64,000 nt of DNA, from contig NZ_SAYT01000002.1 of the NCBI RefSeq assembly GCF_004296575.1, positions 372,001 through 436,000 of the forward strand. The letters are read 5' to 3'. The DNA is from Dyella amyloliquefaciens (GTDB taxonomy: Bacteria; Pseudomonadota; Gammaproteobacteria; Xanthomonadales; Rhodanobacteraceae). A program made the translations under genes and the position numbers. Below, piece after piece: positions 1-64,000 of this stretch (position 1 is the stretch's first letter; each line of letters begins with the position of its first letter). Under the pieces are notes generated by a model that ran no database searches, had not been told where the DNA came from, and saw only the letters and a list, made by a program, of their open reading frames with translations.

Positions 1-336
1 CTCGAGCGAGGCCCCGCGTCCGCTGCGCCAGGGCGCGACACGATCGCTACCCCTTAAAGCCTATTCCGTCGGAGAGGTCGCTCAAGCGACATCGCAGCCT
101 CCTGCTGCTTAGGGCGTATTCACACAAAAATGGCGGCGACGGAGACTACAGGCGTTCCGGTACATGACCTGCGTTGCGCGGCGTCTACACCGATCTTCAG
201 GACACGGCTTCGGGGGAAGGTGTCTTCGACACGCGACAGAGCCAAGGTGGTTCACGTCGACCCAGCATCGAAGCCAGCCAGGGATCGGTAAACGACATCG
301 CGGCAGTGCGAACCACGAAAGTTCAGGGGGAGAACC
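1..336. other. Upstream region without a recognised gene
   Basis: No convincing coding sequence is visible before the start at 337. Open frames here on either strand are shadows of the gene that follows. A small hairpin (GTCGCT/AGCGAC, near 76-89) is the only local structure noticed. The region should contain the promoter of the long plus-strand operon beginning at 337, but I could not pick a convincing -35/-10 pair. Confidence 0.4.
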
Positions 337-1251
337 ATGAACGCCGATGTCGCTCGGCTCATCGATCTGGATTGGGACAATTTCGATCCATGGCGCATCC
401 AGCCCGCGCGCCATCACCTGACCGATCATCCACTGCTGCAACTCCCCCAACTGGTGGAGCTTGGCAAGCGCCTGGAAGCCCGCGGGCGCGTGCGCACGCA
501 CAGCGACGACGCCACCGCCGGCACGCCGTTCAACAACGCGCCGCGGATGCATCCCAACGCGAAGTCGGCGGCGACCACGCTGCAGGACATCGCCCAGGCC
601 AAGGCCTGGATGTCGCTGCTCAACGTGCAGACCGACGACCTCTACCGCTCGCTGGTGGATGACGTGCTGGACAGCATCAGGCCGGCCGTCGACCGTGTCG
701 ATCCCGGCATGAGCTATCGCGGCGGCTGGATCTTCATCACCTCCCCGAACGCGGTGACGCCGTTCCACTTCGACAAGGAACACAACTTCATCATGCAGGT
801 GAGCGGTCGCAAGACGCTCTACGTATGGGATCACCGCGATACCGTCGCCGCCAGCGAAGAGGCGCGCGATCGCTTTCACGCCTCTCACGAGCGCGATCGC
901 CTGCACTGGGATGACAGCCTGCGCGAGCGCGCCACCGTGTTCCACCTGGAACCCGGCCAGGGTGCGTACATGCCATCGACCAGCCCGCACATGGTGGAGA
1001 ACGGCGACAACGCCTCGGTCACCATCAGCTTCACCTACTACACCGAGTCCACGCGCCGCGACAGCCTGCTGCACAGCGCGCACGAGCGCCTGCGCGGCTG
1101 GGGTATCGCACCACCCGCCGTGGGCAAGAACCCGCTGCTCGACGCGCTGTTGCACGCGGGCTTCCGCTCCACCATCGATTCGCGCGAGTGGTTGCGCCGC
1201 TCGCTTGGCAAGCAGCCGAACACGGATCGCTCGGCCTACGCCATCGCTTGA
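337..1251 (+). CDS. JmjC/cupin-like Fe(II)/2-oxoglutarate-type oxygenase
   Basis: This 304-residue protein has the cupin/JmjC arrangement of a non-haem iron oxygenase. An HFD motif (H144, D146) lies in a strand after a TPF segment, and a distal histidine (H218) sits in the PHMVENG segment, giving a plausible 2-His-1-carboxylate site. A strong ribosome site (AGGGGGAGA) precedes the ATG. It ends 35 bp before the NRPS-PKS gene and is probably co-transcribed with it, so hydroxylation of an amino acid or of the carrier-bound chain is the natural guess. That role is inferred from position; relatives of this family also act on proteins or sugars. It is cytoplasmic, with no signal peptide. Confidence 0.75.
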   Translation: MNADVARLIDLDWDNFDPWRIQPARHHLTDHPLLQLPQLVELGKRLEARGRVRTHSDDATAGTPFNNAPRMHPNAKSAATTLQDIAQAKAWMSLLNVQTDDLYRSLVDDVLDSIRPAVDRVDPGMSYRGGWIFITSPNAVTPFHFDKEHNFIMQVSGRKTLYVWDHRDTVAASEEARDRFHASHERDRLHWDDSLRERATVFHLEPGQGAYMPSTSPHMVENGDNASVTISFTYYTESTRRDSLLHSAHERLRGWGIAPPAVGKNPLLDALLHAGFRSTIDSREWLRRSLGKQPNTDRSAYAIA

Positions 1252-1286
1252 GTAGTAAACACCCGCAAGGGTGCAGGGGATGTCCC

Positions 1287-4200
1287 ATGACGCAGCCAAA
1301 CAACGCGCAAGCGACACCGGCGAGCCAGGAGCTTTCGTTGCTCGACGTGCTGGTACGGCAGTCCTCGCCGACCGCTGCCATACCGAGGGAACGGCTGGAA
1401 ATGGTGTTGGACCGGGAGGTCCTCGATGCGCTCACCCGGCGCGCGGAACGCCATGAGCTCTCGCTCCACGCGCTGCTGACGGCAGCGCTTGCCTTGCTCG
1501 AGTCGCGCCTGACCGGCCGAAGCCGGATTGCACTGACTGTCGCCGATGCGATCGTCTGCTATGACATCCCGCTTCATGGCCTTGTCGATGAGTGGCTGGC
1601 CACGTCCCCCTGTCCGGCCACGACGAACGACGCAGTGCCCAGCCTGATCGGCGGCTGGCGTGACACGTCGTCGACCTCACCGATCACCGACATGCCGTTG
1701 AGCTGGTCGCTGGGCGCCGACGGCAGGCACGTCGCCATGGATTTCGATACCAACGTCTTCGACGAAGCCATGCTGTTGATGCTGGGCAAGGGCTTGACGC
1801 ACGTGTGCCAGGGTTTGGCGCATTCGCAGCATCTGGAGGACGTCGTTGCGTTCGACGCGGCATCGCAGCAGCGCACGCTGGCGGATTGGAACGCTACGGC
1901 CATTGAGCGCAACCCGCAGGACACCGTACACGGGTTGTTCCGCACGGTCGCCGCCGCGCACCCCGATGCCACGGCGCTGGAGGGTACGCAGGGAGGTATG
2001 ACCTACCGCGAACTGGATGAGGTCAGCGACCGTATCGCTGCAGGTCTCGTGGAAGCTGGCGCCAGGCCCGGCGCGCTGGTCGGCATGTTGCTGGATCGCT
2101 CCTGCGAAGCGGTCGCGACGATCCTGGGCATTCTCAAGGCCGGCGCCGCCTACCTGCCGCTCGATCGCACCTATCCCGAAGAACGCCTGGCGTTTGCACT
2201 CAATGACGCGGATGTATCGGTCATCGTCGCTCCCGAGGGCACCCCTCCTGTAGCGAACGTGCGTGCGTCCACGCTCTCATACGTGCAACTCGCCGCCAGC
2301 ACCCCTGCACCCGCTTCGCCGGCACCCGACGGAGCATCGCTGGCCTACGTGATGTATACCTCGGGCTCGACGGGCACACCCAAGGGTGTGGAAATCCGCC
2401 ACCGCTCGATCATCAGGCTGGTACGCGACGTCGACTACGTGACGTTCGGCGACAGCCCGCGCGTGCTGCACGCCGCTCCGCTCGGCTTCGACGCGGCGAC
2501 GTTCGAGATCTGGGGCGCCCTTCTCCATGGTGGCACCTGCATCGTGCACGAGGAGCGCGTCCCCAGCGGTGCCGGCCTTGCCGCCACCATCGCGCGCCAC
2601 GACGCTCGCATCGCATGGCTGACGGCGGCGCTGTTCAACGCCATCGTCGACCAGGACATCACTCCGCTACGCAGGCTGGAACAGCTGCTCACCGGGGGCG
2701 AAGCGCTATCGGTGTCCCACGTGCGCAAGGCACAGGCTCTGTTGCCCGGCACACAGCTGATCAACGGTTACGGCCCCACCGAATGCACGACGTTTGCGGC
2801 CACCTACCGCATTCCCCGCGAACTGGACGCGACAATCCGCTCGATCCCGATCGGCCGCCCGATTGCCGACACCACGCTTTACGTACTGAACGCGCGCGGT
2901 GAGTCGGTGCCTGTCGGCGTCATCGGTGAGCTCTTCATCGGCGGTCCCGGCGTGGCACGCGGCTACCTCGGGCGCCCTGAACTCACCGCCGAACGCTTCG
3001 TGCCGAATCGCTTCGGTGGAGAGAGTACACACCTGTATCGCACCGGCGATCTGGTGCGCTGGTTGCCGGAGGGTGTGATCGAGTTCGTCGGCCGCGCCGA
3101 TACGCAGGTAAAGATCCGCGGCTTCCGCATCGAGACCGGCGAGATCGAGGCCGCGCTGCAGCGTCTGGCAGGCGTGCGTTCCGCCGCGGTGCTGGCCCGC
3201 GAGGATCAGCCCGGACAAAAGCGCCTGGTCGTCTATTTCGTGGCTGAGGACAATGCGGTCACCGCACGCTCGCTGCGCGCGCAGCTGGCGCAAAGCCTGC
3301 CCGAGTACATGGTGCCGGTCGCCTATCTGCGGCTGGACAGCCTGCCGGTGACGCCGAACGGCAAGCTGGATCGGCGCGCCCTGCCCGCTCCTGGCCGTCG
3401 CCGCCCTGAACTCGCCGATCAGTACGTGCCGCCCATCGGTCAGCTCGAGCAGACGCTCTGCACGCTGTTCTCCGATGTGCTGGAAATCGACCAGGTCGGG
3501 CGGCTCGATCATTTCTTCGATCTCGGCGGCAACTCGTTGCTCGCCGTGCGGCTGATGGAACGCATCCACGCTAGCGTATCCACCTCGCCGACCATTCCCG
3601 CCTTCTTTGCCGAGCCGACGCCTGCGGCACTGGCCGCGCTGATCGAGGGGCGCAACCCGCGTTCCGCGCTCGCCTCGCGGCTGTCGCGGGGCCGACAGGG
3701 CGACGCCCACGAACCGGTCGCCATCATCGCGGCGGCGGGCCGCTTCCCCGGCGCAGCCGACGTGGAGTCGTTCTGGTCCAACCTGTGCGAAGGCCGCGAG
3801 ACGATCACGCGCTTTGCGAGCGATGAGCTGGACCCGTCGATTCCCGCGATTCTGCGCAACGATCCCGACTATGTCGCCGCCCGCGGCATCGTCGACGGCG
3901 TGGAGGACTTCGACGCCGCCTTCTTCGGCATGTCGCCGCGCGAAGCGGAGCTGATGGACCCGCAGCAGCGCATCTTCCTGGAACTGTGCTGGGAGTGCCT
4001 GGAGCGCGGCGGCTATACGCCCGATCGCCACGAGGTGCCGGTCGGCGTGTTCGGCGGTATGTACCACGCCACCTATTTCCAGCATCACCTGGTGCAGCGC
4101 CCGGACCTGATCGACAAGCTGGGCGCCTTCCAGGTGTCGCTGGCCAACGAGAAGGACTTTCTCGCCACGCGCGTGTCGCACAAGCTCAACCTCACCGGGC

Positions 4201-7200
4201 CTGCGCTCAGCGTCAACACCGCCTGCTCCACCTCGCTGGTCGCGATCTGCCAGGCCGTGGCGGCGTTGCGCGCCGGGCAGTGCGAGATGGCGATCGCGGG
4301 CGGTGCATCGATCACCTGCCCGCCGCGCAGCGGCTATCTCTCGCAGGAAGGTTCGATGCTGTCGCCCGATGGGTACACGCGCACCTTCGATGCGAATGCG
4401 CAGGGCACGGTGTTCAGCGATGGCGCCGCCGTGGTGCTGCTCAAGCGCTGGTCGGACGCGCAGCGCGACGGCGACGAGGTGCTCGCACTGATCCGCGGCA
4501 TTGCCATCAACAATGACGGCGGCGGCAAGGCCAGCTACACCGCGCCCAGCAGCGACGGCCAGGCGGCCGTGATCGCGATGGCGCTGGCGGATGCCGGTGT
4601 CGACGCGCGCTCGATCTCCTATGTCGAAGCGCACGGCACGGCCACGCCGCTGGGCGACCCGATCGAGATCGAAGGCCTCACCAGTGCGTTTCGCCAACAC
4701 ACCGACGACCGCGGCTTCTGCGCCATCGGCTCGGTGAAGAGCAACATCGGTCATACCGTGATCGCCGCCGGTGCCACTGGCGTGATCAAGACGGCACTGT
4801 CGCTGCACGAACAGCTGTTGCCGCCGTCGCTGCATGTGCAGGCCACCAACCCCAAGATCGACTTCGCGGGTTCGCCCTTCGTCGTCAACGACACGCTTCG
4901 CCCATGGGCCACGGATGGCCAGCCTTTGCGCGCGGGCGTCAGTTCGTTCGGCGTGGGCGGTACCAACGCGCATGTGATCATGGAGCAGGCACCGGCCCGG
5001 GAACCCTCCGACGCCGCCGAAGGACCGCAACTGCTGGTGCTGTCGGGTCGCACGCCGACCGCCGCGATGGCCGCTGCGGCACGCCTCGCCGGCCACCTCG
5101 CTGCGCACCCGTTGATCAATCTCGCCGATGCAGGCAGCACCCTGCTGCACGGGCGCAAGGCCTTCACGCATCGCACCCAGGTGGTCGCAGCGAATGTGGA
5201 CGAGGCCATCGCACGCTTGCGTGAACTGACCACGGCATCGGTGCGTGAGGCCAAGCTGCCAGGCCCGGGCGTGGTGTTCCTGTTTCCGGGCCAGGGATCG
5301 CAGTACGCGGGCATGGGCAAGGCGCTGTACGACAGCGAGCCGGTGTTTCAGGCGGCGCTCGATGATTGCGCCGAGGTGCTGCGTGCGGAACTCGGCTTCG
5401 ACCTGCGCGAGCGCCTGTTTGCCGGCAATGCCGACGCCCTGCGCGAAACCTCACTGACCCAGCCGGCCACGTTCGCCATCGAATACGCACTGGCGAAGCT
5501 GTGGATGGCGATGGACGTAACGCCGGTGGCGATGATCGGCCACAGCGTCGGCGAATTCGTCGCCGCCGTGATCGCCGGCGTGATGAGCCTGGCCGATGGC
5601 GCGCGACTGGTAGCCCGCCGGGGCCGTCTGATGCAGGCGATGCCGGCCGGCGCGATGCTGTCGGTCCGCCTCCCTGCGGAACAGTTGCTGCCGCGCCTGC
5701 CCGCCGACCTGCAGCTCGCCGCTGAAAACAGCCCGACCGCCAGCGTGGTCAGCGGCGAGACGGCGCGTGTGGAGGCGTTCCGTGCGCAGCTCGAAGCCGA
5801 AGGCGTCGCCTGCCGCCTGCTGCAGACGTCGCATGCCTTCCATTCCGCGATGATGGACCCGGTGCTCGAACCGTTCCGCGCCGAAGTGACGCGCGTGGCA
5901 CTGTCGACGCCGGCCATCCCCATCATCTCCACCCTCACCGGCGAAGCGCTGCGCGACGACGAAGCGATCTCCGCCGACTACTGGACGCGCCACCTGCGCG
6001 GAGCCGTGCGCTTCTCTCCCGCGCTGCAACGCCTGCTCGACGAGCCCTCCCATGTATTCCTGGAAGTGGGCCCGCGCAATGCGCTCACTACGCTGGCACG
6101 CCAGCACGCCGGCAGCCGTCCGCACCTGATGGTGGCAAGCGTGGCCGATGCACCCGCATCCGAACGCGCGGCATGGGTCGCGGCGATGGGACAACTCTGG
6201 TGCGCCGGCCTGCCGGTCGCCGTGTGTTCGCTGGACCGTCGCCATCGTCGCCGGCACGTGCGCCTGCCCACCTATCCGTTCGAGCGCAAACGCCACTGGG
6301 TCGAGGCCGCCTTGGCCGCCAGTGCACCGGTCACCTTGCCCGCCAGTGCGCCGGACAACGTCGTTCCGCTTTTCACACCTACTACTGCACCTGTCGTGGA
6401 GCCCGCCATGGAAGCCAACGTCACCGGCGCCAACGCCGGCTCGGCCCGTCAAACCCGCCTCGTCAACCAGCTGGTCGAGCTGTTCGAGGACGTCGCCGGC
6501 ACCGAGTTGGAGGGCGTGGATCCCGCCACCGGTTTCGTCGAGCTCGGGCTCGACTCGCTCGCCCTCACCCAGGTTGCGCTGCAACTGCAGAAGACCTTCT
6601 CGCTGAAGATCACCTTCCGCGAGCTGATGGAGTCGTTCTCCTCCTTCGAGCGCCTTGCCATGCATATCGACCAGATGCTGCCGCCGGAAGCCACGCCAGC
6701 CACGCCCGCCGCCGTTGCTGCGGTCGCCCCCGTCGCGCCGCTGCAGGCCGCGGTCGCCATGCCGGCGATGGCCGTCGCCGCAACCGGCAACGTGGTGCAG
6801 GACCTGATCCAGCAGCAGATGCAGATCATGCAGCAGCAACTGGCGCTGCTGGCCGCCGCATCGATGGGCGCCGCGCCTGCGGTGACGGCTCCGGCACCCG
6901 TGTTACAGCCCGCACCGGTAGCGCAGCCCGCGCCCGCCACCGCGGCAGCTGCGCCCGCACCGGCTGCGACCCAGCCCGCACCGGACGAGGAAGCCGCGCT
7001 CGCGCACACCAGCTACGACGTCAAGAAGGCCTTCGGCGCCATCGCGCGCATCCATTCCACCCAGACCGAACTGACGGAGCGCCAGCGCGCCCGCCTGGAA
7101 GCGTTCATGCGCCGCTACATCGAGCGGACGCGCGCTTCCAAGGAATACACCACGCGTCATCGCGACCATCTCGCCGATCCGCGCGTGGTGAACGGCTTCC

Positions 7201-8558
7201 GCCCGCTGCTGAAGGAAATGATCTACCAGATCGTGGTGAACCGTTCGAAGGGTTCCAAGGTGTGGGACCTGGACGGCAACGAGTACGTCGATGCACTCAA
7301 TGGCTTCGGCATGAACCTGTTCGGCTGGCAGCCGGACTTCGTGGTCGAAGCCGTGCGTCGCCAGCTCGACGCCGGTTATGAGATCGGCCCGCAGCATCCG
7401 CTGGCCGGCGAAGTGGCCGAACAAGTCTGCGAGCTCACCGGGTTCGACCGTGCGGGCCTGTGCAATACGGGTTCCGAAGCGGTGATGGGCGCCATCCGCA
7501 TCGCCCGCACCGTTACGGGTCGCGACACGCTGGTGATCTTCACCGGCTCCTACCACGGCATCTTCGATGAAGTGATCGTGCGCGGCACCAAGAAGCTGCG
7601 CTCGGTGCCCGCCGCGCCGGGCATCCTGCGCAATACCTCCGAGAACGTGCTGGTGCTCGACTACGGCACACCCGAGTCGCTGCAAATCATCCGCGAGCGT
7701 GCTTCCAGCATCGCCGCGGTGCTGGTCGAACCGGTGCAGAGCCGTCGCCCCGACTTCCAGCCGCGGGACTTCCTCAAGGAGCTGCGTGCGATCACCGCCG
7801 ATGCCGGCGCGCTGCTGATCTTCGACGAGGTGGTCACCGGCTTCCGTTCGCACCCGCGTGGCGCGCAGCACGTGCTGGGCATCGATGCCGACCTCGCCTC
7901 CTACGGCAAGGTGGTGGGCGGTGGCTTCCCGATCGGCGTGATCGCCGGCAAGCGCCGCTACATGGACGCACTGGATGGCGGCGGCTGGCAGTACGGCGAT
8001 GCGTCGATTCCCACCGTGGGCGTCACCTATTTCGCCGGCACCTTCGTGCGCCATCCGCTGGCCCTGGCTGCTGCGCATGCCGTACTCAACCATCTCAAGG
8101 CGAATGGCGCGGCGCTGCAGGAGCGCCTCAATGCCCGCACCAGCCTGCTGATGGACGAACTCAATGCGTTCTGCGCCAGCGTCGGCGCACCGATCCAGCT
8201 GGTGCACTTCTCCTCGGTGTGGAAGACCAACTTCACCGAGGACCACCCGCTGCAGGACCTGCTGTTCGCGATGATCCGCAGCCGCGGCATCCACCTCCTG
8301 GACAACTTCCCCTGCTTCTTCACCACCTCGCACACCGAGCAGGATTTCCAGGCCATTGCCAAGGCCTACAAGGATTCCGTGCTTGAAATGCAGGAGGCGG
8401 AATTTCTGCCACGCAACAAGAAAGTGGAGACGCTCGCCTTCGACGCCAGCCGCCCGCCGGTAGTCGGCGCACGCCTGGGCAAGGACCCGGAAGGCAATCC
8501 CGCGTGGTTCGTGCCGAACCCCGACGCGCCCGGGAAGTACATGAGGGTCAACGCATGA
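1287..8558 (+). CDS. Hybrid NRPS-PKS: A-PCP-KS-AT-ACP-aminotransferase
   Basis: This is a 2423-residue assembly-line protein. Residues ~1-205 resemble the C-terminal half of a condensation domain without the HHxxxDG motif. The adenylation domain (~210-720, YTSGSTG at 357) has a binding-pocket code I read as DAFWLGGTFK, close to valine codes. PCP phosphopantetheine serine is S750. The ketosynthase has C980, H1116 and H1156. The acyltransferase has S1420 (GHSVG) and an HAFH motif at 1516, which indicates malonyl-CoA. ACP serine is S1757. An Ala/Pro/Gln-rich linker leads to a class III PLP aminotransferase (~1945-2390, K2208 in SYGKVVGGG). No ketoreductase is present. The expected chemistry is aminoacyl loading, one malonyl extension and conversion of the beta-keto group to an amine. 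The ATG at 1287 is chosen because AGGGGA sits 6 bp upstream; an in-frame start at 1188 would overlap the oxygenase gene. It overlaps the next gene by ATGA. Confidence 0.93.
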   Translation: MTQPNNAQATPASQELSLLDVLVRQSSPTAAIPRERLEMVLDREVLDALTRRAERHELSLHALLTAALALLESRLTGRSRIALTVADAIVCYDIPLHGLVDEWLATSPCPATTNDAVPSLIGGWRDTSSTSPITDMPLSWSLGADGRHVAMDFDTNVFDEAMLLMLGKGLTHVCQGLAHSQHLEDVVAFDAASQQRTLADWNATAIERNPQDTVHGLFRTVAAAHPDATALEGTQGGMTYRELDEVSDRIAAGLVEAGARPGALVGMLLDRSCEAVATILGILKAGAAYLPLDRTYPEERLAFALNDADVSVIVAPEGTPPVANVRASTLSYVQLAASTPAPASPAPDGASLAYVMYTSGSTGTPKGVEIRHRSIIRLVRDVDYVTFGDSPRVLHAAPLGFDAATFEIWGALLHGGTCIVHEERVPSGAGLAATIARHDARIAWLTAALFNAIVDQDITPLRRLEQLLTGGEALSVSHVRKAQALLPGTQLINGYGPTECTTFAATYRIPRELDATIRSIPIGRPIADTTLYVLNARGESVPVGVIGELFIGGPGVARGYLGRPELTAERFVPNRFGGESTHLYRTGDLVRWLPEGVIEFVGRADTQVKIRGFRIETGEIEAALQRLAGVRSAAVLAREDQPGQKRLVVYFVAEDNAVTARSLRAQLAQSLPEYMVPVAYLRLDSLPVTPNGKLDRRALPAPGRRRPELADQYVPPIGQLEQTLCTLFSDVLEIDQVGRLDHFFDLGGNSLLAVRLMERIHASVSTSPTIPAFFAEPTPAALAALIEGRNPRSALASRLSRGRQGDAHEPVAIIAAAGRFPGAADVESFWSNLCEGRETITRFASDELDPSIPAILRNDPDYVAARGIVDGVEDFDAAFFGMSPREAELMDPQQRIFLELCWECLERGGYTPDRHEVPVGVFGGMYHATYFQHHLVQRPDLIDKLGAFQVSLANEKDFLATRVSHKLNLTGPALSVNTACSTSLVAICQAVAALRAGQCEMAIAGGASITCPPRSGYLSQEGSMLSPDGYTRTFDANAQGTVFSDGAAVVLLKRWSDAQRDGDEVLALIRGIAINNDGGGKASYTAPSSDGQAAVIAMALADAGVDARSISYVEAHGTATPLGDPIEIEGLTSAFRQHTDDRGFCAIGSVKSNIGHTVIAAGATGVIKTALSLHEQLLPPSLHVQATNPKIDFAGSPFVVNDTLRPWATDGQPLRAGVSSFGVGGTNAHVIMEQAPAREPSDAAEGPQLLVLSGRTPTAAMAAAARLAGHLAAHPLINLADAGSTLLHGRKAFTHRTQVVAANVDEAIARLRELTTASVREAKLPGPGVVFLFPGQGSQYAGMGKALYDSEPVFQAALDDCAEVLRAELGFDLRERLFAGNADALRETSLTQPATFAIEYALAKLWMAMDVTPVAMIGHSVGEFVAAVIAGVMSLADGARLVARRGRLMQAMPAGAMLSVRLPAEQLLPRLPADLQLAAENSPTASVVSGETARVEAFRAQLEAEGVACRLLQTSHAFHSAMMDPVLEPFRAEVTRVALSTPAIPIISTLTGEALRDDEAISADYWTRHLRGAVRFSPALQRLLDEPSHVFLEVGPRNALTTLARQHAGSRPHLMVASVADAPASERAAWVAAMGQLWCAGLPVAVCSLDRRHRRRHVRLPTYPFERKRHWVEAALAASAPVTLPASAPDNVVPLFTPTTAPVVEPAMEANVTGANAGSARQTRLVNQLVELFEDVAGTELEGVDPATGFVELGLDSLALTQVALQLQKTFSLKITFRELMESFSSFERLAMHIDQMLPPEATPATPAAVAAVAPVAPLQAAVAMPAMAVAATGNVVQDLIQQQMQIMQQQLALLAAASMGAAPAVTAPAPVLQPAPVAQPAPATAAAAPAPAATQPAPDEEAALAHTSYDVKKAFGAIARIHSTQTELTERQRARLEAFMRRYIERTRASKEYTTRHRDHLADPRVVNGFRPLLKEMIYQIVVNRSKGSKVWDLDGNEYVDALNGFGMNLFGWQPDFVVEAVRRQLDAGYEIGPQHPLAGEVAEQVCELTGFDRAGLCNTGSEAVMGAIRIARTVTGRDTLVIFTGSYHGIFDEVIVRGTKKLRSVPAAPGILRNTSENVLVLDYGTPESLQIIRERASSIAAVLVEPVQSRRPDFQPRDFLKELRAITADAGALLIFDEVVTGFRSHPRGAQHVLGIDADLASYGKVVGGGFPIGVIAGKRRYMDALDGGGWQYGDASIPTVGVTYFAGTFVRHPLALAAAHAVLNHLKANGAALQERLNARTSLLMDELNAFCASVGAPIQLVHFSSVWKTNFTEDHPLQDLLFAMIRSRGIHLLDNFPCFFTTSHTEQDFQAIAKAYKDSVLEMQEAEFLPRNKKVETLAFDASRPPVVGARLGKDPEGNPAWFVPNPDAPGKYMRVNA

Positions 8559-11500
8559 ACCCGAACGAGCCGGCCATCGGCGGTGCCGAGGCGGTAGCCG
8601 TCGACTACGATCCGTTTGCCGGCGCCGCACTGGAGCGCGTGGTGCCCGCGACCGCGCCGCAGCGCGAGGTGTGGCTGGCTTCCACGCTGGAACCGCAGGC
8701 TTCGCTGGCCTACAACGAATCGGCCACGCTGCGCCTGCATGGCGAGCTGAATACGGCCGCGCTGCAGGCGGCGCTGCAACAGTTGATGGATCGCCACGAG
8801 GCACTGCGCGCCACCTTCGGCAAGGACGGCAGCGAGCTGTGCATCGCCGCGCAGCAGTCGCTGGTTTGCCTGGTGCGCGATCTTTCCTGGCTCGGCCCCG
8901 ACGAGCAGCAGGCGGATATTGACGCGACGCTCGCGCACGTGGTCACCGAGCCGTTCGACCTGGAAACCGGACCGCTGGTGCGCACGGAACTGCTGCGCCT
9001 GTCCGATGCGGAACACCTGCTGGTCTTCACGGCACATCACATCGTCTGCGATGGCTGGTCGTTCGGCGTGATCGTGCGCGACCTTGCAGCGCTGTATACG
9101 CAACAGCTCGGCCTGGGCGGCGAACTGCCGCCGGTCGACCCGTTTGCCGACTATGCACTGGCCGAAGCGGATCATGCCCAAAGCCAGCAAGGCCGCGACG
9201 CGGAGGGCTATTGGCTCAAGCGCTACGCCCATGCGGCGCCGTCGCTCGACCTGCCGACGGATCATCCCCGTCCTCGCCAGCGCACGTTCGCGTCGCGTCG
9301 CGAAGACCTCCTTCTCGACGCCACGCTGGTCGCTTCGGTGAAACGCGCCGGCGCCCAGCGCGGCGCCAGCCTGTATGCCACGCTGCTGGCGGCGTTCGGC
9401 CTGCTTCTGCAACGGCTGAGCGGCCAGGACGACGTGGTCATCGGTATTCCTTCCGCCGGCCAGGCCGCTGGTGGCCAGCACGGACTGGTAGGCCATTGCG
9501 TGAACGTGCTGCCGTTGCGCGTATCGCTGGACAAGGCTGCACCGTTCGCTGAGAGCCTCGCCAAAGTGCGCGGCGATCTGCTCGATGCCTTCGATCACCA
9601 GCAATACACCATCGGCAGCCTGCTCGCCCGCCTCGCCCTGCCGCGCGATCCGGGTCGCCTGCCGCTGGCGAGCGTGCTGTTCAATCTCGACCAGGCTCTC
9701 GACGAGCGCACGCTCAGTTTTCCCGGTCTCTCGTTCGAATTCGCCGGCGTGCCGCGCGCGTTCGAGAACTTCGAGCTGTTCGTCAATGCGGTGCAGTTGC
9801 CGCACGGCCTGCGGCTGGAATGCCAGTACAACTCGGACCTGTTCGATGCGGCCACCGTGCACGCCTGGCTCGATGCGTATGCCACGCTGCTGAGGAACGC
9901 CGCAGAGACGCCGGATGCAGCGGGTGCTGCGCTCGGCCTCGTTTCGGACAGCGCGCTCGCTACCCTGCACGCCTTGCAGCCGCAGCGCACGCCCTATGCG
10001 TCAGACCGGCTCGCCCACGAGTACTTCGAGGCACAGGTGGATCGTGTGCCGTCGCGCACAGCACTCGCCGGCGCGGTGCCGCAGTCCTATGCCCAACTCG
10101 AAGCGCGTGCGAATCGCATCGCCCACGTGCTGCGCGAGCGCGGCGTCGGCCAGGGCGACCTGGTCGGCCTGTCGCTGGCACGCAGTCCCGACATGCTGGC
10201 CTCCCTGCTGGCCGTACTGAAATCGGGCGCGGGTTATGTACCGCTCGACCCCGGCTTTCCGGCGGAGCGTCTTGCCTTCATGGCGCAGGACGCCGCGCTG
10301 GCCGCGCTCATCGTCGGTGACGAGGCCGCCTCGGTGTTCGACCTCCCGGCCGCGCAGGTGCTCTCGCTGGCTCGCGATGCCGCGCTGATCGACGCGGCCA
10401 GCGAGGCGCGACTGCTTCGCGACGACCGTTCCGCCACCCCGGAGTCGGTGGCCTACGTCATCTATACCTCCGGCTCCACTGGCAAGCCCAAGGGCGTGCG
10501 CGTGCCGCATCGCGCCACCTCCAACTTCATCGCCAGCATGCAGCGCGAGCCGGGCATCACCGAAGAAGACCGCCTCGTCGCAGTCACTACGCTGTCCTTC
10601 GACATCGCCTTCCTCGAGCTGATGCTGCCACTCAGCGTCGGTGCGGCCATCGTGCTGGCAACCCATGACGATGCGCGCGACGGCACCGCCCTGCGCCATC
10701 TGGTCGAGCAAAGCGGCGCCACCATGATGCAGGCCACGCCGGCCGGCTGGCGCGTGCTGCTGGAATCGGGCTGGCCGGGACGTGCCGGCTTCAAGGCCAT
10801 TGCAGGCGGCGAACCGCTGCCGCTGGACCTCGCCGAATCGCTGCTGGCCTGCTGCGGCGAACTGTGGAATGCCTACGGCCCCACCGAGACGACGGTGTGG
10901 TCCACGCTGTGGCGTGCACACGACCCGCGCAACGGCATCACCATCGGTCGCCCGATCGCCAATACCACGGTATACATCCTGGACGAACGCGGTGCGCCCT
11001 GCCCGATGGGCGTACCTGGCGAAATCCATATCGGCGGCGATGGCGTAACGCTCGGTTACCTCAACCGACCGGAACTCAACGCGGAGCGCTTCCTGCCCGA
11101 CCCGTTCGAACGCCGCGCCGAGGCGCGCCTGTATCGCACCGGCGATCGCGGTCGTTGGCTGGCGAACGCCGAACTGGAGCATCTCGGCCGCCTCGACTTC
11201 CAGGTGAAGATCCGTGGCTACCGTATCGAACTGGGCGAAATCGAAACCGCGCTGGCCGACTTGCCCGAGGTGGCACGCGCCGTGGTGATGGCGCGCGAGG
11301 ACCGTCCGGGCGACGTGCGCCTGGTCGCCTATGTCGTGCCCAGCGAAGGCGCCGAGCTCGAACACGTGGACCTGTGCCCGCGCCTGCGCCAGCGCCTGCC
11401 CGACTACATGGTTCCGCAGCACTTCGTGGCGATGGACGCGATCCCGCTGTTGCCGAACGGCAAGATCGATCGCAAGTCGCTGCCCGCACCGTCGCAGCCG

Positions 11501-14500
11501 ACTGCCCCTGCGCACCGCGAACGCCGCGCACCGCAGACCGGGACCGAGCAGCGCGTCGCCACCACCATGGAAGCCGTGCTCGCGCTGCCGGACCTGGACG
11601 TGCGCGACAACTTCTTCGCGCTTGGTGGTCATTCCCTGCTCGCGGCGCAGCTCACCGCGCGACTCAATCGCGAGTTCGGTATCACCCTGTCGTTCCGCAC
11701 CCTGTTCGATGCACCGACCATCGAGGGGCTGGCCGAAGCCATCGACAGCCTTCGCGGCCCCGCCGAGTCCGTGCCGACAGACGATATCCCCCGCCTCGCG
11801 AACCGCGAGCTGGCGCCGCTGTCCTCGATGCAACAACGCCTGTGGTACATGGAACAGCTCCATCCGGGCCGGGTGGTCTACAACACGCCATCGGCACATC
11901 GTCTGCGCGGCGCGATGAACGTCGCGGCCTTCCAGCAGGCCCTGAGCGACGTGGTGCAGCGCCAGCCGGTGCTGCGTACGTCGATCGAGGCGGGTGAAGC
12001 CGCGGGCATGCAGCGCATCCATGCAGACATCGCGCTGACGCTGCCCGTCGAAGATCTCTCCACCTTGCCCGCCCAAGAACGCCTACCGGCTCTGATGCGC
12101 GAACTCGAGGCCGACATCGCCAGGCCGTTCGACCTGTCATGCCCGCCACTGTTCCGTGCACGCCTGTTCCGTATCGATGAACAGGACCACGTGCTGTACT
12201 TCATGGCCCACCACATCATCTGGGACGGCTGGTCGTTCGACCTGCTCTATGAAGACCTGTCGCGCGCCTACGTGGCGCGCAGCAAGGGCGAGTCGTTGTC
12301 TCCCCTGCCGTCGCTGCCGGTCGAATACGCCGACTTCTCCGCCTGGCATCGCGACCGCATGCGCAGCACCACCGTGCAGGAGCAACTGGCACACTGGATG
12401 AAGGCGCTGGACGGCGCGCTGGAACCGCTGGAATTGCCTGGCGATCGTCCGCGTCCGGCACGCATGTCCGGCGCCGGCGCCACAGAATGGGTGCGCATTC
12501 CCGCCGAGCGCGCGGCCGCCGTGCACGCGCTGGCACAACAGGCGGAAGCCACGCCCTTCATGGTGCTGCTGGCAACGTACTACGTGCTGTTGCATCGCCT
12601 CAGCGGCCAGCGCGACCTGGTCGTCGGTACGCCGGTACGTGGCCGCGACCGCGTGGAAACCGAAAACATCATGGGCCTGTTCGTCAATGCGCTGCCGCTG
12701 CGCGTGACGGTGGACCCCGCGGCACCCTTCATTGATGTGGTGAAACAGGTGCGCCAGGTGGTGCTCGATGCGTTTGCCCATCCCGAGGTGCCGTTCGAGC
12801 AGCTGGTGTTCTCGCTCGGCGTGGCCCGCGATGAAAGCCGTCCGCCTATCTACCAGGCGATGTTCTCCTTCCAGGACGCGCGCCGCCGCATCCTGTCGTG
12901 GGGCGATCTCGCGCATGAACACCTGCCCGTGTTCCAGCGCGGCGCGGCAGACGATATCGGCCTGTGGTTCCTCGAACAGGAACAGGGTCTGCTCGGCGGC
13001 ATCACCTACAACACCGACATCCTCGACGCCGCCACGGCCGCGCGCTTCCGCGACTGCTATGAAACGCTGCTCGCATCGGCCCTGCTCGAACCATCGGCAT
13101 CGGTGGCCCGTCTCGACATGCTGCCCGCCGCACAGCGCGAAGCGTTGCAGCAGTGGAACGACACCCGGCTCGATGTGCCTGCGACGGCGCTGCATGCGCT
13201 GATCGAGGCCCAGTGCGACCGGGCCCCGACGCGTACCGCGATCCACTGTGGCAACAAGGCGCTCGACTATCGCCAGCTCGATGCGCGTGCCAACCGCATC
13301 GCGCATGCGCTGCGTGCGCGTGGCGTAGGCCACGGCGCCCTGGTCGGCGTCTCGCTGACCCGCAGCACCGACATGGTGGCTACGCTGCTCGCGGTGCTCA
13401 AGACTGGCGCGGGCTACGTGCCGCTCGATCCCGAGTTCCCGCCGGATCGTCTCGCCTACATGGCCGAGGATGCGAATCTCGCGGTGCTGGTGGTGGAAAC
13501 CGCCACCGCCGGCCGCTTCAGCGAAGGCGCATGCCCCGGGCTGAATCTCGACGAATGCGCTGCCGAACTGGATGCGGCACCCGATACCCGCCTGCCCATG
13601 GATGCGGCCTTCGATGGTCAGTCGATCGCCTACGTGATCTACACCTCCGGCTCGACCGGCCGTCCCAAGGGCGTGGCCATTCCGCATCGCGCAGTGGTGA
13701 ACTTCCTTGCGGGCATGGCGGCACGCCCCGGACTCCAGGCGGACGATCGCCTGCTGGCCGTCACCACGCTCTCGTTCGATATCGCGGTACTGGAGCTGTT
13801 CGGCCCGCTCAGCGTCGGCGCGCAGATCGTCCTCGCCACGCGCGATGAAGCGGTGGACGGCGACACGCTGAACCAGCTGCTGAGCTCGCATGCCGTCACC
13901 ATCATGCAGGCTACCCCGGTGAGCTGGCGCATGCTGTTGCAGACGCCGTGGCAACCGCCCATGGGCTTCCGCGCGTTGTGCGGTGGCGAGCCGCTGTCAG
14001 CTGACCTCGCAGCCCTCCTGACGGCTCGCGACTGCGAGCTGTGGAACATGTATGGCCCCACCGAAACCACGGTGTGGTCCACCTGCTGGCGCGTGGAGCA
14101 TCCGGGCCGCGGTATTTCCATCGGCGCGCCCATCGCCAACACCACCGTGTGGATCGTCGACGAACAGGGGCAGCCCTGTCCGATCGGCGTGCCGGGGGAA
14201 ATCTGGATCGGCGGCGACGGCGTCGCCTTGGGTTACCTGCATCGCGACGAGCTCACGGCGGAACGCTTTCCGCGGGATCCCTTCAGCGCCATGCAGGACG
14301 CTCGCATCTATCGCACCGGTGACCGTGGCCGCTGGCTGGCGAACGGCACGCTGGAACACCTGGGTCGACTGGACTTCCAGGTGAAGCTGCGCGGCTTCCG
14401 CATCGAGCCTGGCGAAATCGAAGCCGTCGCCCGCACGGAACCGGCCGTGACCGACTGCGTGGTCGTGGTGCGCGAGATCGCGCCAAACGACGAGCGCCTG

Positions 14501-15007
14501 GTGCTCTATGCGGTATGCAACGAGGACGAGGAAACCCTGTGGCCGAGACTGCGCTCGCAGCTTGCCGCACGTCTGCCCGCCTACATGCAGCCGCAGCACT
14601 TCGTGAAGCTCACCGCGCTGCCACGCACGCCGAACGGCAAGACCGACCGCAAGGCCTTGCCCGCACCGTCCCTCAACGCCCTGCCGCACGCCGACGACGC
14701 CGAACCCGGCGTCACCGCCAGCGAGGATGCGCGCGAGCGCTACCTGGGTGCCGTGTGGTGCGAGCTGGTCGGTACCGACGACGTGCGCGCCAGTGACAAC
14801 TTCTTCGATATCGGTGGCCATTCGCTGCTCGCCATCGAGATGGTCACGCGCGTGAAGCGGGAGACCGGCATCAAGCTCAACCTGCTGGACGTGGCGACCA
14901 GCCCGCTGGCTTCGCTCGCTGCCGCGCTGCCCGAGGGCGACCTCACTGAACCCGGCAAGACCGCCTCGCTGGGTGGCCGCCTTCGCCAGCTGTTCGGGCG
15001 GAGGTGA
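8555..15007 (+). CDS. Two-module NRPS, C-A-PCP-C-A-PCP, no thioesterase
   Basis: This is a 2150-residue peptide synthetase. Module 1 has a condensation domain with H161-H162 and D166, an adenylation domain and a PCP (S1027). Module 2 has H1219-H1220 and D1224, an adenylation domain and a PCP (S2090). I read the pocket codes as DILQIGAVWK and DILQLGMVWK; both resemble glycine-type codes, with low certainty. No epimerase, methyltransferase, thioesterase or reductase domain is present. About 60 residues follow the last carrier domain and end in a basic tail. The start at 8555 forms an ATGA overlap with the preceding synthetase, with AGGG upstream. It should accept the beta,gamma-diamino acyl chain from the previous protein and add two residues. 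Release must occur in trans or by spontaneous attack. Confidence 0.93.
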   Translation: MNPNEPAIGGAEAVAVDYDPFAGAALERVVPATAPQREVWLASTLEPQASLAYNESATLRLHGELNTAALQAALQQLMDRHEALRATFGKDGSELCIAAQQSLVCLVRDLSWLGPDEQQADIDATLAHVVTEPFDLETGPLVRTELLRLSDAEHLLVFTAHHIVCDGWSFGVIVRDLAALYTQQLGLGGELPPVDPFADYALAEADHAQSQQGRDAEGYWLKRYAHAAPSLDLPTDHPRPRQRTFASRREDLLLDATLVASVKRAGAQRGASLYATLLAAFGLLLQRLSGQDDVVIGIPSAGQAAGGQHGLVGHCVNVLPLRVSLDKAAPFAESLAKVRGDLLDAFDHQQYTIGSLLARLALPRDPGRLPLASVLFNLDQALDERTLSFPGLSFEFAGVPRAFENFELFVNAVQLPHGLRLECQYNSDLFDAATVHAWLDAYATLLRNAAETPDAAGAALGLVSDSALATLHALQPQRTPYASDRLAHEYFEAQVDRVPSRTALAGAVPQSYAQLEARANRIAHVLRERGVGQGDLVGLSLARSPDMLASLLAVLKSGAGYVPLDPGFPAERLAFMAQDAALAALIVGDEAASVFDLPAAQVLSLARDAALIDAASEARLLRDDRSATPESVAYVIYTSGSTGKPKGVRVPHRATSNFIASMQREPGITEEDRLVAVTTLSFDIAFLELMLPLSVGAAIVLATHDDARDGTALRHLVEQSGATMMQATPAGWRVLLESGWPGRAGFKAIAGGEPLPLDLAESLLACCGELWNAYGPTETTVWSTLWRAHDPRNGITIGRPIANTTVYILDERGAPCPMGVPGEIHIGGDGVTLGYLNRPELNAERFLPDPFERRAEARLYRTGDRGRWLANAELEHLGRLDFQVKIRGYRIELGEIETALADLPEVARAVVMAREDRPGDVRLVAYVVPSEGAELEHVDLCPRLRQRLPDYMVPQHFVAMDAIPLLPNGKIDRKSLPAPSQPTAPAHRERRAPQTGTEQRVATTMEAVLALPDLDVRDNFFALGGHSLLAAQLTARLNREFGITLSFRTLFDAPTIEGLAEAIDSLRGPAESVPTDDIPRLANRELAPLSSMQQRLWYMEQLHPGRVVYNTPSAHRLRGAMNVAAFQQALSDVVQRQPVLRTSIEAGEAAGMQRIHADIALTLPVEDLSTLPAQERLPALMRELEADIARPFDLSCPPLFRARLFRIDEQDHVLYFMAHHIIWDGWSFDLLYEDLSRAYVARSKGESLSPLPSLPVEYADFSAWHRDRMRSTTVQEQLAHWMKALDGALEPLELPGDRPRPARMSGAGATEWVRIPAERAAAVHALAQQAEATPFMVLLATYYVLLHRLSGQRDLVVGTPVRGRDRVETENIMGLFVNALPLRVTVDPAAPFIDVVKQVRQVVLDAFAHPEVPFEQLVFSLGVARDESRPPIYQAMFSFQDARRRILSWGDLAHEHLPVFQRGAADDIGLWFLEQEQGLLGGITYNTDILDAATAARFRDCYETLLASALLEPSASVARLDMLPAAQREALQQWNDTRLDVPATALHALIEAQCDRAPTRTAIHCGNKALDYRQLDARANRIAHALRARGVGHGALVGVSLTRSTDMVATLLAVLKTGAGYVPLDPEFPPDRLAYMAEDANLAVLVVETATAGRFSEGACPGLNLDECAAELDAAPDTRLPMDAAFDGQSIAYVIYTSGSTGRPKGVAIPHRAVVNFLAGMAARPGLQADDRLLAVTTLSFDIAVLELFGPLSVGAQIVLATRDEAVDGDTLNQLLSSHAVTIMQATPVSWRMLLQTPWQPPMGFRALCGGEPLSADLAALLTARDCELWNMYGPTETTVWSTCWRVEHPGRGISIGAPIANTTVWIVDEQGQPCPIGVPGEIWIGGDGVALGYLHRDELTAERFPRDPFSAMQDARIYRTGDRGRWLANGTLEHLGRLDFQVKLRGFRIEPGEIEAVARTEPAVTDCVVVVREIAPNDERLVLYAVCNEDEETLWPRLRSQLAARLPAYMQPQHFVKLTALPRTPNGKTDRKALPAPSLNALPHADDAEPGVTASEDARERYLGAVWCELVGTDDVRASDNFFDIGGHSLLAIEMVTRVKRETGIKLNLLDVATSPLASLAAALPEGDLTEPGKTASLGGRLRQLFGRR

Positions 15008-15031
15008 CATGAGCACTCGGGGGACGCCAGC

Positions 15032-16162
15032 ATGACTACGATTGCCTACCTCGTGTGCTGGGGCAGCTTCTGGACGCTGCTCTACATCTTCGTGGGCTAT
15101 CCGCTTCTGATGTGGCTGTGGGCGCACGTGCTGCCGAAGCCGGTGCGCAAGCAGTCCTACCTTCCGACGGTCTCCGTGATCATCGTGGTCCGCGATGGCG
15201 TGCGGCACATCCGTTCCAAACTGAAGAACCTGCGCGTACTGGACTATCCGCCGGAGTACATCGAGATCATCGTCGCCTGCGATGGCTGCAAGGACCGCAC
15301 GGCCGCACTGGTCCGCCATTCGCACGACCCTCGCGCGCGAGTCCTGGAGTTTCCCGTCCCGCGCGGCAAGGCCTTGTGCCTCAACGACGCCATCGCCACG
15401 GCACGTGGCGAAGTGCTGTTGATGACCGACGTGCAGCACAAGCTTTCGCCGCTGGCTTTGCGCGAGCTGGTAGCGAACCTGGGTGATCCACGCGTAGGCG
15501 TCGCCAGCGGTGGCCTGGAGCTGGAGAACGTGCGCAGTGCCTTCGCGCACGGCGTGAGCGCCTACTGGCGCTACGAAAAGTTCATCCGCGAACAGGAGAG
15601 CCGCTGCGCCTCAACCATCGGCGCGAGCAGCGCGCTGTATGTCATGCGCAGGGAACTGTTCCAGCCCCTGCCACCTGACACGCTCCTCGATGACGTGCTG
15701 GTGCCCATGCGCGTCGCGGCGGCAGGCCATCGGGTCGTGCTCGAACCGCACGCGGTGATGTGGGGCGAGCCCGCCCAGGAGCCCTCGGCCGAACAACCCC
15801 GGCGCCTGCACGCCAGCATCGGCTGCTTCCAGTTGATGGAACTGGCGCCGTGGCTGCTGTCGCCCGCGCGCAACCCGCTGTGGTTCCAGTTCGTCAGCCA
15901 CAAGGCGCTGAGGTTGCTGGCGCCCTGGCTGCTGTTGTCGCTGTTGCTGTCGTCCGCCTACCTGGCGCGTTACCACCAGGCCTATGCGGCCGTGCTGGCG
16001 GCGTTGCTGCTGAGCCTGGCAGCGGTGCCGATGGAGCGCATCCGTCCGCATGCCGGACGCTGGCTGCCGGTGCGCCTGATGCTGGCGTTCTTCTATTTCA
16101 ATCTATACGCGGCGCAGGCTTCGATCGCCTTCGCCCGCAGCCGAGGGGAGCATCCATGGTGA
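15032..16162 (+). CDS. Membrane-anchored GT2 glycosyltransferase
   Basis: This is a 376-residue family 2 glycosyltransferase. An N-terminal membrane segment (~5-30) is followed by the GT-A nucleotide-binding fold: the VSVIIVVRDG strand, ACDGCKD, the MTDVQ DxD-like position, and LLDDV as acceptor-base region. At least two more membrane helices lie at ~295-370. This topology is typical of processive or lipid-linked sugar transferases acting at the inner membrane. It starts only 24 bp after the NRPS stop, with GGGGGA upstream of the ATG, so the synthetases and the polysaccharide genes are probably on one transcript. It overlaps the deacetylase start that follows. Sugar specificity cannot be read from the sequence. 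Confidence 0.85.
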   Translation: MTTIAYLVCWGSFWTLLYIFVGYPLLMWLWAHVLPKPVRKQSYLPTVSVIIVVRDGVRHIRSKLKNLRVLDYPPEYIEIIVACDGCKDRTAALVRHSHDPRARVLEFPVPRGKALCLNDAIATARGEVLLMTDVQHKLSPLALRELVANLGDPRVGVASGGLELENVRSAFAHGVSAYWRYEKFIREQESRCASTIGASSALYVMRRELFQPLPPDTLLDDVLVPMRVAAAGHRVVLEPHAVMWGEPAQEPSAEQPRRLHASIGCFQLMELAPWLLSPARNPLWFQFVSHKALRLLAPWLLLSLLLSSAYLARYHQAYAAVLAALLLSLAAVPMERIRPHAGRWLPVRLMLAFFYFNLYAAQASIAFARSRGEHPW

Positions 16163-17268
16163 GCGAGTTGCCGCACGACGCGAAGCCCACCGGCATCCGC
16201 GAGAAACTGGGCGAGTTCTGCTACAGCACCGGACTGCTCAGCCCGCTTCAGCGCGTACGTTCGTGGCTGCAGAAGGACCTGCGCATCCTTGCCTACCACC
16301 GGGTGATGCCGCTGCCGGATCCCGACAGCTACGACTTCGATCTGGAGCTGATCAGCGCGACGCCGGAAGGCTTCCGCGAACAGATGCTGCTGGTGAAGGA
16401 ACGCTACCGCCCCATGCGGCTCACCGACGTCGCCGCGGCCATCAACGCGGGCCACGCGCTGCCGCCGGACGCGGTGGTGATCACCTTCGACGACGGCTAC
16501 GACGACAACTACCACATCGCTTTTCCGATCCTGCAGGAACTGGGCATTCCGGCGACGTTCTTCGTATCCACCGGCCACATCGACAGCGGGCGCCCCTACG
16601 CCTACGACTGGCTGGTGCACATGATCCTGATGACCAACGCGGCACGACTCGAGCTGCCGGAGCTGGGCATGGACCTGCCCATGCCGGTGGGGCGTGCGGC
16701 CCGTCGCGCCCTGGCGACCAGCGTGCTCAATCACATGAAGGAGATCAGCGCGCTCGCCCAGGCCGACATGATCCGACGCCTGGAAAGGGAATGGAACATG
16801 CCGTCGGATGCCGCCGTGCCCGCGGATTGCCGCCCGATGACCTGGGACCAGCTGCGTGAGATGCATGCCGCGGGCCTGGAGATCGGCTCGCATGGCGTGA
16901 ACCACTGGATGCTGTCCAAGCTGCCGCTGGCGGAGCTGGAGCGGGAAGTGAACGAATCGAAGTACGCGCTCCTGCGCGAACTGGGTCCGATGCCGCTGCT
17001 GATGTCCTACCCGGTGGGCAGCAATCGTGCGTTCGACCGCCAGGTGATCGACGTCACCCGCAACGCCGGCTTCGACGTCGCCTGCAGCTACATCAGCGGC
17101 ACCAACCCGCAGCCCGCGGAGAACCGCTACTGGCTCTATCGCCTGGCGGTGGAGCGCTACATCGGCAAGCGCTGGTTTGCCGCCATGCTGACCATGCCTG
17201 GCCTGATCAACCACCCCACGCCGGCCCATCTGGCCTCGCCGGAAGACGCGCCGTCATGTTCCCACTGA
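16156..17268 (+). CDS. Polysaccharide deacetylase (NodB domain)
   Basis: This 370-residue protein has NodB homology. TFDDG near residue 114 supplies the catalytic and metal-binding aspartates, and an SHGVNH segment supplies the HxxxH metal ligands. It probably removes N-acetyl groups from a sugar chain or precursor. No classical signal peptide is visible, so it may act on cytoplasmic intermediates. The ATG at 16156 overlaps the end of the glycosyltransferase (ATGGTGA) and has GAGGGGAG upstream. A longer in-frame reading upstream exists but lies wholly inside the preceding gene. Its end overlaps the next gene by 13 bp. Confidence 0.87.
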   Translation: MVSELPHDAKPTGIREKLGEFCYSTGLLSPLQRVRSWLQKDLRILAYHRVMPLPDPDSYDFDLELISATPEGFREQMLLVKERYRPMRLTDVAAAINAGHALPPDAVVITFDDGYDDNYHIAFPILQELGIPATFFVSTGHIDSGRPYAYDWLVHMILMTNAARLELPELGMDLPMPVGRAARRALATSVLNHMKEISALAQADMIRRLEREWNMPSDAAVPADCRPMTWDQLREMHAAGLEIGSHGVNHWMLSKLPLAELEREVNESKYALLRELGPMPLLMSYPVGSNRAFDRQVIDVTRNAGFDVACSYISGTNPQPAENRYWLYRLAVERYIGKRWFAAMLTMPGLINHPTPAHLASPEDAPSCSH

Positions 17269-18521
17269 TCATCGTCTATGTGGTGCTGGTGATCGTCAGG
17301 CCACAGGAATATTTTCCGGCGCTGATGGGCGTGCCCGTGCTTCCCATCTCGCTGGCGCTCTCCTTCGCCGCGTGGCTGGCGTCGGGTGCGCGCGTGCCGT
17401 CCGCGCCCCAGTTCCTGCTGCTGCCGGCATTTTTCGTGGTGATGATGATCTCGGAGGTCGCCAACGGCTGGTTCGGCGGCATCAAGGACCAGCTCGGCAA
17501 GTTCGGCCCCATCGTGCTGGCGTTCTTCATCATCGCCTCGGCATGCACCACGCAACGGCGCATCCGCATCCTGATGGGGGTGATGGTGGTCTGCGCGACC
17601 ATCCTCGCATTGCACGGCGTCGGCCAGGCGCGTACCGGCATCGGCTGGAGTGGCATACCCATCGGCGAGGACGGCCGCATCCAGTACGTCGGCATCTTCA
17701 ACGATCCCAACGACCTGGGCATGTTGTTCGTGTCGGTGTTTCCGATGGCCGGCCTGCTGTGCCACCGCGCCCGCGCGCTGGGCAAGCTTTTCTGGTTGGG
17801 GTGCATCGGCCTGCTGTTGTACGGCGTGTATCTCACCAACTCCCGCGGCGCGATGCTCGGCGTGCTCGTGGTGATCGGTGCCTATATCTGGTATCGGCGC
17901 GGCATGGTGGTTGCCGGCATCCTCGGCCTCCTCGGCCTGACCGTGATGAAGATGCTGTCGTCGCGCATGCAGGAACTCGATGCGGGCGAGGAGTCGGCGA
18001 ACGGCCGCGTCGATGCATGGTACGAAGGCCTGCACATGTTCACCTCGCATCCGCTGCTGGGTGTCGGCCCGGGCAACTTCACCGACTACAACCCGCTCAC
18101 CGCGCACAACTCGTTCGTGCTGGTGCTGGCCGAAACCGGCTTCATCGGGTACCTGGTTTGGCTCGCGCTGATCGGCTACAGCTTCTGGATGGTTGCCGCG
18201 GTGCTGCGCCTGAAGCCCGATGCCGTCGCCGATCCCGAGCGGTTCGAGCTCTGGCAGGAGGAGCGCCCGCTCGCGCTCACCTTGCTGCTCTCGCTGTGCG
18301 GCATGTTCGTCTGCGCGTTCTTCCTGAGCCGCAGCTACATGATCGTGCTGTATTTCGTGCTGGCCATCGTCACCGGCTTCTACGTCGGCGCCCGCCAGCG
18401 AATCGATGGCCTGCCTTCGCTCGCTGTTTCCGAAAGTGGCGGTCGCTGGATTCCCGCCGCCATCGGCAGCATTGCAGGCTTGTTCGTGCTGGTAACCATA
18501 TTATTGAGGACGTCAGGATGA
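17256..18521 (+). CDS. Wzy/O-antigen ligase-type membrane protein
   Basis: This 421-residue protein is almost entirely hydrophobic, with about ten predicted membrane helices. It carries the Wzy_C/O-antigen ligase signature with an AHNSFVLVLAETGFIG segment before the distal helices and a large loop around residues 235-290. In a Wzx/Wzy pathway it would polymerise repeat units on the periplasmic face. The nearby flippase (29575-31122) and Wza/Wzz-type genes support the polymerase reading, but ligase activity cannot be excluded because the families share this fold. Its TGA lies inside an ATGA that could start a 21-codon frame. Confidence 0.82.
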   Translation: MFPLIIVYVVLVIVRPQEYFPALMGVPVLPISLALSFAAWLASGARVPSAPQFLLLPAFFVVMMISEVANGWFGGIKDQLGKFGPIVLAFFIIASACTTQRRIRILMGVMVVCATILALHGVGQARTGIGWSGIPIGEDGRIQYVGIFNDPNDLGMLFVSVFPMAGLLCHRARALGKLFWLGCIGLLLYGVYLTNSRGAMLGVLVVIGAYIWYRRGMVVAGILGLLGLTVMKMLSSRMQELDAGEESANGRVDAWYEGLHMFTSHPLLGVGPGNFTDYNPLTAHNSFVLVLAETGFIGYLVWLALIGYSFWMVAAVLRLKPDAVADPERFELWQEERPLALTLLLSLCGMFVCAFFLSRSYMIVLYFVLAIVTGFYVGARQRIDGLPSLAVSESGGRWIPAAIGSIAGLFVLVTILLRTSG

Positions 18522-18583
18522 CGAAGTGCCGTTCCATCGCAATGCGCCGTACCGGCGTTCCCCACAGCGATGTTGTGTCATGA
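18518..18583 (+). CDS. Possible 21-codon coupling ORF
   Basis: An ATG at 18518 overlaps the stop of the polymerase gene as ATGA. It opens a 21-codon frame whose own TGA overlaps the ATG at 18580 of the ligase gene, again as ATGA. The peptide (MTKCRSIAMRR and onward) shows no recognisable motif. It may act only as a translational bridge between two genes 58 bp apart, or it may be fortuitous. GAGGACGTCAGG precedes the ATG and includes a weak ribosome site. Confidence 0.25.
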   Translation: MTKCRSIAMRRTGVPHSDVVS

Positions 18584-19938
18584 GTGGCTGGTACGAATCG
18601 GCTTTTCGCAAGGTACTGTATCCCGCCTATGAAAGCGGCCTGAGGCGACGGGACACGCTGTCCTGGCAGGCCAGGTACGAACGGGACCAATGGATGTCGC
18701 CCGGCGCCATCGCCGAGTTGCAGTTCAGCCGTCTCAAGTCGCTGCTCGAGCATTGCTATCGCGAGGTGCCCTATTACCAGCGGCGCTGGCGCGAGCTTGG
18801 CATCACGCCCGGCGATATCCGCAACCTCGACGACTACGCGCGCCTGCCGACCCTGACCAAGGCCGACATCCGCGAGAATTTCCAGGACCTGCAGGCTTCG
18901 TCGTGGCGCAACCGGCTGCTGTTCAAGCGCACCGGCGGCTCCACCGGCGAGCCACTGGAACTCGGCTATACGCGCGATAGCTACAACCGCCGCATGGCGG
19001 TGATGTGGCGGGGTTACGGCTGGGCCGGTTCGCGGCCCGGACGTCGCACGATCTATCTGTGGGCCGGCGCCGTGGGCAACCCGGGGGCGACGCACCAGCT
19101 CAAGGATCGTCTCTACAACGCGATGTTCGCGCGCCGGATGCTCAACAGCTTCGAGATGACCGAGTCCAACCTCGCGGACTATGCGGACACCATCGACCGC
19201 TATCGGCCGGACATCATCGTGGGCTACGTTGGGGCGTTGGTACAGCTGGCTCAGTGGATGGTGGAGACCGGTCGCCGCGTGTATCGCCCCGAATCGGTGA
19301 TCGGCGCCGCCGAGGCGCTGCATCCGTTCCAGCGCGATGTGATCAGCCAGGCATTCGGTTGCCCGGTGTACAACACCTACGGCTGCCGCGAATTCATGCT
19401 GGTCGCCTCCGAATGCGACCATCACCATCGCCTGCACGTGAATGCCGACCATCTCGTGGTCGAACTGCTTGGCGCGCATGGCGCGCCGGTAAGGCACGGC
19501 ACCGGAGAGGTCGCCATCACTGATCTGTCGAATTACGGCATGCCCTTCATCCGCTACCTCAACGGCGACCTGGCCAGCAGTCCATCGGAACACAGCTGCC
19601 CCTGCGGCCGTGGCTTGCCGTTGCTGGGCCGTATCGACGGGCGCGTACTGGATGCCATCCGCACGTCGGACGGCCGCATCCTTCCGGGCGAATTCTTTCC
19701 GCACATGCTCAAGGATGTGCGCGGGCTTTCGCGCTTCCAGCTGGTGCAGCGCCAGCTCGACCGACTGGAGCTGTCCATCGTTCGCGGGGAAGACTTCAAC
19801 GACGACTCGCTGGCCTACATCCGCCGCGAAACGGCCAGGGTGCTGGGCCATCAGGTCGCGCTGGAGTGCCACTTCGTCGACGACATCCCGCTTACCCGTA
19901 GCGGCAAGCACCGCGTCACGCTGTCGGAACTGGCCTGA
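18580..19938 (+). CDS. CapK/phenylacetate-CoA ligase-like AMP-forming enzyme
   Basis: This ~452-residue protein belongs to the AMP-binding superfamily in its CapK/PaaK branch. It has the phosphate-binding loop KRTGGSTGEPLEL, a YGCRE segment equivalent to the A5 motif and a C-terminal LGRIDGRVLD hinge. Such proteins are common in capsule and exopolysaccharide loci, where they are thought to activate a carboxylic acid. Here the enzyme could activate or transfer an acyl group for polysaccharide modification. The ATG at 18580 overlaps the short upstream frame; an alternative GTG at 18526 would add 18 residues. Its TGA overlaps the next start (TGATG). The substrate is unknown. Confidence 0.82.
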   Translation: MSGWYESAFRKVLYPAYESGLRRRDTLSWQARYERDQWMSPGAIAELQFSRLKSLLEHCYREVPYYQRRWRELGITPGDIRNLDDYARLPTLTKADIRENFQDLQASSWRNRLLFKRTGGSTGEPLELGYTRDSYNRRMAVMWRGYGWAGSRPGRRTIYLWAGAVGNPGATHQLKDRLYNAMFARRMLNSFEMTESNLADYADTIDRYRPDIIVGYVGALVQLAQWMVETGRRVYRPESVIGAAEALHPFQRDVISQAFGCPVYNTYGCREFMLVASECDHHHRLHVNADHLVVELLGAHGAPVRHGTGEVAITDLSNYGMPFIRYLNGDLASSPSEHSCPCGRGLPLLGRIDGRVLDAIRTSDGRILPGEFFPHMLKDVRGLSRFQLVQRQLDRLELSIVRGEDFNDDSLAYIRRETARVLGHQVALECHFVDDIPLTRSGKHRVTLSELA

Positions 19939-21059
19939 TGAACATCACGCACGTCGTGGAGAATCTCAATCGCGGCGGCCTGGAGCGCATGGTGCTCGAC
20001 CTGGTGCGCCTGCAGCAGCGCCAGGGCCATCATTGCCAGGTGGTTTGCCTGTACGAAGCCGGCGCATTGGCGCATGAGCTCGATGCGGTAGGGATTCCCG
20101 TGGTGGCCTGCAACAAGGGACCAGGGCTGGACCTGCGCGCGCTGGCCCGAGCGCGCCGCGCCATCGATCGGCACGACACCGACATCCTGCACACGCACAA
20201 CGCGGTGGCGCACTATCAGTCCGTGCTCGCCGCCTGCGGCCTGGACGTGCTGCGCGTGCTCAATACGCGCCACGGCATGGGTGCGGGGCAGCGTACCGGA
20301 CGCAAGGAGTGGCTGTATCGACGCTCGCTGCTACGCACGGACATGGTGGTTACCGTCTGCGAAGCCGCGCGGCGAAACGGCGTGGAGAAAGGCATGCTGC
20401 CCTCCTCCATCACGCGCGTGGTGCCCAACGGCATCGCGGTGGACCGCTTCACGCCCGCCTCGACGGACATGCGCGAGCGCCTGCTGACCCTGCTGGGACT
20501 GGATCGCCGCGCCCGGCTGATCGGCAATGTCGGCCGTCTCAACTGGACCAAGGACCAGGCCGGGCTCATCCGCGCATTCCGCCAGGTGTACCGGCAACAC
20601 CCCGAAGCCGCGCTGGTGCTCATCGGCGATGGCGAGCTGCGCAACGATCTCGAACACTGCGCGCTCGCCGAAGGCGTACGCGACGCCGTGCATTTCCTGG
20701 GCGACCGCAACGATGTGCGCGAACTGCTGCGGGGGTTGGACCTGTTCGTGCTTTCCTCGGTGAGCGAAGGCTATTCCATGGCCCTGCTGGAAGCATGCGC
20801 CGTGGCACTGCCCATCGTCGCCACCGACGTCGGCGGCAACGGCGAGATCATTCGCGACGGCCACACCGGCCTGCTGGTGGAGGCGGGCAATCCGGACGCC
20901 CTGGCACAGCGCATGCTTTCGTTATTGCAGGACCCGCAACGCGCCAGCGCCTTCGGACAGGCAGCCCGCGCCTGGGTGGAGCACCACGCTTCCATCGAGG
21001 CCATGGCCGATCGCTATCAACGCCTTTACCAGGACGCGGAGCAGCACGCATGCGCCTGA
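19938..21059 (+). CDS. GT4 glycosyltransferase
   Basis: This is a 373-residue GT-B glycosyltransferase. The N-terminal half has the NRGGLERMVLDL glycine-rich start. The C-terminal half has the GDGELRND donor loop and a SEGYSMALLEACAVALP segment carrying the family 4 EX7E motif. It is a cytoplasmic retaining enzyme that would add a sugar to the lipid-linked repeat unit. The start is translationally coupled to the ligase gene by TGATG. It overlaps the next gene by 10 bp. Donor and acceptor are unknown. Confidence 0.88.
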   Translation: MNITHVVENLNRGGLERMVLDLVRLQQRQGHHCQVVCLYEAGALAHELDAVGIPVVACNKGPGLDLRALARARRAIDRHDTDILHTHNAVAHYQSVLAACGLDVLRVLNTRHGMGAGQRTGRKEWLYRRSLLRTDMVVTVCEAARRNGVEKGMLPSSITRVVPNGIAVDRFTPASTDMRERLLTLLGLDRRARLIGNVGRLNWTKDQAGLIRAFRQVYRQHPEAALVLIGDGELRNDLEHCALAEGVRDAVHFLGDRNDVRELLRGLDLFVLSSVSEGYSMALLEACAVALPIVATDVGGNGEIIRDGHTGLLVEAGNPDALAQRMLSLLQDPQRASAFGQAARAWVEHHASIEAMADRYQRLYQDAEQHACA

Positions 21060-22231
21060 AGATTCTCGTGCTGACCAACCTGTTTCCCACACCGTGGGAT
21101 CCGTTGCGCAGTGCGTTCAATCGCCAGCAGTTCGAGCGGCTCGGCAAGCATCACGACGTGGATGTGCTGACCGCCGTGGATTTCCGTGAGCGCTTCACGC
21201 GCGAACGCTCGCCGCTGCGGCTATCCGACCTGCGCACCGATCACTTCATATTCTTCTACCCCCCTTTGATCGGCCGTTCGCTGCATGGCGTGTGCTGGCT
21301 GCTGTCGCTGCTGGCCCAGAAGTTCCGCCGGCTGCGCCACGCCAACCCCGACTGCATGCTGGTGAGCTGGGCTTATCCCGATGCGGCGGCGGCAAGCTGG
21401 CTGGCGCGACGACTGGGCGTCCCCTATGTCGTAAAGGTGCATGGCACCGACCTCAACGTGAAGGCGGAACAAGCATTGCTGCGCCCACAGATCCGCTACG
21501 CGCTGCAGGGCGCACAGGCCGTGGTGGCGGTCAGCCAGGCATTGGCCGACAAGGCCGTGGCGCTGGGCGCGGAGCCGTCGCGCGTGCATGTGCTCTACAA
21601 CGGCGTGGAGCAGAACCTGTTCTCGCCCGGCCCACGAAGCGAGGCGCGCGAGCGGCTGAAGCTTCCACAGAACGAACGCCTGCTGCTCTACGTGGGCAAT
21701 CTCAAGGACAGCAAGGGTTGCCTCGACCTGATCGAGACCTTCCCCCACGTGCTGTCGACCCGTCCCGATACGCGCCTGCTCTTCATCGGCACCGGTCCCT
21801 GCAAGGATGCCCTGTTGCAGCGAGCGGCCGCGCTGGGCTGTGCCGACCGCGTGCAACTGCTCGGCGCCATCGAGCACTTCGCCCTGGGCGACTGGTTCCG
21901 CGCGGCGGACCTGCTCTGCCTGCCCAGCCACAACGAGGGCGTACCCAACGTGGTACTGGAAGCGATGGCCTGCGGTACGCCGGTGGTGGCCACGCGCGTG
22001 GGAGGCATTCCCGAAGTCCTGCCCGATCATGCCGGCATCCTGGTCCCGGTCCGCGACCGCGTCGCACTGCGCTCCGCGCTGGTCGCGGCCCTGGCCGAGT
22101 CGTGGGACGCCGAGCGCATCGCCGCCCATGCCAGCCGGTTCCGCTGGGATGAAAACATCCGTCAACTGGGTGGCATCCTCCAGGCCGCGGCGATGACGCG
22201 CGCAGACGTGGTGGACTACTCCTCGCCCTGA
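21050..22231 (+). CDS. GT4 glycosyltransferase
   Basis: This is a 393-residue GT-B enzyme. It has a VKVHGTDLN segment, the LYNGVEQNLFSPG hinge, and NEGVPNVVLEAMACGTPVV followed by VGGIPEVL, the family 4 EX7E donor-site region. The ATG at 21050 is chosen because the protein then starts with the usual MRLKILVLTNLFP strand and overlaps the preceding gene by 10 bp. It is the last gene of the plus-strand run. The next gene is convergent, and only 7 bp separate the two stop codons. Confidence 0.88.
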   Translation: MRLKILVLTNLFPTPWDPLRSAFNRQQFERLGKHHDVDVLTAVDFRERFTRERSPLRLSDLRTDHFIFFYPPLIGRSLHGVCWLLSLLAQKFRRLRHANPDCMLVSWAYPDAAAASWLARRLGVPYVVKVHGTDLNVKAEQALLRPQIRYALQGAQAVVAVSQALADKAVALGAEPSRVHVLYNGVEQNLFSPGPRSEARERLKLPQNERLLLYVGNLKDSKGCLDLIETFPHVLSTRPDTRLLFIGTGPCKDALLQRAAALGCADRVQLLGAIEHFALGDWFRAADLLCLPSHNEGVPNVVLEAMACGTPVVATRVGGIPEVLPDHAGILVPVRDRVALRSALVAALAESWDAERIAAHASRFRWDENIRQLGGILQAAAMTRADVVDYSSP

Positions 22232-22238
22232 GCCCCGC

Positions 22239-24344
22239 CTATTTGTCCGGCGTCGGTGACACGATGACGCCGGGCGCGAGGGCCTGGTCGGCGAACATGA
22301 TGTCCATGCCGCGCTTCAGGCCTACGCGCGGCTCCCAGCCCAGCACATCGCGAACCACGCTCTGGTCGAAGTTGGCCAGCGGGCGCAGCGAATTCACGCG
22401 GTAGCGGGTCAAAGGAACGTTGCGACCAAGCAGCTTGCCCAGCGCTTCCACACCCAGCGCCAAGGCCAGCAGCAAACTCTTGGGCCAGCGTGTCAGGCGC
22501 AGTTCTTTGCCGCGCTTGCGCGACACGCGGGCGAGGTATTCACCCTGCGTCACGATGGCGGGATCAACGACGTGCACCAGCCGGCCACTCGCGGCCGGCG
22601 CGCAGGCTGCCAGCAACAGGGCATCCACCACGTCGTCCAGGTACACCAGCGGCAAGGTCTGCGAGGCCGAACCAACCGCGATCCAGCGGCCGGCAATCGC
22701 CAGGGTGCCGTTGGGCGTGGTGATTTCCGAGCCCGGCCCCACGATCTGGCCGGGACGGACCACCACCGCAGGCAGTCCCCGTTCGCGAATGGCGTCGCGC
22801 ACGTAGTTCTCCGCGACCAGCTTGGTCTGCGTATAGCTGCCGCGCCGCTCCGGATAGGGCTCCAGCGCCGAACTCTCGTGGATCGCCATCCATGGGTCGC
22901 GCCCCGCGTGATCGAGCACGCTCATCGAACTGACATACACCAGGCGCTGGGTGCCGTGCCGCAGGCAGGCATCGACCACGTTGCGCGTGCCCCACACCGT
23001 TGCTGCCTCGAATTCGCGCGGACCACCGCTCATCGCGGCGCCCACGTGATAAACCGTGCGCGCGCCCTGCACGGCTTGGTCCACGATGCGTGGATCGCCC
23101 AGGTCGCCGATCACCACTTGCTGCACCAACGATGCCAGCCTCGGATCGGGTCGACGCACCAGCACCCGCACGCGCTGCCCGCTGCGCCGCAACGCCGCCA
23201 GCAATGCGCGCCCGAGGAAACCGGATGCGCCCGTCACCAGGGCATCGACCGGCTCCAGGGTACCGAACCGATCGGCCAACTCCTGCTTCCGTTCCGCGTC
23301 CGCCCGCTGGCAAGCCTCTTCCATCCATGCAATGGGACGACGTCCGTCTTCCGCGCTGACCGGCGGCGGCGTGCCCTCGTGCAGCGCGCGCGCGAAAGCC
23401 TCCGCGCCCGCCTGGATGCCCGGCGAAGGACGCAGCATGCCCGTCGCAAATCGCACGACGTTCCACGGAACCCGGAACACGTCGCGCAAGGCGCCGAAGA
23501 ATGCGCCAGCCACGATGCCGATGAACTTCGGCCCGGGCCGTACGCGCCGCACGTGGCAAACCTGCAGGAAACGATCGGCCTCGATCACGCCGCGCGTCCC
23601 CTGCACCACCAGCCGATTCATCATTGGCCGCACGTTCCACGACAGCATCACGCGACCTGTGCCGCGCTCGCCTTCTGCGGTGGCCTGCCACTCGTCGAAC
23701 TTCAAGGTGCTGGATCGGCCCGTAGAGCGAAAGCGGATGTCCACGCGCTGCAGGTCGCCCAGGAAGGCTTCCAGCGTGTAAAGGCCATGCACGCCAAGAT
23801 CGCGGAACGGGTAGGAACCCTGCGCCACCATCGCCGGCAGCGGGCCGCCGCCGTAGGGCGCGTAGTCGGAACTGCGCCAGATGTCCACGGCAACGACGTC
23901 ACCGCAGGCACCGGACTTCACCAGCTCGCGCGCACGCATCACCATCGGGTCGAACAGGTCCGAATGGTCGACCGACAGCACCAGCCCGCGTTCCTGTGCT
24001 CGGGCAATCATCGCGTCGCATTCGGCAACGGATTCCGCCATCGGCTTCTCGACGAATACATGGCAGCCCATGTCCAGCGCACGCAGGCTCAACGCGCAAT
24101 GGCTGGACGGCGGCGTGAGCACATGGATCGCGTGCGGCTTGCGCGCGCCCAGTTCGTCCATGTCCGCGGTGGCGAGATCGAGCTTGAAGCTCGCCGCCAG
24201 CTTGCGCGCCGCCTCCAGGTCGAGGTCGCAGATGCCTACGATCTCCACGAAGTCCAGCCGCTGCAATGCTTCGATGTGATAGCGCGCCACATAACCGGCA
24301 CCCACGATGCCGATGCGCAGCTTGCCTCTTACAGGTGCGTTCAT
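22239..24344 (-). CDS. Fusion of Gfo/Idh/MocA oxidoreductase and NAD-dependent epimerase
   Basis: This 701-residue protein joins two sugar-nucleotide enzyme folds. Residues ~8-350 are a Gfo/Idh/MocA oxidoreductase with IGIVGAGYVARYH as the dinucleotide loop and VFVEKPMA as the conserved lysine segment. Residues ~365-680 are an extended SDR epimerase/dehydratase with VTGASGFLGRALL, the YVSSMS strand and a YTQTK Tyr-x-x-x-Lys pair. The two domains may act in sequence on one nucleotide sugar, for example oxidation followed by reduction or epimerisation. The reading frame is continuous, so the fusion is not caused by a frameshift visible here. The start overlaps the upstream glycosyltransferase by ATGA. 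Confidence 0.88.
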   Translation of the reverse strand: MNAPVRGKLRIGIVGAGYVARYHIEALQRLDFVEIVGICDLDLEAARKLAASFKLDLATADMDELGARKPHAIHVLTPPSSHCALSLRALDMGCHVFVEKPMAESVAECDAMIARAQERGLVLSVDHSDLFDPMVMRARELVKSGACGDVVAVDIWRSSDYAPYGGGPLPAMVAQGSYPFRDLGVHGLYTLEAFLGDLQRVDIRFRSTGRSSTLKFDEWQATAEGERGTGRVMLSWNVRPMMNRLVVQGTRGVIEADRFLQVCHVRRVRPGPKFIGIVAGAFFGALRDVFRVPWNVVRFATGMLRPSPGIQAGAEAFARALHEGTPPPVSAEDGRRPIAWMEEACQRADAERKQELADRFGTLEPVDALVTGASGFLGRALLAALRRSGQRVRVLVRRPDPRLASLVQQVVIGDLGDPRIVDQAVQGARTVYHVGAAMSGGPREFEAATVWGTRNVVDACLRHGTQRLVYVSSMSVLDHAGRDPWMAIHESSALEPYPERRGSYTQTKLVAENYVRDAIRERGLPAVVVRPGQIVGPGSEITTPNGTLAIAGRWIAVGSASQTLPLVYLDDVVDALLLAACAPAASGRLVHVVDPAIVTQGEYLARVSRKRGKELRLTRWPKSLLLALALGVEALGKLLGRNVPLTRYRVNSLRPLANFDQSVVRDVLGWEPRVGLKRGMDIMFADQALAPGVIVSPTPDK

Positions 24345-25531
24345 TCCGATACCCGACGATCAGCAAAAGTCATGTCCGCCGCGGCGATGGATGTGGCAAC
24401 TTCGCTCAGCACGTCCTCGACGCGACGGTCCCAGGTCTGGTCGGCCACGGCCGCCATGCGCTCGGCGGCGCCTTGTTCCGGACCATCGGCCAGGACCTGT
24501 TCCAGGCCGGCCAGGAAGTCCTCACGTCCCTCGGCAATACGTACCACCGACGCGAAGCGCGCGATTTCCGCATTGCCCACCGCGACGATCGGCTTGCCCG
24601 TCGCAAGATACTCGCGCAGCTTGAGCGGGTTGGCGTTCTCCACCTGGCGGTTGCGCCGGTAGGGAATGATCGCCGCATCGAATGCCTTGGCCCACGCAGG
24701 AAGCGAAGCGTAGGGCTGCGCTCCGGCGAGCACGACATTCGGCAGTGCAGCGAGTTCGGGCACCTTGATCGCCGCGTACCCCACGAGCAGGAACGTCCAT
24801 TGCGGTCGCGCGTGTGCCAGCCAGGCGATCAGTTCCACGTCGATCCATTCGTGGATCGAGCCGAAGTAGCCCACGACCGGATGAGGAAGGTCGCGCCCCG
24901 CAGCCGGAATGACGGTCGCCGCCTCGGAGGCCTGCGCAAACATCTTCGCATCCACGCCATGCGGCGAAAAATGCGTATTGGCATTCAACGCCCGCTTGGC
25001 CGCCAGCAGCGACGGCGGCGCCACGAACACCATGTCGGCCTTGCGCGTCAGTGCCAGATCGCTGGCCGCGATGACTTCGGCATCGACACCAGGATGCGCT
25101 GCATAGTCGTCGATGCAGTAGTACACGCAGAAGGCTTCGCCGAGTCGCTTGGCGAGGAACCCCGGATGCGGCGTCACGAACCAGGATATGCGCTGCCTCG
25201 CGCCGAGCACGCGCATCGCACGACGCAGTGCCCACTGCCCGAACAGGCGGTTGAACAGGCTGACCCCGGGAATCCGTCGGAACGGCAGCTGCGGCACGGT
25301 GCAGTGCCACAGGTTGTCGTCGACGCGGCGCGGCGTGCGCAAGGCCTCGCGAATCTTGCGGAAGGCGCGGCGCACATCCCGCCCGCTCGCTTGAGGCGCA
25401 CGCATGCCCGGCGAGTCCACGTAGAGCACCGGCATGGTGGCCGCCAGGCGAATGGCCACGTGATGGCTGCTGGTGCGGTTTTCCGCATACCAGTCATTGC
25501 CGAAATAGACGACCCCGTACTGCCCTAGCAT
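24341..25531 (-). CDS. GT4-like glycosyltransferase
   Basis: This is a 396-residue GT-B protein. It has a VGYFGSIHEWID donor-domain start and an ENANPLKLREYLATGKPIVA segment typical of family 4-like transferases in exopolysaccharide loci. The ATG at 25531 is preceded by GGAGGGGG, an unusually strong ribosome site; longer readings run into the intergenic region. The N-terminal half has VVYFGNDWYAENRTSSH, common in such sugar transferases. It forms a two-gene minus-strand operon with the oxidoreductase-epimerase fusion. Confidence 0.83.
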   Translation of the reverse strand: MLGQYGVVYFGNDWYAENRTSSHHVAIRLAATMPVLYVDSPGMRAPQASGRDVRRAFRKIREALRTPRRVDDNLWHCTVPQLPFRRIPGVSLFNRLFGQWALRRAMRVLGARQRISWFVTPHPGFLAKRLGEAFCVYYCIDDYAAHPGVDAEVIAASDLALTRKADMVFVAPPSLLAAKRALNANTHFSPHGVDAKMFAQASEAATVIPAAGRDLPHPVVGYFGSIHEWIDVELIAWLAHARPQWTFLLVGYAAIKVPELAALPNVVLAGAQPYASLPAWAKAFDAAIIPYRRNRQVENANPLKLREYLATGKPIVAVGNAEIARFASVVRIAEGREDFLAGLEQVLADGPEQGAAERMAAVADQTWDRRVEDVLSEVATSIAAADMTFADRRVSE

Positions 25532-25937
25532 GCCCCCTCCCGCGCGAGGGGCCGATGCGGAACCACCATGTTCCGTCCCCTGTCCGGTTTGTCCCGGGAA
25601 GCACTGGCTGCCGCGCTGCGCGGCAGGCCCATCGGTGCTTCGTCCGGGGTTCTCGCTGCCTGTAAGCAGGCACAACGAGCCTATCGGAACGGCCAGGGCG
25701 CTCCCATCCGTCGAATTGCCAAGGCACTCGCCGCGAATCCGGAACCAGACCTGCCAAATCCCGTGACACGGCGCGCATATTCACCGGCACATCGGCCGTT
25801 TGTCATAGCCTGTCGGTGGCATGCCCACACTGCCTATGTGCCAATGGATATCGGGCGCGCAACAGGACACAGTGAGCATGTGACGGACGACGCGTGAACG
25901 AATGCGCCGTCCGAAGACGGATCAGGGGGAACTCGGA
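25532..25937. other. Divergent intergenic region
   Basis: About 400 bp separate the minus-strand glycosyltransferase start from the plus-strand deacetylase start. Both operons must have promoters here. I saw no convincing sigma-70 pair, no repeat and no plausible small gene. Short open frames lack ribosome sites and recognisable protein features. Confidence 0.5.
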
Positions 25938-26612
25938 ATGGATCCGTCGCGCCAGGCGTCCTTCGCGCGAGCCGTCATCATGACTTTTCGACCCAAGAAG
26001 ATGCGAATGCTGGAATGGTTTCCGGACGCGGTGATTTCCACCCGCGGTCCGCATTCCGCGAAAGCGTTGTACCTGACTTTCGACGATGGCCCGAACCCCG
26101 CGCACACGCCGGCCCTGCTCGAGCTGCTGAAGCAACATGGCGCCAAGGCCACGTTCTTCCTGATCGGTCGCGAAGCAGAACGGCATCCGTCCCTGGTATG
26201 GCGCATCGTCGAGGACGGCCACAGCCTGGGCAATCATTCGTACACGCATCCCCAGTTCCACGCGCTCTCGCACCGCGAGCAATGGCATGAAGTCCAGCGC
26301 ACCGACCAGGTACTGCACGGCTTCGACGGGCGTCGCCATCACCGCTTCCGTCCGCCGCGCGGGGTGTTCTCACCCGCACTGGCGCTGCGCTTCGCGCTGA
26401 ATCGCCGAAACCTCGCCTACTGGTCGTACGACACGCTGGACTACCAGGGTCGCAAGCCGGAAGAACTGGCCGCACGCCTGCGCGCCGAACCGCCACGCGC
26501 CGGTGACGTAATGCTGATGCACGACGACAGCGATTGCTCGCGCCACATGCTCGAGGAGCTGCTGCCCGAATGGAAGCAAAACGGCTTCACCTTTCCTGCG
26601 CTGCCCGCATGA
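25938..26612 (+). CDS. Polysaccharide deacetylase (NodB domain)
   Basis: This compact 224-residue NodB-type deacetylase has all classical motifs: TFDDGPN (motif 1), NHSYTH (motif 2, HxxxH), RPPRG (motif 3) and LMHDD (motif 5). It should be an active metal-dependent N- or O-deacetylase. No signal peptide is evident. The ATG at 25938 has AGGGGGA 7 bp upstream. It heads a four-gene operon with a related deacetylase-like protein, a methyltransferase and a GT2. It differs in size and sequence from the NodB protein at 16156, so it is not a simple duplicate. Confidence 0.9.
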   Translation: MDPSRQASFARAVIMTFRPKKMRMLEWFPDAVISTRGPHSAKALYLTFDDGPNPAHTPALLELLKQHGAKATFFLIGREAERHPSLVWRIVEDGHSLGNHSYTHPQFHALSHREQWHEVQRTDQVLHGFDGRRHHRFRPPRGVFSPALALRFALNRRNLAYWSYDTLDYQGRKPEELAARLRAEPPRAGDVMLMHDDSDCSRHMLEELLPEWKQNGFTFPALPA

Positions 26613-26640
26613 ACGACGCGGCAGCCACAGGGGTACCTTC

Positions 26641-27882
26641 ATGATCCAGCCCATGCTTATCGCGCTGCTAGTCGCTGCCACGCTTGCGGCGGCGCTGTGC
26701 ACAGTGGCCTGGCTGGCCATCCGCTCGCGCAACATGCAGGTATGGCTGGGCAGCTACCTGCGACGCCGCAGGCCGCCCGCGGTTGCCGGCCCGGTGCACG
26801 TGATGTTCTGCTTCGTCGACCATTACGAACCCGCCTGGGGTCGCGTCGACCTGGAAACACAGCGGCGCCGGGTCGATCGCTGGCACCGCGACTACCCCGC
26901 CATGGCGTCGCAGCATCAGGACGCGGACGGCCGCCCACCGCAGCACAGCTTCTTCTACCCGGAAGAGGAATACCTGCCCGAGCATCTGGAAAAGATCGCC
27001 GACCTCTGCGCCAAGGGCTATGGCGAGATCGAGATCCACCTGCACCACGACAACGACACGCCCGAAAACTTCCGCGCCACCATCTCGCGCTTCAACGAAC
27101 TGCTGCATGCGCGGCATGGTGCGCTGTCCCGCGATCCGCGCACGGGACAACTCCGCTTCGGCTTCATCCACGGCAACTGGTCGCTGGACAACTCGCGCGC
27201 CGATGGCCGCTGGTGCGGACTCAACAACGAACTGATCCTGCTGCGCGAACTGGGCTGCTATGCGGACTTCACCCTGCCCTCCGCGCCCAGCGAGACTCAG
27301 ACGCGCACGATCAACGCGATCTACTACGCCACCGACGACCCCTGCTGCCCCAAGTCGCACGACACCGGCGTAGCGGTAACGGTCGGCGGCCAGGCCAGTG
27401 GCGACCTGATGATCGTGCAGGGACCGCTGGGACTGGACTGGAAGCGCCGGCGCAAGGGCATCATGCCGCGCATCGAGAACGCCGATGTGCGGCACAGCTG
27501 CCCGCCGACGCCCGAGCGGGTGGATGCATGGATACGTACCGGCATCCATGTCGAAGGCCGCCCGGATTGGGTCTTCGTGAAGATCCACACGCACGGCACC
27601 CAGGAGCGCGACATGGACACCTTGCTGGGCGCCCCGGCCCACGCCATGCATGCGCACCTGGAGCGCCACTACAACGACGGCGAGCGCCACGTGCTCCACT
27701 ACGTCACCGCCCGCGAGATGTACAACATCATCAAGGCAGCCGAAGCCGGCCTGGAAGGCAATCCTGCGCGCTACCGCGACTTCGAGCTGCCACCGCCACC
27801 CGGCGTGACGAAGTGGAATGCCCAGACAGCGCCGGACCCATCCCTCACTGAAGCCATCGCCGGCAATGCCGGGCGGGAGTGA
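26641..27882 (+). CDS. Membrane-anchored deacetylase-like protein of unknown function
   Basis: This 413-residue protein has an N-terminal membrane helix (~4-27) and a large domain with acidic and histidine motifs: CFVDHYEPAW, IEIHLHHDND, FIHGNWSLDN and KIHTHG. The arrangement suggests a metal-dependent beta/alpha barrel related to NodB deacetylases or glycoside hydrolases, but the standard TFDDG and HxxxH motifs are absent. Position after a true NodB deacetylase in an exopolysaccharide operon suggests a periplasmic role in chain modification. Function is inferred, not recognised. Confidence 0.7.
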   Translation: MIQPMLIALLVAATLAAALCTVAWLAIRSRNMQVWLGSYLRRRRPPAVAGPVHVMFCFVDHYEPAWGRVDLETQRRRVDRWHRDYPAMASQHQDADGRPPQHSFFYPEEEYLPEHLEKIADLCAKGYGEIEIHLHHDNDTPENFRATISRFNELLHARHGALSRDPRTGQLRFGFIHGNWSLDNSRADGRWCGLNNELILLRELGCYADFTLPSAPSETQTRTINAIYYATDDPCCPKSHDTGVAVTVGGQASGDLMIVQGPLGLDWKRRRKGIMPRIENADVRHSCPPTPERVDAWIRTGIHVEGRPDWVFVKIHTHGTQERDMDTLLGAPAHAMHAHLERHYNDGERHVLHYVTAREMYNIIKAAEAGLEGNPARYRDFELPPPPGVTKWNAQTAPDPSLTEAIAGNAGRE

Positions 27883-27887
27883 CTGCG

Positions 27888-28829
27888 ATGCATTGGCGCA
27901 CAAAGGGCCTGGTGCAGAAAGTGCTCGGTCACATACCCGGCGGGGAGCGCGCGCATTACCTGCTGCAACGCCGTTTCGGCGGCCTGCGCGGGTTCACCCG
28001 TGAGTTCGATATCAAGATGGACGATTGGCGCCTGATGGTCGGCCACCTGCATCAGGCCGGCCGTCCCGTCCCAGGGGCCCGGTTGTTCGAGATCGGCAGC
28101 GGCTGGTACCCCACTTTCCCCTTCGCCTGTTATCTCGGTGGCGCACGACAGGTCATCACGGTCGATCTGAATCGGCACATCAAGCCTGAACTGGTGCGCG
28201 ACTGCGCCGACAACCTCGCGCGCCACGTCGGCCTGATCGCGACCAGCTGCGGCGTGCCCGAGGACGAGGTGAGAAATCGGCAGGAACAACTGGCGCGCCG
28301 TCTGCGCGAGAGCGACGACGTGGGATTCGCAACGGATGGCGTGGTGGTCTACGACGCGCCCGCCGATGCCTCGCGCACCTCGCTGCCTGCGCAGCAGCTG
28401 GATTGCGTGTTCTCCAACAGCGTGCTGGAACACGTGTTGCCGGAAGCGGTGGACGGCATCTATCGCGAGGCACTGCGCATACTCGCGCCAGGGGGCATGA
28501 TGTTCCATTCGGTCAACTGCGGCGACCACTACGCCTATGTCGACCGGCGCATCAACCAGCTCAACTACCTGCAGTATTCGGACCGCGAGTGGCGACGCTG
28601 GGACAACGCCTTCCTTTACCAGAACCGCATGCGTGCCTTCGAATTCGTCGAGCGCGCCGTCGCGCTCGGCTTCGACATCGTGCTCAACACCGAGTGTGCG
28701 CGCGAAAAACGACTGGCCGAACTGGCACAGATGAACGTCCACCCCCAGTTCGCGCACATCCCACCCGAAAAACTGTGCGTGACGTCGATCGATTTCATCG
28801 GGCGCAAGCAGCCGCTGTGGGCGACATGA
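27888..28829 (+). CDS. SAM-dependent methyltransferase (class I fold)
   Basis: This 313-residue protein has a class I methyltransferase core. LFEIGSGWYP is the SAM-binding glycine loop, VDLN the acidic end of strand 2, and FSNSVLEHV with LAPGG the motif 4/5 region. Similar enzymes in polysaccharide loci methylate sugars or terminate chains. The ATG at 27888 follows GGGAG by 8 bp; a GTG at 27879 would add three residues. The stop overlaps the next gene by ATGA. The substrate is unknown. Confidence 0.82.
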   Translation: MHWRTKGLVQKVLGHIPGGERAHYLLQRRFGGLRGFTREFDIKMDDWRLMVGHLHQAGRPVPGARLFEIGSGWYPTFPFACYLGGARQVITVDLNRHIKPELVRDCADNLARHVGLIATSCGVPEDEVRNRQEQLARRLRESDDVGFATDGVVVYDAPADASRTSLPAQQLDCVFSNSVLEHVLPEAVDGIYREALRILAPGGMMFHSVNCGDHYAYVDRRINQLNYLQYSDREWRRWDNAFLYQNRMRAFEFVERAVALGFDIVLNTECAREKRLAELAQMNVHPQFAHIPPEKLCVTSIDFIGRKQPLWAT

Positions 28830-29578
28830 CCACGTCGCTCGTCAGCGTCATCATGCCGGCATACAACGCCGGCCAAACCATCCGCAGCGCGGTGCTTTCG
28901 GTGCTGTCGCAGAGTTACCCATCGTGGGAACTGGTCATCGTGGACGACTGCTCCACCGACGGCACGGCCGGGCTGGTCGACTCGCTGGCCGCGGTCGACG
29001 AACGCATCCGCGTCATCCACGCCGGAACGAACAGCGGCGTGGCCGCTGCACGCAACCTGGCGGTCGCGGCGGCACGCGGCTCCCATATCGCCTTTCTCGA
29101 CAGCGACGACGGGTGGCATCCGGACAAGCTCGAACGGCAGATGCAGCACATGGAAGAGAGCCGCGCGCTGGTCTGCTACGCCCCCTATGACCGCGTGGCG
29201 GAAGACGGCCGGCTGCTTTCGCATGTCCGCCCGCCGGCCGCGGTGAGCTACGAACAGATGCTTCGCAGCAACCACATCGGCAATCTCACCGGCATCTACG
29301 ACCGCTGCCTCGGCGACGCAGCCTTCCGCCGGGTGGGTCACGAAGACTATGTGTTCTGGCTGGAAATGGTGCGCCGTGCAGGGGGCGCCACCTGCGTGCC
29401 CAGCGACCACGCCCTCGCCTACTACCTGGTGCGCGACGGCTCGGTCTCGGCGGACAAATGGCGCGCCGCGCGCTGGCAGTGGCGCATCTACCGGGACGTG
29501 GCCCGTCTGGGCTGGCTGTCGTCGTCCCAGCACATGTGCCACTACGCGTGGCAGGCCGTGATGAAGCGCGTGGTCTAG
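28826..29578 (+). CDS. GT2 glycosyltransferase
   Basis: This 250-residue GT-A glycosyltransferase has SVIMPAYNAG at the N-terminus, VDDCSTDGT for nucleotide binding and FLDSDDGW containing the metal-binding DxD-like motif. The HEDYVFWLEM segment is a likely catalytic acidic region. It is soluble, with no membrane helices. Start and preceding stop overlap (ATGA). Its TAG is shared head-on with the TAG of the flippase gene on the other strand through one CTAG at 29575-29578. Confidence 0.88.
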   Translation: MTTSLVSVIMPAYNAGQTIRSAVLSVLSQSYPSWELVIVDDCSTDGTAGLVDSLAAVDERIRVIHAGTNSGVAAARNLAVAAARGSHIAFLDSDDGWHPDKLERQMQHMEESRALVCYAPYDRVAEDGRLLSHVRPPAAVSYEQMLRSNHIGNLTGIYDRCLGDAAFRRVGHEDYVFWLEMVRRAGGATCVPSDHALAYYLVRDGSVSADKWRAARWQWRIYRDVARLGWLSSSQHMCHYAWQAVMKRVV

Positions 29579-31122
29579 GGACTGACCCGCGGCACCGGCC
29601 CCTGCAGATGGCCGAGCACACGCATCAGTACACGCCCCAGCGGACCCAGCTTGTCGGTAATCATGCCCATCAGCCGGAAGTCCTCGTCGCTCCAGTAGCG
29701 CACTAGGAAGCTGGCCGGCACGAATACCACCGAAAACGCGATGGCGCCCGTGAGGAAGGCGAAGTGCCCGGGCGTCACATCCGCCACCAGCCAACCGGCG
29801 CCCGTGGCTGCAAGTCCAACCACCAGCAAGCGCGCCATGGGCACCACCGGCAGGCCCGCGCTGGCAACGCGACGGATGTAGAACGTGCAGATGAGCAGTT
29901 CCGCCAGTCGCGTGCCGGCATAGCACAGCACGGCGCCGAGCAGGCCGAAATGCGGGATGAGCGCGAAACCCAGCACCACGTTGATCACCAACGCGCTGCC
30001 GGATATACGCAACCGGTCGCCCTGCCGGTCGGTTACCACCTGGAAGGCGGCGATGCTGTTGGTGATCAGCAGCAGCCCGGCCAGCACCAGCGTGACCTCG
30101 ATGGCGGGAATGGCGTCGACGTAGCGGTTGCCATACATCAGGGTCACCAGCCCCGGCGTCGTGACGAAGCCCAGACCTGCGATCATCAACCCGGTCGCCC
30201 AATAGAATCGCGTGGCCTCGGACAACACCCGCGTAGCCTGCGACTGCCCGTTCTGGCCAAACGCACGCGCCATGTAGGGCAGCAAGGTCGAAGTCAGGCC
30301 CACCGAAAACAGCTCCACCGCACCGCGGGTGAGCGTGCCGGCAATCGCGAAGAAACCGACCGCCGTCGAGTTGGCATAGGTGTTGAGCAGAAAGACTTCG
30401 ACCGTATTGGTTTTCAGGCCGATGATCAGGATCAGCACCGCCGTCAGCCGCAGGTGCCGCGACATGCGCGACTCCATCTCCTGGGGAATCGGGCCCGGCG
30501 CAAACGGCAGGCAATAGCGACGGTAGGCGATGCGATTGATCAGTCCCAGCGTCAGGCAGGAAATGGCGAAGATCGCGATGAAATCCAGCAACCCGAGATG
30601 AAACCAGGAGGCCACGGCGACCAGCGTCAACGTCACCGCACCGGTGAGCACCGTGGCGATCGACACCGGCTCGAAGTGCTCCTGCCCTTTGGAAATCGCC
30701 ACCAGCAGGCTGTAGTTCGCCTTGGCCACGACCGCGATCGACACCAGCGCGGTGATCGGCACGGTCAGCCCCTTCCATTCGGAGGGCTGGATGATGGCGA
30801 CCCCAACGATGAACAGCGCGATGACGATGGCCGAGCTCAGTGACTGGTAGCGCATCAGTCGCGCCGACAGATGGGCGGCAACCTCCGGCGTCTCGGCCCC
30901 ATATGCCTCGGCGATGAACTTCGTGGACGACGTGGTCAAGGCGTGGTTGCTGCAGGTCAGCAACCAGCCGCAGAGCCACACCGTGAAGGCGTACCGGCCA
31001 AAATCCGCCGGTCCGAGGCTACGCGCGATCCATACGCTGATGACCAGGCCCAGCGCGTACTCCACATAGGTGGATGCCGACACCAGCGCCATGCTCCGTA
31101 ATGCTGCCAAGCGACGACTCAT
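29575..31122 (-). CDS. Wzx-type polysaccharide flippase
   Basis: This 515-residue protein has about 12-14 hydrophobic helices and the layout of the polysaccharide transporter family. The N-terminal half includes VISVWIARSLGPADFGRYAF, a typical Wzx segment. It would flip the lipid-linked repeat unit to the periplasm for polymerisation. It is the last gene of the nine-gene minus-strand export operon, 46 bp after the secreted protein. Its stop overlaps the convergent GT2 stop. Confidence 0.87.
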   Translation of the reverse strand: MSRRLAALRSMALVSASTYVEYALGLVISVWIARSLGPADFGRYAFTVWLCGWLLTCSNHALTTSSTKFIAEAYGAETPEVAAHLSARLMRYQSLSSAIVIALFIVGVAIIQPSEWKGLTVPITALVSIAVVAKANYSLLVAISKGQEHFEPVSIATVLTGAVTLTLVAVASWFHLGLLDFIAIFAISCLTLGLINRIAYRRYCLPFAPGPIPQEMESRMSRHLRLTAVLILIIGLKTNTVEVFLLNTYANSTAVGFFAIAGTLTRGAVELFSVGLTSTLLPYMARAFGQNGQSQATRVLSEATRFYWATGLMIAGLGFVTTPGLVTLMYGNRYVDAIPAIEVTLVLAGLLLITNSIAAFQVVTDRQGDRLRISGSALVINVVLGFALIPHFGLLGAVLCYAGTRLAELLICTFYIRRVASAGLPVVPMARLLVVGLAATGAGWLVADVTPGHFAFLTGAIAFSVVFVPASFLVRYWSDEDFRLMGMITDKLGPLGRVLMRVLGHLQGPVPRVSP

Positions 31123-31168
31123 GCAAACCTGCCCCTGACCATCCCGTTGCCCTCACTCACGCCAAGCC

Positions 31169-32869
31169 TCATGGCATGGCATGGCCCGCCATCGACGCCG
31201 TGGCGCCACTGCCCGCGGGTTGCTGGCGAAACCACATCGCCACGCCCGCGCCCCGGTTGTTCCAGTTGAACCGCCGCAAGGTGCCGGTGACCTGCCCGCA
31301 CTCGACGCTGTAGGACGACTCCAGCGCATCGAGGCGACGCTTCAACGCTGCGCTCTGTGCGGGGTCGGTCTCGAAGTAGTAGGCCGCCGCGACCGGCATG
31401 GCGAGCTCCACGTTGTGTGCGTCGCTGTACCAGCCGTCCGAATCCTCGATGTCGGCCAGTTTCGCGAACGAAGCCTGCGAAGACGACCAGTACCAGGCGA
31501 TCTGGCCGTTAGGTCCCGAGCACGGATTGCGCCAGTCGCGGTTATCCTTGATGGCCTTCACGTCGATCCAGCCGTAGCGCTCCATGTAGCGGCCGAAAGC
31601 GGTGATCATCCCGGGAATGCGCTTGTCGCCCGTGGCGAGCCAGGTGTGCCACAGGCCATCGATGATGTTCTCGCTCATCCATGGCGAGGCTCCGCGCACG
31701 TCGGTCTCGGGATGCCAGTCGTCGTTCTCGTGGAGATTCCAGCTGTTGCGCCAGGAGCCGTCGTCGCCCAGTTTGTCCGGATTGGCCCGTTGGTGGTCAT
31801 AGAGCCAGTCCACGCGTTCGCGGGTGTCGCGTAGATAGCGGAGATCGCCAGTCAGCTCGTACGCGTTGACCGTCGCCAGCAATCCAAGGCCCGCCTGCCG
31901 CTCGGTAAAGAAATCGCCGGGACTCGCATACGGTCCAGGCGTACCGGCCCAGCCGCCGTGCTGCCACAGCGTCACCATCTTGTCGACCAGCGCGGCATCG
32001 TGCTCGCTATCGTCCCCCGTCAAGGCCAGCGCCAGCAGGATCGACTCGGTGTAGACGTACTTCACGTCGCACGGCTTCTTGTCGTACGTCCAGCCACCCG
32101 CGCAGAACGGGCTGAATGGCAGGCCGTCGCGCTTTATGTAGCGCATGTAGAAGTGGTAGCTCTGGTCTGCGGCCTGCAGGTAGTCGAAGCGGCCCGTGCG
32201 TACGTAGGCCTTGAACAGCGTCGACGGGCGGTCGAACAGCCACGCAGAGAAATCGTCCACCGGCAACTTTTTCGCCCACTCGAACTGGGTCGACACGTAG
32301 CGCGCATACGCTTCGTCACTCGCTGCCGGCACCTGTGGCCCGGCGATAAGTGATGCGCACATCCACGCCGGCTCCAGCGCAGCGAGCGCCGCCGCCACCT
32401 TGACGCCCTGGGCGTCGGTGACCAGTTCCTGCGTATACGGCCACCCGTCGGCGTCGCGTGTGCGAGGCTTTCCCACCGAGAAATAGTATGTCCCCTCGCC
32501 GCCCTGCAATTGGGCGACGAACTGGACCCGCACGGCGCGGATGCTCTGATCCCGCGCATACCAGCGCAAGGTCACCTGAACGTGCGAGGGTACTTCTTCG
32601 CCCTTCGCGTCGAGGATCCGCAACAGCTTTGCGTCACCCAGTCCCGAGGGCGGGAACGGAATGCCGACCGACACGCGTACCTCCGGGCCATCGCCGACAT
32701 TACGGTGCACGACGATGCGCTGCTCGGCGCTCGTATCCGCCGGCGCCGCGGAGGCCGCCGGCTGGCTCGACTGCTTGGGCGCGGCCGCGCTGGCTTGCGG
32801 ATGACGGGGCATGCCATGCGCCACGCAGGCCACGCATACCCATCCGAGCATGACCAGCATGGTTCGCAT
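31169..32869 (-). CDS. Secreted protein, possible polysaccharide lyase or hydrolase
   Basis: This 566-residue protein starts with a cleavable-looking signal sequence (MRTMLVMLGWVCVACVAHG) and a short Ala/Pro/Ser-rich stretch. Residues ~45-140 (RVSVGIPFPPSG, then an LRWYARD segment) resemble the beta-barrel domain at the N-terminus of PcRGLX/YetA-type lyases. The rest is helical with many tryptophans and tyrosines, consistent with an alpha/alpha toroid. In an exopolysaccharide operon it may trim or degrade the polymer in the periplasm. Family membership is tentative. An in-frame extension upstream is discarded because it lacks a signal peptide and covers the galE end. Confidence 0.65.
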   Translation of the reverse strand: MRTMLVMLGWVCVACVAHGMPRHPQASAAAPKQSSQPAASAAPADTSAEQRIVVHRNVGDGPEVRVSVGIPFPPSGLGDAKLLRILDAKGEEVPSHVQVTLRWYARDQSIRAVRVQFVAQLQGGEGTYYFSVGKPRTRDADGWPYTQELVTDAQGVKVAAALAALEPAWMCASLIAGPQVPAASDEAYARYVSTQFEWAKKLPVDDFSAWLFDRPSTLFKAYVRTGRFDYLQAADQSYHFYMRYIKRDGLPFSPFCAGGWTYDKKPCDVKYVYTESILLALALTGDDSEHDAALVDKMVTLWQHGGWAGTPGPYASPGDFFTERQAGLGLLATVNAYELTGDLRYLRDTRERVDWLYDHQRANPDKLGDDGSWRNSWNLHENDDWHPETDVRGASPWMSENIIDGLWHTWLATGDKRIPGMITAFGRYMERYGWIDVKAIKDNRDWRNPCSGPNGQIAWYWSSSQASFAKLADIEDSDGWYSDAHNVELAMPVAAAYYFETDPAQSAALKRRLDALESSYSVECGQVTGTLRRFNWNNRGAGVAMWFRQQPAGSGATASMAGHAMP

Positions 32870-32931
32870 AAAGGACCCTCTCCCATCCGGGATACTCCGG
32901 ACCAGGGAAACACCTGATGCCTGCGCTTTCA

Positions 32932-33936
32932 TCACGCCACCGACGACAACGGCATGCGCTGGCTCACGAGCTTCCGCTCCCACAACAGGGCCGTGCGCAC
33001 GATGAAGTCGAGGTCGTCGTACTGCGGATGCCAGTCCAGCACCTGCTTGAGGCGATCGCTGCACGCGATGAGCTTGGCAAGGTCGCCCTCGCGGCGCGGC
33101 ATCTCGACGATGTTGAGCGGTTGCCCACCAACACGCTCCACCGAGTCCAGCACTTCGCGCACGCTGTAGCCGTGGCCATAGCCACAATTGAGTGTCAGTG
33201 AGGCACCGCCGAAACGCAGGTGGTCTAGCGCGCGCAGATGGGCGGCCGCCAGGTCGTCCACATGGATGTAATCCCGAATGCCGGTGCCATCCGGGGTGTC
33301 ATAGTCAGTGCCGTAGATCGCCAGCGACTCCCGCTTGCCCACCGCATGCTCGCAGGCGGCCTTGATCAGCAGGGTCGCCGTGGGAGCGGAGTGGCCAATA
33401 CGCCCCCGGGGATCGCAGCCTGCCACGTTGAAGTAGCGCAGGATCACGTGCCGCATGCGCCCCGTGGCGCAGTAGTCGGTGAGCATGTTCTCCGACATCA
33501 GCTTGGACGTGCCGTACGGATTGACCGGGTGTGTTGGCGTGTCTTCATCGGCCACGCCGTGCTCGGTCAGGCCATAGACCGCCGCCGTCGAGGAGAAGAT
33601 GAACTGGCCGACGCCCGCCTCGGCGCAGGCTGCCAGCAGGTTGCGCGTGTTGCAGGTGTTGTTGCCGTAGTACTTGAGCGGATCGCTCACCGACTCCGGC
33701 ACCACGGTGTGCGCCGCGAAATGCATGACCGCATCGATGCCGCAGCCGCGCAGCACGGACGTCACCAGGCTCATGTCGCCGACGTTGCCCACCACGAGTT
33801 CGGCGTCCTGCACCGCCTCGCGGAAGCCCGTGCTGAGGTTGTCGATCACCACCACCGACTCGCCGCGCGCCGCCAGCTGCTGCACGACATGACTCCCTAT
33901 GTAACCGGCGCCGCCGGTGACGAGTACCTTGCGCAT
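32932..33936 (-). CDS. galE: UDP-glucose 4-epimerase
   Basis: This 334-residue extended SDR has the NAD loop VTGGAGYIGSH, SSTAAVYG as the catalytic serine/threonine strand and YGTSK as the Tyr-x-x-x-Lys pair. YFNVAGCDP and YIHVDDLA follow, both standard for GalE. It interconverts UDP-glucose and UDP-galactose in the cytoplasm and would supply galactose for the polymer. The ATG at 33936 is chosen because the protein then begins at the Rossmann strand MRKVLVTGG; it lies 5 bp from the end of the hydrolase gene. Confidence 0.93.
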   Translation of the reverse strand: MRKVLVTGGAGYIGSHVVQQLAARGESVVVIDNLSTGFREAVQDAELVVGNVGDMSLVTSVLRGCGIDAVMHFAAHTVVPESVSDPLKYYGNNTCNTRNLLAACAEAGVGQFIFSSTAAVYGLTEHGVADEDTPTHPVNPYGTSKLMSENMLTDYCATGRMRHVILRYFNVAGCDPRGRIGHSAPTATLLIKAACEHAVGKRESLAIYGTDYDTPDGTGIRDYIHVDDLAAAHLRALDHLRFGGASLTLNCGYGHGYSVREVLDSVERVGGQPLNIVEMPRREGDLAKLIACSDRLKQVLDWHPQYDDLDFIVRTALLWERKLVSQRMPLSSVA

Positions 33937-33941
33937 AAGCA

Positions 33942-34760
33942 CTACCCTGGTCGAGTAACGGGAAAGTGGCGCCCCATCCACTGCGCGACGTGATCGAGCA
34001 GTCGCTGGCGGTCGCCGCTGAGTACGTAGGTGTGATCGGCTTCCTGGAAGTAGCTGACGCTCACGCCGGGATCGTCGGCCAGTCGACCGAAGCACTCCCG
34101 GAACTGGCGGATGTGGTTGAAGTAACGCGATACCCCGCCGCTGTAGACAAAATCGAGCTTGAGTCCACGCGCCAGCATGCTGGCGAGCTGGCTGCCAACC
34201 ACCTTGCCCGGCAACGGCTCGACGACGAACGCCGGCTCAGGCGCCCGTGGTCCGGCCGGCCCGCGCTTGCGGGTGATCCACTGCTTCCACACCGACGCTT
34301 TCGCCAGGCGCGGCAGGTAATGGCGCAGGCGCTGGCCCAACGTGCGATGGCCGTAGCCATCGAGAAAGAACGCACCGACCACGCGCGGCTCGGCATAGGC
34401 GGCCGAGTGCGCGTTCTGCGCCCCCGAGCAGAGCCCGAACAGCACGAATCTTTGGCAACCGGTCTGCTGATGCAGCAAATCCATCGCATCACGAACGTCC
34501 GCCACCACTTGCTCGGGACGCGCCAGCAACTTGCCGCTCGCACCGCTGTCGCCCACGGTGGACTGGTCGAAGCGCAGTGTCGGATAGCCCAGTTCATTGA
34601 GTCGGCGAGCCAGGTCCACATGGAGGCGGAACGGACCGATGCGATACACCATGCCCGCGTTGAGCAGGATCACGCCCACGCGGTTGTCGATCACTTGCGG
34701 CAATCCGACGACACCGACCAGGTGTCGCGCGCCGCCAAAACGGAAAGCCTGCTCGTGCAT
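33942..34760 (-). CDS. Alpha/beta hydrolase, resembling XrtA-associated hydrolase 1
   Basis: This 272-residue alpha/beta hydrolase fold has an oxyanion-side segment ILLNAGMVYRIGPFRLHV, the strand LRFDQSTVGDSG and a nucleophile elbow FGLCSGAQNAH. A cysteine occupies the usual nucleophile position in GLCSG, as in dienelactone hydrolase-type elbows. A late histidine lies in EADHTYVL. It resembles the hydrolase 1 proteins that accompany exosortase-A polysaccharide loci. It is coupled by TGATG to a second hydrolase gene. A thioester- or ester-cleaving role on a carrier-bound or sugar-bound acyl group is a reasonable inference, and the NRPS in this locus lacks a thioesterase. Confidence 0.78.
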   Translation of the reverse strand: MHEQAFRFGGARHLVGVVGLPQVIDNRVGVILLNAGMVYRIGPFRLHVDLARRLNELGYPTLRFDQSTVGDSGASGKLLARPEQVVADVRDAMDLLHQQTGCQRFVLFGLCSGAQNAHSAAYAEPRVVGAFFLDGYGHRTLGQRLRHYLPRLAKASVWKQWITRKRGPAGPRAPEPAFVVEPLPGKVVGSQLASMLARGLKLDFVYSGGVSRYFNHIRQFRECFGRLADDPGVSVSYFQEADHTYVLSGDRQRLLDHVAQWMGRHFPVTRPG

Positions 34761-35533
34761 CACGCCATCTCCCGCAGGTGACGTTTCGCGGCATCGATCA
34801 GGGGGTGCGAGAGAATCGCCATCTCCAGTCGGTCCAGATCGTCCCAGCCAGGCGCTACGTCGACCGATTCCACCGAATGCCCCAGCCAGGCGGCCTGGCC
34901 CGCCTCCGCCGCGGAACCCGCCGAAGCGAGCCAGGCCACCGTCCCCTGGGCTCCGGCAAGACGCAGGCCGGCCAGCTGCGCGCGCAGGCGCTCGGTGGTT
35001 TCGAAGCCCTGCCACTCCATGCGTACGTCCAGCTCGGGGCGCGCGCGGTCGAATCGATTCAGGTCGACCTTCAATGCTTCCTGCATGCGATCGAGATCGC
35101 GTACGAGCGCGCCGCCATCGTGAACCACGTCCCATACCACCACGCCGGCAAGCCCTGCCGTGATGGACTCCAGCGCCGCATTCGCGCCGAGCCGCGCGCC
35201 AAATGCCAGGATGCGCTGCGCCCCGCTGCGCGCACGCAATTCCGTCGCCGCCGTCGCCACATCCATGACGCAGCGCTGCCAGTCGACGTCGCGGCTGCCC
35301 CCCGCCGAATCACCCGTGCCGTAGTAATCGAAACGCAGCACCGGGAATCCGCCGTCGGCCAGGCCATGGGCCATTTGCCGATAGAGGCGATGACAGCGGA
35401 TCTGCTCCGCTCCCAAAGGAGGGCACAACACGACCGCCGTGCCGTTGTATGCGGGCGCCGGGTGATAGAAGCCGAACAGCTCCCTTCCGGGGCCGAAGTA
35501 GAACGGCAGGTCGGCTTCGATGCGGGCTTTCAT
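34760..35533 (-). CDS. Alpha/beta hydrolase-like, resembling XrtA-associated hydrolase 2
   Basis: This 257-residue alpha/beta hydrolase fold has YHPAPAYNGTAVVLCPP, an RFDYYGTGDSAG segment and FGARLGANAAL at the elbow. The elbow has arginine where the nucleophile should be (GARLG), a feature I recall from the hydrolase 2 group of exosortase-A loci. It may be non-catalytic or use another residue. Its start overlaps the outer-membrane gene end (ATGA) and its stop overlaps hydrolase 1 (TGATG), so the pair is translated together. The two may work as partners. Confidence 0.75.
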   Translation of the reverse strand: MKARIEADLPFYFGPGRELFGFYHPAPAYNGTAVVLCPPLGAEQIRCHRLYRQMAHGLADGGFPVLRFDYYGTGDSAGGSRDVDWQRCVMDVATAATELRARSGAQRILAFGARLGANAALESITAGLAGVVVWDVVHDGGALVRDLDRMQEALKVDLNRFDRARPELDVRMEWQGFETTERLRAQLAGLRLAGAQGTVAWLASAGSAAEAGQAAWLGHSVESVDVAPGWDDLDRLEMAILSHPLIDAAKRHLREMA

Positions 35534-36873
35534 CTGTGGAATACCACGGCCAGCATGTACTCGTTCTCGTGATAGCTCTGGTCCACGACGCTGCTGTTGC
35601 GAAGCTGCCGCGTATACGACAGGCGCCAGCTCCATTGCTGAGTGAACTGATGGCTCAGGGCGGCGCCGAAGCGGTAGTCCCTGTCCGTGCGATCAATCGA
35701 GTGGTAGTCGATATGGTCGACATTGAGGAATCCCGACAGGAACAGGGTGGGACGGAGCTTGTAGTCCAGGCTGAAAGCGCCGCTACGCTCGGTCTGGTCG
35801 AACGTCGGACCATTGAGATAAGACAACTCGCGATACAGCGGCGCGATGGTCACCGACAGGCGGTCGGCGTGATAGCTGTAGGTCGCCTCAACGCTGCGAT
35901 CCAGGTAAACCTGCGAATCGATGACCATCGATCCCGTATTGATGCCACGCGTCGGGTCATTGATCAGATCGAGCGGATTGCTCGGCACATTGGTCATGCT
36001 GTCGACGATCTGCTGACCCGGCTGCAACAGCATGTCCTGTGCGGCATCCGAATACTGGTAGACACCGGTCACGCTGAAACTGTTGTCGACGCTCGGCCGC
36101 CAGCCCAACGTGACGCGCGCCATCGGCTTGGATGCGCCGGGTTCGTTGCTGAAGTCGATATACGTCCAGCCGAGCAGCGCATCCACGTCGAAGTCGCGAA
36201 GCGTGTGCACGTAGTGCCCGTAGAGCGAGCTTCGCGTGTAATCGGACCCGGTCGTGTTGTTCCGGAAATCCACTCGCTGGGCTTCCGCGTTCAGCGAAAC
36301 CTGCGTGGTCGGGCTCACGTCACGGATCACGCGGAACGCACCGAGCCCGCGCGACGAGTCGAAGTCGTCCACCTTGGACGCATAGCTGTTGAAGTACTTG
36401 AGCTCGGCCTCGCCGCGCGTGGCTTCGTTGAAGTGGAAGCGAAGCACGGGGCCCAGCGCCAGCACGTTGGTCTGCTGCTGGTTGTCCGGCGCGTTGCTGG
36501 CCAGGGTGTCCACCGGTTGAATGCCGGCGTCGTCCTCGATCGTGAAGTCCAGGCGCTGCGGCATGATCGACCAGTTCGCCTGTGCCGTGAGCGTCGTTCG
36601 CGTCTGGCTGTCGTATTGGCTGTTGGTGTAGTCGAGGTACTCCAGCGTGCCGACCACGTTGGCCTGCAGCGTAGAACCCAGCTCCTGGTAGGCGAAGTTG
36701 ACTCCAGGAATGAAGATGTTGGTACTGGTGGGATTGCTGGTAGTAAGCGCGATGTTGTCGCTGTGCTCGAAGCTGCCGAACAGGGAATAACCGAACGTCC
36801 CCGCAAAGGACATGCCGGGCACGGCAACGAACGCGAGCATGGTGGCGCGAGCGAGCTTGCTGAAAGCCGGCAT
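35530..36873 (-). CDS. Outer-membrane beta-barrel protein of the polysaccharide export operon
   Basis: This 447-residue protein has a signal sequence (MPAFSKLARATMLAFVAVPG) followed by alternating hydrophobic/aromatic strands throughout, such as TFGYSLFGSFEHSDN and WSWRLSYTRQL. This is the pattern of an outer-membrane barrel. Similar proteins are found next to Wza/Wzz-type genes in exosortase-A-like loci. It may help secrete or anchor the polymer. The ATG at 36873 has AGAGGA at good spacing; a start at 36900 would place nine residues before the signal peptide. Exact function is unknown. Confidence 0.75.
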   Translation of the reverse strand: MPAFSKLARATMLAFVAVPGMSFAGTFGYSLFGSFEHSDNIALTTSNPTSTNIFIPGVNFAYQELGSTLQANVVGTLEYLDYTNSQYDSQTRTTLTAQANWSIMPQRLDFTIEDDAGIQPVDTLASNAPDNQQQTNVLALGPVLRFHFNEATRGEAELKYFNSYASKVDDFDSSRGLGAFRVIRDVSPTTQVSLNAEAQRVDFRNNTTGSDYTRSSLYGHYVHTLRDFDVDALLGWTYIDFSNEPGASKPMARVTLGWRPSVDNSFSVTGVYQYSDAAQDMLLQPGQQIVDSMTNVPSNPLDLINDPTRGINTGSMVIDSQVYLDRSVEATYSYHADRLSVTIAPLYRELSYLNGPTFDQTERSGAFSLDYKLRPTLFLSGFLNVDHIDYHSIDRTDRDYRFGAALSHQFTQQWSWRLSYTRQLRNSSVVDQSYHENEYMLAVVFHR

Positions 36874-36936
36874 GTGCAGTCCTCTGGCCCTGATCCCCAA
36901 TGACGCCAGGCCATCGGCCCGGCGCGCTGTCCCTAC

Positions 36937-37716
36937 CTACTGCGACTGGTTGAACACGACACCTGCGAGCTTGCTCGGTTCGAAATGCGTGAGGGCCTGA
37001 CTGATCGCCCCCGGCGTGTCCTTGCCGTAGCCGGCCACCACCACCACGAAATCGGCGAGGTCAGCGAGAATCCTCGCGTCCGGCGCGCCCTTGATGGCCG
37101 GGCCATCGAGGAACAGATAACGATCCGCATAGCGCGAGCGCAGCGAATCGATCACGGTGCGCATGCGGAAGGACGTGAAGTACTCACTGCCACTCTCTCG
37201 CGCGCTACCGGCTGGAATGAAGCGCAGGTGCGGCACGCCGGTTTGATAGAGGATGGACTCCACCCCGATCGCCGGGTGATCCATCAGATCGGTGAGCCCA
37301 CCGCGCGTTGGCTCGATGCCCATCGCCTTGTGCTGGCTTGGATAACGCACGTTGCAATCGATCAGCAGGCTCGTCTTCGCCTCGTCGAAGGCGAACGCAG
37401 CCGCCAGGTTGCGTGCCACGAAGCTGCCACCGGAGCGCGGGCTGACCGCCACCACCAGCGTCACGAAATTGTGCTGCCCGGCCATGGCCAGCAGGCGCGT
37501 GCGGATCTCGCGGAACGCATCCGCCTGCTGCCGCACGGACTCTTCGCGATGGATCATCCGCCGCTGCTCGAGCTGGACGGGTGCAAGCGCACCTCCGTGC
37601 TCGTGCATGCGCGCGATGGACTGGCTCGAGGACTTGCGCATTTCCATACTGTGTGCGGCAGCCGAGAGCACTTCGCTGATACGGTCGGACATGTCGTCGT
37701 CGTCAATGTTGTTCAT
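36937..37716 (-). CDS. CpsD/CapB-like protein with degenerate P-loop
   Basis: This 259-residue protein aligns by motif with the cytoplasmic ATPase domain of bacterial tyrosine kinases that work with Wzz. SPRSGGSFVARNLA is in place of the Walker A loop, LIDCNVRYPS in place of Walker A', and FLDGPA in place of Walker B. The lysine of GKS/T is replaced by glycine, and no tyrosine cluster is found at the C-terminus (ends NQSQ). It may bind nucleotide weakly or act as a regulatory pseudo-kinase. The ATG at 37716 has AAGGG 6 bp upstream; an ATG at 37722 would give an ATGA overlap with the Wzz gene. Confidence 0.8.
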   Translation of the reverse strand: MNNIDDDDMSDRISEVLSAAAHSMEMRKSSSQSIARMHEHGGALAPVQLEQRRMIHREESVRQQADAFREIRTRLLAMAGQHNFVTLVVAVSPRSGGSFVARNLAAAFAFDEAKTSLLIDCNVRYPSQHKAMGIEPTRGGLTDLMDHPAIGVESILYQTGVPHLRFIPAGSARESGSEYFTSFRMRTVIDSLRSRYADRYLFLDGPAIKGAPDARILADLADFVVVVAGYGKDTPGAISQALTHFEPSKLAGVVFNQSQ

Positions 37717-37718
37717 GG

Positions 37719-39263
37719 TCATCCCTTCAGTCGCACCCAGACGGCGATCAGATAGACGACGGCAACGCCGAGCACGATCAGCGTCAAGATCATGTTCCGC
37801 AGGTGGTCGCGCCGGCGGTCCCTTGGCGTCGGGTAGAACGGAATCGAGGCCAGCACCGGCACACCGATGGCGTGTTCGACTTGCCATATCGAACGGACAC
37901 GCGGATCGAACCACACCAGTGCGAACAGCAGCCCCAGCGGCAGGGCGATGGACAATGCGATACCCGCCAGGCCGAAATGCATGAAGCGCAGGCCGGACGG
38001 CGTCAGCGGCATGACCGCTGGATTCTGGATAAGGAAGTTGAGGCCACGCTGCTCGGCATCGAGATTCATCGACACTCGCGCGTTCTCGCGGCGCTTCAGC
38101 AGGTCCTGGTAGACATCGCGGTTGACGTTGTAGTCACGCGTCAGCTCTGCCGTGACGTTCTCGGAATTGGCGATGCGCGTGCTGCGCTGCAGTTCCGTCT
38201 GCAGCATCGATTCGCTCGCGCTCATGCGCGCCGCCGCGGCAGCCGTGGAGGCACGCGTCGAGGCCAGCTGCGTCTTGATCTGCTGATACGCGGGATTGAA
38301 TGTCACGCTGCTGTCCAGGGCGGTCGGCGTCCCCGCCATCTTTGCGGCCGCCTGGTGCTGCTCGGCCGTCGCCAGCTGCTGCTTCAGGTCGTCCATCTGG
38401 TGCCTGATGCGCACCACATCGGGATACGAATCGGTGTAGGTGAGCTGCAACCTGCTTAGCTGCGCCTGCAGCTCGCCCAACTGGGCCCGCAATGCGCCAT
38501 CCGCGGTCTGTACGGTGTTGACCTCGGATTCCCCGTTGAGCTGCGCCGCCAACGATGCTTCCTGCGACCGGCGCTCCATCAGGTCCATCCGCGACGACTC
38601 GATCTGAGTGCGCAGCTGGCTGATGCGCGCCGCCGTGTCGGCCTCGTTGCCGGGACGCGCATCGGCATTCTCGTCGCGATACAGCTTCAGCTTGTCCTCG
38701 GCGTCGGTGAGCTTCTTGCGATACGCCTCGACCTGGCTATTGATGAACTCGTACGCCTCGCGGCTTTCGCGCTGCTTCGAAGCCAGGCTCTCGCTGATGA
38801 ACAACTGCGCGAACGCCCGCGTCACCTCGTAGCTGCGGCGCGCGTTGTTGTCGCTGTAGGTGATGGTGATCAGGTTGTCCCGGGCAATCAGCACCACGGT
38901 GCGCGACTTGATGCCCTCGATGATGCGGTCCTGCTCGAGCGGCGACGGGTTGCTCGCCATCCAGCCGCCGACCTCCAGGATGCGCGACATCACCTTCCGC
39001 CCGAAGATCACGTCACGCGCCATGCTGGCGCGGTTCTTGTTGCCCGTCGGCGCCGCGGCACCTTCCATCAACGGGGTGATGATGGTGCTTTCCTGCGCAA
39101 GAATCGTCGTAGACGCGACGTACTTGCGCGGCCACAGCATGCCCACCGCCAGCGCCACCAGTGCAATCACTGCAAAGCCCACACCGAGCGCCAGACGGCG
39201 GCGACGCGCTTCGTTGATCAATGACGGCACGAGGCTCGACATCGGCCTGAGTTCTCCACTCAT
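37719..39263 (-). CDS. Wzz-type polysaccharide chain-length determinant
   Basis: This 514-residue inner-membrane protein has a first helix at ~24-45 (LGVGFAVIALVALAVGMLW), a long periplasmic coiled-coil region (~165-400) and two C-terminal helices (~425-450 and ~487-508). The segment after the coiled coil contains the GNVR-like region. Such proteins control chain length and contact both the export channel and the cytoplasmic kinase. It lies 37 bp downstream of the Wza-type gene. The extra C-terminal helix resembles the exosortase-A type of chain-length protein. Confidence 0.88.
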   Translation of the reverse strand: MSGELRPMSSLVPSLINEARRRRLALGVGFAVIALVALAVGMLWPRKYVASTTILAQESTIITPLMEGAAAPTGNKNRASMARDVIFGRKVMSRILEVGGWMASNPSPLEQDRIIEGIKSRTVVLIARDNLITITYSDNNARRSYEVTRAFAQLFISESLASKQRESREAYEFINSQVEAYRKKLTDAEDKLKLYRDENADARPGNEADTAARISQLRTQIESSRMDLMERRSQEASLAAQLNGESEVNTVQTADGALRAQLGELQAQLSRLQLTYTDSYPDVVRIRHQMDDLKQQLATAEQHQAAAKMAGTPTALDSSVTFNPAYQQIKTQLASTRASTAAAAARMSASESMLQTELQRSTRIANSENVTAELTRDYNVNRDVYQDLLKRRENARVSMNLDAEQRGLNFLIQNPAVMPLTPSGLRFMHFGLAGIALSIALPLGLLFALVWFDPRVRSIWQVEHAIGVPVLASIPFYPTPRDRRRDHLRNMILTLIVLGVAVVYLIAVWVRLKG

Positions 39264-39300
39264 GGCAGCACCTCCCTTTCCCTAGTCCCCTGGCGCGGCG

Positions 39301-39924
39301 TCAGAACGCCCGCATCGGCACCGTAACGACGTCTCCGGGCTGTACCGGATAGTTGGTAGCGAGATCGCCCTGTTGCAGCACCTTGTCCAGGCGAATGGCG
39401 TAAGGCGTGGTCACGCCATCCTTGCCTTCGCGGAACAATTCAGTGCGATCCGGCGCGGCGAATTCGGTGGTGCCACCCGCCGCCAGCACGGCATCGAGCA
39501 CCGTCATGCCCTGGCGATAAGGCAGCGAAACCGGCGTGCGCACGGCGCCGGTGACGCGCACGCGCGAAAGATATTCGTGGCTGCGCAGCGCGGTAAGGAT
39601 CACCGCCACCTGCGGATCACGCACGTAGGATTGCAGCTTGCCCTTGATCTCGACCGCGACTTCCTCCGGCGTCTTTCCGCCAGCCATCACGTCGCCGATC
39701 AGCGGGACGGTGATCTTGCCGTCAGGTCGCACCGGCACGCTGACACTGAGGTCGGGGTTCTGCCACACCGTGACCTGCAGCTGATCGTCAACGCCAATAA
39801 GGTAGGTTCCAACGGCTTGCGCCTGCGGGTCGATCTTGGGCGCATCGGTCGAACCGCGGCCCGTGGCACACGCGGCCAGCATCGCGGTAAGGCACAAAAC
39901 AACGAACAAACGTAGACATTTCAT
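39301..39924 (-). CDS. Wza-type polysaccharide export lipoprotein
   Basis: This 207-residue protein has a lipoprotein signal with lipobox LAAC (cysteine near residue 20), a polysaccharide export domain starting at YLIGVDDQLQVTVWQN and a soluble ligand-binding beta-grasp domain (VRVTGAVRTPVSLPYRQG). It would form or gate the outer-membrane channel. It is the first gene of the nine-gene operon. The ATG at 39924 begins the lipoprotein signal; a longer reading from 39963 would put charged residues in front. Confidence 0.9.
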   Translation of the reverse strand: MKCLRLFVVLCLTAMLAACATGRGSTDAPKIDPQAQAVGTYLIGVDDQLQVTVWQNPDLSVSVPVRPDGKITVPLIGDVMAGGKTPEEVAVEIKGKLQSYVRDPQVAVILTALRSHEYLSRVRVTGAVRTPVSLPYRQGMTVLDAVLAAGGTTEFAAPDRTELFREGKDGVTTPYAIRLDKVLQQGDLATNYPVQPGDVVTVPMRAF

Positions 39925-39968
39925 GGCGGGCCCCCTGCGCATACAAAATGTGAACTGCGTCACCTAGG

Positions 39969-39999
39969 AGTATATCCACGCCCCAACAGAACTTGACAA
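39969..39999 (-). promoter_or_regulatory. Candidate promoter of the export operon
   Basis: On the minus strand, TTGTCA (39999-39994) and TATACT (39974-39969) are separated by 19 bp. They lie 45 bp upstream of the Wza-type start. The spacing is longer than the optimum of 17, so this is a plausible but not strong sigma-70 promoter. Confidence 0.4.
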
Positions 40000-40284
40000 A
40001 ACCATTAGTTCTATGACTTGCCGCACATGGATTCGCAAGAAAGCCGCGCACGCTTTCGACATGATTCGCACGGTGGCGTCGGCGATACTGAATGCGAACG
40101 CCCAACAGCCCGTTACCGCGCCGTCCATCAGCCACAAGACAGCACCGGGTTTAGACCATTTGGCCGATGAGGCCACGCATGACACCCGCGCGTCGATGCG
40201 CGAAGCCATGCACCTCCTGCTTCCGGTTGATATGGCCGGCATGAAGCCGTCCCTACCCGCATCGACAGCCATCCAGGAACCACC
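40000..40284. other. Intergenic region between divergent genes
   Basis: This stretch separates the export operon from the SDR gene. It is less GC-rich than the coding DNA around it. No repeat or convincing small gene was seen. An AGGAACC ribosome site for the SDR lies at its end. Confidence 0.4.
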
Positions 40285-41085
40285 ATGCCCAAGGCTCCCG
40301 ATATCGCCGCCCATGACGCCAGCCCGCTCACGGGAAAGACCGTCCTTGTCACCGGTGGCGCACAAGGCATAGGACGCGGCATCGCGCAGGCCATACTCGG
40401 CGCAGGCGGGTGTGTATGCATCGGTGATCGCGATGTCGAAGCGGGCAAGGCCTGCATCGACGAATGGCAGGCTGGAACACGCGCCCACTTCATCGCCGTC
40501 GACGTGGCGCGCGAAGCCAGCATCCAACGCTGGATCGCCGCCGCACTCAAGCGCTTCGGTCGCATCGATGGCCTGGTGAACAACGCCGGCATCGCCCATC
40601 CGCACGTCGCACCACTCAGCGAACTCGCGCTGTCCGATTGGAACCGCTACCTCGCCACCAATCTCACCGGAGCATTCCTGTGCTGCAAGCACGCCATGCC
40701 AGAACTGAAAAAGCATCACGGCGCGATCGTGAACATTGCATCCACACGCGCACTGCAATCAGAACCGGATACGGAAGCCTATGCGGCAAGCAAAGGAGGA
40801 CTCGTTGCCTTCACTCACGCATTGGCTGTAAGCGCAGGACCAAACGTGCGCGCCAACGTGATTCTCCCTGGCTGGATTGCAACGGATGCGTGGCGCAAGC
40901 CGTCGGAGCGAAGCAAGCCATCACTCAGTCGGCGCGATCACGCTCAGCATCCGGCAGGTCGAGTGGGCACGCCCGAAGACATCGGTGCGCTGGCCGTCTA
41001 TCTGCTCTCGGAGCCATCGAGTTTTATCACCGGCCAATCGTTCGTCGTGGACGGCGGCATGACGATCAAGATGCAATACGCCTAG
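40285..41085 (+). CDS. Short-chain dehydrogenase/reductase
   Basis: This 266-residue classical SDR has TGGAQGIG for cofactor binding, NNAG, a catalytic serine in NIASTR, and YAASK for the Tyr/Lys pair. The C-terminal FVVDGGMT strand is complete. It oxidises or reduces an alcohol or carbonyl; the substrate is not evident. AGGAACC precedes the ATG. It stands alone on the plus strand, divergent from the export operon, so a link to polysaccharide synthesis is not supported. Base composition is slightly less GC-rich than neighbours. Confidence 0.88.
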   Translation: MPKAPDIAAHDASPLTGKTVLVTGGAQGIGRGIAQAILGAGGCVCIGDRDVEAGKACIDEWQAGTRAHFIAVDVAREASIQRWIAAALKRFGRIDGLVNNAGIAHPHVAPLSELALSDWNRYLATNLTGAFLCCKHAMPELKKHHGAIVNIASTRALQSEPDTEAYAASKGGLVAFTHALAVSAGPNVRANVILPGWIATDAWRKPSERSKPSLSRRDHAQHPAGRVGTPEDIGALAVYLLSEPSSFITGQSFVVDGGMTIKMQYA

Positions 41086-41309
41086 CGCGACACATCCAGC
41101 TCGACAGTCGCCGAGATCGCATGTACGAGCGACATGGCGCATATCACTACCGCTTACGCGAGATCAGCGTTCGGTGACGAAGGCTGCTCAAAGCATGCCT
41201 CCTGCGCACACGCAACGTCATTGGCATGTTTCCGGCTATCAAATTTCTGGCTGATTGTTAGCCGCTAACACCCAGACGAAGGTATCCACCCGGCTTGAGG
41301 AGCAGAGCC

Positions 41310-41612
41310 ATGGCAGCCAAAGAGCAAAGTCGAAGCGCAAAATCAAAACCTGCGGACACGGCGCCCGGCAGCAACCCACTCGTGTCGACCGACGCTCTCG
41401 TCGAGGTGGAGTTTGGGAACGTCGTGGATCAGAACCACGTGACGTGGGGCGTAATCAGCAATATGCAGGGAGCGGTGCCTGGCTATACAACACTCCAGCA
41501 CTACATCAATGCCGGGTATCGGATCGACAAAATCGTGCCGTCCACGTACCCGACGACCGCTGCTCAGTCGATAGGCCCACGGTTCGCACTCGTTTCGTTG
41601 AAGTTGGATTAG
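41310..41612 (+). CDS. Small hypothetical protein
   Basis: This 100-residue protein is not recognised. The first ~25 residues are Lys/Ser-rich and polar; the rest (LVEVEFGNVVDQNHVTWGVISN, in two parts here, to ALVSLKLD) looks like a small folded beta/alpha domain. There is no signal peptide or membrane segment. The ATG at 41310 follows GAGGAG by about 7 bp, a strong ribosome site that supports it being real. A TTG 15 bp upstream is possible. Its neighbours (SDR and tRNA genes) suggest no function. Confidence 0.6.
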   Translation: MAAKEQSRSAKSKPADTAPGSNPLVSTDALVEVEFGNVVDQNHVTWGVISNMQGAVPGYTTLQHYINAGYRIDKIVPSTYPTTAAQSIGPRFALVSLKLD

Positions 41613-41685
41613 CTAGCGCACGGCGCCGATCGAGTTGCTGACCGAACCGGAAAGTACGTCAGGAGTACACAGCCAAATCGCGGAC

Positions 41686-41718
41686 AAGAAAAAGGCGCTT
41701 AGATTTCTCCAAGCGCCT
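41686..41718 (-). terminator. Rho-independent terminator of the tRNA operon
   Basis: On the minus strand an 8-bp stem (AGGCGCTT/AAGCGCCT, 41718-41711 with 41700-41693) encloses a 10-nt loop and is followed by a T-rich tract (TTTTCTTG). It lies just downstream of the tRNA-Lys gene. Confidence 0.75.
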
Positions 41719-41726
41719 GTTCCAAT

Positions 41727-41802
<76 letters not shown>

Positions 41803-41832
41803 ATGAAACTGTTTTAACTTACATAGGTCAAC

Positions 41833-41910
41833 TGGGGTGGAAGATGGGACTCGAACCCACGACCCTCGGAATCACAATCCGATGCTCTAACCAGCTGAGC
41901 TACATCCACC
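41833..41910 (-). tRNA. tRNA-His (GTG)
   Basis: The cloverleaf has anticodon loop TTGTGAT with anticodon GTG. The additional 5' G (-1) opposite discriminator C73, typical of tRNA-His, is present at 41910, and CCA is encoded at 41833-41835. One apparent T-T mismatch is seen in the acceptor stem. Confidence 0.92.
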
Positions 41911-41924
41911 ACAAAACCTTGAGT

Positions 41925-42001
41925 TGGCGCGCCCGACAGGAATCGAACCTGCAACCGTCGGCTTAGAAGGCCGATGCTCTATCCGGTTGAGCTACAGGCG
42001 C
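41925..42001 (-). tRNA. tRNA-Arg (TCT)
   Basis: The 77-nt cloverleaf has acceptor GCGCCTG, anticodon loop CTTCTAA (anticodon TCT, reading AGA/AGG), a standard GGTTCGATTCC T-arm and encoded CCA at 41925-41927. Confidence 0.92.
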
Positions 42002-42027
42002 TTGTGCACATTGTGCATAGCATCTGC

Positions 42028-42104
42028 TGGTCGGGGCAGAGGGATTCGAACCCACGACATCCAGCTCCCAAAGCTGGCGCTCTACCAGGCTGAGCTATAC
42101 CCCG
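42028..42104 (-). tRNA. tRNA-Pro (TGG)
   Basis: The 77-nt cloverleaf has acceptor CGGGGTA, anticodon loop TTTGGGA (anticodon TGG) and encoded CCA at 42028-42030. A 173-bp spacer separates it from the upstream tRNA-Arg gene. Confidence 0.92.
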
Positions 42105-42277
42105 ATTTCGAACCCTCAACCGCTTTCGCGGGCTGAAGCTTTGAAATGCTACGGGTGACGCTTCGCCTAGTCAATCCGTATCAAAGCACACCGAACTTCC
42201 AACTCTTGTCCGGCCCGTTTGGCGATTTCCTGCCTTGCGGTGCAATCCGTGGTGTTACCACCTCGTCTTGCCTTAAA

Positions 42278-42354
42278 TGGCGCGCCCGGAGAGATTCGAA
42301 CTCCCGACCACCAAGTTCGTAGCCTGGTACTCTATCCAACTGAGCTACGGGCGC
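42278..42354 (-). tRNA. tRNA-Arg (ACG)
   Basis: The 77-nt cloverleaf has acceptor GCGCCCG, anticodon loop CTACGAA (anticodon ACG, expected to be edited to ICG) and encoded CCA at 42278-42280. It is the first gene of the tRNA operon, about 60 bp downstream of a clear promoter. Confidence 0.92.
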
Positions 42355-42417
42355 GTTTTTAAACTTTTGCTTTGTCGCTTAACCATCTTAGTGGAAAGCG
42401 CCGAAGCGAGAAGCGGA

Positions 42418-42446
42418 ATTATTCAGATTCGAGGCGTGTGCGTCAA
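42418..42446 (-). promoter_or_regulatory. Sigma-70 promoter of the tRNA operon
   Basis: On the minus strand, TTGACG (42446-42441) and AATAAT (42423-42418) are separated by exactly 17 bp, each one base from consensus, followed by a GC-rich discriminator typical of stringently controlled stable RNA promoters. Upstream to about 42699 the DNA is AT-richer than average and holds no visible gene. Confidence 0.7.
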
Positions 42447-42699
42447 CACTTTTTTTCATATTTTTTTCATCGCCGCCAAACAAACTTCAACTACAGCGAT
42501 GAATGCACTTCACTCGAGCCGCCTATCTTAACCGCCCTCTCCATATTCGGCTAGGCCCTTGCGCAAAAAAAACCTCGCCTATAGGTGCGCAACACGTGTG
42601 CAACCACGAAATATAGGGTTCCAGCTGCACCACATCGCCTTGCACGAGACACGCTGGCGACGCCGATACTCCCACGCCAAACCAGATCGCACGCAAAAG

Positions 42700-42723
42700 A
42701 AAAGGCGGCCAAGGCCGCCTTTT
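42700..42723 (-). terminator. Terminator after ftsH
   Basis: A perfect inverted repeat with 11-nt arms (AAAAGGCGGCC and GGCCGCCTTTT) and a 2-nt loop lies 21 bp past the ftsH stop. The T-run on the minus strand fits an intrinsic terminator; the symmetry would also allow termination of plus-strand transcripts. Confidence 0.85.
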
Positions 42724-42744
42724 CCATCGTCTACCAGGCTTCGA

Positions 42745-44687
<1,943 letters not shown>

Positions 44688-44691
<4 letters not shown>

Positions 44692-45338
44692 GCACGGTTC
44701 TCGCCCGATTGCCCGCCATGGATCTTGCGCCCCATGGCTAATGCATACACTTCCCGCGAACGCGCACGGGAAGCCTTAGGTTTACGCATCGTTACGCGGG
44801 TGAAGTCTGCGCGCAAGCTGCGTACGTATTCGTCAAAGCCTGTCCCCTGGAACAACTTGATCAGGAAGGACCCACCCGGTTTAAGCCACTGGCGGCTGAA
44901 ATCCAGCGCCAGCTCGGCCAGGTCCATCGCCCGGATCTGGTCAGCCAGGGCCACGCCACTCATATTGGGGGCCATATCCGACAGCACAAGATCGACCTGC
45001 TGGCCCTGCAGGCGGCTTTCCAGCTCGCGCAGGACCGATTCCTCGCGGAAATCGCCCTGGAGGAAGTCCACCCCGCCTATGCCCTGCATGGGCAGGATGT
45101 CCATGGCGATCACGGTTCCCGTGTCGCCCAGGCGCTGCCGCACCAACTGGGACCAGCCGCCAGGCGCCGCGCCCAGGTCGACCACCCGCATACCGGGCTT
45201 GAGCAGGCGATCCTTGTCGATCAGCTCTTCCAGTTTGTAGACGGCACGCGAACGCGCCCCCTCAGCCTGGGCCTTCTTCACATAAACGTCATCGAAATGC
45301 TCCCGCAGCCAGCGGGAACTGCTTTTGCTGCGAGACAT
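44688..45338 (-). CDS. rlmE: 23S rRNA 2'-O-methyltransferase RlmE
   Basis: This 216-residue FtsJ-type methyltransferase modifies U2552 of 23S rRNA. It has [13 protein letters not shown] for SAM binding, [10 protein letters not shown] carrying the catalytic aspartate, and KLFQG supplying the catalytic lysine. The ATG at 45338 gives the standard N-terminus [17 protein letters not shown]; longer in-frame readings run through the yhbY region on the opposite strand. It is upstream of and overlaps ftsH. Confidence 0.96.
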
Positions 45339-45422
45339 GGGTCGGCAACTGCCACAGATACGGGGGAGATGGCCCCATGATAACCTTACCGGTCCTATCG
45401 CAGCGAATCCGAGACTGAACGC

Positions 45423-45719
45423 ATGGCACTTTCCCCCTCGCAGCGTCGCTATCTGCGCAGCCTTGCCCATGACCTCCACCCCGTGATCCTCCTCGGCGCC
45501 AAGGGCGCGACCGAGGCCGTGGTGAAGGAACTGGACCTGGCTCTCTCCCATCACGAACTGGTCAAGGTGAAGCTTTCCGGTGGCGACAAGGAAGAGCGCC
45601 AGCAGCAGATCGATTTTCTGACCGAAGGCACGAAGTCGGAAAGCGTGCAGCAGATCGGCCATATCGTGGTGCTGTTCCGCCGCAACGAAGACGAGCCGAA
45701 GCTCGCCCTGCCCCGCTGA
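45423..45719 (+). CDS. yhbY: CRM-domain RNA-binding protein YhbY
   Basis: This 98-residue protein consists of one CRM domain, with the [18 protein letters not shown] segment containing the conserved GxxG-like loop. It is associated with the pre-50S ribosomal subunit. The gene is divergent from rlmE, the usual arrangement in Gammaproteobacteria. Its TGA overlaps the next start as TGATG. Confidence 0.94.
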
Positions 45720-46093
45720 TGGATCTTTCGCTCGATCGCCCCGGCACTTATCTGTTCGTGCGCCGCGTCGGTGCGCGCAGCGTCACCGTGGTCGATCGCG
45801 AACTCACCTCCAGCTTCCTGCTGTCGCCCGAGCGCGCCGTGGAAAACTGGCCGGTGACCGCCTCGAGCGAGCTGGATGCCAGCCACGTGGACGCCATCCT
45901 CGAACTGAAGCCCGAAGTCGTCCTGCTGGGTACTGGCGAGCACCAGGTATTTCCTGCCCCCGCCTTCATGGCCGGCCTGTTGCGCAAGGGCGTGGGCGTG
46001 GAAGTGATGGACAACGCGGCGGCGGCACGCACCTACGACCTGCTGGCCGGCGAGCATCGCCGCGTAGTCGTGGCTTTCATTCTGCCGGCCTGA
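45719..46093 (+). CDS. Mth938-like domain protein
   Basis: This 124-residue protein has the Mth938/NDUFAF3-like fold: a [14 protein letters not shown] segment, [17 protein letters not shown], and [16 protein letters not shown]. Family members are small and soluble; the eukaryotic relative is a complex I assembly factor, but the bacterial role is unknown. It is translationally coupled to yhbY. A perfect hairpin repeat follows the gene and may act as its transcript end. Confidence 0.88.
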
Positions 46094-46116
46094 TCCCGGC
46101 CGGCCTTCCCTATTTC

Positions 46117-46199
46117 TGTAGGAGCGCACCCAGTGCGCGATGGCCGTGCCTTAGCGTGGCCTAGTCGCAGGTTTATCGCGCACTGGGTGCGCTCCTACA
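46117..46199. repeat. REP-like long perfect hairpin
   Basis: Perfect 25-bp inverted arms (46117-46141 and 46175-46199) enclose 33 bp. The arm begins TGTAGGAGCGCACC, the style of REP elements found between genes in Xanthomonads and Pseudomonads. It sits between convergent genes, where it may protect 3' ends or stop transcription from both sides. Confidence 0.85.
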
Positions 46200-46210
46200 A
46201 CAGCAACATG

Positions 46211-47185
46211 TCAGCGCGAGGGCAGATAACCCATCGGATCGACCGGGTTGCCGTCCTTGCGGATCTGGAACTGCAGCTCGTCACGCGCAGCGCCGGTGGA
46301 ACCCATCTCGGCGATCTGCTGGCCTGCCGTGACGCGCTGACCTTCCTTCACCAGTCGCTTGCTGTTGTGGCCATAGGCCGACAGGTAGCTGTCGTTGTGC
46401 TTGACGATGACCAGCTCGCCGTAGCCCACGAGGCCATTGCCGCTGTAGACCACCACGCCATCGGCGGCGGCACGAACCGGATCGCCCGATTTGCCGGCGA
46501 TCTCGATGCCTGGGATCGCATCGCCAGACTGGAAGCGCTTGATCAGCGAACCATCAGCGGGCCAGCGCCAGGTGACGCCACCATTCGCACGGGTGGCGCC
46601 AGGAGCGATGGCTGCCGGCGGTGTCGGCGGCGGCGTATTGGCGGCCGTCGCGGCGGGGCCACCTGCGACCGGCACCACGGGCGTGGTGCTCGCAGCCGGC
46701 TCTGGTGTCGGGGCTGGTGGCGGCGTCTGCGCAGGCGCCGCCGTGGTGGCCACGGATGACGTGCCCGCAGGGTTTCCCGGATGGGGGGCCGCAGGAGGCG
46801 GGGTCGTCGCCGGCTTGCCCGTGGAGGCGGCCACGGCAGGAGCAACATGCGCCGATGCGCTCGCCGTTGCCGGCTTGCCGTTGACCGGCGCCAGCTTCAG
46901 CTCCTGCCCCGGCCAGATGGTGTACGGCGCGTCGATGTTGTTCCAGCTCGCCAGGTCGCGGAAGTCGACGCCGTTGCGGAACGCGATCGAATAGAGCGTA
47001 TCGCCCTTGGCGACCTTGTAGCTTCCGCCCGGCGCGGACCTGATCACCGTCGCCGGTGCCACGGTAGTGGCGTGCGATGAAGTTGCTCCCGCTGAAGGCT
47101 CGACCACGACCGAGCGCTGCGTTCCGCAGGCAGCCAAAGCCAGGATGGCAGAGGCCAGGGCGACTGACCGGAGATATCCATTCAT
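46211..47185 (-). CDS. nlpD: LysM/M23 lipoprotein, NlpD-type amidase activator
   Basis: This 324-residue lipoprotein has a lipobox (LAAC, cysteine near residue 20), one LysM domain (YKVAKGDTLYSIAFRNG) for peptidoglycan binding, a long Ala/Pro/Thr linker and a C-terminal LytM domain. The LytM zinc ligands appear degenerate (GIEIAG and LQFQIR instead of H-containing motifs), as in E. coli NlpD, which activates the amidase AmiC. The ATG at 47185 begins the signal peptide; an ATG at 47197 would add four residues. It is downstream of surE, pcm and yqaA, the standard order. Confidence 0.92.
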   Translation of the reverse strand: MNGYLRSVALASAILALAACGTQRSVVVEPSAGATSSHATTVAPATVIRSAPGGSYKVAKGDTLYSIAFRNGVDFRDLASWNNIDAPYTIWPGQELKLAPVNGKPATASASAHVAPAVAASTGKPATTPPPAAPHPGNPAGTSSVATTAAPAQTPPPAPTPEPAASTTPVVPVAGGPAATAANTPPPTPPAAIAPGATRANGGVTWRWPADGSLIKRFQSGDAIPGIEIAGKSGDPVRAAADGVVVYSGNGLVGYGELVIVKHNDSYLSAYGHNSKRLVKEGQRVTAGQQIAEMGSTGAARDELQFQIRKDGNPVDPMGYLPSR

Positions 47186-47262
47186 GGCGGGCAGCATACC
47201 GAGGCGGCACGGCTTTTTCATGCGTGTGGCCATCCGTGGTGCGTCAGCGCGCCGGCCATCGT

Positions 47263-47871
47263 TCAGCGCGACCAGAGCCACCAGCCCAGCAGGGCCGCCA
47301 GAATCACCAGCGCCGCCCAGCCGATCCGCTCGATGTGCTTGTGCAGGATGCGCTCGGCGCGCTCGCCAAAAATGCGGATCAGCAGCGCCAGCAACCACAC
47401 GCGCTTGCCACGTCCCACGGCCATGCAGACCAGGAACGGAATCACCGGCACGCCGACGATGCCCGACGCCCAGGTGACGAACTTCATCGGCACGACCGGC
47501 TGCAGCGCCGCGAGCGCGAGCACCACCAGCAGGCCGAGCCAATGCTCTTTCATCTGCAGGCGCAGGTTGTCGACGCCCTTCTCGATTGGCGCCAACAGGT
47601 GAAAGGTATCGAGCAGCGGCGACAACGCGTGGAACGCCCAGTGACCCAGCGCGTAACCCACTAGCGAACCCAGCAACGAGAACAGCAGGCTGAGGTTGGC
47701 GTAGAAGAAAGCCTTGTGACGCTTGCCGAGCATCATCGGCGCCAGCATCACTTCCGGCATGATCGGGAAGATAAAAGCCTCGACGAAGCTCAGCCCGCAC
47801 AGGTAATACACAGCCCTGGGGTGGCGCGCCCACGTCAGGGCGCGCGCATACAGCGGTCCGAACAGACGCAT
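47263..47871 (-). CDS. YqaA/DedA-like VTT-domain membrane protein
   Basis: This 202-residue inner-membrane protein has a VTT (SNARE-associated) domain with the FVEAFIFPIMPEVMLAPMM segment and several helices to the C-terminus. DedA/VTT proteins are linked to lipid-carrier or phospholipid flipping and envelope maintenance. It lies between pcm and nlpD, as in related genomes. The ATG at 47871 is chosen for its match to the family N-terminus; AAGGAA is 11 bp upstream. Confidence 0.88.
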   Translation of the reverse strand: MRLFGPLYARALTWARHPRAVYYLCGLSFVEAFIFPIMPEVMLAPMMLGKRHKAFFYANLSLLFSLLGSLVGYALGHWAFHALSPLLDTFHLLAPIEKGVDNLRLQMKEHWLGLLVVLALAALQPVVPMKFVTWASGIVGVPVIPFLVCMAVGRGKRVWLLALLIRIFGERAERILHKHIERIGWAALVILAALLGWWLWSR

Positions 47872-48061
47872 GCTCAGGAATTTCCTTGTAGGTAGGGCCT
47901 GTTTGATGGCTCCGCGTGGCTCGCGCCGGGATCGGTTTGCGCGCAGGCCAAGGAAGAGTGAGGGCGTGTATGTCGATACACAACCGAGTGATGACGCTGG
48001 CATGCGGGCAAACAGACCCGGCCCGGGCTGCGCGGAGCCGTCAAACAGGCTCTTGAGCGCA

Positions 48062-48742
48062 TCAACCGATGCCGCCCAGCAAGGGCACGAAGCTGACCGC
48101 GCCCAGTTCCTCTTGAATGAAGTCACCCTGCCCGTCGCCACGCATGCGGATCAGCATCTGGTTGCTGGGCGAGCCGACCGGCGCCACCAGCACGCCCGTA
48201 GGGCTGAGCTGGTCGAGCACGGCGTGCGGGATTGCATCGCCGGCCGCGGTGAGGATGATGGCGTCGAACGGCGCCTCGTCGGCCCAACCGAGCTTGCCGT
48301 CGTCATGACGCGAGCGGATGTTGGTCAGGCCCAGCTGGCGGAAGCGACGACGCGCCTGGCGCAGCAGCTCCTCGATGCGCTCCACCGTATAGATCTGCGG
48401 CACCACCTGCGCCAGCACCACCGCCTGATAACCCGATCCGGTGCCGATCTCCAACACCTTCTGAGGCACGCCAAACTCCAGCAGGGCCTCGGTCATGCGC
48501 GCCACTACCCACGGCTGGGAGATGGTCTGACCATGGCCGATCGGCAATGCGGTGTTTTCATAGGCGCGTGAATGCAGCGCCTGGTCGATGAAATGATGGC
48601 GCGGCGTATTGCGGATCACGTCAATGACGCGCTGGTCGCGGATGCCATCTTCCTTGAGCTTGGTCGCCAGGCGATCACGCGCGCGCTGCGAGGTCATACC
48701 CTCGCCTTTCAATGCGGATGGCGGCAAAGGATGCACGTTCAT
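48062..48742 (-). CDS. pcm: Protein-L-isoaspartate O-methyltransferase
   Basis: This 226-residue enzyme repairs isoaspartyl residues in damaged proteins. It has PIGHGQTISQP, the VLEIGTGSGYQAVVLAQ SAM site and a GNL-type GVLVAPVGS segment. It starts 4 bp after the surE stop. The ATG at 48742 matches the length of Xanthomonas relatives. However, an internal ATG at 48697 is preceded by an AAAGGCGAGGG ribosome site and may be the true start, giving 211 residues. Confidence 0.93.
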   Translation of the reverse strand: MNVHPLPPSALKGEGMTSQRARDRLATKLKEDGIRDQRVIDVIRNTPRHHFIDQALHSRAYENTALPIGHGQTISQPWVVARMTEALLEFGVPQKVLEIGTGSGYQAVVLAQVVPQIYTVERIEELLRQARRRFRQLGLTNIRSRHDDGKLGWADEAPFDAIILTAAGDAIPHAVLDQLSPTGVLVAPVGSPSNQMLIRMRGDGQGDFIQEELGAVSFVPLLGGIG

Positions 48743-48746
48743 GCCC

Positions 48747-49538
48747 TCACGCCGCCTCTTCGGCGTTCTTGCCGCCGACGCCTTCGTTCAACGCACCCAC
48801 CCAGCTGCTGACTTTTTCCAGCGCCTGGAACCGCGTGAGATCCACATGGATGGGCGTCACCGAAACATAGCCGCGGCGCACCGCATTGAAGTCGGTGCCC
48901 GGACCGGCGTCATCGACGTCACCGGCAGGACCGATCCACCAGATGGTCTTGCCGCGCGGATCGGTCTGCTTGATGCACGGCGCCGAGCGATGGCGCTTGC
49001 CCAGGCGGGTGACCTCGAAGCCGCGGATTTCTTCCCAGGGGAGATCCGGCACGTTGACGTTGAGGATGGTGTCCGCGGGCAGCGGATCGACCAGCAGGCG
49101 CTCCATCAGGCGCAGCACGGCGTTGGCCGCCGACTCGTAATGGATGCCGGTGTGGTCCTTGCTCACCAGCGACACCGCGATGGCAGGCAGGCCGAGAAAG
49201 CGCCCTTCCATCGCCGCCGACACGGTGCCGGAATAGATCACGTCGTCGCCAAGATTGGCGGAGTTGTTGATGCCGGAAACAACGATATCCGGCTCGTAGT
49301 CGAGCATGCCGGCCAGTGCCAGATGCACGCAGTCCGTCGGCGTACCGGCGACGCGGAAATAGCCGTTGTCCATCTGCAACACGCGGATGGGGGCGTCCAG
49401 GGTGAGGGAATTGCTGGCGCCGGAGCGGTCACGGTCCGGCGCTACCACCGTAACCTGGCCGACCACGCCAAGGCGCTCGGCGAGCACGCGGATGCCAGGT
49501 GCGTCCACGCCGTCGTCGTTTGAAACCAGAACTCGCAT
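48747..49538 (-). CDS. surE: 5'/3'-nucleotidase SurE
   Basis: This 263-residue nucleotidase begins with [16 protein letters not shown], which carries the metal-binding NDD, and continues with [17 protein letters not shown] and [13 protein letters not shown], the standard active-site loops. It dephosphorylates nucleoside monophosphates and short polyphosphates. It is the first gene of surE-pcm-yqaA-nlpD and is divergent from the smr-domain gene. Confidence 0.95.
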
Positions 49539-49716
49539 GATGATCCGTTCAAAGCCTGTCGCGGCGGTTCCGTCTCGACGAAACGCGCCGGGTGAAGCCT
49601 GAAGTCTACCGGACCGGGGCCGCGGTTTCACATTGCCCGAAAGCCCGGCTGAGTCGCCCGTCTCACGAGCCCCGCTCACTCCCGGCGCGACGCCGAATCC
49701 CTTCGACTGCATTACG

Positions 49717-50271
49717 ATGTCGGGCATGAAACACCGTCCTCCCGCCCCGGTCACTGACGACGATGCACGCCTGTTTCGCGAGGCCATCGGTGACGTGAAG
49801 CGCCTCGATCCGGTGGCCCCCGCACCCGCCGCACCCAAACCTGAGCCCGAGCCACGGATGTTCGAGGCGGATGAGGCCGCGGTGCCTGGCGAATTGCTGG
49901 ACATGGCATTCGATCCCACCCTGCTCGAGGTGGGCGAGGAGCTGAGTTACCTCCGGGACGGTTATTCGCCCAAGCTGCTGCGCCAGCTCAAACGCGGCCA
50001 GTTCAGCGTGCAGGACGACATCGACCTCCACCACATGAATGCCGCCGCGGCTCAGGCCTGCATCAACGACTTTCTCGCCGAAGCCAAGCGACGAGACATT
50101 CACTGTGTGCGCATCGTGCACGGAAAGGGACTGCGTTCGCGCGCGGCCGGGCCGGTGCTGAAGGCGCTGACGGACCGGATGTTGCGGCGGCGTGATGACG
50201 TGGTGGCGTTTGCTTCGGCTAGGCCGATGCAGGGAGGGACGGGGGCGGTGGTGGTGCTTTTGAAGGGGTGA
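49717..50271 (+). CDS. Smr-domain protein
   Basis: This ~184-residue protein has a C-terminal Smr domain (~100-184) with [21 protein letters not shown] and a final VVVLLKG strand. The LDLH-like and HGKG motifs are those of the nuclease-type Smr fold, as in SmrA/YdaL proteins. The N-terminal part is Pro/Ala-rich. The start is uncertain: ATG at 49717 or 49726, both with weak ribosome sites. It may cleave nucleic acid; the in vivo role is unclear. Confidence 0.9.
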
Positions 50272-50413
50272 GTGTTCGCTCGCCCTTCATCGCGAATCTT
50301 CTGTTGCGGGAGCGCGCCCGGCGCGCGACCGGCCTGCCGCGATTTCCCATATGCCGTTTCAGGTGCACTCGGAAAGGAGCAGGAGATGCGCTCGTTTCGT
50401 GAGGCGAGCTTTT

Positions 50414-50475
50414 ACTCCCTCTCCCTCCGGCGACCCGAAGGTAGTCCCTGTGGGAGAGAGGGCTGGGGAGAGGGT
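50414..50475. repeat. CCCTCTCCC-type intergenic inverted repeat
   Basis: An inverted repeat pairs CTCCCTCTCCCTC at 50415-50427 with GGGAGAGAGGGC and GGGGAGAGGG at 50452-50474. Similar elements are dispersed between genes in Xanthomonads. It may form a hairpin at the 3' ends of neighbouring transcripts. Confidence 0.55.
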
Positions 50476-50590
50476 GCGACTCTTGCCCCAGGTCCCATTG
50501 TTGAGGTCTAGAGCCTTTTTTCCATTCGATGCGTGGCCGCCAGCGTGCCGCCTACGCGGCGGGCGTTTCGATCCCCTGCCGGCGCTCGAG

Positions 50591-50701
50591 TCACTTTTCT
50601 TTTGCTGGCCCACGCACGCGCTCTTTGCGTGCGAACGGCGAAGCCGGCCCGAAGGGCGGAGGGCGAATGCCCGGAGTCAAAGAAAAGTAACCCAAAGAAA
50701 A
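50591..50701. repeat. AAAGAAAAGTAACCC-type intergenic element
   Basis: Imperfect terminal inverted repeats (TCACTTTTCTTTTG at 50591-50604 and CAAAGAAAAGTAACCC at 50678-50693) flank a GC-rich core with a CGCACGC/GCGTGCG stem. I recognise this style as a dispersed non-coding repeat of Xanthomonadales; it carries no gene. Confidence 0.55.
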
Positions 50702-50870
50702 TGGCCCTAAGAGCCAGGGCTCATAGCGGTATGGGGGATAGAAGCGTCAGATGACCGGTGCAAGCCGAATTACGAACGTCCTACCTCATAGGGCGCGGCT
50801 ACACCGCAACGCGCCGTGGCGGTGGGAGCTTAAAGCTGCGCAGCTGCTCCGCCGCAAGGATCACTGAAGT

Positions 50871-51884
50871 TCAAGTCCTCGCCAACTCTCTAACAACCGT
50901 CGTCGCATACGCGCCCGCCGGCAGCTCAAAGCTCAGCTCCAGCGCATCGCCTTCCAGCCAGCGCCAGCTGAGATTGCGCGGAATCATGCGCAGCGCGCGG
51001 CGTTCCTGGTCCATCTTGGCGGCGACCAGGCCGTCGGAAAGATCGGCGTTCGCCGCTGCAACCGCATGCTCCAGCGCAGCCACCTCCGCCTGGGTCGGCG
51101 GCTCGCCACGACCCCACAGCGGACCCGAGGGATGGATGTCGCCTTTCGCCAACCGCTCGGAAAGCACGGCATCGAAGTGCTCCGGACCGAACCACGATCG
51201 TGAGCCATCCAGCGACCAGATCTCGCCATCCATCGGCGAGTCCCAGCAGCCCTGCTCGACGCGTGCGGCCAGCACGCCATTGAAGATGTGCGAGCGTGCT
51301 GCGGAGAGCAGGAAATGTCGCTTGTCGCGATCGACACGACGCCCGGCGAACATCGCTCTCGCCTGCGCCACGTTGCCGCCTTCGCGACCGAAGCGCTGCT
51401 CGCCGAAATAGTTGGGCACGCCACGCTGCTTGATCTGGGCGAGCACCTGCTCTGCCACGTCACGATCACCCTGCACTTCTCGCAGCACGAGCACGAACCG
51501 GTTGCCGCGCAAGGCGCCGCGCTTGAGCTTGCGCTTATGGCGCGTCGCGGCCAGCACCTTCACTTCCGCGTGCGGAAAGGTAGACCAGTCGGGATCGGGC
51601 TTGCCTGCCAGTTGCACCGAGAAGGTCTGGCGCGTGACCGCATGGCGGTCCTTGAGGCCCGCGTAACCCACATTGAGCGGCGGCACTTCGGCGAAACGCG
51701 CGAGCTCTTTCGCCACCCAGTCGGTATTGGAGCCGCGCTTCTCTACCCACAGCAGCGCGTGTTCGCCTTCACCGTCGGCGTCATAGCCAAGGATTTCCTC
51801 GACCTGGAAATCCTCGGGGCTGGCGCGCACCACGGCAGTCAGCGACGGGTTGCCATAGGCATAGGGCAATTCAAGATCGGACAT
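50871..51884 (-). CDS. truD: tRNA pseudouridine(13) synthase TruD
   Basis: This 337-residue pseudouridine synthase has the TruD signature GYAGLKDRHAVTRQ containing the catalytic aspartate, RGNRFVLVLRE and the PNYFGEQRFGR segment. It modifies U13 of tRNA-Glu. It follows mgtE by 55 bp in the same direction, so it is probably at the end of the ispD-ispF-mgtE-truD transcript. Confidence 0.95.
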   Translation of the reverse strand: MSDLELPYAYGNPSLTAVVRASPEDFQVEEILGYDADGEGEHALLWVEKRGSNTDWVAKELARFAEVPPLNVGYAGLKDRHAVTRQTFSVQLAGKPDPDWSTFPHAEVKVLAATRHKRKLKRGALRGNRFVLVLREVQGDRDVAEQVLAQIKQRGVPNYFGEQRFGREGGNVAQARAMFAGRRVDRDKRHFLLSAARSHIFNGVLAARVEQGCWDSPMDGEIWSLDGSRSWFGPEHFDAVLSERLAKGDIHPSGPLWGRGEPPTQAEVAALEHAVAAANADLSDGLVAAKMDQERRALRMIPRNLSWRWLEGDALELSFELPAGAYATTVVRELART

Positions 51885-51939
51885 GGGACTCCACCGGTCA
51901 TGCCGGCATCAACAGAAGGTCAGACGCGCCAAAGGCGCA

Positions 51940-53358
51940 TTACATCAGGAACAGCGTGGCGAGGCCGAGAAAGATGAAGAAGCCGCCTGAGTCGGTCATG
52001 GCGGTGATCATTACGCTGGATCCCAGCGCCGGATCGCGGCCCAGCTTCGTCATCAGCATGGGAATGGCCACGCCGCAGAATGCCGCAAGCACCAGGTTGA
52101 GCGTCATCGCGGCGGTCATCACGACGCCCAGCGGCAGGTTGTCGTAGAGCATCCACGCCACCACGCCGATCACGCTGCCCCAGACAAGGCCGTTGACCAG
52201 CGCCACGATGATCTCCTTCAGCCACAAGCGCCGGGCGCTCGCCGGTGAGATCTGGTCCAGTGCCAACGCGCGCACGATCATGGTGATGGTCTGGTTGCCC
52301 GAGTTGCCGCCGATGCCGGCGACGATGGGCATCAAGGCCGCCAGCGCCACCAGATGCTGGATGGAACCTTCGAACAGGCCGATCACGCGCGAGGCGATGA
52401 AGGCTGTGACAAGGTTGACCGCCAGCCACGCCCAGCGATTGCGCACGGACTTCCAGGCCGAGGCGAAGATGTCTTCCTCTTCGCGTAGACCGCCACGGCT
52501 CAACGCTTCGCTTTCGCTCTCTTCGCGCAGCACGTCCACCATCGCATCGATGGTGATGCGGCCGATCAGGTGGCCGCTGCCATCGACCACCGGCGCGGTG
52601 ACGAGGTCGTAGCGCTCGAAGGCCTGCGCGGCTGCGTAGGCGTCGTCGGTGGGGTGAAATGTGTTGACGTCTGGCGCCATCACGGCGCTGACCGTCTTGT
52701 CCGGCGAATTGACCAGCAGCCAGTGCAGCGGCAGCACGCCAGTCAGCAGGTTTTCCTGGTTGACCACGAACAGCTTGTCGGTCTGCTCGGGCAATTCGTC
52801 GAAGCGGCGCAGGTAGCGCAGCACGGTTTCCAGTGTGATGTCTTCGCGGATGGTGACCATCTCGAAGTCCATCAACGCACCGATCTGGTCGTCCGGATAG
52901 GACAACGCGGCCTGCACGCGCTCGCGCTGCTGCGCGTCGAGGCTGGCCATCAGTTCGGGCAGTACCCCGGTGGGCAGGTCTTCGACGAGATCGGCCAGTT
53001 CGTCCGCGTCCAGCGGCTCGACAGCAGCGAGGATCTCCTGCTCGTCCATGTCCGCGATGAGCGTTTCTCGCACCGCGTCCGACACTTCCAGCAGGATTTC
53101 GCCGTCGCGATCTGCCTTCACCCGTTGCCAGACGGCCAGGCGGCTTTCCAGCGGCAACGCTTCCAGCACATAGGCGATATCGGCCGGATGCAGTGCGTCG
53201 AGCAGGCGCTGCAATTCCGTCTGGCTTTCGCGAAAACCCTGGTCGGTATCGGGTTCCGGGAGTTGCCCCAGCCCGTGCAGCTTGCGCAGCAACTCGCTGA
53301 TGAGATCAAGCTGCTCGTGCAACCGCGAAGCCGAGCCGCGGGCGCCGGCCTCACTCAT
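51940..53358 (-). CDS. mgtE: Magnesium transporter MgtE
   Basis: This 472-residue protein has an N-terminal superhelical domain (~40-155), a CBS pair (~160-285) that senses Mg2+, and a C-terminal domain with five helices including the [15 protein letters not shown] pore segment. It imports Mg2+ at the inner membrane. It starts in an ATGA overlap with ispF, so it is an operon member rather than a free-standing regulated gene, and there is no room for a magnesium riboswitch leader. Confidence 0.95.
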
Positions 53359-53831
53359 GCCATGACCAGCAACACGCAGGCCTGGGCGGCGATGCCTTCG
53401 CCGCGACCGGTGAAGCCGAGCTTCTCGGTGGTGGTGGCCTTGATGCTCACGCGGCCGATATCACATCCCAACTCTTCGGCCACTGCTTCGCGCATGGCCA
53501 GGGAGTGCGGCCCCACCTTCGGCGCCTCGCAGATCACCGTGACGTCGGCATTGCCCAGGGCGTAGCCCTGCTCGCGCATCAGCTTTGCGGCGTGGCGCAG
53601 GAAGATCCGGCTGTCCGCGTTGCGCCATTGCTCCTGGCTCGGCGGGAAATGACGACCGATATCGCCCAGCGCCAGCGCACCGAAGATCGCGTCGCACAGG
53701 GCATGAATCACCACGTCGCCATCGGAATGCGCCACCACGCCGCGGTTATGCGGCACACGCACGCCGCCGAGCATCACGTGGTCGCCCTCGCCAAAGACGT
53801 GGACATCGAAGCCCTGGCCGATCCGCATCAT
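53355..53831 (-). CDS. ispF: 2-C-methyl-D-erythritol 2,4-cyclodiphosphate synthase
   Basis: This 158-residue enzyme of the MEP isoprenoid pathway has the metal ligands in GFDVHVF (D and H) and [14 protein letters not shown], and the [12 protein letters not shown] terminus. AGGAGC precedes the first of two consecutive ATG codons (53831 chosen; 53828 possible). It converts the ispE product to the cyclodiphosphate. It lies between ispD (11 bp gap) and mgtE (overlap). Confidence 0.96.
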
Positions 53832-53842
53832 CGAGTTGCTCC

Positions 53843-54532
53843 TTACTTCGTACGCGGCAACAGAAATTCGGCCAGCGCGAAATCCGCGGCCGTCGTCACC
53901 TTGATGTTGTCTTCGGCGCCTTCGACCAGCAAAGGTGCAAAGCCTGCACGCTCCATCGCCATCGCCTCGTCGCTCACCGTGATGCCCGCAGCCGATGCCG
54001 CTTGCAGCGCCCATGAAAGATCGCCGCGACGGAACATCTGCGGCGTGAAGGCGCGCCAGCGATGGTCGCGCGGCTCGGTTTCATGGCTGCGCCCGTCGCC
54101 ACCCGCACGCTTGAGCGTATCGCGCAGCGGGGCGCCAAGCAGGCCGCCGCCGGCCGGCACACCCTTCTCGATCAGCCGGGCGATGTCGGCTTCGCGCACG
54201 CAAGGACGCGCAGCGTCGTGCACCAGCACGAATGCGTCTTCAGAGACTTCCGCAGGAAGTGCATTGAGTCCAGCGAGCACGGAATCGCAGCGCTCGGCGC
54301 CGCCGATGGCCGTCAGCACCGGCTTGCCGCCGAGCTGGGCGATGGACGGCCAGAGTTCGTCGCCCGCGCCGAGCACCACCATCAGGCCGGCAATCAACGG
54401 ATGGGCGGCCAGCCGATCCAGCGTGTGCAGGATCAACGGACGCCCTGCGAGCGGCAGGTATTGCTTGGGAAGATCGCCACCGACCCGGGTGCCGCGACCC
54501 GCCGCCGGCACCACGCACCACAGGGCCGCCAT
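53843..54532 (-). CDS. ispD: 2-C-methyl-D-erythritol 4-phosphate cytidylyltransferase
   Basis: This 229-residue nucleotidyltransferase has the CTP-binding [20 protein letters not shown] region, VHDAARPCV and the late DNIKVTT motif. It makes CDP-ME from MEP in isoprenoid synthesis. It starts 2 bp after ftsB, in the usual ftsB-ispD-ispF order. Confidence 0.96.
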
Positions 54533-54534
54533 GA

Positions 54535-54858
54535 TCAGCGGCCGCCGGTGGAAGCGGCCGGCGCGGGCGCCTGGTTGGCGCCCGGCTTTTCAACCACCTG
54601 GTAGAACGTCTCGCCCGGCTTGATCAGGCCCAGCTCGGCACGTGCACGCGCCTCGACGGCCTGTTCGCCGTGCTTGAGGTCGTCCACGTCCGCGCCCAGC
54701 GCCTGGTTGCGCTGCTGCAGCTTGTCGTTGTCCTCGCCCTGCTTTTTAACGGCCGCGCGCAAGGTTTCCACCTCGCGCACGCCGCCATTGCCGTGCCACA
54801 GTTTCATCTGCAGCGCGATCAGCAGGACGATAAGGATCAGGGCGACCCAACGCACCAT
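54535..54858 (-). CDS. ftsB: Cell division protein FtsB
   Basis: This 107-residue bitopic membrane protein has one N-terminal helix (~4-21), a coiled coil (~30-75) and a Pro/Ala-rich tail. It joins FtsL and FtsQ in the divisome. The ATG at 54858 starts directly at the membrane segment MVRWVALILIVLL. It lies between eno (19 bp gap) and ispD, the conserved position. Confidence 0.94.
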   Translation of the reverse strand: MVRWVALILIVLLIALQMKLWHGNGGVREVETLRAAVKKQGEDNDKLQQRNQALGADVDDLKHGEQAVEARARAELGLIKPGETFYQVVEKPGANQAPAPAASTGGR

Positions 54859-54877
54859 GGGCGATCTGTGCTCCCTG

Positions 54878-59079
<4,202 letters not shown>

Positions 59080-59131
59080 TGGAGGGTGGACCGAAACCCG
59101 GTCGCGCCGTCGTTCCCTGCCCTCCAAAAAC

Positions 59132-59153
59132 AAAGGCGCCCGAAGGCGCCTTT
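59132..59153 (-). terminator. Terminator of the cyo operon
   Basis: A perfect stem of AAAGGCGCC and GGCGCCTTT with a 4-nt CGAA loop lies 22 bp past the cyoD stop. On the minus strand it is followed by TTTG and further T residues, consistent with intrinsic termination. Confidence 0.75.
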
Positions 59154-59175
59154 GCGATGACTCCCGAAGCCGGCC

Positions 59176-59553
59176 TTATTCCACCGGCATCATGTGGGAC
59201 GTCGGGTGCATCATGTTCACATTCATGTTGTGCAGCACCCACAGCGAGCCGACCACCACGATGGCCAGGATCAGCAGGGTGAACAGCATGATGGCGAGGT
59301 TGCTGCGCTGCGACGGCGACGTGCCCATGTGCAGGAAGCAGACCAGCTGGACGACCAGCTGCGCCACGCCGAACACGATGATGCCCGGCATCATCAGGTC
59401 ATGTGGCACCAGGCCGCTCATGACCACGCCGAACGAGGCGAGGGTCAGCACCACCGACAGCGCGAAGCCGATCAGGTAGGACTTGGTGCTGCCATGGTCG
59501 GCATGGGCGGCATCGTGATGGGCCGCGTCGTGGGAATCGTGAGCACCGGACAT
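59176..59553 (-). CDS. cyoD: Cytochrome bo oxidase subunit IV
   Basis: This 125-residue inner-membrane protein has a His-rich N-terminus and three helices. Subunit IV assists CuB insertion and assembly of the oxidase. The ATG at 59553 overlaps the cyoC stop as TGATG. It is the last cyo gene here; a haem O synthase gene (cyoE) does not follow. Confidence 0.93.
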   Translation of the reverse strand: MSGAHDSHDAAHHDAAHADHGSTKSYLIGFALSVVLTLASFGVVMSGLVPHDLMMPGIIVFGVAQLVVQLVCFLHMGTSPSQRSNLAIMLFTLLILAIVVVGSLWVLHNMNVNMMHPTSHMMPVE

Positions 59554-60188
59554 CAGATGGCCCCCCGCAAGTAGACGAAGGTGAACACGCAGATCCAGAC
59601 GATATCCAGGAAGTGCCAGAACAGGCTCAGGCACGACAGGCGGCGACGGGTGTCGTCGTTGAGGCCGAAGCGGCGCATCTGATCCATCATCACCACCAGC
59701 CAGATCAGGCCGCAGGTGACGTGCAGGCCGTGCGTGCCCACCAGGGTGAAGTAGCTGGACAGGAAGGCACTGGTGCTCGGGCCCGCGCCCTCATGGACGA
59801 GCTTGGCGAACTCGTAGACTTCCATGCCGATGAAGCCGGCACCGAACACGAAGGTCGCCGCCAGCCATGCCAGCAGCTTGCCCTTGTGGCCGGCATGCAT
59901 GTTGAGCATGGCCATGCCGAAGGTGACCGAGGAGATCAGCAGCAGCATGGTCTCGCCGAGCACGTAGGGCAGCTCGAACAATTCCTTGCCGGTGGGACCG
60001 CCCGCCGTGCTGTTGCACAGCACGGCAAACGTGGCGAACAGGCCCGAGAAAATCAGGCAGTCGCTCATCAGATAGATCCAGAACCCCAGCAGGGTCTTGG
60101 ATCCATCGTCGTGGTGGTGATGATCGACGCCGCCACCGTGGACGTCGTCGAGTGCGCCATGGGAGACGCTTACTGCGGCACTGCTCAT
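59553..60188 (-). CDS. cyoC: Cytochrome bo oxidase subunit III
   Basis: This 211-residue subunit has five predicted helices and the [20 protein letters not shown] start typical of bo-type subunit III. It stabilises the oxidase core. It starts 3 bp after the cyoB stop. Confidence 0.95.
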
Positions 60189-60191
60189 GGG

Positions 60192-62216
60192 TTACGCCAC
60201 CTTCTGACGCTGGGGCGCCGCCACCGGAGCCACCTGCGTGGTCTGGATCTGCTGCAGCTTGGCGTGGCGCGAACGCTCGATCTTCTCGACCTCGGCCGCC
60301 GGCACCCAGTAATCGATGTCGCGGTCGTAAGCGCGCACGATGAACGCGGCGACCATGCCCACGAGGCCCACGGCAGCCATCCACCAGATGTGCCACACGA
60401 GCGCAAAGCCCAGGACCGTACCGAACGCGCCCATCACCACACCGACGCCGGTGTTGCGGGGCATATGAATGTCTTCGTACTTGGCAGGTTGCACGTAAGC
60501 GACTCCGTTTTGTTTGTCTTCCCAGAACTGATCCAACTCACGCACCTGCGGAAGCGTGGCGAAGTTGTAGAACGGGGCGGGAGAACTGATGGACCATTCG
60601 AGCGTGCGGCCACCCCACGGGTCGCCACTGGGATCGGTGAGCTTCTTGCGGTCACGGATGGACACGTAGAACTGCACGAGGGTGCAGAAGATGCCCACCG
60701 CGATGATGGCCGCGCCGAGCGCGGCGACGATCAGGTACGGCTGCCAGTCCGGGTTCGCGTAGTGGTTCATGCGACGCGTCATGCCCTTCAGGCCAAGCAC
60801 GTACAGCGGCGCGAAGGCCAGCCAGAAACCCACCAGCCAGCACCAGAACGATGCCTTGCCCCAGAACTCGTTGAGGCGGAAGCCGAAGGCCTTCGGGAAC
60901 CAGTAGTTGATCGCCGCGAACACGCCGAACACCACGCCGCCGATGATCACGTTATGGAAGTGCGCGATCAGGAACACGCTGTTGTGCAGGACGAAGTCCG
61001 CACCCGGCACGGCCAGCAGCACGCCGGTGACGCCGCCGATCACGAAGGTGACCATGAAGCCCACCGTCCACAGCATCGGCACGTTGTACTCGACGCGGCC
61101 GCGGAACATGGTGAACAGCCAGTTGAACAGCTTCGCACCGGTAGGCACCGAGATGATCATCGTCGTGATGCCGAAGAAGGCATTCACGCTGGCACCCGAG
61201 CCCATGGTGAAGAAGTGGTGCAGCCACACCACGAACGACAGCACGCCGATGCACGAGGTGGCGTACACCATCGACTTGTAGCCGAACAGCGGCTTCTTGG
61301 AGAACGTGGCGACGATTTCCGAGTACGCACCGAAGCACGGCAGGATCAGGATGTAGACCTCCGGGTGGCCCCAGATCCAGATCATGTTCACGTACATCAT
61401 GGCGTTGCCGCCAAGCTCGTTCGTGAAGAAGTGCATGTCGAGATAACGGTCGGCCGTGAGCAGCGCCAGCGTCACCGTCAGGATCGGGAAGGCAGCCACG
61501 ATCAGGATGTTGGTGACCAGCGAGGTCCACGTGAACACCGGCATCTGCATCAGCTTCATGCCGGGCGTGCGCATCTTCATGATGGTCACGATGAAGTTGA
61601 TGCCGCTCAGCGTGGTGCCGAGGCCGGACAACTGCAGTGACCAGATGTAGTAGTCCACGCCGACCGTTGGGCTGTACTGAATGCCCGACAGCGGCGGATA
61701 GGCCAGCCAGCCGGTGGCGGCGAAGTCGCCGACGAACAGCGACACCATCACCAGCACCACGCCCGACATGAACAGCCAGAAGCTGAGCGAGTTCAGGAAG
61801 GGATAGGCAACGTCGCGCGCACCGATCTGCAGCGGCACCACCAGGTTCATGAGACCCGTGATGAACGGCATCGCCACGAAGAAGATCATGATCACGCCGT
61901 GGGCGGTGAACACCTGATCGAAGTGATGCGGCGGCAGATAGCCGGCGGCATCGGAGGCGGCCATGGCCTGCTGCAGGCGCATCATGATGGCGTCGGAGAA
62001 GCCGCGAAGCAGCATCACCAGCGCCACGATGATGTACATGATGCCGATCTTCTTGTGGTCCACCGAGGTGAACCACTCCTTCCACAGGTAGCCCCACAGA
62101 CGGTACTTGGTGATGACGGCGAACAACGCCAGGCCACCGAGGATGACGGCGGCGAGCGTGCCCATCACGATCGGCTCGTGATACGGGATCGCGTCAAGGG
62201 TGAGCTTTCCAAACAT
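60192..62216 (-). CDS. cyoB: Cytochrome bo oxidase subunit I
   Basis: This 674-residue haem-copper oxidase subunit has about 14-15 helices. [10 protein letters not shown] carries the CuB histidine with its cross-linked tyrosine, WLHHFF supplies two more CuB histidines, and [10 protein letters not shown] carries the haem histidines. It oxidises ubiquinol and pumps protons. It lies 3 bp after cyoA. Confidence 0.97.
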
Positions 62217-62219
62217 GGC

Positions 62220-63203
62220 TTACTTCTCTGCCTGAGTCGGGGTGGTGATCGAGGAGATGCCGTCTGACGGCAGCGCGTCCCCGCCCTCGTGGTGCTGCAT
62301 GTCCATCGGCATGTCGTGGTGCGAATCCATCGGCATCTCGCCGTGCGAAGCGGCGTCGTGCGGCATGTCACCCATGTGCTTGTTGACCACACTGGCGAAC
62401 AGGCCCGGCGTCACCTGGCCGTAGTACGACACCGGCACCTTCTGGCTGGGCTGGGCCAGCGCCTTGAAGCTGTCGCCGTCCAGCGCCACCGGAGCAGCCT
62501 TGGCCTGGGCGATCCAGTCCTTGAAGCCGTCCTCGGAGGTGGCGATGGCCTTGAAGTGCATGTCCGAGAAACCTTCGCCACTGAAGTTGGACGACAGGCC
62601 CTCGTAGCTGCCCGGCTCGCGCGCGATCAGATGCAGCTTGGTCTCCATGCCGGCCATGGCGTAGATCTGGCTGCCCAGCTGCGGGATGAAGAAGGCATTC
62701 ATCACCGAGTCGGAGGTGATCTCGAAATTCACCGGGCGATCGACCGGGAATGCCAGCTCGTTGACCGAGGCCACGCCGTACTCGGGATAGACGAACAGCC
62801 ACTTCCAGTCGAGCGACACGACCTGCACCGTCACCGGCTTGGCATCGGACTGCAGCGGCTTGTACGGGTCCAGCGCGTGCGTGCTGGTCCAGGTGATGGC
62901 GGCGAGGATGACGATGATGATGGCGGGAATGGTCCACACCACCAGCTCGATCTTGGTCGAGTGCGACCAGTTCGGCGCGTAGGTGGCCTTCTTGTTGCCG
63001 GAGCGGTAGCGCCAGGGGAACCACAGGGTCATCGCGATCACCGGAATCGCCACGATGGCCATCAGGCCCAGCGCGATCAGGATGAGGGACTTCTCATGGG
63101 CGCCGATGTCCCCTTTGGGGGCCAGCACTTCCATGTTGCAGCCGCTGAGCAGCACGGCTACGCCAACGCTTGCGTAGCGCAAGCGCGAAAGGAGGGGATG
63201 CAT
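62220..63203 (-). CDS. cyoA: Cytochrome bo oxidase subunit II with His/Met-rich tail
   Basis: This 327-residue lipoprotein subunit has a lipobox (LLSGCN), two membrane helices (~45-65 and ~90-110) and a cupredoxin domain without the CuA ligands, as expected for quinol oxidases. The C-terminal ~45 residues are unusually rich in His, Met and Asp (HMGDMPHDAASHGEMPMDSH and onward) and could bind copper in the periplasm. The ATG at 63203 begins the lipoprotein signal. It is the first gene of cyoABCD. Confidence 0.93.
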   Translation of the reverse strand: MHPLLSRLRYASVGVAVLLSGCNMEVLAPKGDIGAHEKSLILIALGLMAIVAIPVIAMTLWFPWRYRSGNKKATYAPNWSHSTKIELVVWTIPAIIIVILAAITWTSTHALDPYKPLQSDAKPVTVQVVSLDWKWLFVYPEYGVASVNELAFPVDRPVNFEITSDSVMNAFFIPQLGSQIYAMAGMETKLHLIAREPGSYEGLSSNFSGEGFSDMHFKAIATSEDGFKDWIAQAKAAPVALDGDSFKALAQPSQKVPVSYYGQVTPGLFASVVNKHMGDMPHDAASHGEMPMDSHHDMPMDMQHHEGGDALPSDGISSITTPTQAEK

Positions 63204-63427
63204 GTTCACGTACAACCTGGGGCACAGCGTGGGGACGCGGCATGCTAACGGCATGCCGTGCAGGTTGAAACGCCTCCGAGACACAATGTCGCAGCAGAAA
63301 ATTCTTGCGCAGACGACTGCGGCGACTTGACACAAGAATGCAAGAGCCAGCACCCGCTTTTCGGCCAGGAAAACATCAAAAAGACGCCGCAAATCTCGGC
63401 CGTTCAGCGCCCTGCTACCATGCGGCG

Positions 63428-64000
63428 ATGGAAACCACCGCACCCTCGAAACTGGCTGCCCTGCGCCTGGCGATGCAACAGCAAGGCGTCGCCGCCTGCC
63501 TGATTCCCAGCGCCGACCCACACCTTTCCGAGTACCTGCCGGCCCATTGGGAAGCCCGCGCCTGGTTGTCTGGCTTCACCGGATCGGCGGGCACGCTGGT
63601 GGTGACGCCGGATCACGCCGGGCTGTGGACCGACTCACGCTACTTCGCCCAGGCCGCCCAACAGCTGGCCGGCAGCGGCGTCGAGCTGATGAAGCAGCGC
63701 GTGGCGCACGCCCCCGAACACGTCGAGTGGCTGCTGCAAACGCTGAAACCCGGCCAGGTGCTGGCCGTCGCGGGCGACAGCGTGGCGCTCGCCACGGCGC
63801 GCAACCTCGAGCGTCGACTGCAGGCCACCGACGCCACTTTGCGCACCGACCTGGACCTGCCCGGCCAGATCTGGCCCAACCGCCCGACCCTGCCCACGGC
63901 CCCCGTCAACGAGCACCCGCCGCGTTTCGCCACGCAGCCACGCAGCGGCAAGCTGGCCCGCCTGCGTACCGCCATGCGCAAGCTCGGCGCTACGCATCAC
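63428..64000 (+). CDS. Xaa-Pro aminopeptidase (M24), 5' part
   Basis: The first 191 codons of an M24-family aminopeptidase are present; the gene runs off the window. The N-terminus METTAPSKLAALRLAM and the segments IPSADPHLSEYLPAHWEAR and GFTGSAGTLVVT match the creatinase-like N-terminal domain of XPNPEP1-type Xaa-Pro aminopeptidases rather than PepP. The metal-binding catalytic domain is outside the window. It is divergent from cyoA, 224 bp apart. Confidence 0.88.
   Translation, partial: METTAPSKLAALRLAMQQQGVAACLIPSADPHLSEYLPAHWEARAWLSGFTGSAGTLVVTPDHAGLWTDSRYFAQAAQQLAGSGVELMKQRVAHAPEHVEWLLQTLKPGQVLAVAGDSVALATARNLERRLQATDATLRTDLDLPGQIWPNRPTLPTAPVNEHPPRFATQPRSGKLARLRTAMRKLGATHH

Follow-up and report, generated by a model that had tools for sequence, protein, structure and literature searches.

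An NRPS-PKS assembly line predicted to make a vicinal-diamine peptide lies in an exopolysaccharide locus of Dyella amyloliquefaciens

Overview

The position of a hybrid NRPS-PKS line in a conserved exopolysaccharide (EPS) gene cluster suggests that the soil bacterium Dyella amyloliquefaciens decorates its exopolysaccharide with a diamine peptide. The line was found in the window, the whole 64,000-nucleotide stretch of contig NZ_SAYT01000002.1 that was analysed, and its predicted product, 3,4-diamino-5-methylhexanoyl-Gly-Gly, is well founded on the sequence and unproven. We lean towards the reading that the line builds this cationic acyl-dipeptide for the EPS glycan, to which a Cys hydrolase would transfer it. 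NRPS-PKS lines are usually taken as producers of free natural products, and the first-pass annotation of this DNA had treated the line as a stand-alone one of that kind; it actually belongs to an EPS locus (Table 1).

Table 1. Features of the assembly line and its surroundings (positions in the window)
Feature	Position	Strand	Basis
Cupin_8/JmjC-type oxygenase, likely tailoring enzyme	337..1251	+	PF13621, 34.7 bits
Protein 1: C-remnant, A1, T1, KS, AT, ACP, AMT	1287..8558	+	Pfam, codes, motifs
A1 domain, code DAFWLGGTF, Val-like	1938..3365	+	Pfam, code
KS domain, Cys-His-His retained	3711..4838	+	Pfam, motif alignment
AT domain, HAFH, malonyl type	5274..6110	+	Pfam, motif alignment
ACP	6468..6665	+	Pfam
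AMT domain, MycA type, PLP lysine within SYGKVVGGG	7140..8414	+	Bit scores
Protein 2: C1-A2-T2-C2-A3-T3, without TE	8555..15007	+	ORF, Pfam
C2-A3-T3 terminal module	11807..14923	+	Identity profile, C1/C2 trees, AU tests
GT2 glycosyltransferase	15032..16162	+	Pfam
Polysaccharide deacetylase	16159..17268 (scanned ORF 15760-17268)	+	Profile matches
Wzy/O-antigen ligase-type polymerase	17256..18521	+	Pfam
PaaK/CapK-like AMP-ligase family protein	18526..19938	+	NCBIfam below cut-off; no Pfam match
GT4 glycosyltransferase	19938..21059	+	Pfam
Fused GFO/IDH-epimerase enzyme, probably sugar-modifying	22239..24344	-	Pfam
GT4 glycosyltransferase	24341..25675	-	Profile matches
Polysaccharide deacetylase	25902..26612	+	Pfam
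Wzx-type flippase	29575..31122	-	PF01943
hydr1, alpha/beta hydrolase, conserved Cys and DH motif, candidate acyltransferase	33942..34760	-	TIGR03100, alignments, fold
hydr2, hydrolase-like partner, Arg at nucleophile position	34760..35536	-	TIGR03101, alignments, model
Outer-membrane beta-barrel, TIGR03016-like, below cut-off	35530..36900	-	Profile match
XrtA-like tyrosine autokinase	36937..37914	-	TIGR03018, 167 bits, below cut-off 231
XrtA-type chain length determinant	37719..39263	-	TIGR03007, 354.8 bits, cut-off 278.85
XrtA-type polysaccharide export protein	39301..39963	-	TIGR03027, 202 bits, cut-off 180

Domain architecture of the assembly line

The ORF check showed that both frames were uninterrupted over the spans given in Table 1; protein 1 likely starts at the ATG at 1287, and protein 2 at position 8555, in an overlapping ATGA. 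Pfam analysis of protein 1 revealed matches to A, KS, AT, two carrier domains and a class III aminotransferase, and protein 2 matched C, A and T, with two of each. No KR, DH, ER, TE or reductase was found among the Pfam matches of the two proteins, and the gap of about 120 aa between AT and ACP was too small to hold a KR. The domain order A-PCP-KS-AT-ACP-AMT without a ketoreductase, as claimed in the first-pass annotation, was thus borne out.

The first 200 residues of protein 1 partly resembled the C-terminal lobe of a Condensation domain when aligned to linear gramicidin synthetase, and gave no Pfam Condensation match; the valine starter is therefore probably not N-acylated. A loading module of the A-T type with a valine code preceded the KS, in place of an arrangement for a fatty acyl starter. 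The AMT followed the ACP, carried the PLP lysine and had the MycA AMT as its nearest match (6kfm, mycosubtilin, 397.6 bits), compared with 171.9 bits for the best GSA aminomutase.

Substrate codes and active sites in related loci

Motifs were counted over 80 related loci, out of at least 566 candidate stretches, wherever the region was covered. The adenylation codes, read by motif position, were DAFWLGGTF (A1), DILQIGAVW (A2) and DILQLGMVW (A3), which we take to specify valine for A1 and glycine for A2 and A3. The A1 pattern of the window fitted 53 of the 66 readable relatives, and the A2 codes of 76 relatives comprised the DILQ pattern (47), the DIMQ variant (21) and others (8).

The KS Cys was kept in all 67 covered loci, AT HAFH in 72 of 73 (the remaining one being an alignment gap), and the AMT Lys in 80/80. 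HHxxxDG was present in 75/76 loci for C1 (one HP) and in 72/76 for C2 (three HQ, one HP), and the HP exception in both rows is probably the wrongly assigned locus L089. The other motif cells with alignment gaps were those of the KS His residues (2 and 1), AT Ser (3) and ACP Ser (1).

An inactive KS or AMT had been named beforehand as a possible refutation of the diamine; judged by their retained motifs, neither looks inactive. The two Gly-like residues also stood, the A2 and A3 codes of the window both being read as glycine. The proposed valine starter, single malonyl extension, beta-keto transamination and addition of two glycines passed the sequence tests applied, while the diamine itself is a prediction.

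Exchange of the terminal module and state of A3

A Rhodanobacter-type relative is the probable source of the C2-A3-T3 module of the window, which would have entered the line by module exchange. The C1 tree and the C2 tree conflicted, and the identity profile and AU tests likewise supported module exchange. The trees contained 48 hand-picked rows, namely the window, 17/17 loci with an intact A3, 16/22 with a dead A3 and 14/35 without A3. The likelihood gaps in the AU tests were large (277 and 227), and because the groups were named after the identity table had been seen, the p-values are not clean. The A3 identities of dead-A3 lines were set aside, as they were unmasked against A2.

A3 was dead (22) or absent (35) in 57 of 74 loci and intact in 17, in a count that leaves out six loci with an incomplete or missing protein 2. 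As A2 was also variable, not every member of the family can be assumed to make Gly-Gly. The T3 motif was present in 73/74 loci, and L081, the 74th, has a T3 motif in its tail. The PaaK/CapK-like gene was considered as a trans loader of T3 and rejected; it occurred beside intact and dead A3 lines alike, and so does not explain the dead A3. How the chain leaves a line without a thioesterase had not been addressed by the first-pass annotation.

The EPS locus and its conservation

The chain length determinant (TIGR03007), the export protein (TIGR03027) and the priming transferase (TIGR03013, 567.8 bits, cut-off 393) all scored above cut-off, which identified the locus as an XrtA-type EPS locus. 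A TviB-like dehydrogenase and a phosphopantetheinyl transferase (PPTase) were also present. No exosortase XrtA/EpsH (TIGR02602) was found in the genome, and exosortase-linked protein sorting was rejected on this ground. The HxD...H motif of the oxygenase upstream of protein 1 was visible by eye in the translation, and a homologue was present in 42 of the 80 related loci.

The line lay in an XrtA-type EPS locus in 20 of the 25 relatives examined; two of the 27 relatives (G001 and G027) were left out, their AMT being at a contig start. Among the five relatives outside this setting, four were distant (45-50%) and one was not (G024, 77%). Out of 59 loci with full flanks, 50 had a member of a narrower set of seven EPS genes, while any listed EPS gene or the hydrolase pair was present in 56, the narrower count being given because the list includes broad families (GT4, UGD). 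The setting was kept across Lysobacterales and Burkholderiales, and in Dyella-like loci the line had the priming transferase on one side and the GT, deacetylase and Wzy genes on the other. None of the listed EPS genes was found near the line in L066, L067, L070 and G024. Genes were called by GC at codon positions, which gave wrong-strand frames in some loci (e.g., L021, L035 and G009) and failed in low-GC genomes, where tblastn was used.

The hydrolase pair

Both hydr1 (85.3 bits against TIGR03100, cut-off 168.45) and hydr2 (75.5 bits against TIGR03101, cut-off 202.75) scored below the cut-offs of the hydr1_PEP and hydr2_PEP families. In hydr1, the nucleophile Cys was found in 37 of 38 sequences (the 38th was truncated), the His in 37/38 and the Asp preceding it in 33/38; C111, D134, D242 and H243 were invariant in 20 sequences. 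A Cys at the nucleophile elbow together with Asp and His marks hydr1 as a putative Cys acyltransferase. An enzyme of this type may also only hydrolyse, which is a point against transfer. In hydr2, Arg occupied the nucleophile position in 36/37 sequences.

A TIGR03100 match (E ≤1e-12) was present in 23 of the 24 family genomes with a line at ≥53% AMT identity and in 1 of the 35 others, 59 genomes in all; since the genomes are related, the p-values overstate the association. The matches in G038, G044, G050 and G057 were short and barely past the threshold, and TIGR03100 also matches hydr2 weakly. One of six genomes with XrtA-type export and no such line had a match. Six genera varied in co-occurrence, and five agreed.

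The pair followed protein 2 within 0.8 kb on the same strand in 27/80 loci. The pair also had ligase_PEP_1 as a neighbour in 5 of 12 regions, some of which are truncated at contig ends, and in another case an amino acid-[ACP] ligase (399 bits against a cut-off of 357), which associates it with carrier-bound acyl groups. We know of no role assigned to the pair in XrtA ligase_PEP_1 loci. A simple replacement of the TE by the pair was contradicted by four Lysobacter loci that have both.

Proposed pathway and alternative explanations

In the proposed pathway, A1 would load valine, the KS would append one malonyl unit, and the mycosubtilin-type AMT would convert the 3-ketone to an amine, giving 3,4-diamino-5-methylhexanoyl-ACP. 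C1 and C2 would attach two glycines, and the complete acyl-Gly-Gly would be held on T3. Then hydr1, with its nucleophile-less partner hydr2, may remove the chain as a Cys thioester and hand it to a glycan amine or hydroxyl; the deacetylases of the locus could expose glycan amines as acceptors. No glycan structure was found. The sequences themselves show which domains, codes and active sites the line has, that it lies in an EPS setting, and that the hydrolase pair is present and co-occurs with it; the order of the reactions, formation of the diamine, attachment to the glycan and what hydr1 and hydr2 do are inferred. The free gamma-amine might cyclise to a tetramic acid prior to transamination, which speaks against this pathway.

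Release of the product is typical of NRPS-PKS lines, and a free vicinal-diamine small molecule (signal, metallophore or antibiotic) would leave hydr1 and hydr2 as hydrolases and the EPS genes as co-regulated neighbours. It would agree with the TE domain in 6/74 loci, with the further NRPS gene close to the line in L066 and L067, which lack a listed EPS gene nearby, and with G024, where a TE is present, a hydr1 match is lacking and none of the listed EPS genes lies within 20 kb (a chain length determinant lies 45 kb from the line). A free product nevertheless appears unlikely, given the EPS setting across two orders, the placement among glycan genes in Dyella-like loci, and the absence of any match to small-molecule exporter families among 30 scanned ORFs.

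The small remaining chances concern the chemistry and the attachment. Two amines at one end and a carboxyl at the other would suit a linkage or cap tying EPS to the cell surface or cross-linking its chains, as would the outer-membrane and export genes, but no protein acceptor was recognised and the genome yielded no exosortase; we regard such a linker, instead of a per-repeat decoration, as improbable. Glutamate-1-semialdehyde aminomutase proceeds via a vicinal diamine, and the AMT falls within the group of class III enzymes named after it. An aminomutase-like action on the gamma-amino-beta-keto thioester, leaving a beta-amino-gamma-keto chain and no diamine, is given a slighter chance still, as the mycosubtilin transaminase matched with 398 bits against 172.

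If the line feeds EPS, as we favour, an assembly line would make part of a bacterial matrix, which would gain clustered positive charges or metal-binding sites. The hydr1/hydr2 pair of XrtA-type EPS loci would thereby gain a possible function, and genome miners would have a cluster family whose product should be sought in biofilm, not in culture extract. It is conceivable, if rather doubtful, that NRPS-PKS peptides starting with an amino-acid-derived vicinal diamine covalently decorate or link a widespread class of bacterial EPS, and that a Cys hydrolase and its nucleophile-less twin form a general carrier-to-EPS acyl transfer machine in NRPS-PKS and XrtA ligase_PEP_1 loci.

Comparison with known systems

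MycA of the mycosubtilin/iturin systems (KS-ACP-AMT) aminates the beta-keto thioester of a fatty acyl chain at the beta position and is not known to lie in an EPS locus. The present line shares with it the AMT family and the AMT placed straight after the ACP; however, the starter here is an amino acid instead of a fatty acyl group, and a vicinal diamine is therefore expected.

An amino acid starter before the KS-AMT pair had been called less usual, but the domain layout already appears in a table published in 2013 (Milano et al. 2013, PMC3870968, Table 2). That table gives A-CP-KS-AT-CP-PLP1 for Pedobacter heparinus C6XWU5, a longer protein beginning with this string for Thiorhodococcus drewsii (G2E5C9) and C-A-CP-KS-AT-CP-PLP1-C-HxxPF-A-CP for Salinisphaera (F7QBN5). 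The antiSMASH predictions for the tabulated proteins include Nrp-Mal-Gly (PMC3870968). The entries share the layout of the present line, but give predicted monomers only, with no EPS setting or hydrolase pair. A characterised cluster with this domain string and a different product, which would have spoken against the diamine, was not found in the part of the literature searched; titles and abstract beginnings likewise revealed no paper describing such a line in an EPS setting.

The fold of hydr1 is shared with GrgF (6lzh) and DcsB (7d79), at Foldseek ranks 34 and 35, which we take to act on polyketide thioesters through a Cys nucleophile at the elbow; identity was 15-16%, the substrates differ and many ordinary Ser esterases ranked higher. 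The sheath glycopeptides of Leptothrix and Sphaerotilus contain Cys. They were rejected as a direct model, as no gene link appeared in the part of the literature searched and none of the codes here reads as Cys.

XrtA/PEP-CTERM EPS loci (TIGR03007, TIGR03013, TIGR03027, TIGR03098, TIGR03100 and TIGR03101) have chain length, export and priming proteins in common with the present locus. Relatives of hydr1 and hydr2 are present here as well, yet below cut-off, and the genome differs in having no detected exosortase. The NRPS-PKS line takes the place held by ligase_PEP_1 in other XrtA-type loci.

Domain organization and predicted product

The genome holding the window is 4.83 Mb in size, and two adjoining NRPS-PKS proteins (together, the line) are listed in the table with the neighbouring features. 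The domain order reported by the first-pass annotation (A-PCP-KS-AT-ACP-AMT, with two Gly-like units to follow) was found in proteins 1 and 2; no ketoreductase and no thioesterase (TE) were found in these two proteins. The specificity positions read by motif were DAFWLGGTF for A1, DILQIGAVW for A2 and DILQLGMVW for A3, which read as Val, Gly and Gly by specificity code tables. The AT motif was HAFH, the malonyl form. In the relatives, the catalytic motifs were conserved with few exceptions (KS Cys, 67/67; HAFH, 72/73; AMT Lys, 80/80), as was the condensation motif HHxxxDG (C1, 75/76; C2, 72/76). The domain order and the specificities are read with high confidence. The most likely product is 3,4-diamino-5-methylhexanoyl-Gly-Gly, which is perhaps hydroxylated by the cupin oxygenase.

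Features of the line and its surroundings (L099, locus that takes in DNA upstream of the window)
Feature	Location	Strand	Details
Cupin oxygenase	337-1251		homologue in 42/80 loci
Protein 1	1287-8558		remnant C lobe, A1, T1, KS, AT, ACP, AMT
Protein 2	8555-15007		C1, A2, T2, C2, A3, T3; starts by ATGA overlap with protein 1
672-residue ORF	31169-33187		within the EPS locus; no Pfam or NCBIfam match
hydr1	33942-34760	minus	about 20 kb from protein 2
hydr2	34760-35536	minus	about 20 kb from protein 2
Secreted-looking protein (by eye)	L099, 16895-17926		no Pfam or NCBIfam match; conserved adjoining the cupin gene; homologue in 35/80 loci
TviB-like UDP-GlcNAc dehydrogenase	L099		629 bits (cut-off 592)
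Epimerase	L099
GMC oxidoreductase	L099
PPTase	L099		PF01648, superfamily activating carrier domains
XrtA-type priming transferase	L099		567.8 bits (cut-off 393)
Chain length determinant	downstream, past Wzx		354.8 bits (cut-off 278.85)
Export protein	downstream, past Wzx		202 bits (cut-off 180)
Tyrosine kinase and beta-barrel	downstream, past Wzx		both below cut-off

Exopolysaccharide setting

The TviB-like dehydrogenase, the epimerase, the GMC oxidoreductase, the PPTase and the XrtA-type priming transferase were encoded upstream of the window. The line was followed 3' by exopolysaccharide (EPS) genes for GT2, a deacetylase, Wzy, a PaaK-like protein, GT4, a second deacetylase and Wzx. A TIGR02602 search of the genome detected no exosortase. 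An AMT was present at an identity of at least 45% in 28 of a sample of 59 family genomes, including the genome studied. Of the 27 outside relatives, 25 were fetched (the other two had the AMT at a contig start), and the same kind of EPS locus surrounded the line in 20 of them. The remaining five comprised G024 (77% identity) and four genomes at 45-50%; in three of these four, the protein or cluster that carried the AMT also had additional NRPS modules, and the fourth, G028, was cut by a contig end. Among the 59 full-flank loci of the 80 related loci, 56 carried at least one of the listed EPS genes or else the hydrolase pair (all except L066, L067 and L070), and 50 held one of seven narrower EPS genes. 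The line is quite likely to be functionally tied to EPS; covalent attachment to EPS, at somewhat better than even odds, is the most likely fate of its product.

Starter and extender variation

A1 could be read in 66 relatives and fitted the Val pattern in 53; the other 13 codes were Pro-like DVQ... (4), Thr-like DFWN... (2), DILIIGGIM (4) and others (3). The A2 codes of 76 relatives were DILQ (Gly) in 47, a DIMQ variant in 21 and others in eight, including two Ser-like and one Thr-like. G003 and G029, two more remote variants of the EPS locus, each had one protein in which a Pro-like starter (DVQLVAHVV) was joined to KS-AT-ACP-AMT and a single Gly module (DILQLGLIW). The starter differs among relatives and the logic of the line is unchanged; a Pro starter would also lead to adjacent amines. 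Three loci (L062, L066, L067) had an extra NRPS protein downstream of protein 2, and given this protein some relatives may add further residues.

Terminal module

Protein 2 was complete in 74 loci: in 17 of these A3 was intact, in 22 it lacked its P-loop, and in the other 35 it was missing; six of those 35 had a TE. A script detected the T3 serine motif in 73 loci, and visual inspection showed it in the 74th. The line tolerates a dead A3; our guess is that A2 also loads T3, which would explain this.

The window C2 shared 69% identity with that of Rhodanobacter sp. C01 (L049) versus 53% with that of the sister Dyella sedimenti (L023). Upstream, the identities to L023 and L049 were 69% and 62% for A1, 79% and 78% for KS, 72% and 61% for AT, 94% and 75% for AMT, 81% and 56% for C1, and 80% and 62% for A2. 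The C1 and C2 trees conflicted in the same direction (AU tests: C1, p 3e-32; C2, p 2e-72; with groups named after the identities were seen). Because C2 is closer to L049, the upstream domains are closer to L023 and the trees conflict, 11807-14923 (C2-A3-T3) appears from sequence to have another history than the rest of the line, and looks like a natural one-module NRPS exchange with its border at T2-C2.

The hydrolase pair

In 27 of 80 loci, a hydrolase pair, hydr1 (TIGR03100-like) and the hydrolase-like hydr2 (TIGR03101-like), lay no more than 0.8 kb after protein 2 and in the same orientation. The PPTase gene lay between protein 2 and the pair in L093 and L096, and after the pair in L080. 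Among the 59 genomes, a TIGR03100 match occurred in 23 of 24 with the line at an identity of at least 53%, four of these 23 matches being short and near threshold, and in 1 of 35 others (Fisher p 4e-14, inflated by kinship); the chain length determinant occurred in all 24 genomes of the first group and in 6 of the 35 others (p 3e-11, likewise inflated). The match went with the line in five of six genera that vary, and G026 (genus g26) and G014 (genus g14) had XrtA-type export with neither the line at that identity nor a TIGR03100 match. Therefore, the pair tracks the line more closely than EPS. Regarding the two exceptions, protein 2 of G024 (line, no match) had a thioesterase-like end with a GGSMGG motif, and in G042 (match, no line at that identity) a fused hydr2-hydr1 adjoined an amino acid-[ACP] ligase (L172, 9973-12183). 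Of 12 regions around ligase_PEP_1, the ligase of other XrtA-type loci, 5 likewise contained the pair.

The possibility that the pair is a simple TE substitute was rejected, since L074, L075, L077 and L079 hold both a TE and the pair. Protein 2 of these Lysobacter loci carried, downstream of C2, two carrier motifs as well as the thioesterase; in L074 these were arranged as T-TE-T, with a carrier domain following the thioesterase. The nucleophile elbow of hydr1 was GxC in 37 of 38 sequences (the 38th was truncated), and hydr2 had Arg at the equivalent position in 36 of 37. The His of hydr1 was kept in 37/38 and the Asp preceding it in 33/38, both being invariant in a 20-sequence alignment. The predicted model of hydr1 was an alpha/beta hydrolase (mean pLDDT 86); hydr2 was modelled with a pLDDT of 85. 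Ordinary esterases and lipases headed the Foldseek list of hydr1, and GrgF and DcsB, polyketide hydrolases using Cys, were lower down. Because thioesters of Cys readily donate their acyl group to amines or alcohols, hydr1 is read, at about even chances, as an acyltransferase acting in trans, and hydr2 as its putative partner subunit.

Aminotransferase and comparison with known assembly lines

The closest named relative by AMT among the matches listed was Dyella jiangningensis (99%). Of the solved structures, 6kfm, the aminotransferase domain of the mycosubtilin synthetase MycA, matched the AMT best with 397.6 bits, compared with 171.9 bits for the highest-scoring glutamate-1-semialdehyde aminomutase. 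The AMT is therefore assigned to the MycA type, which acts next to an ACP and aminates a beta-keto thioester. Together with the amino acid starter and the lack of a ketoreductase, this assignment leads to a predicted 3,4-diamino acyl chain, and such a diamine is probable. An amino acid starter before KS-AMT had been called less usual in the first-pass annotation; the layout is in fact already known, as Table 2 of PMC3870968 gives A-CP-KS-AT-CP-PLP1 for Pedobacter heparinus and, inside a longer protein, for Thiorhodococcus drewsii.
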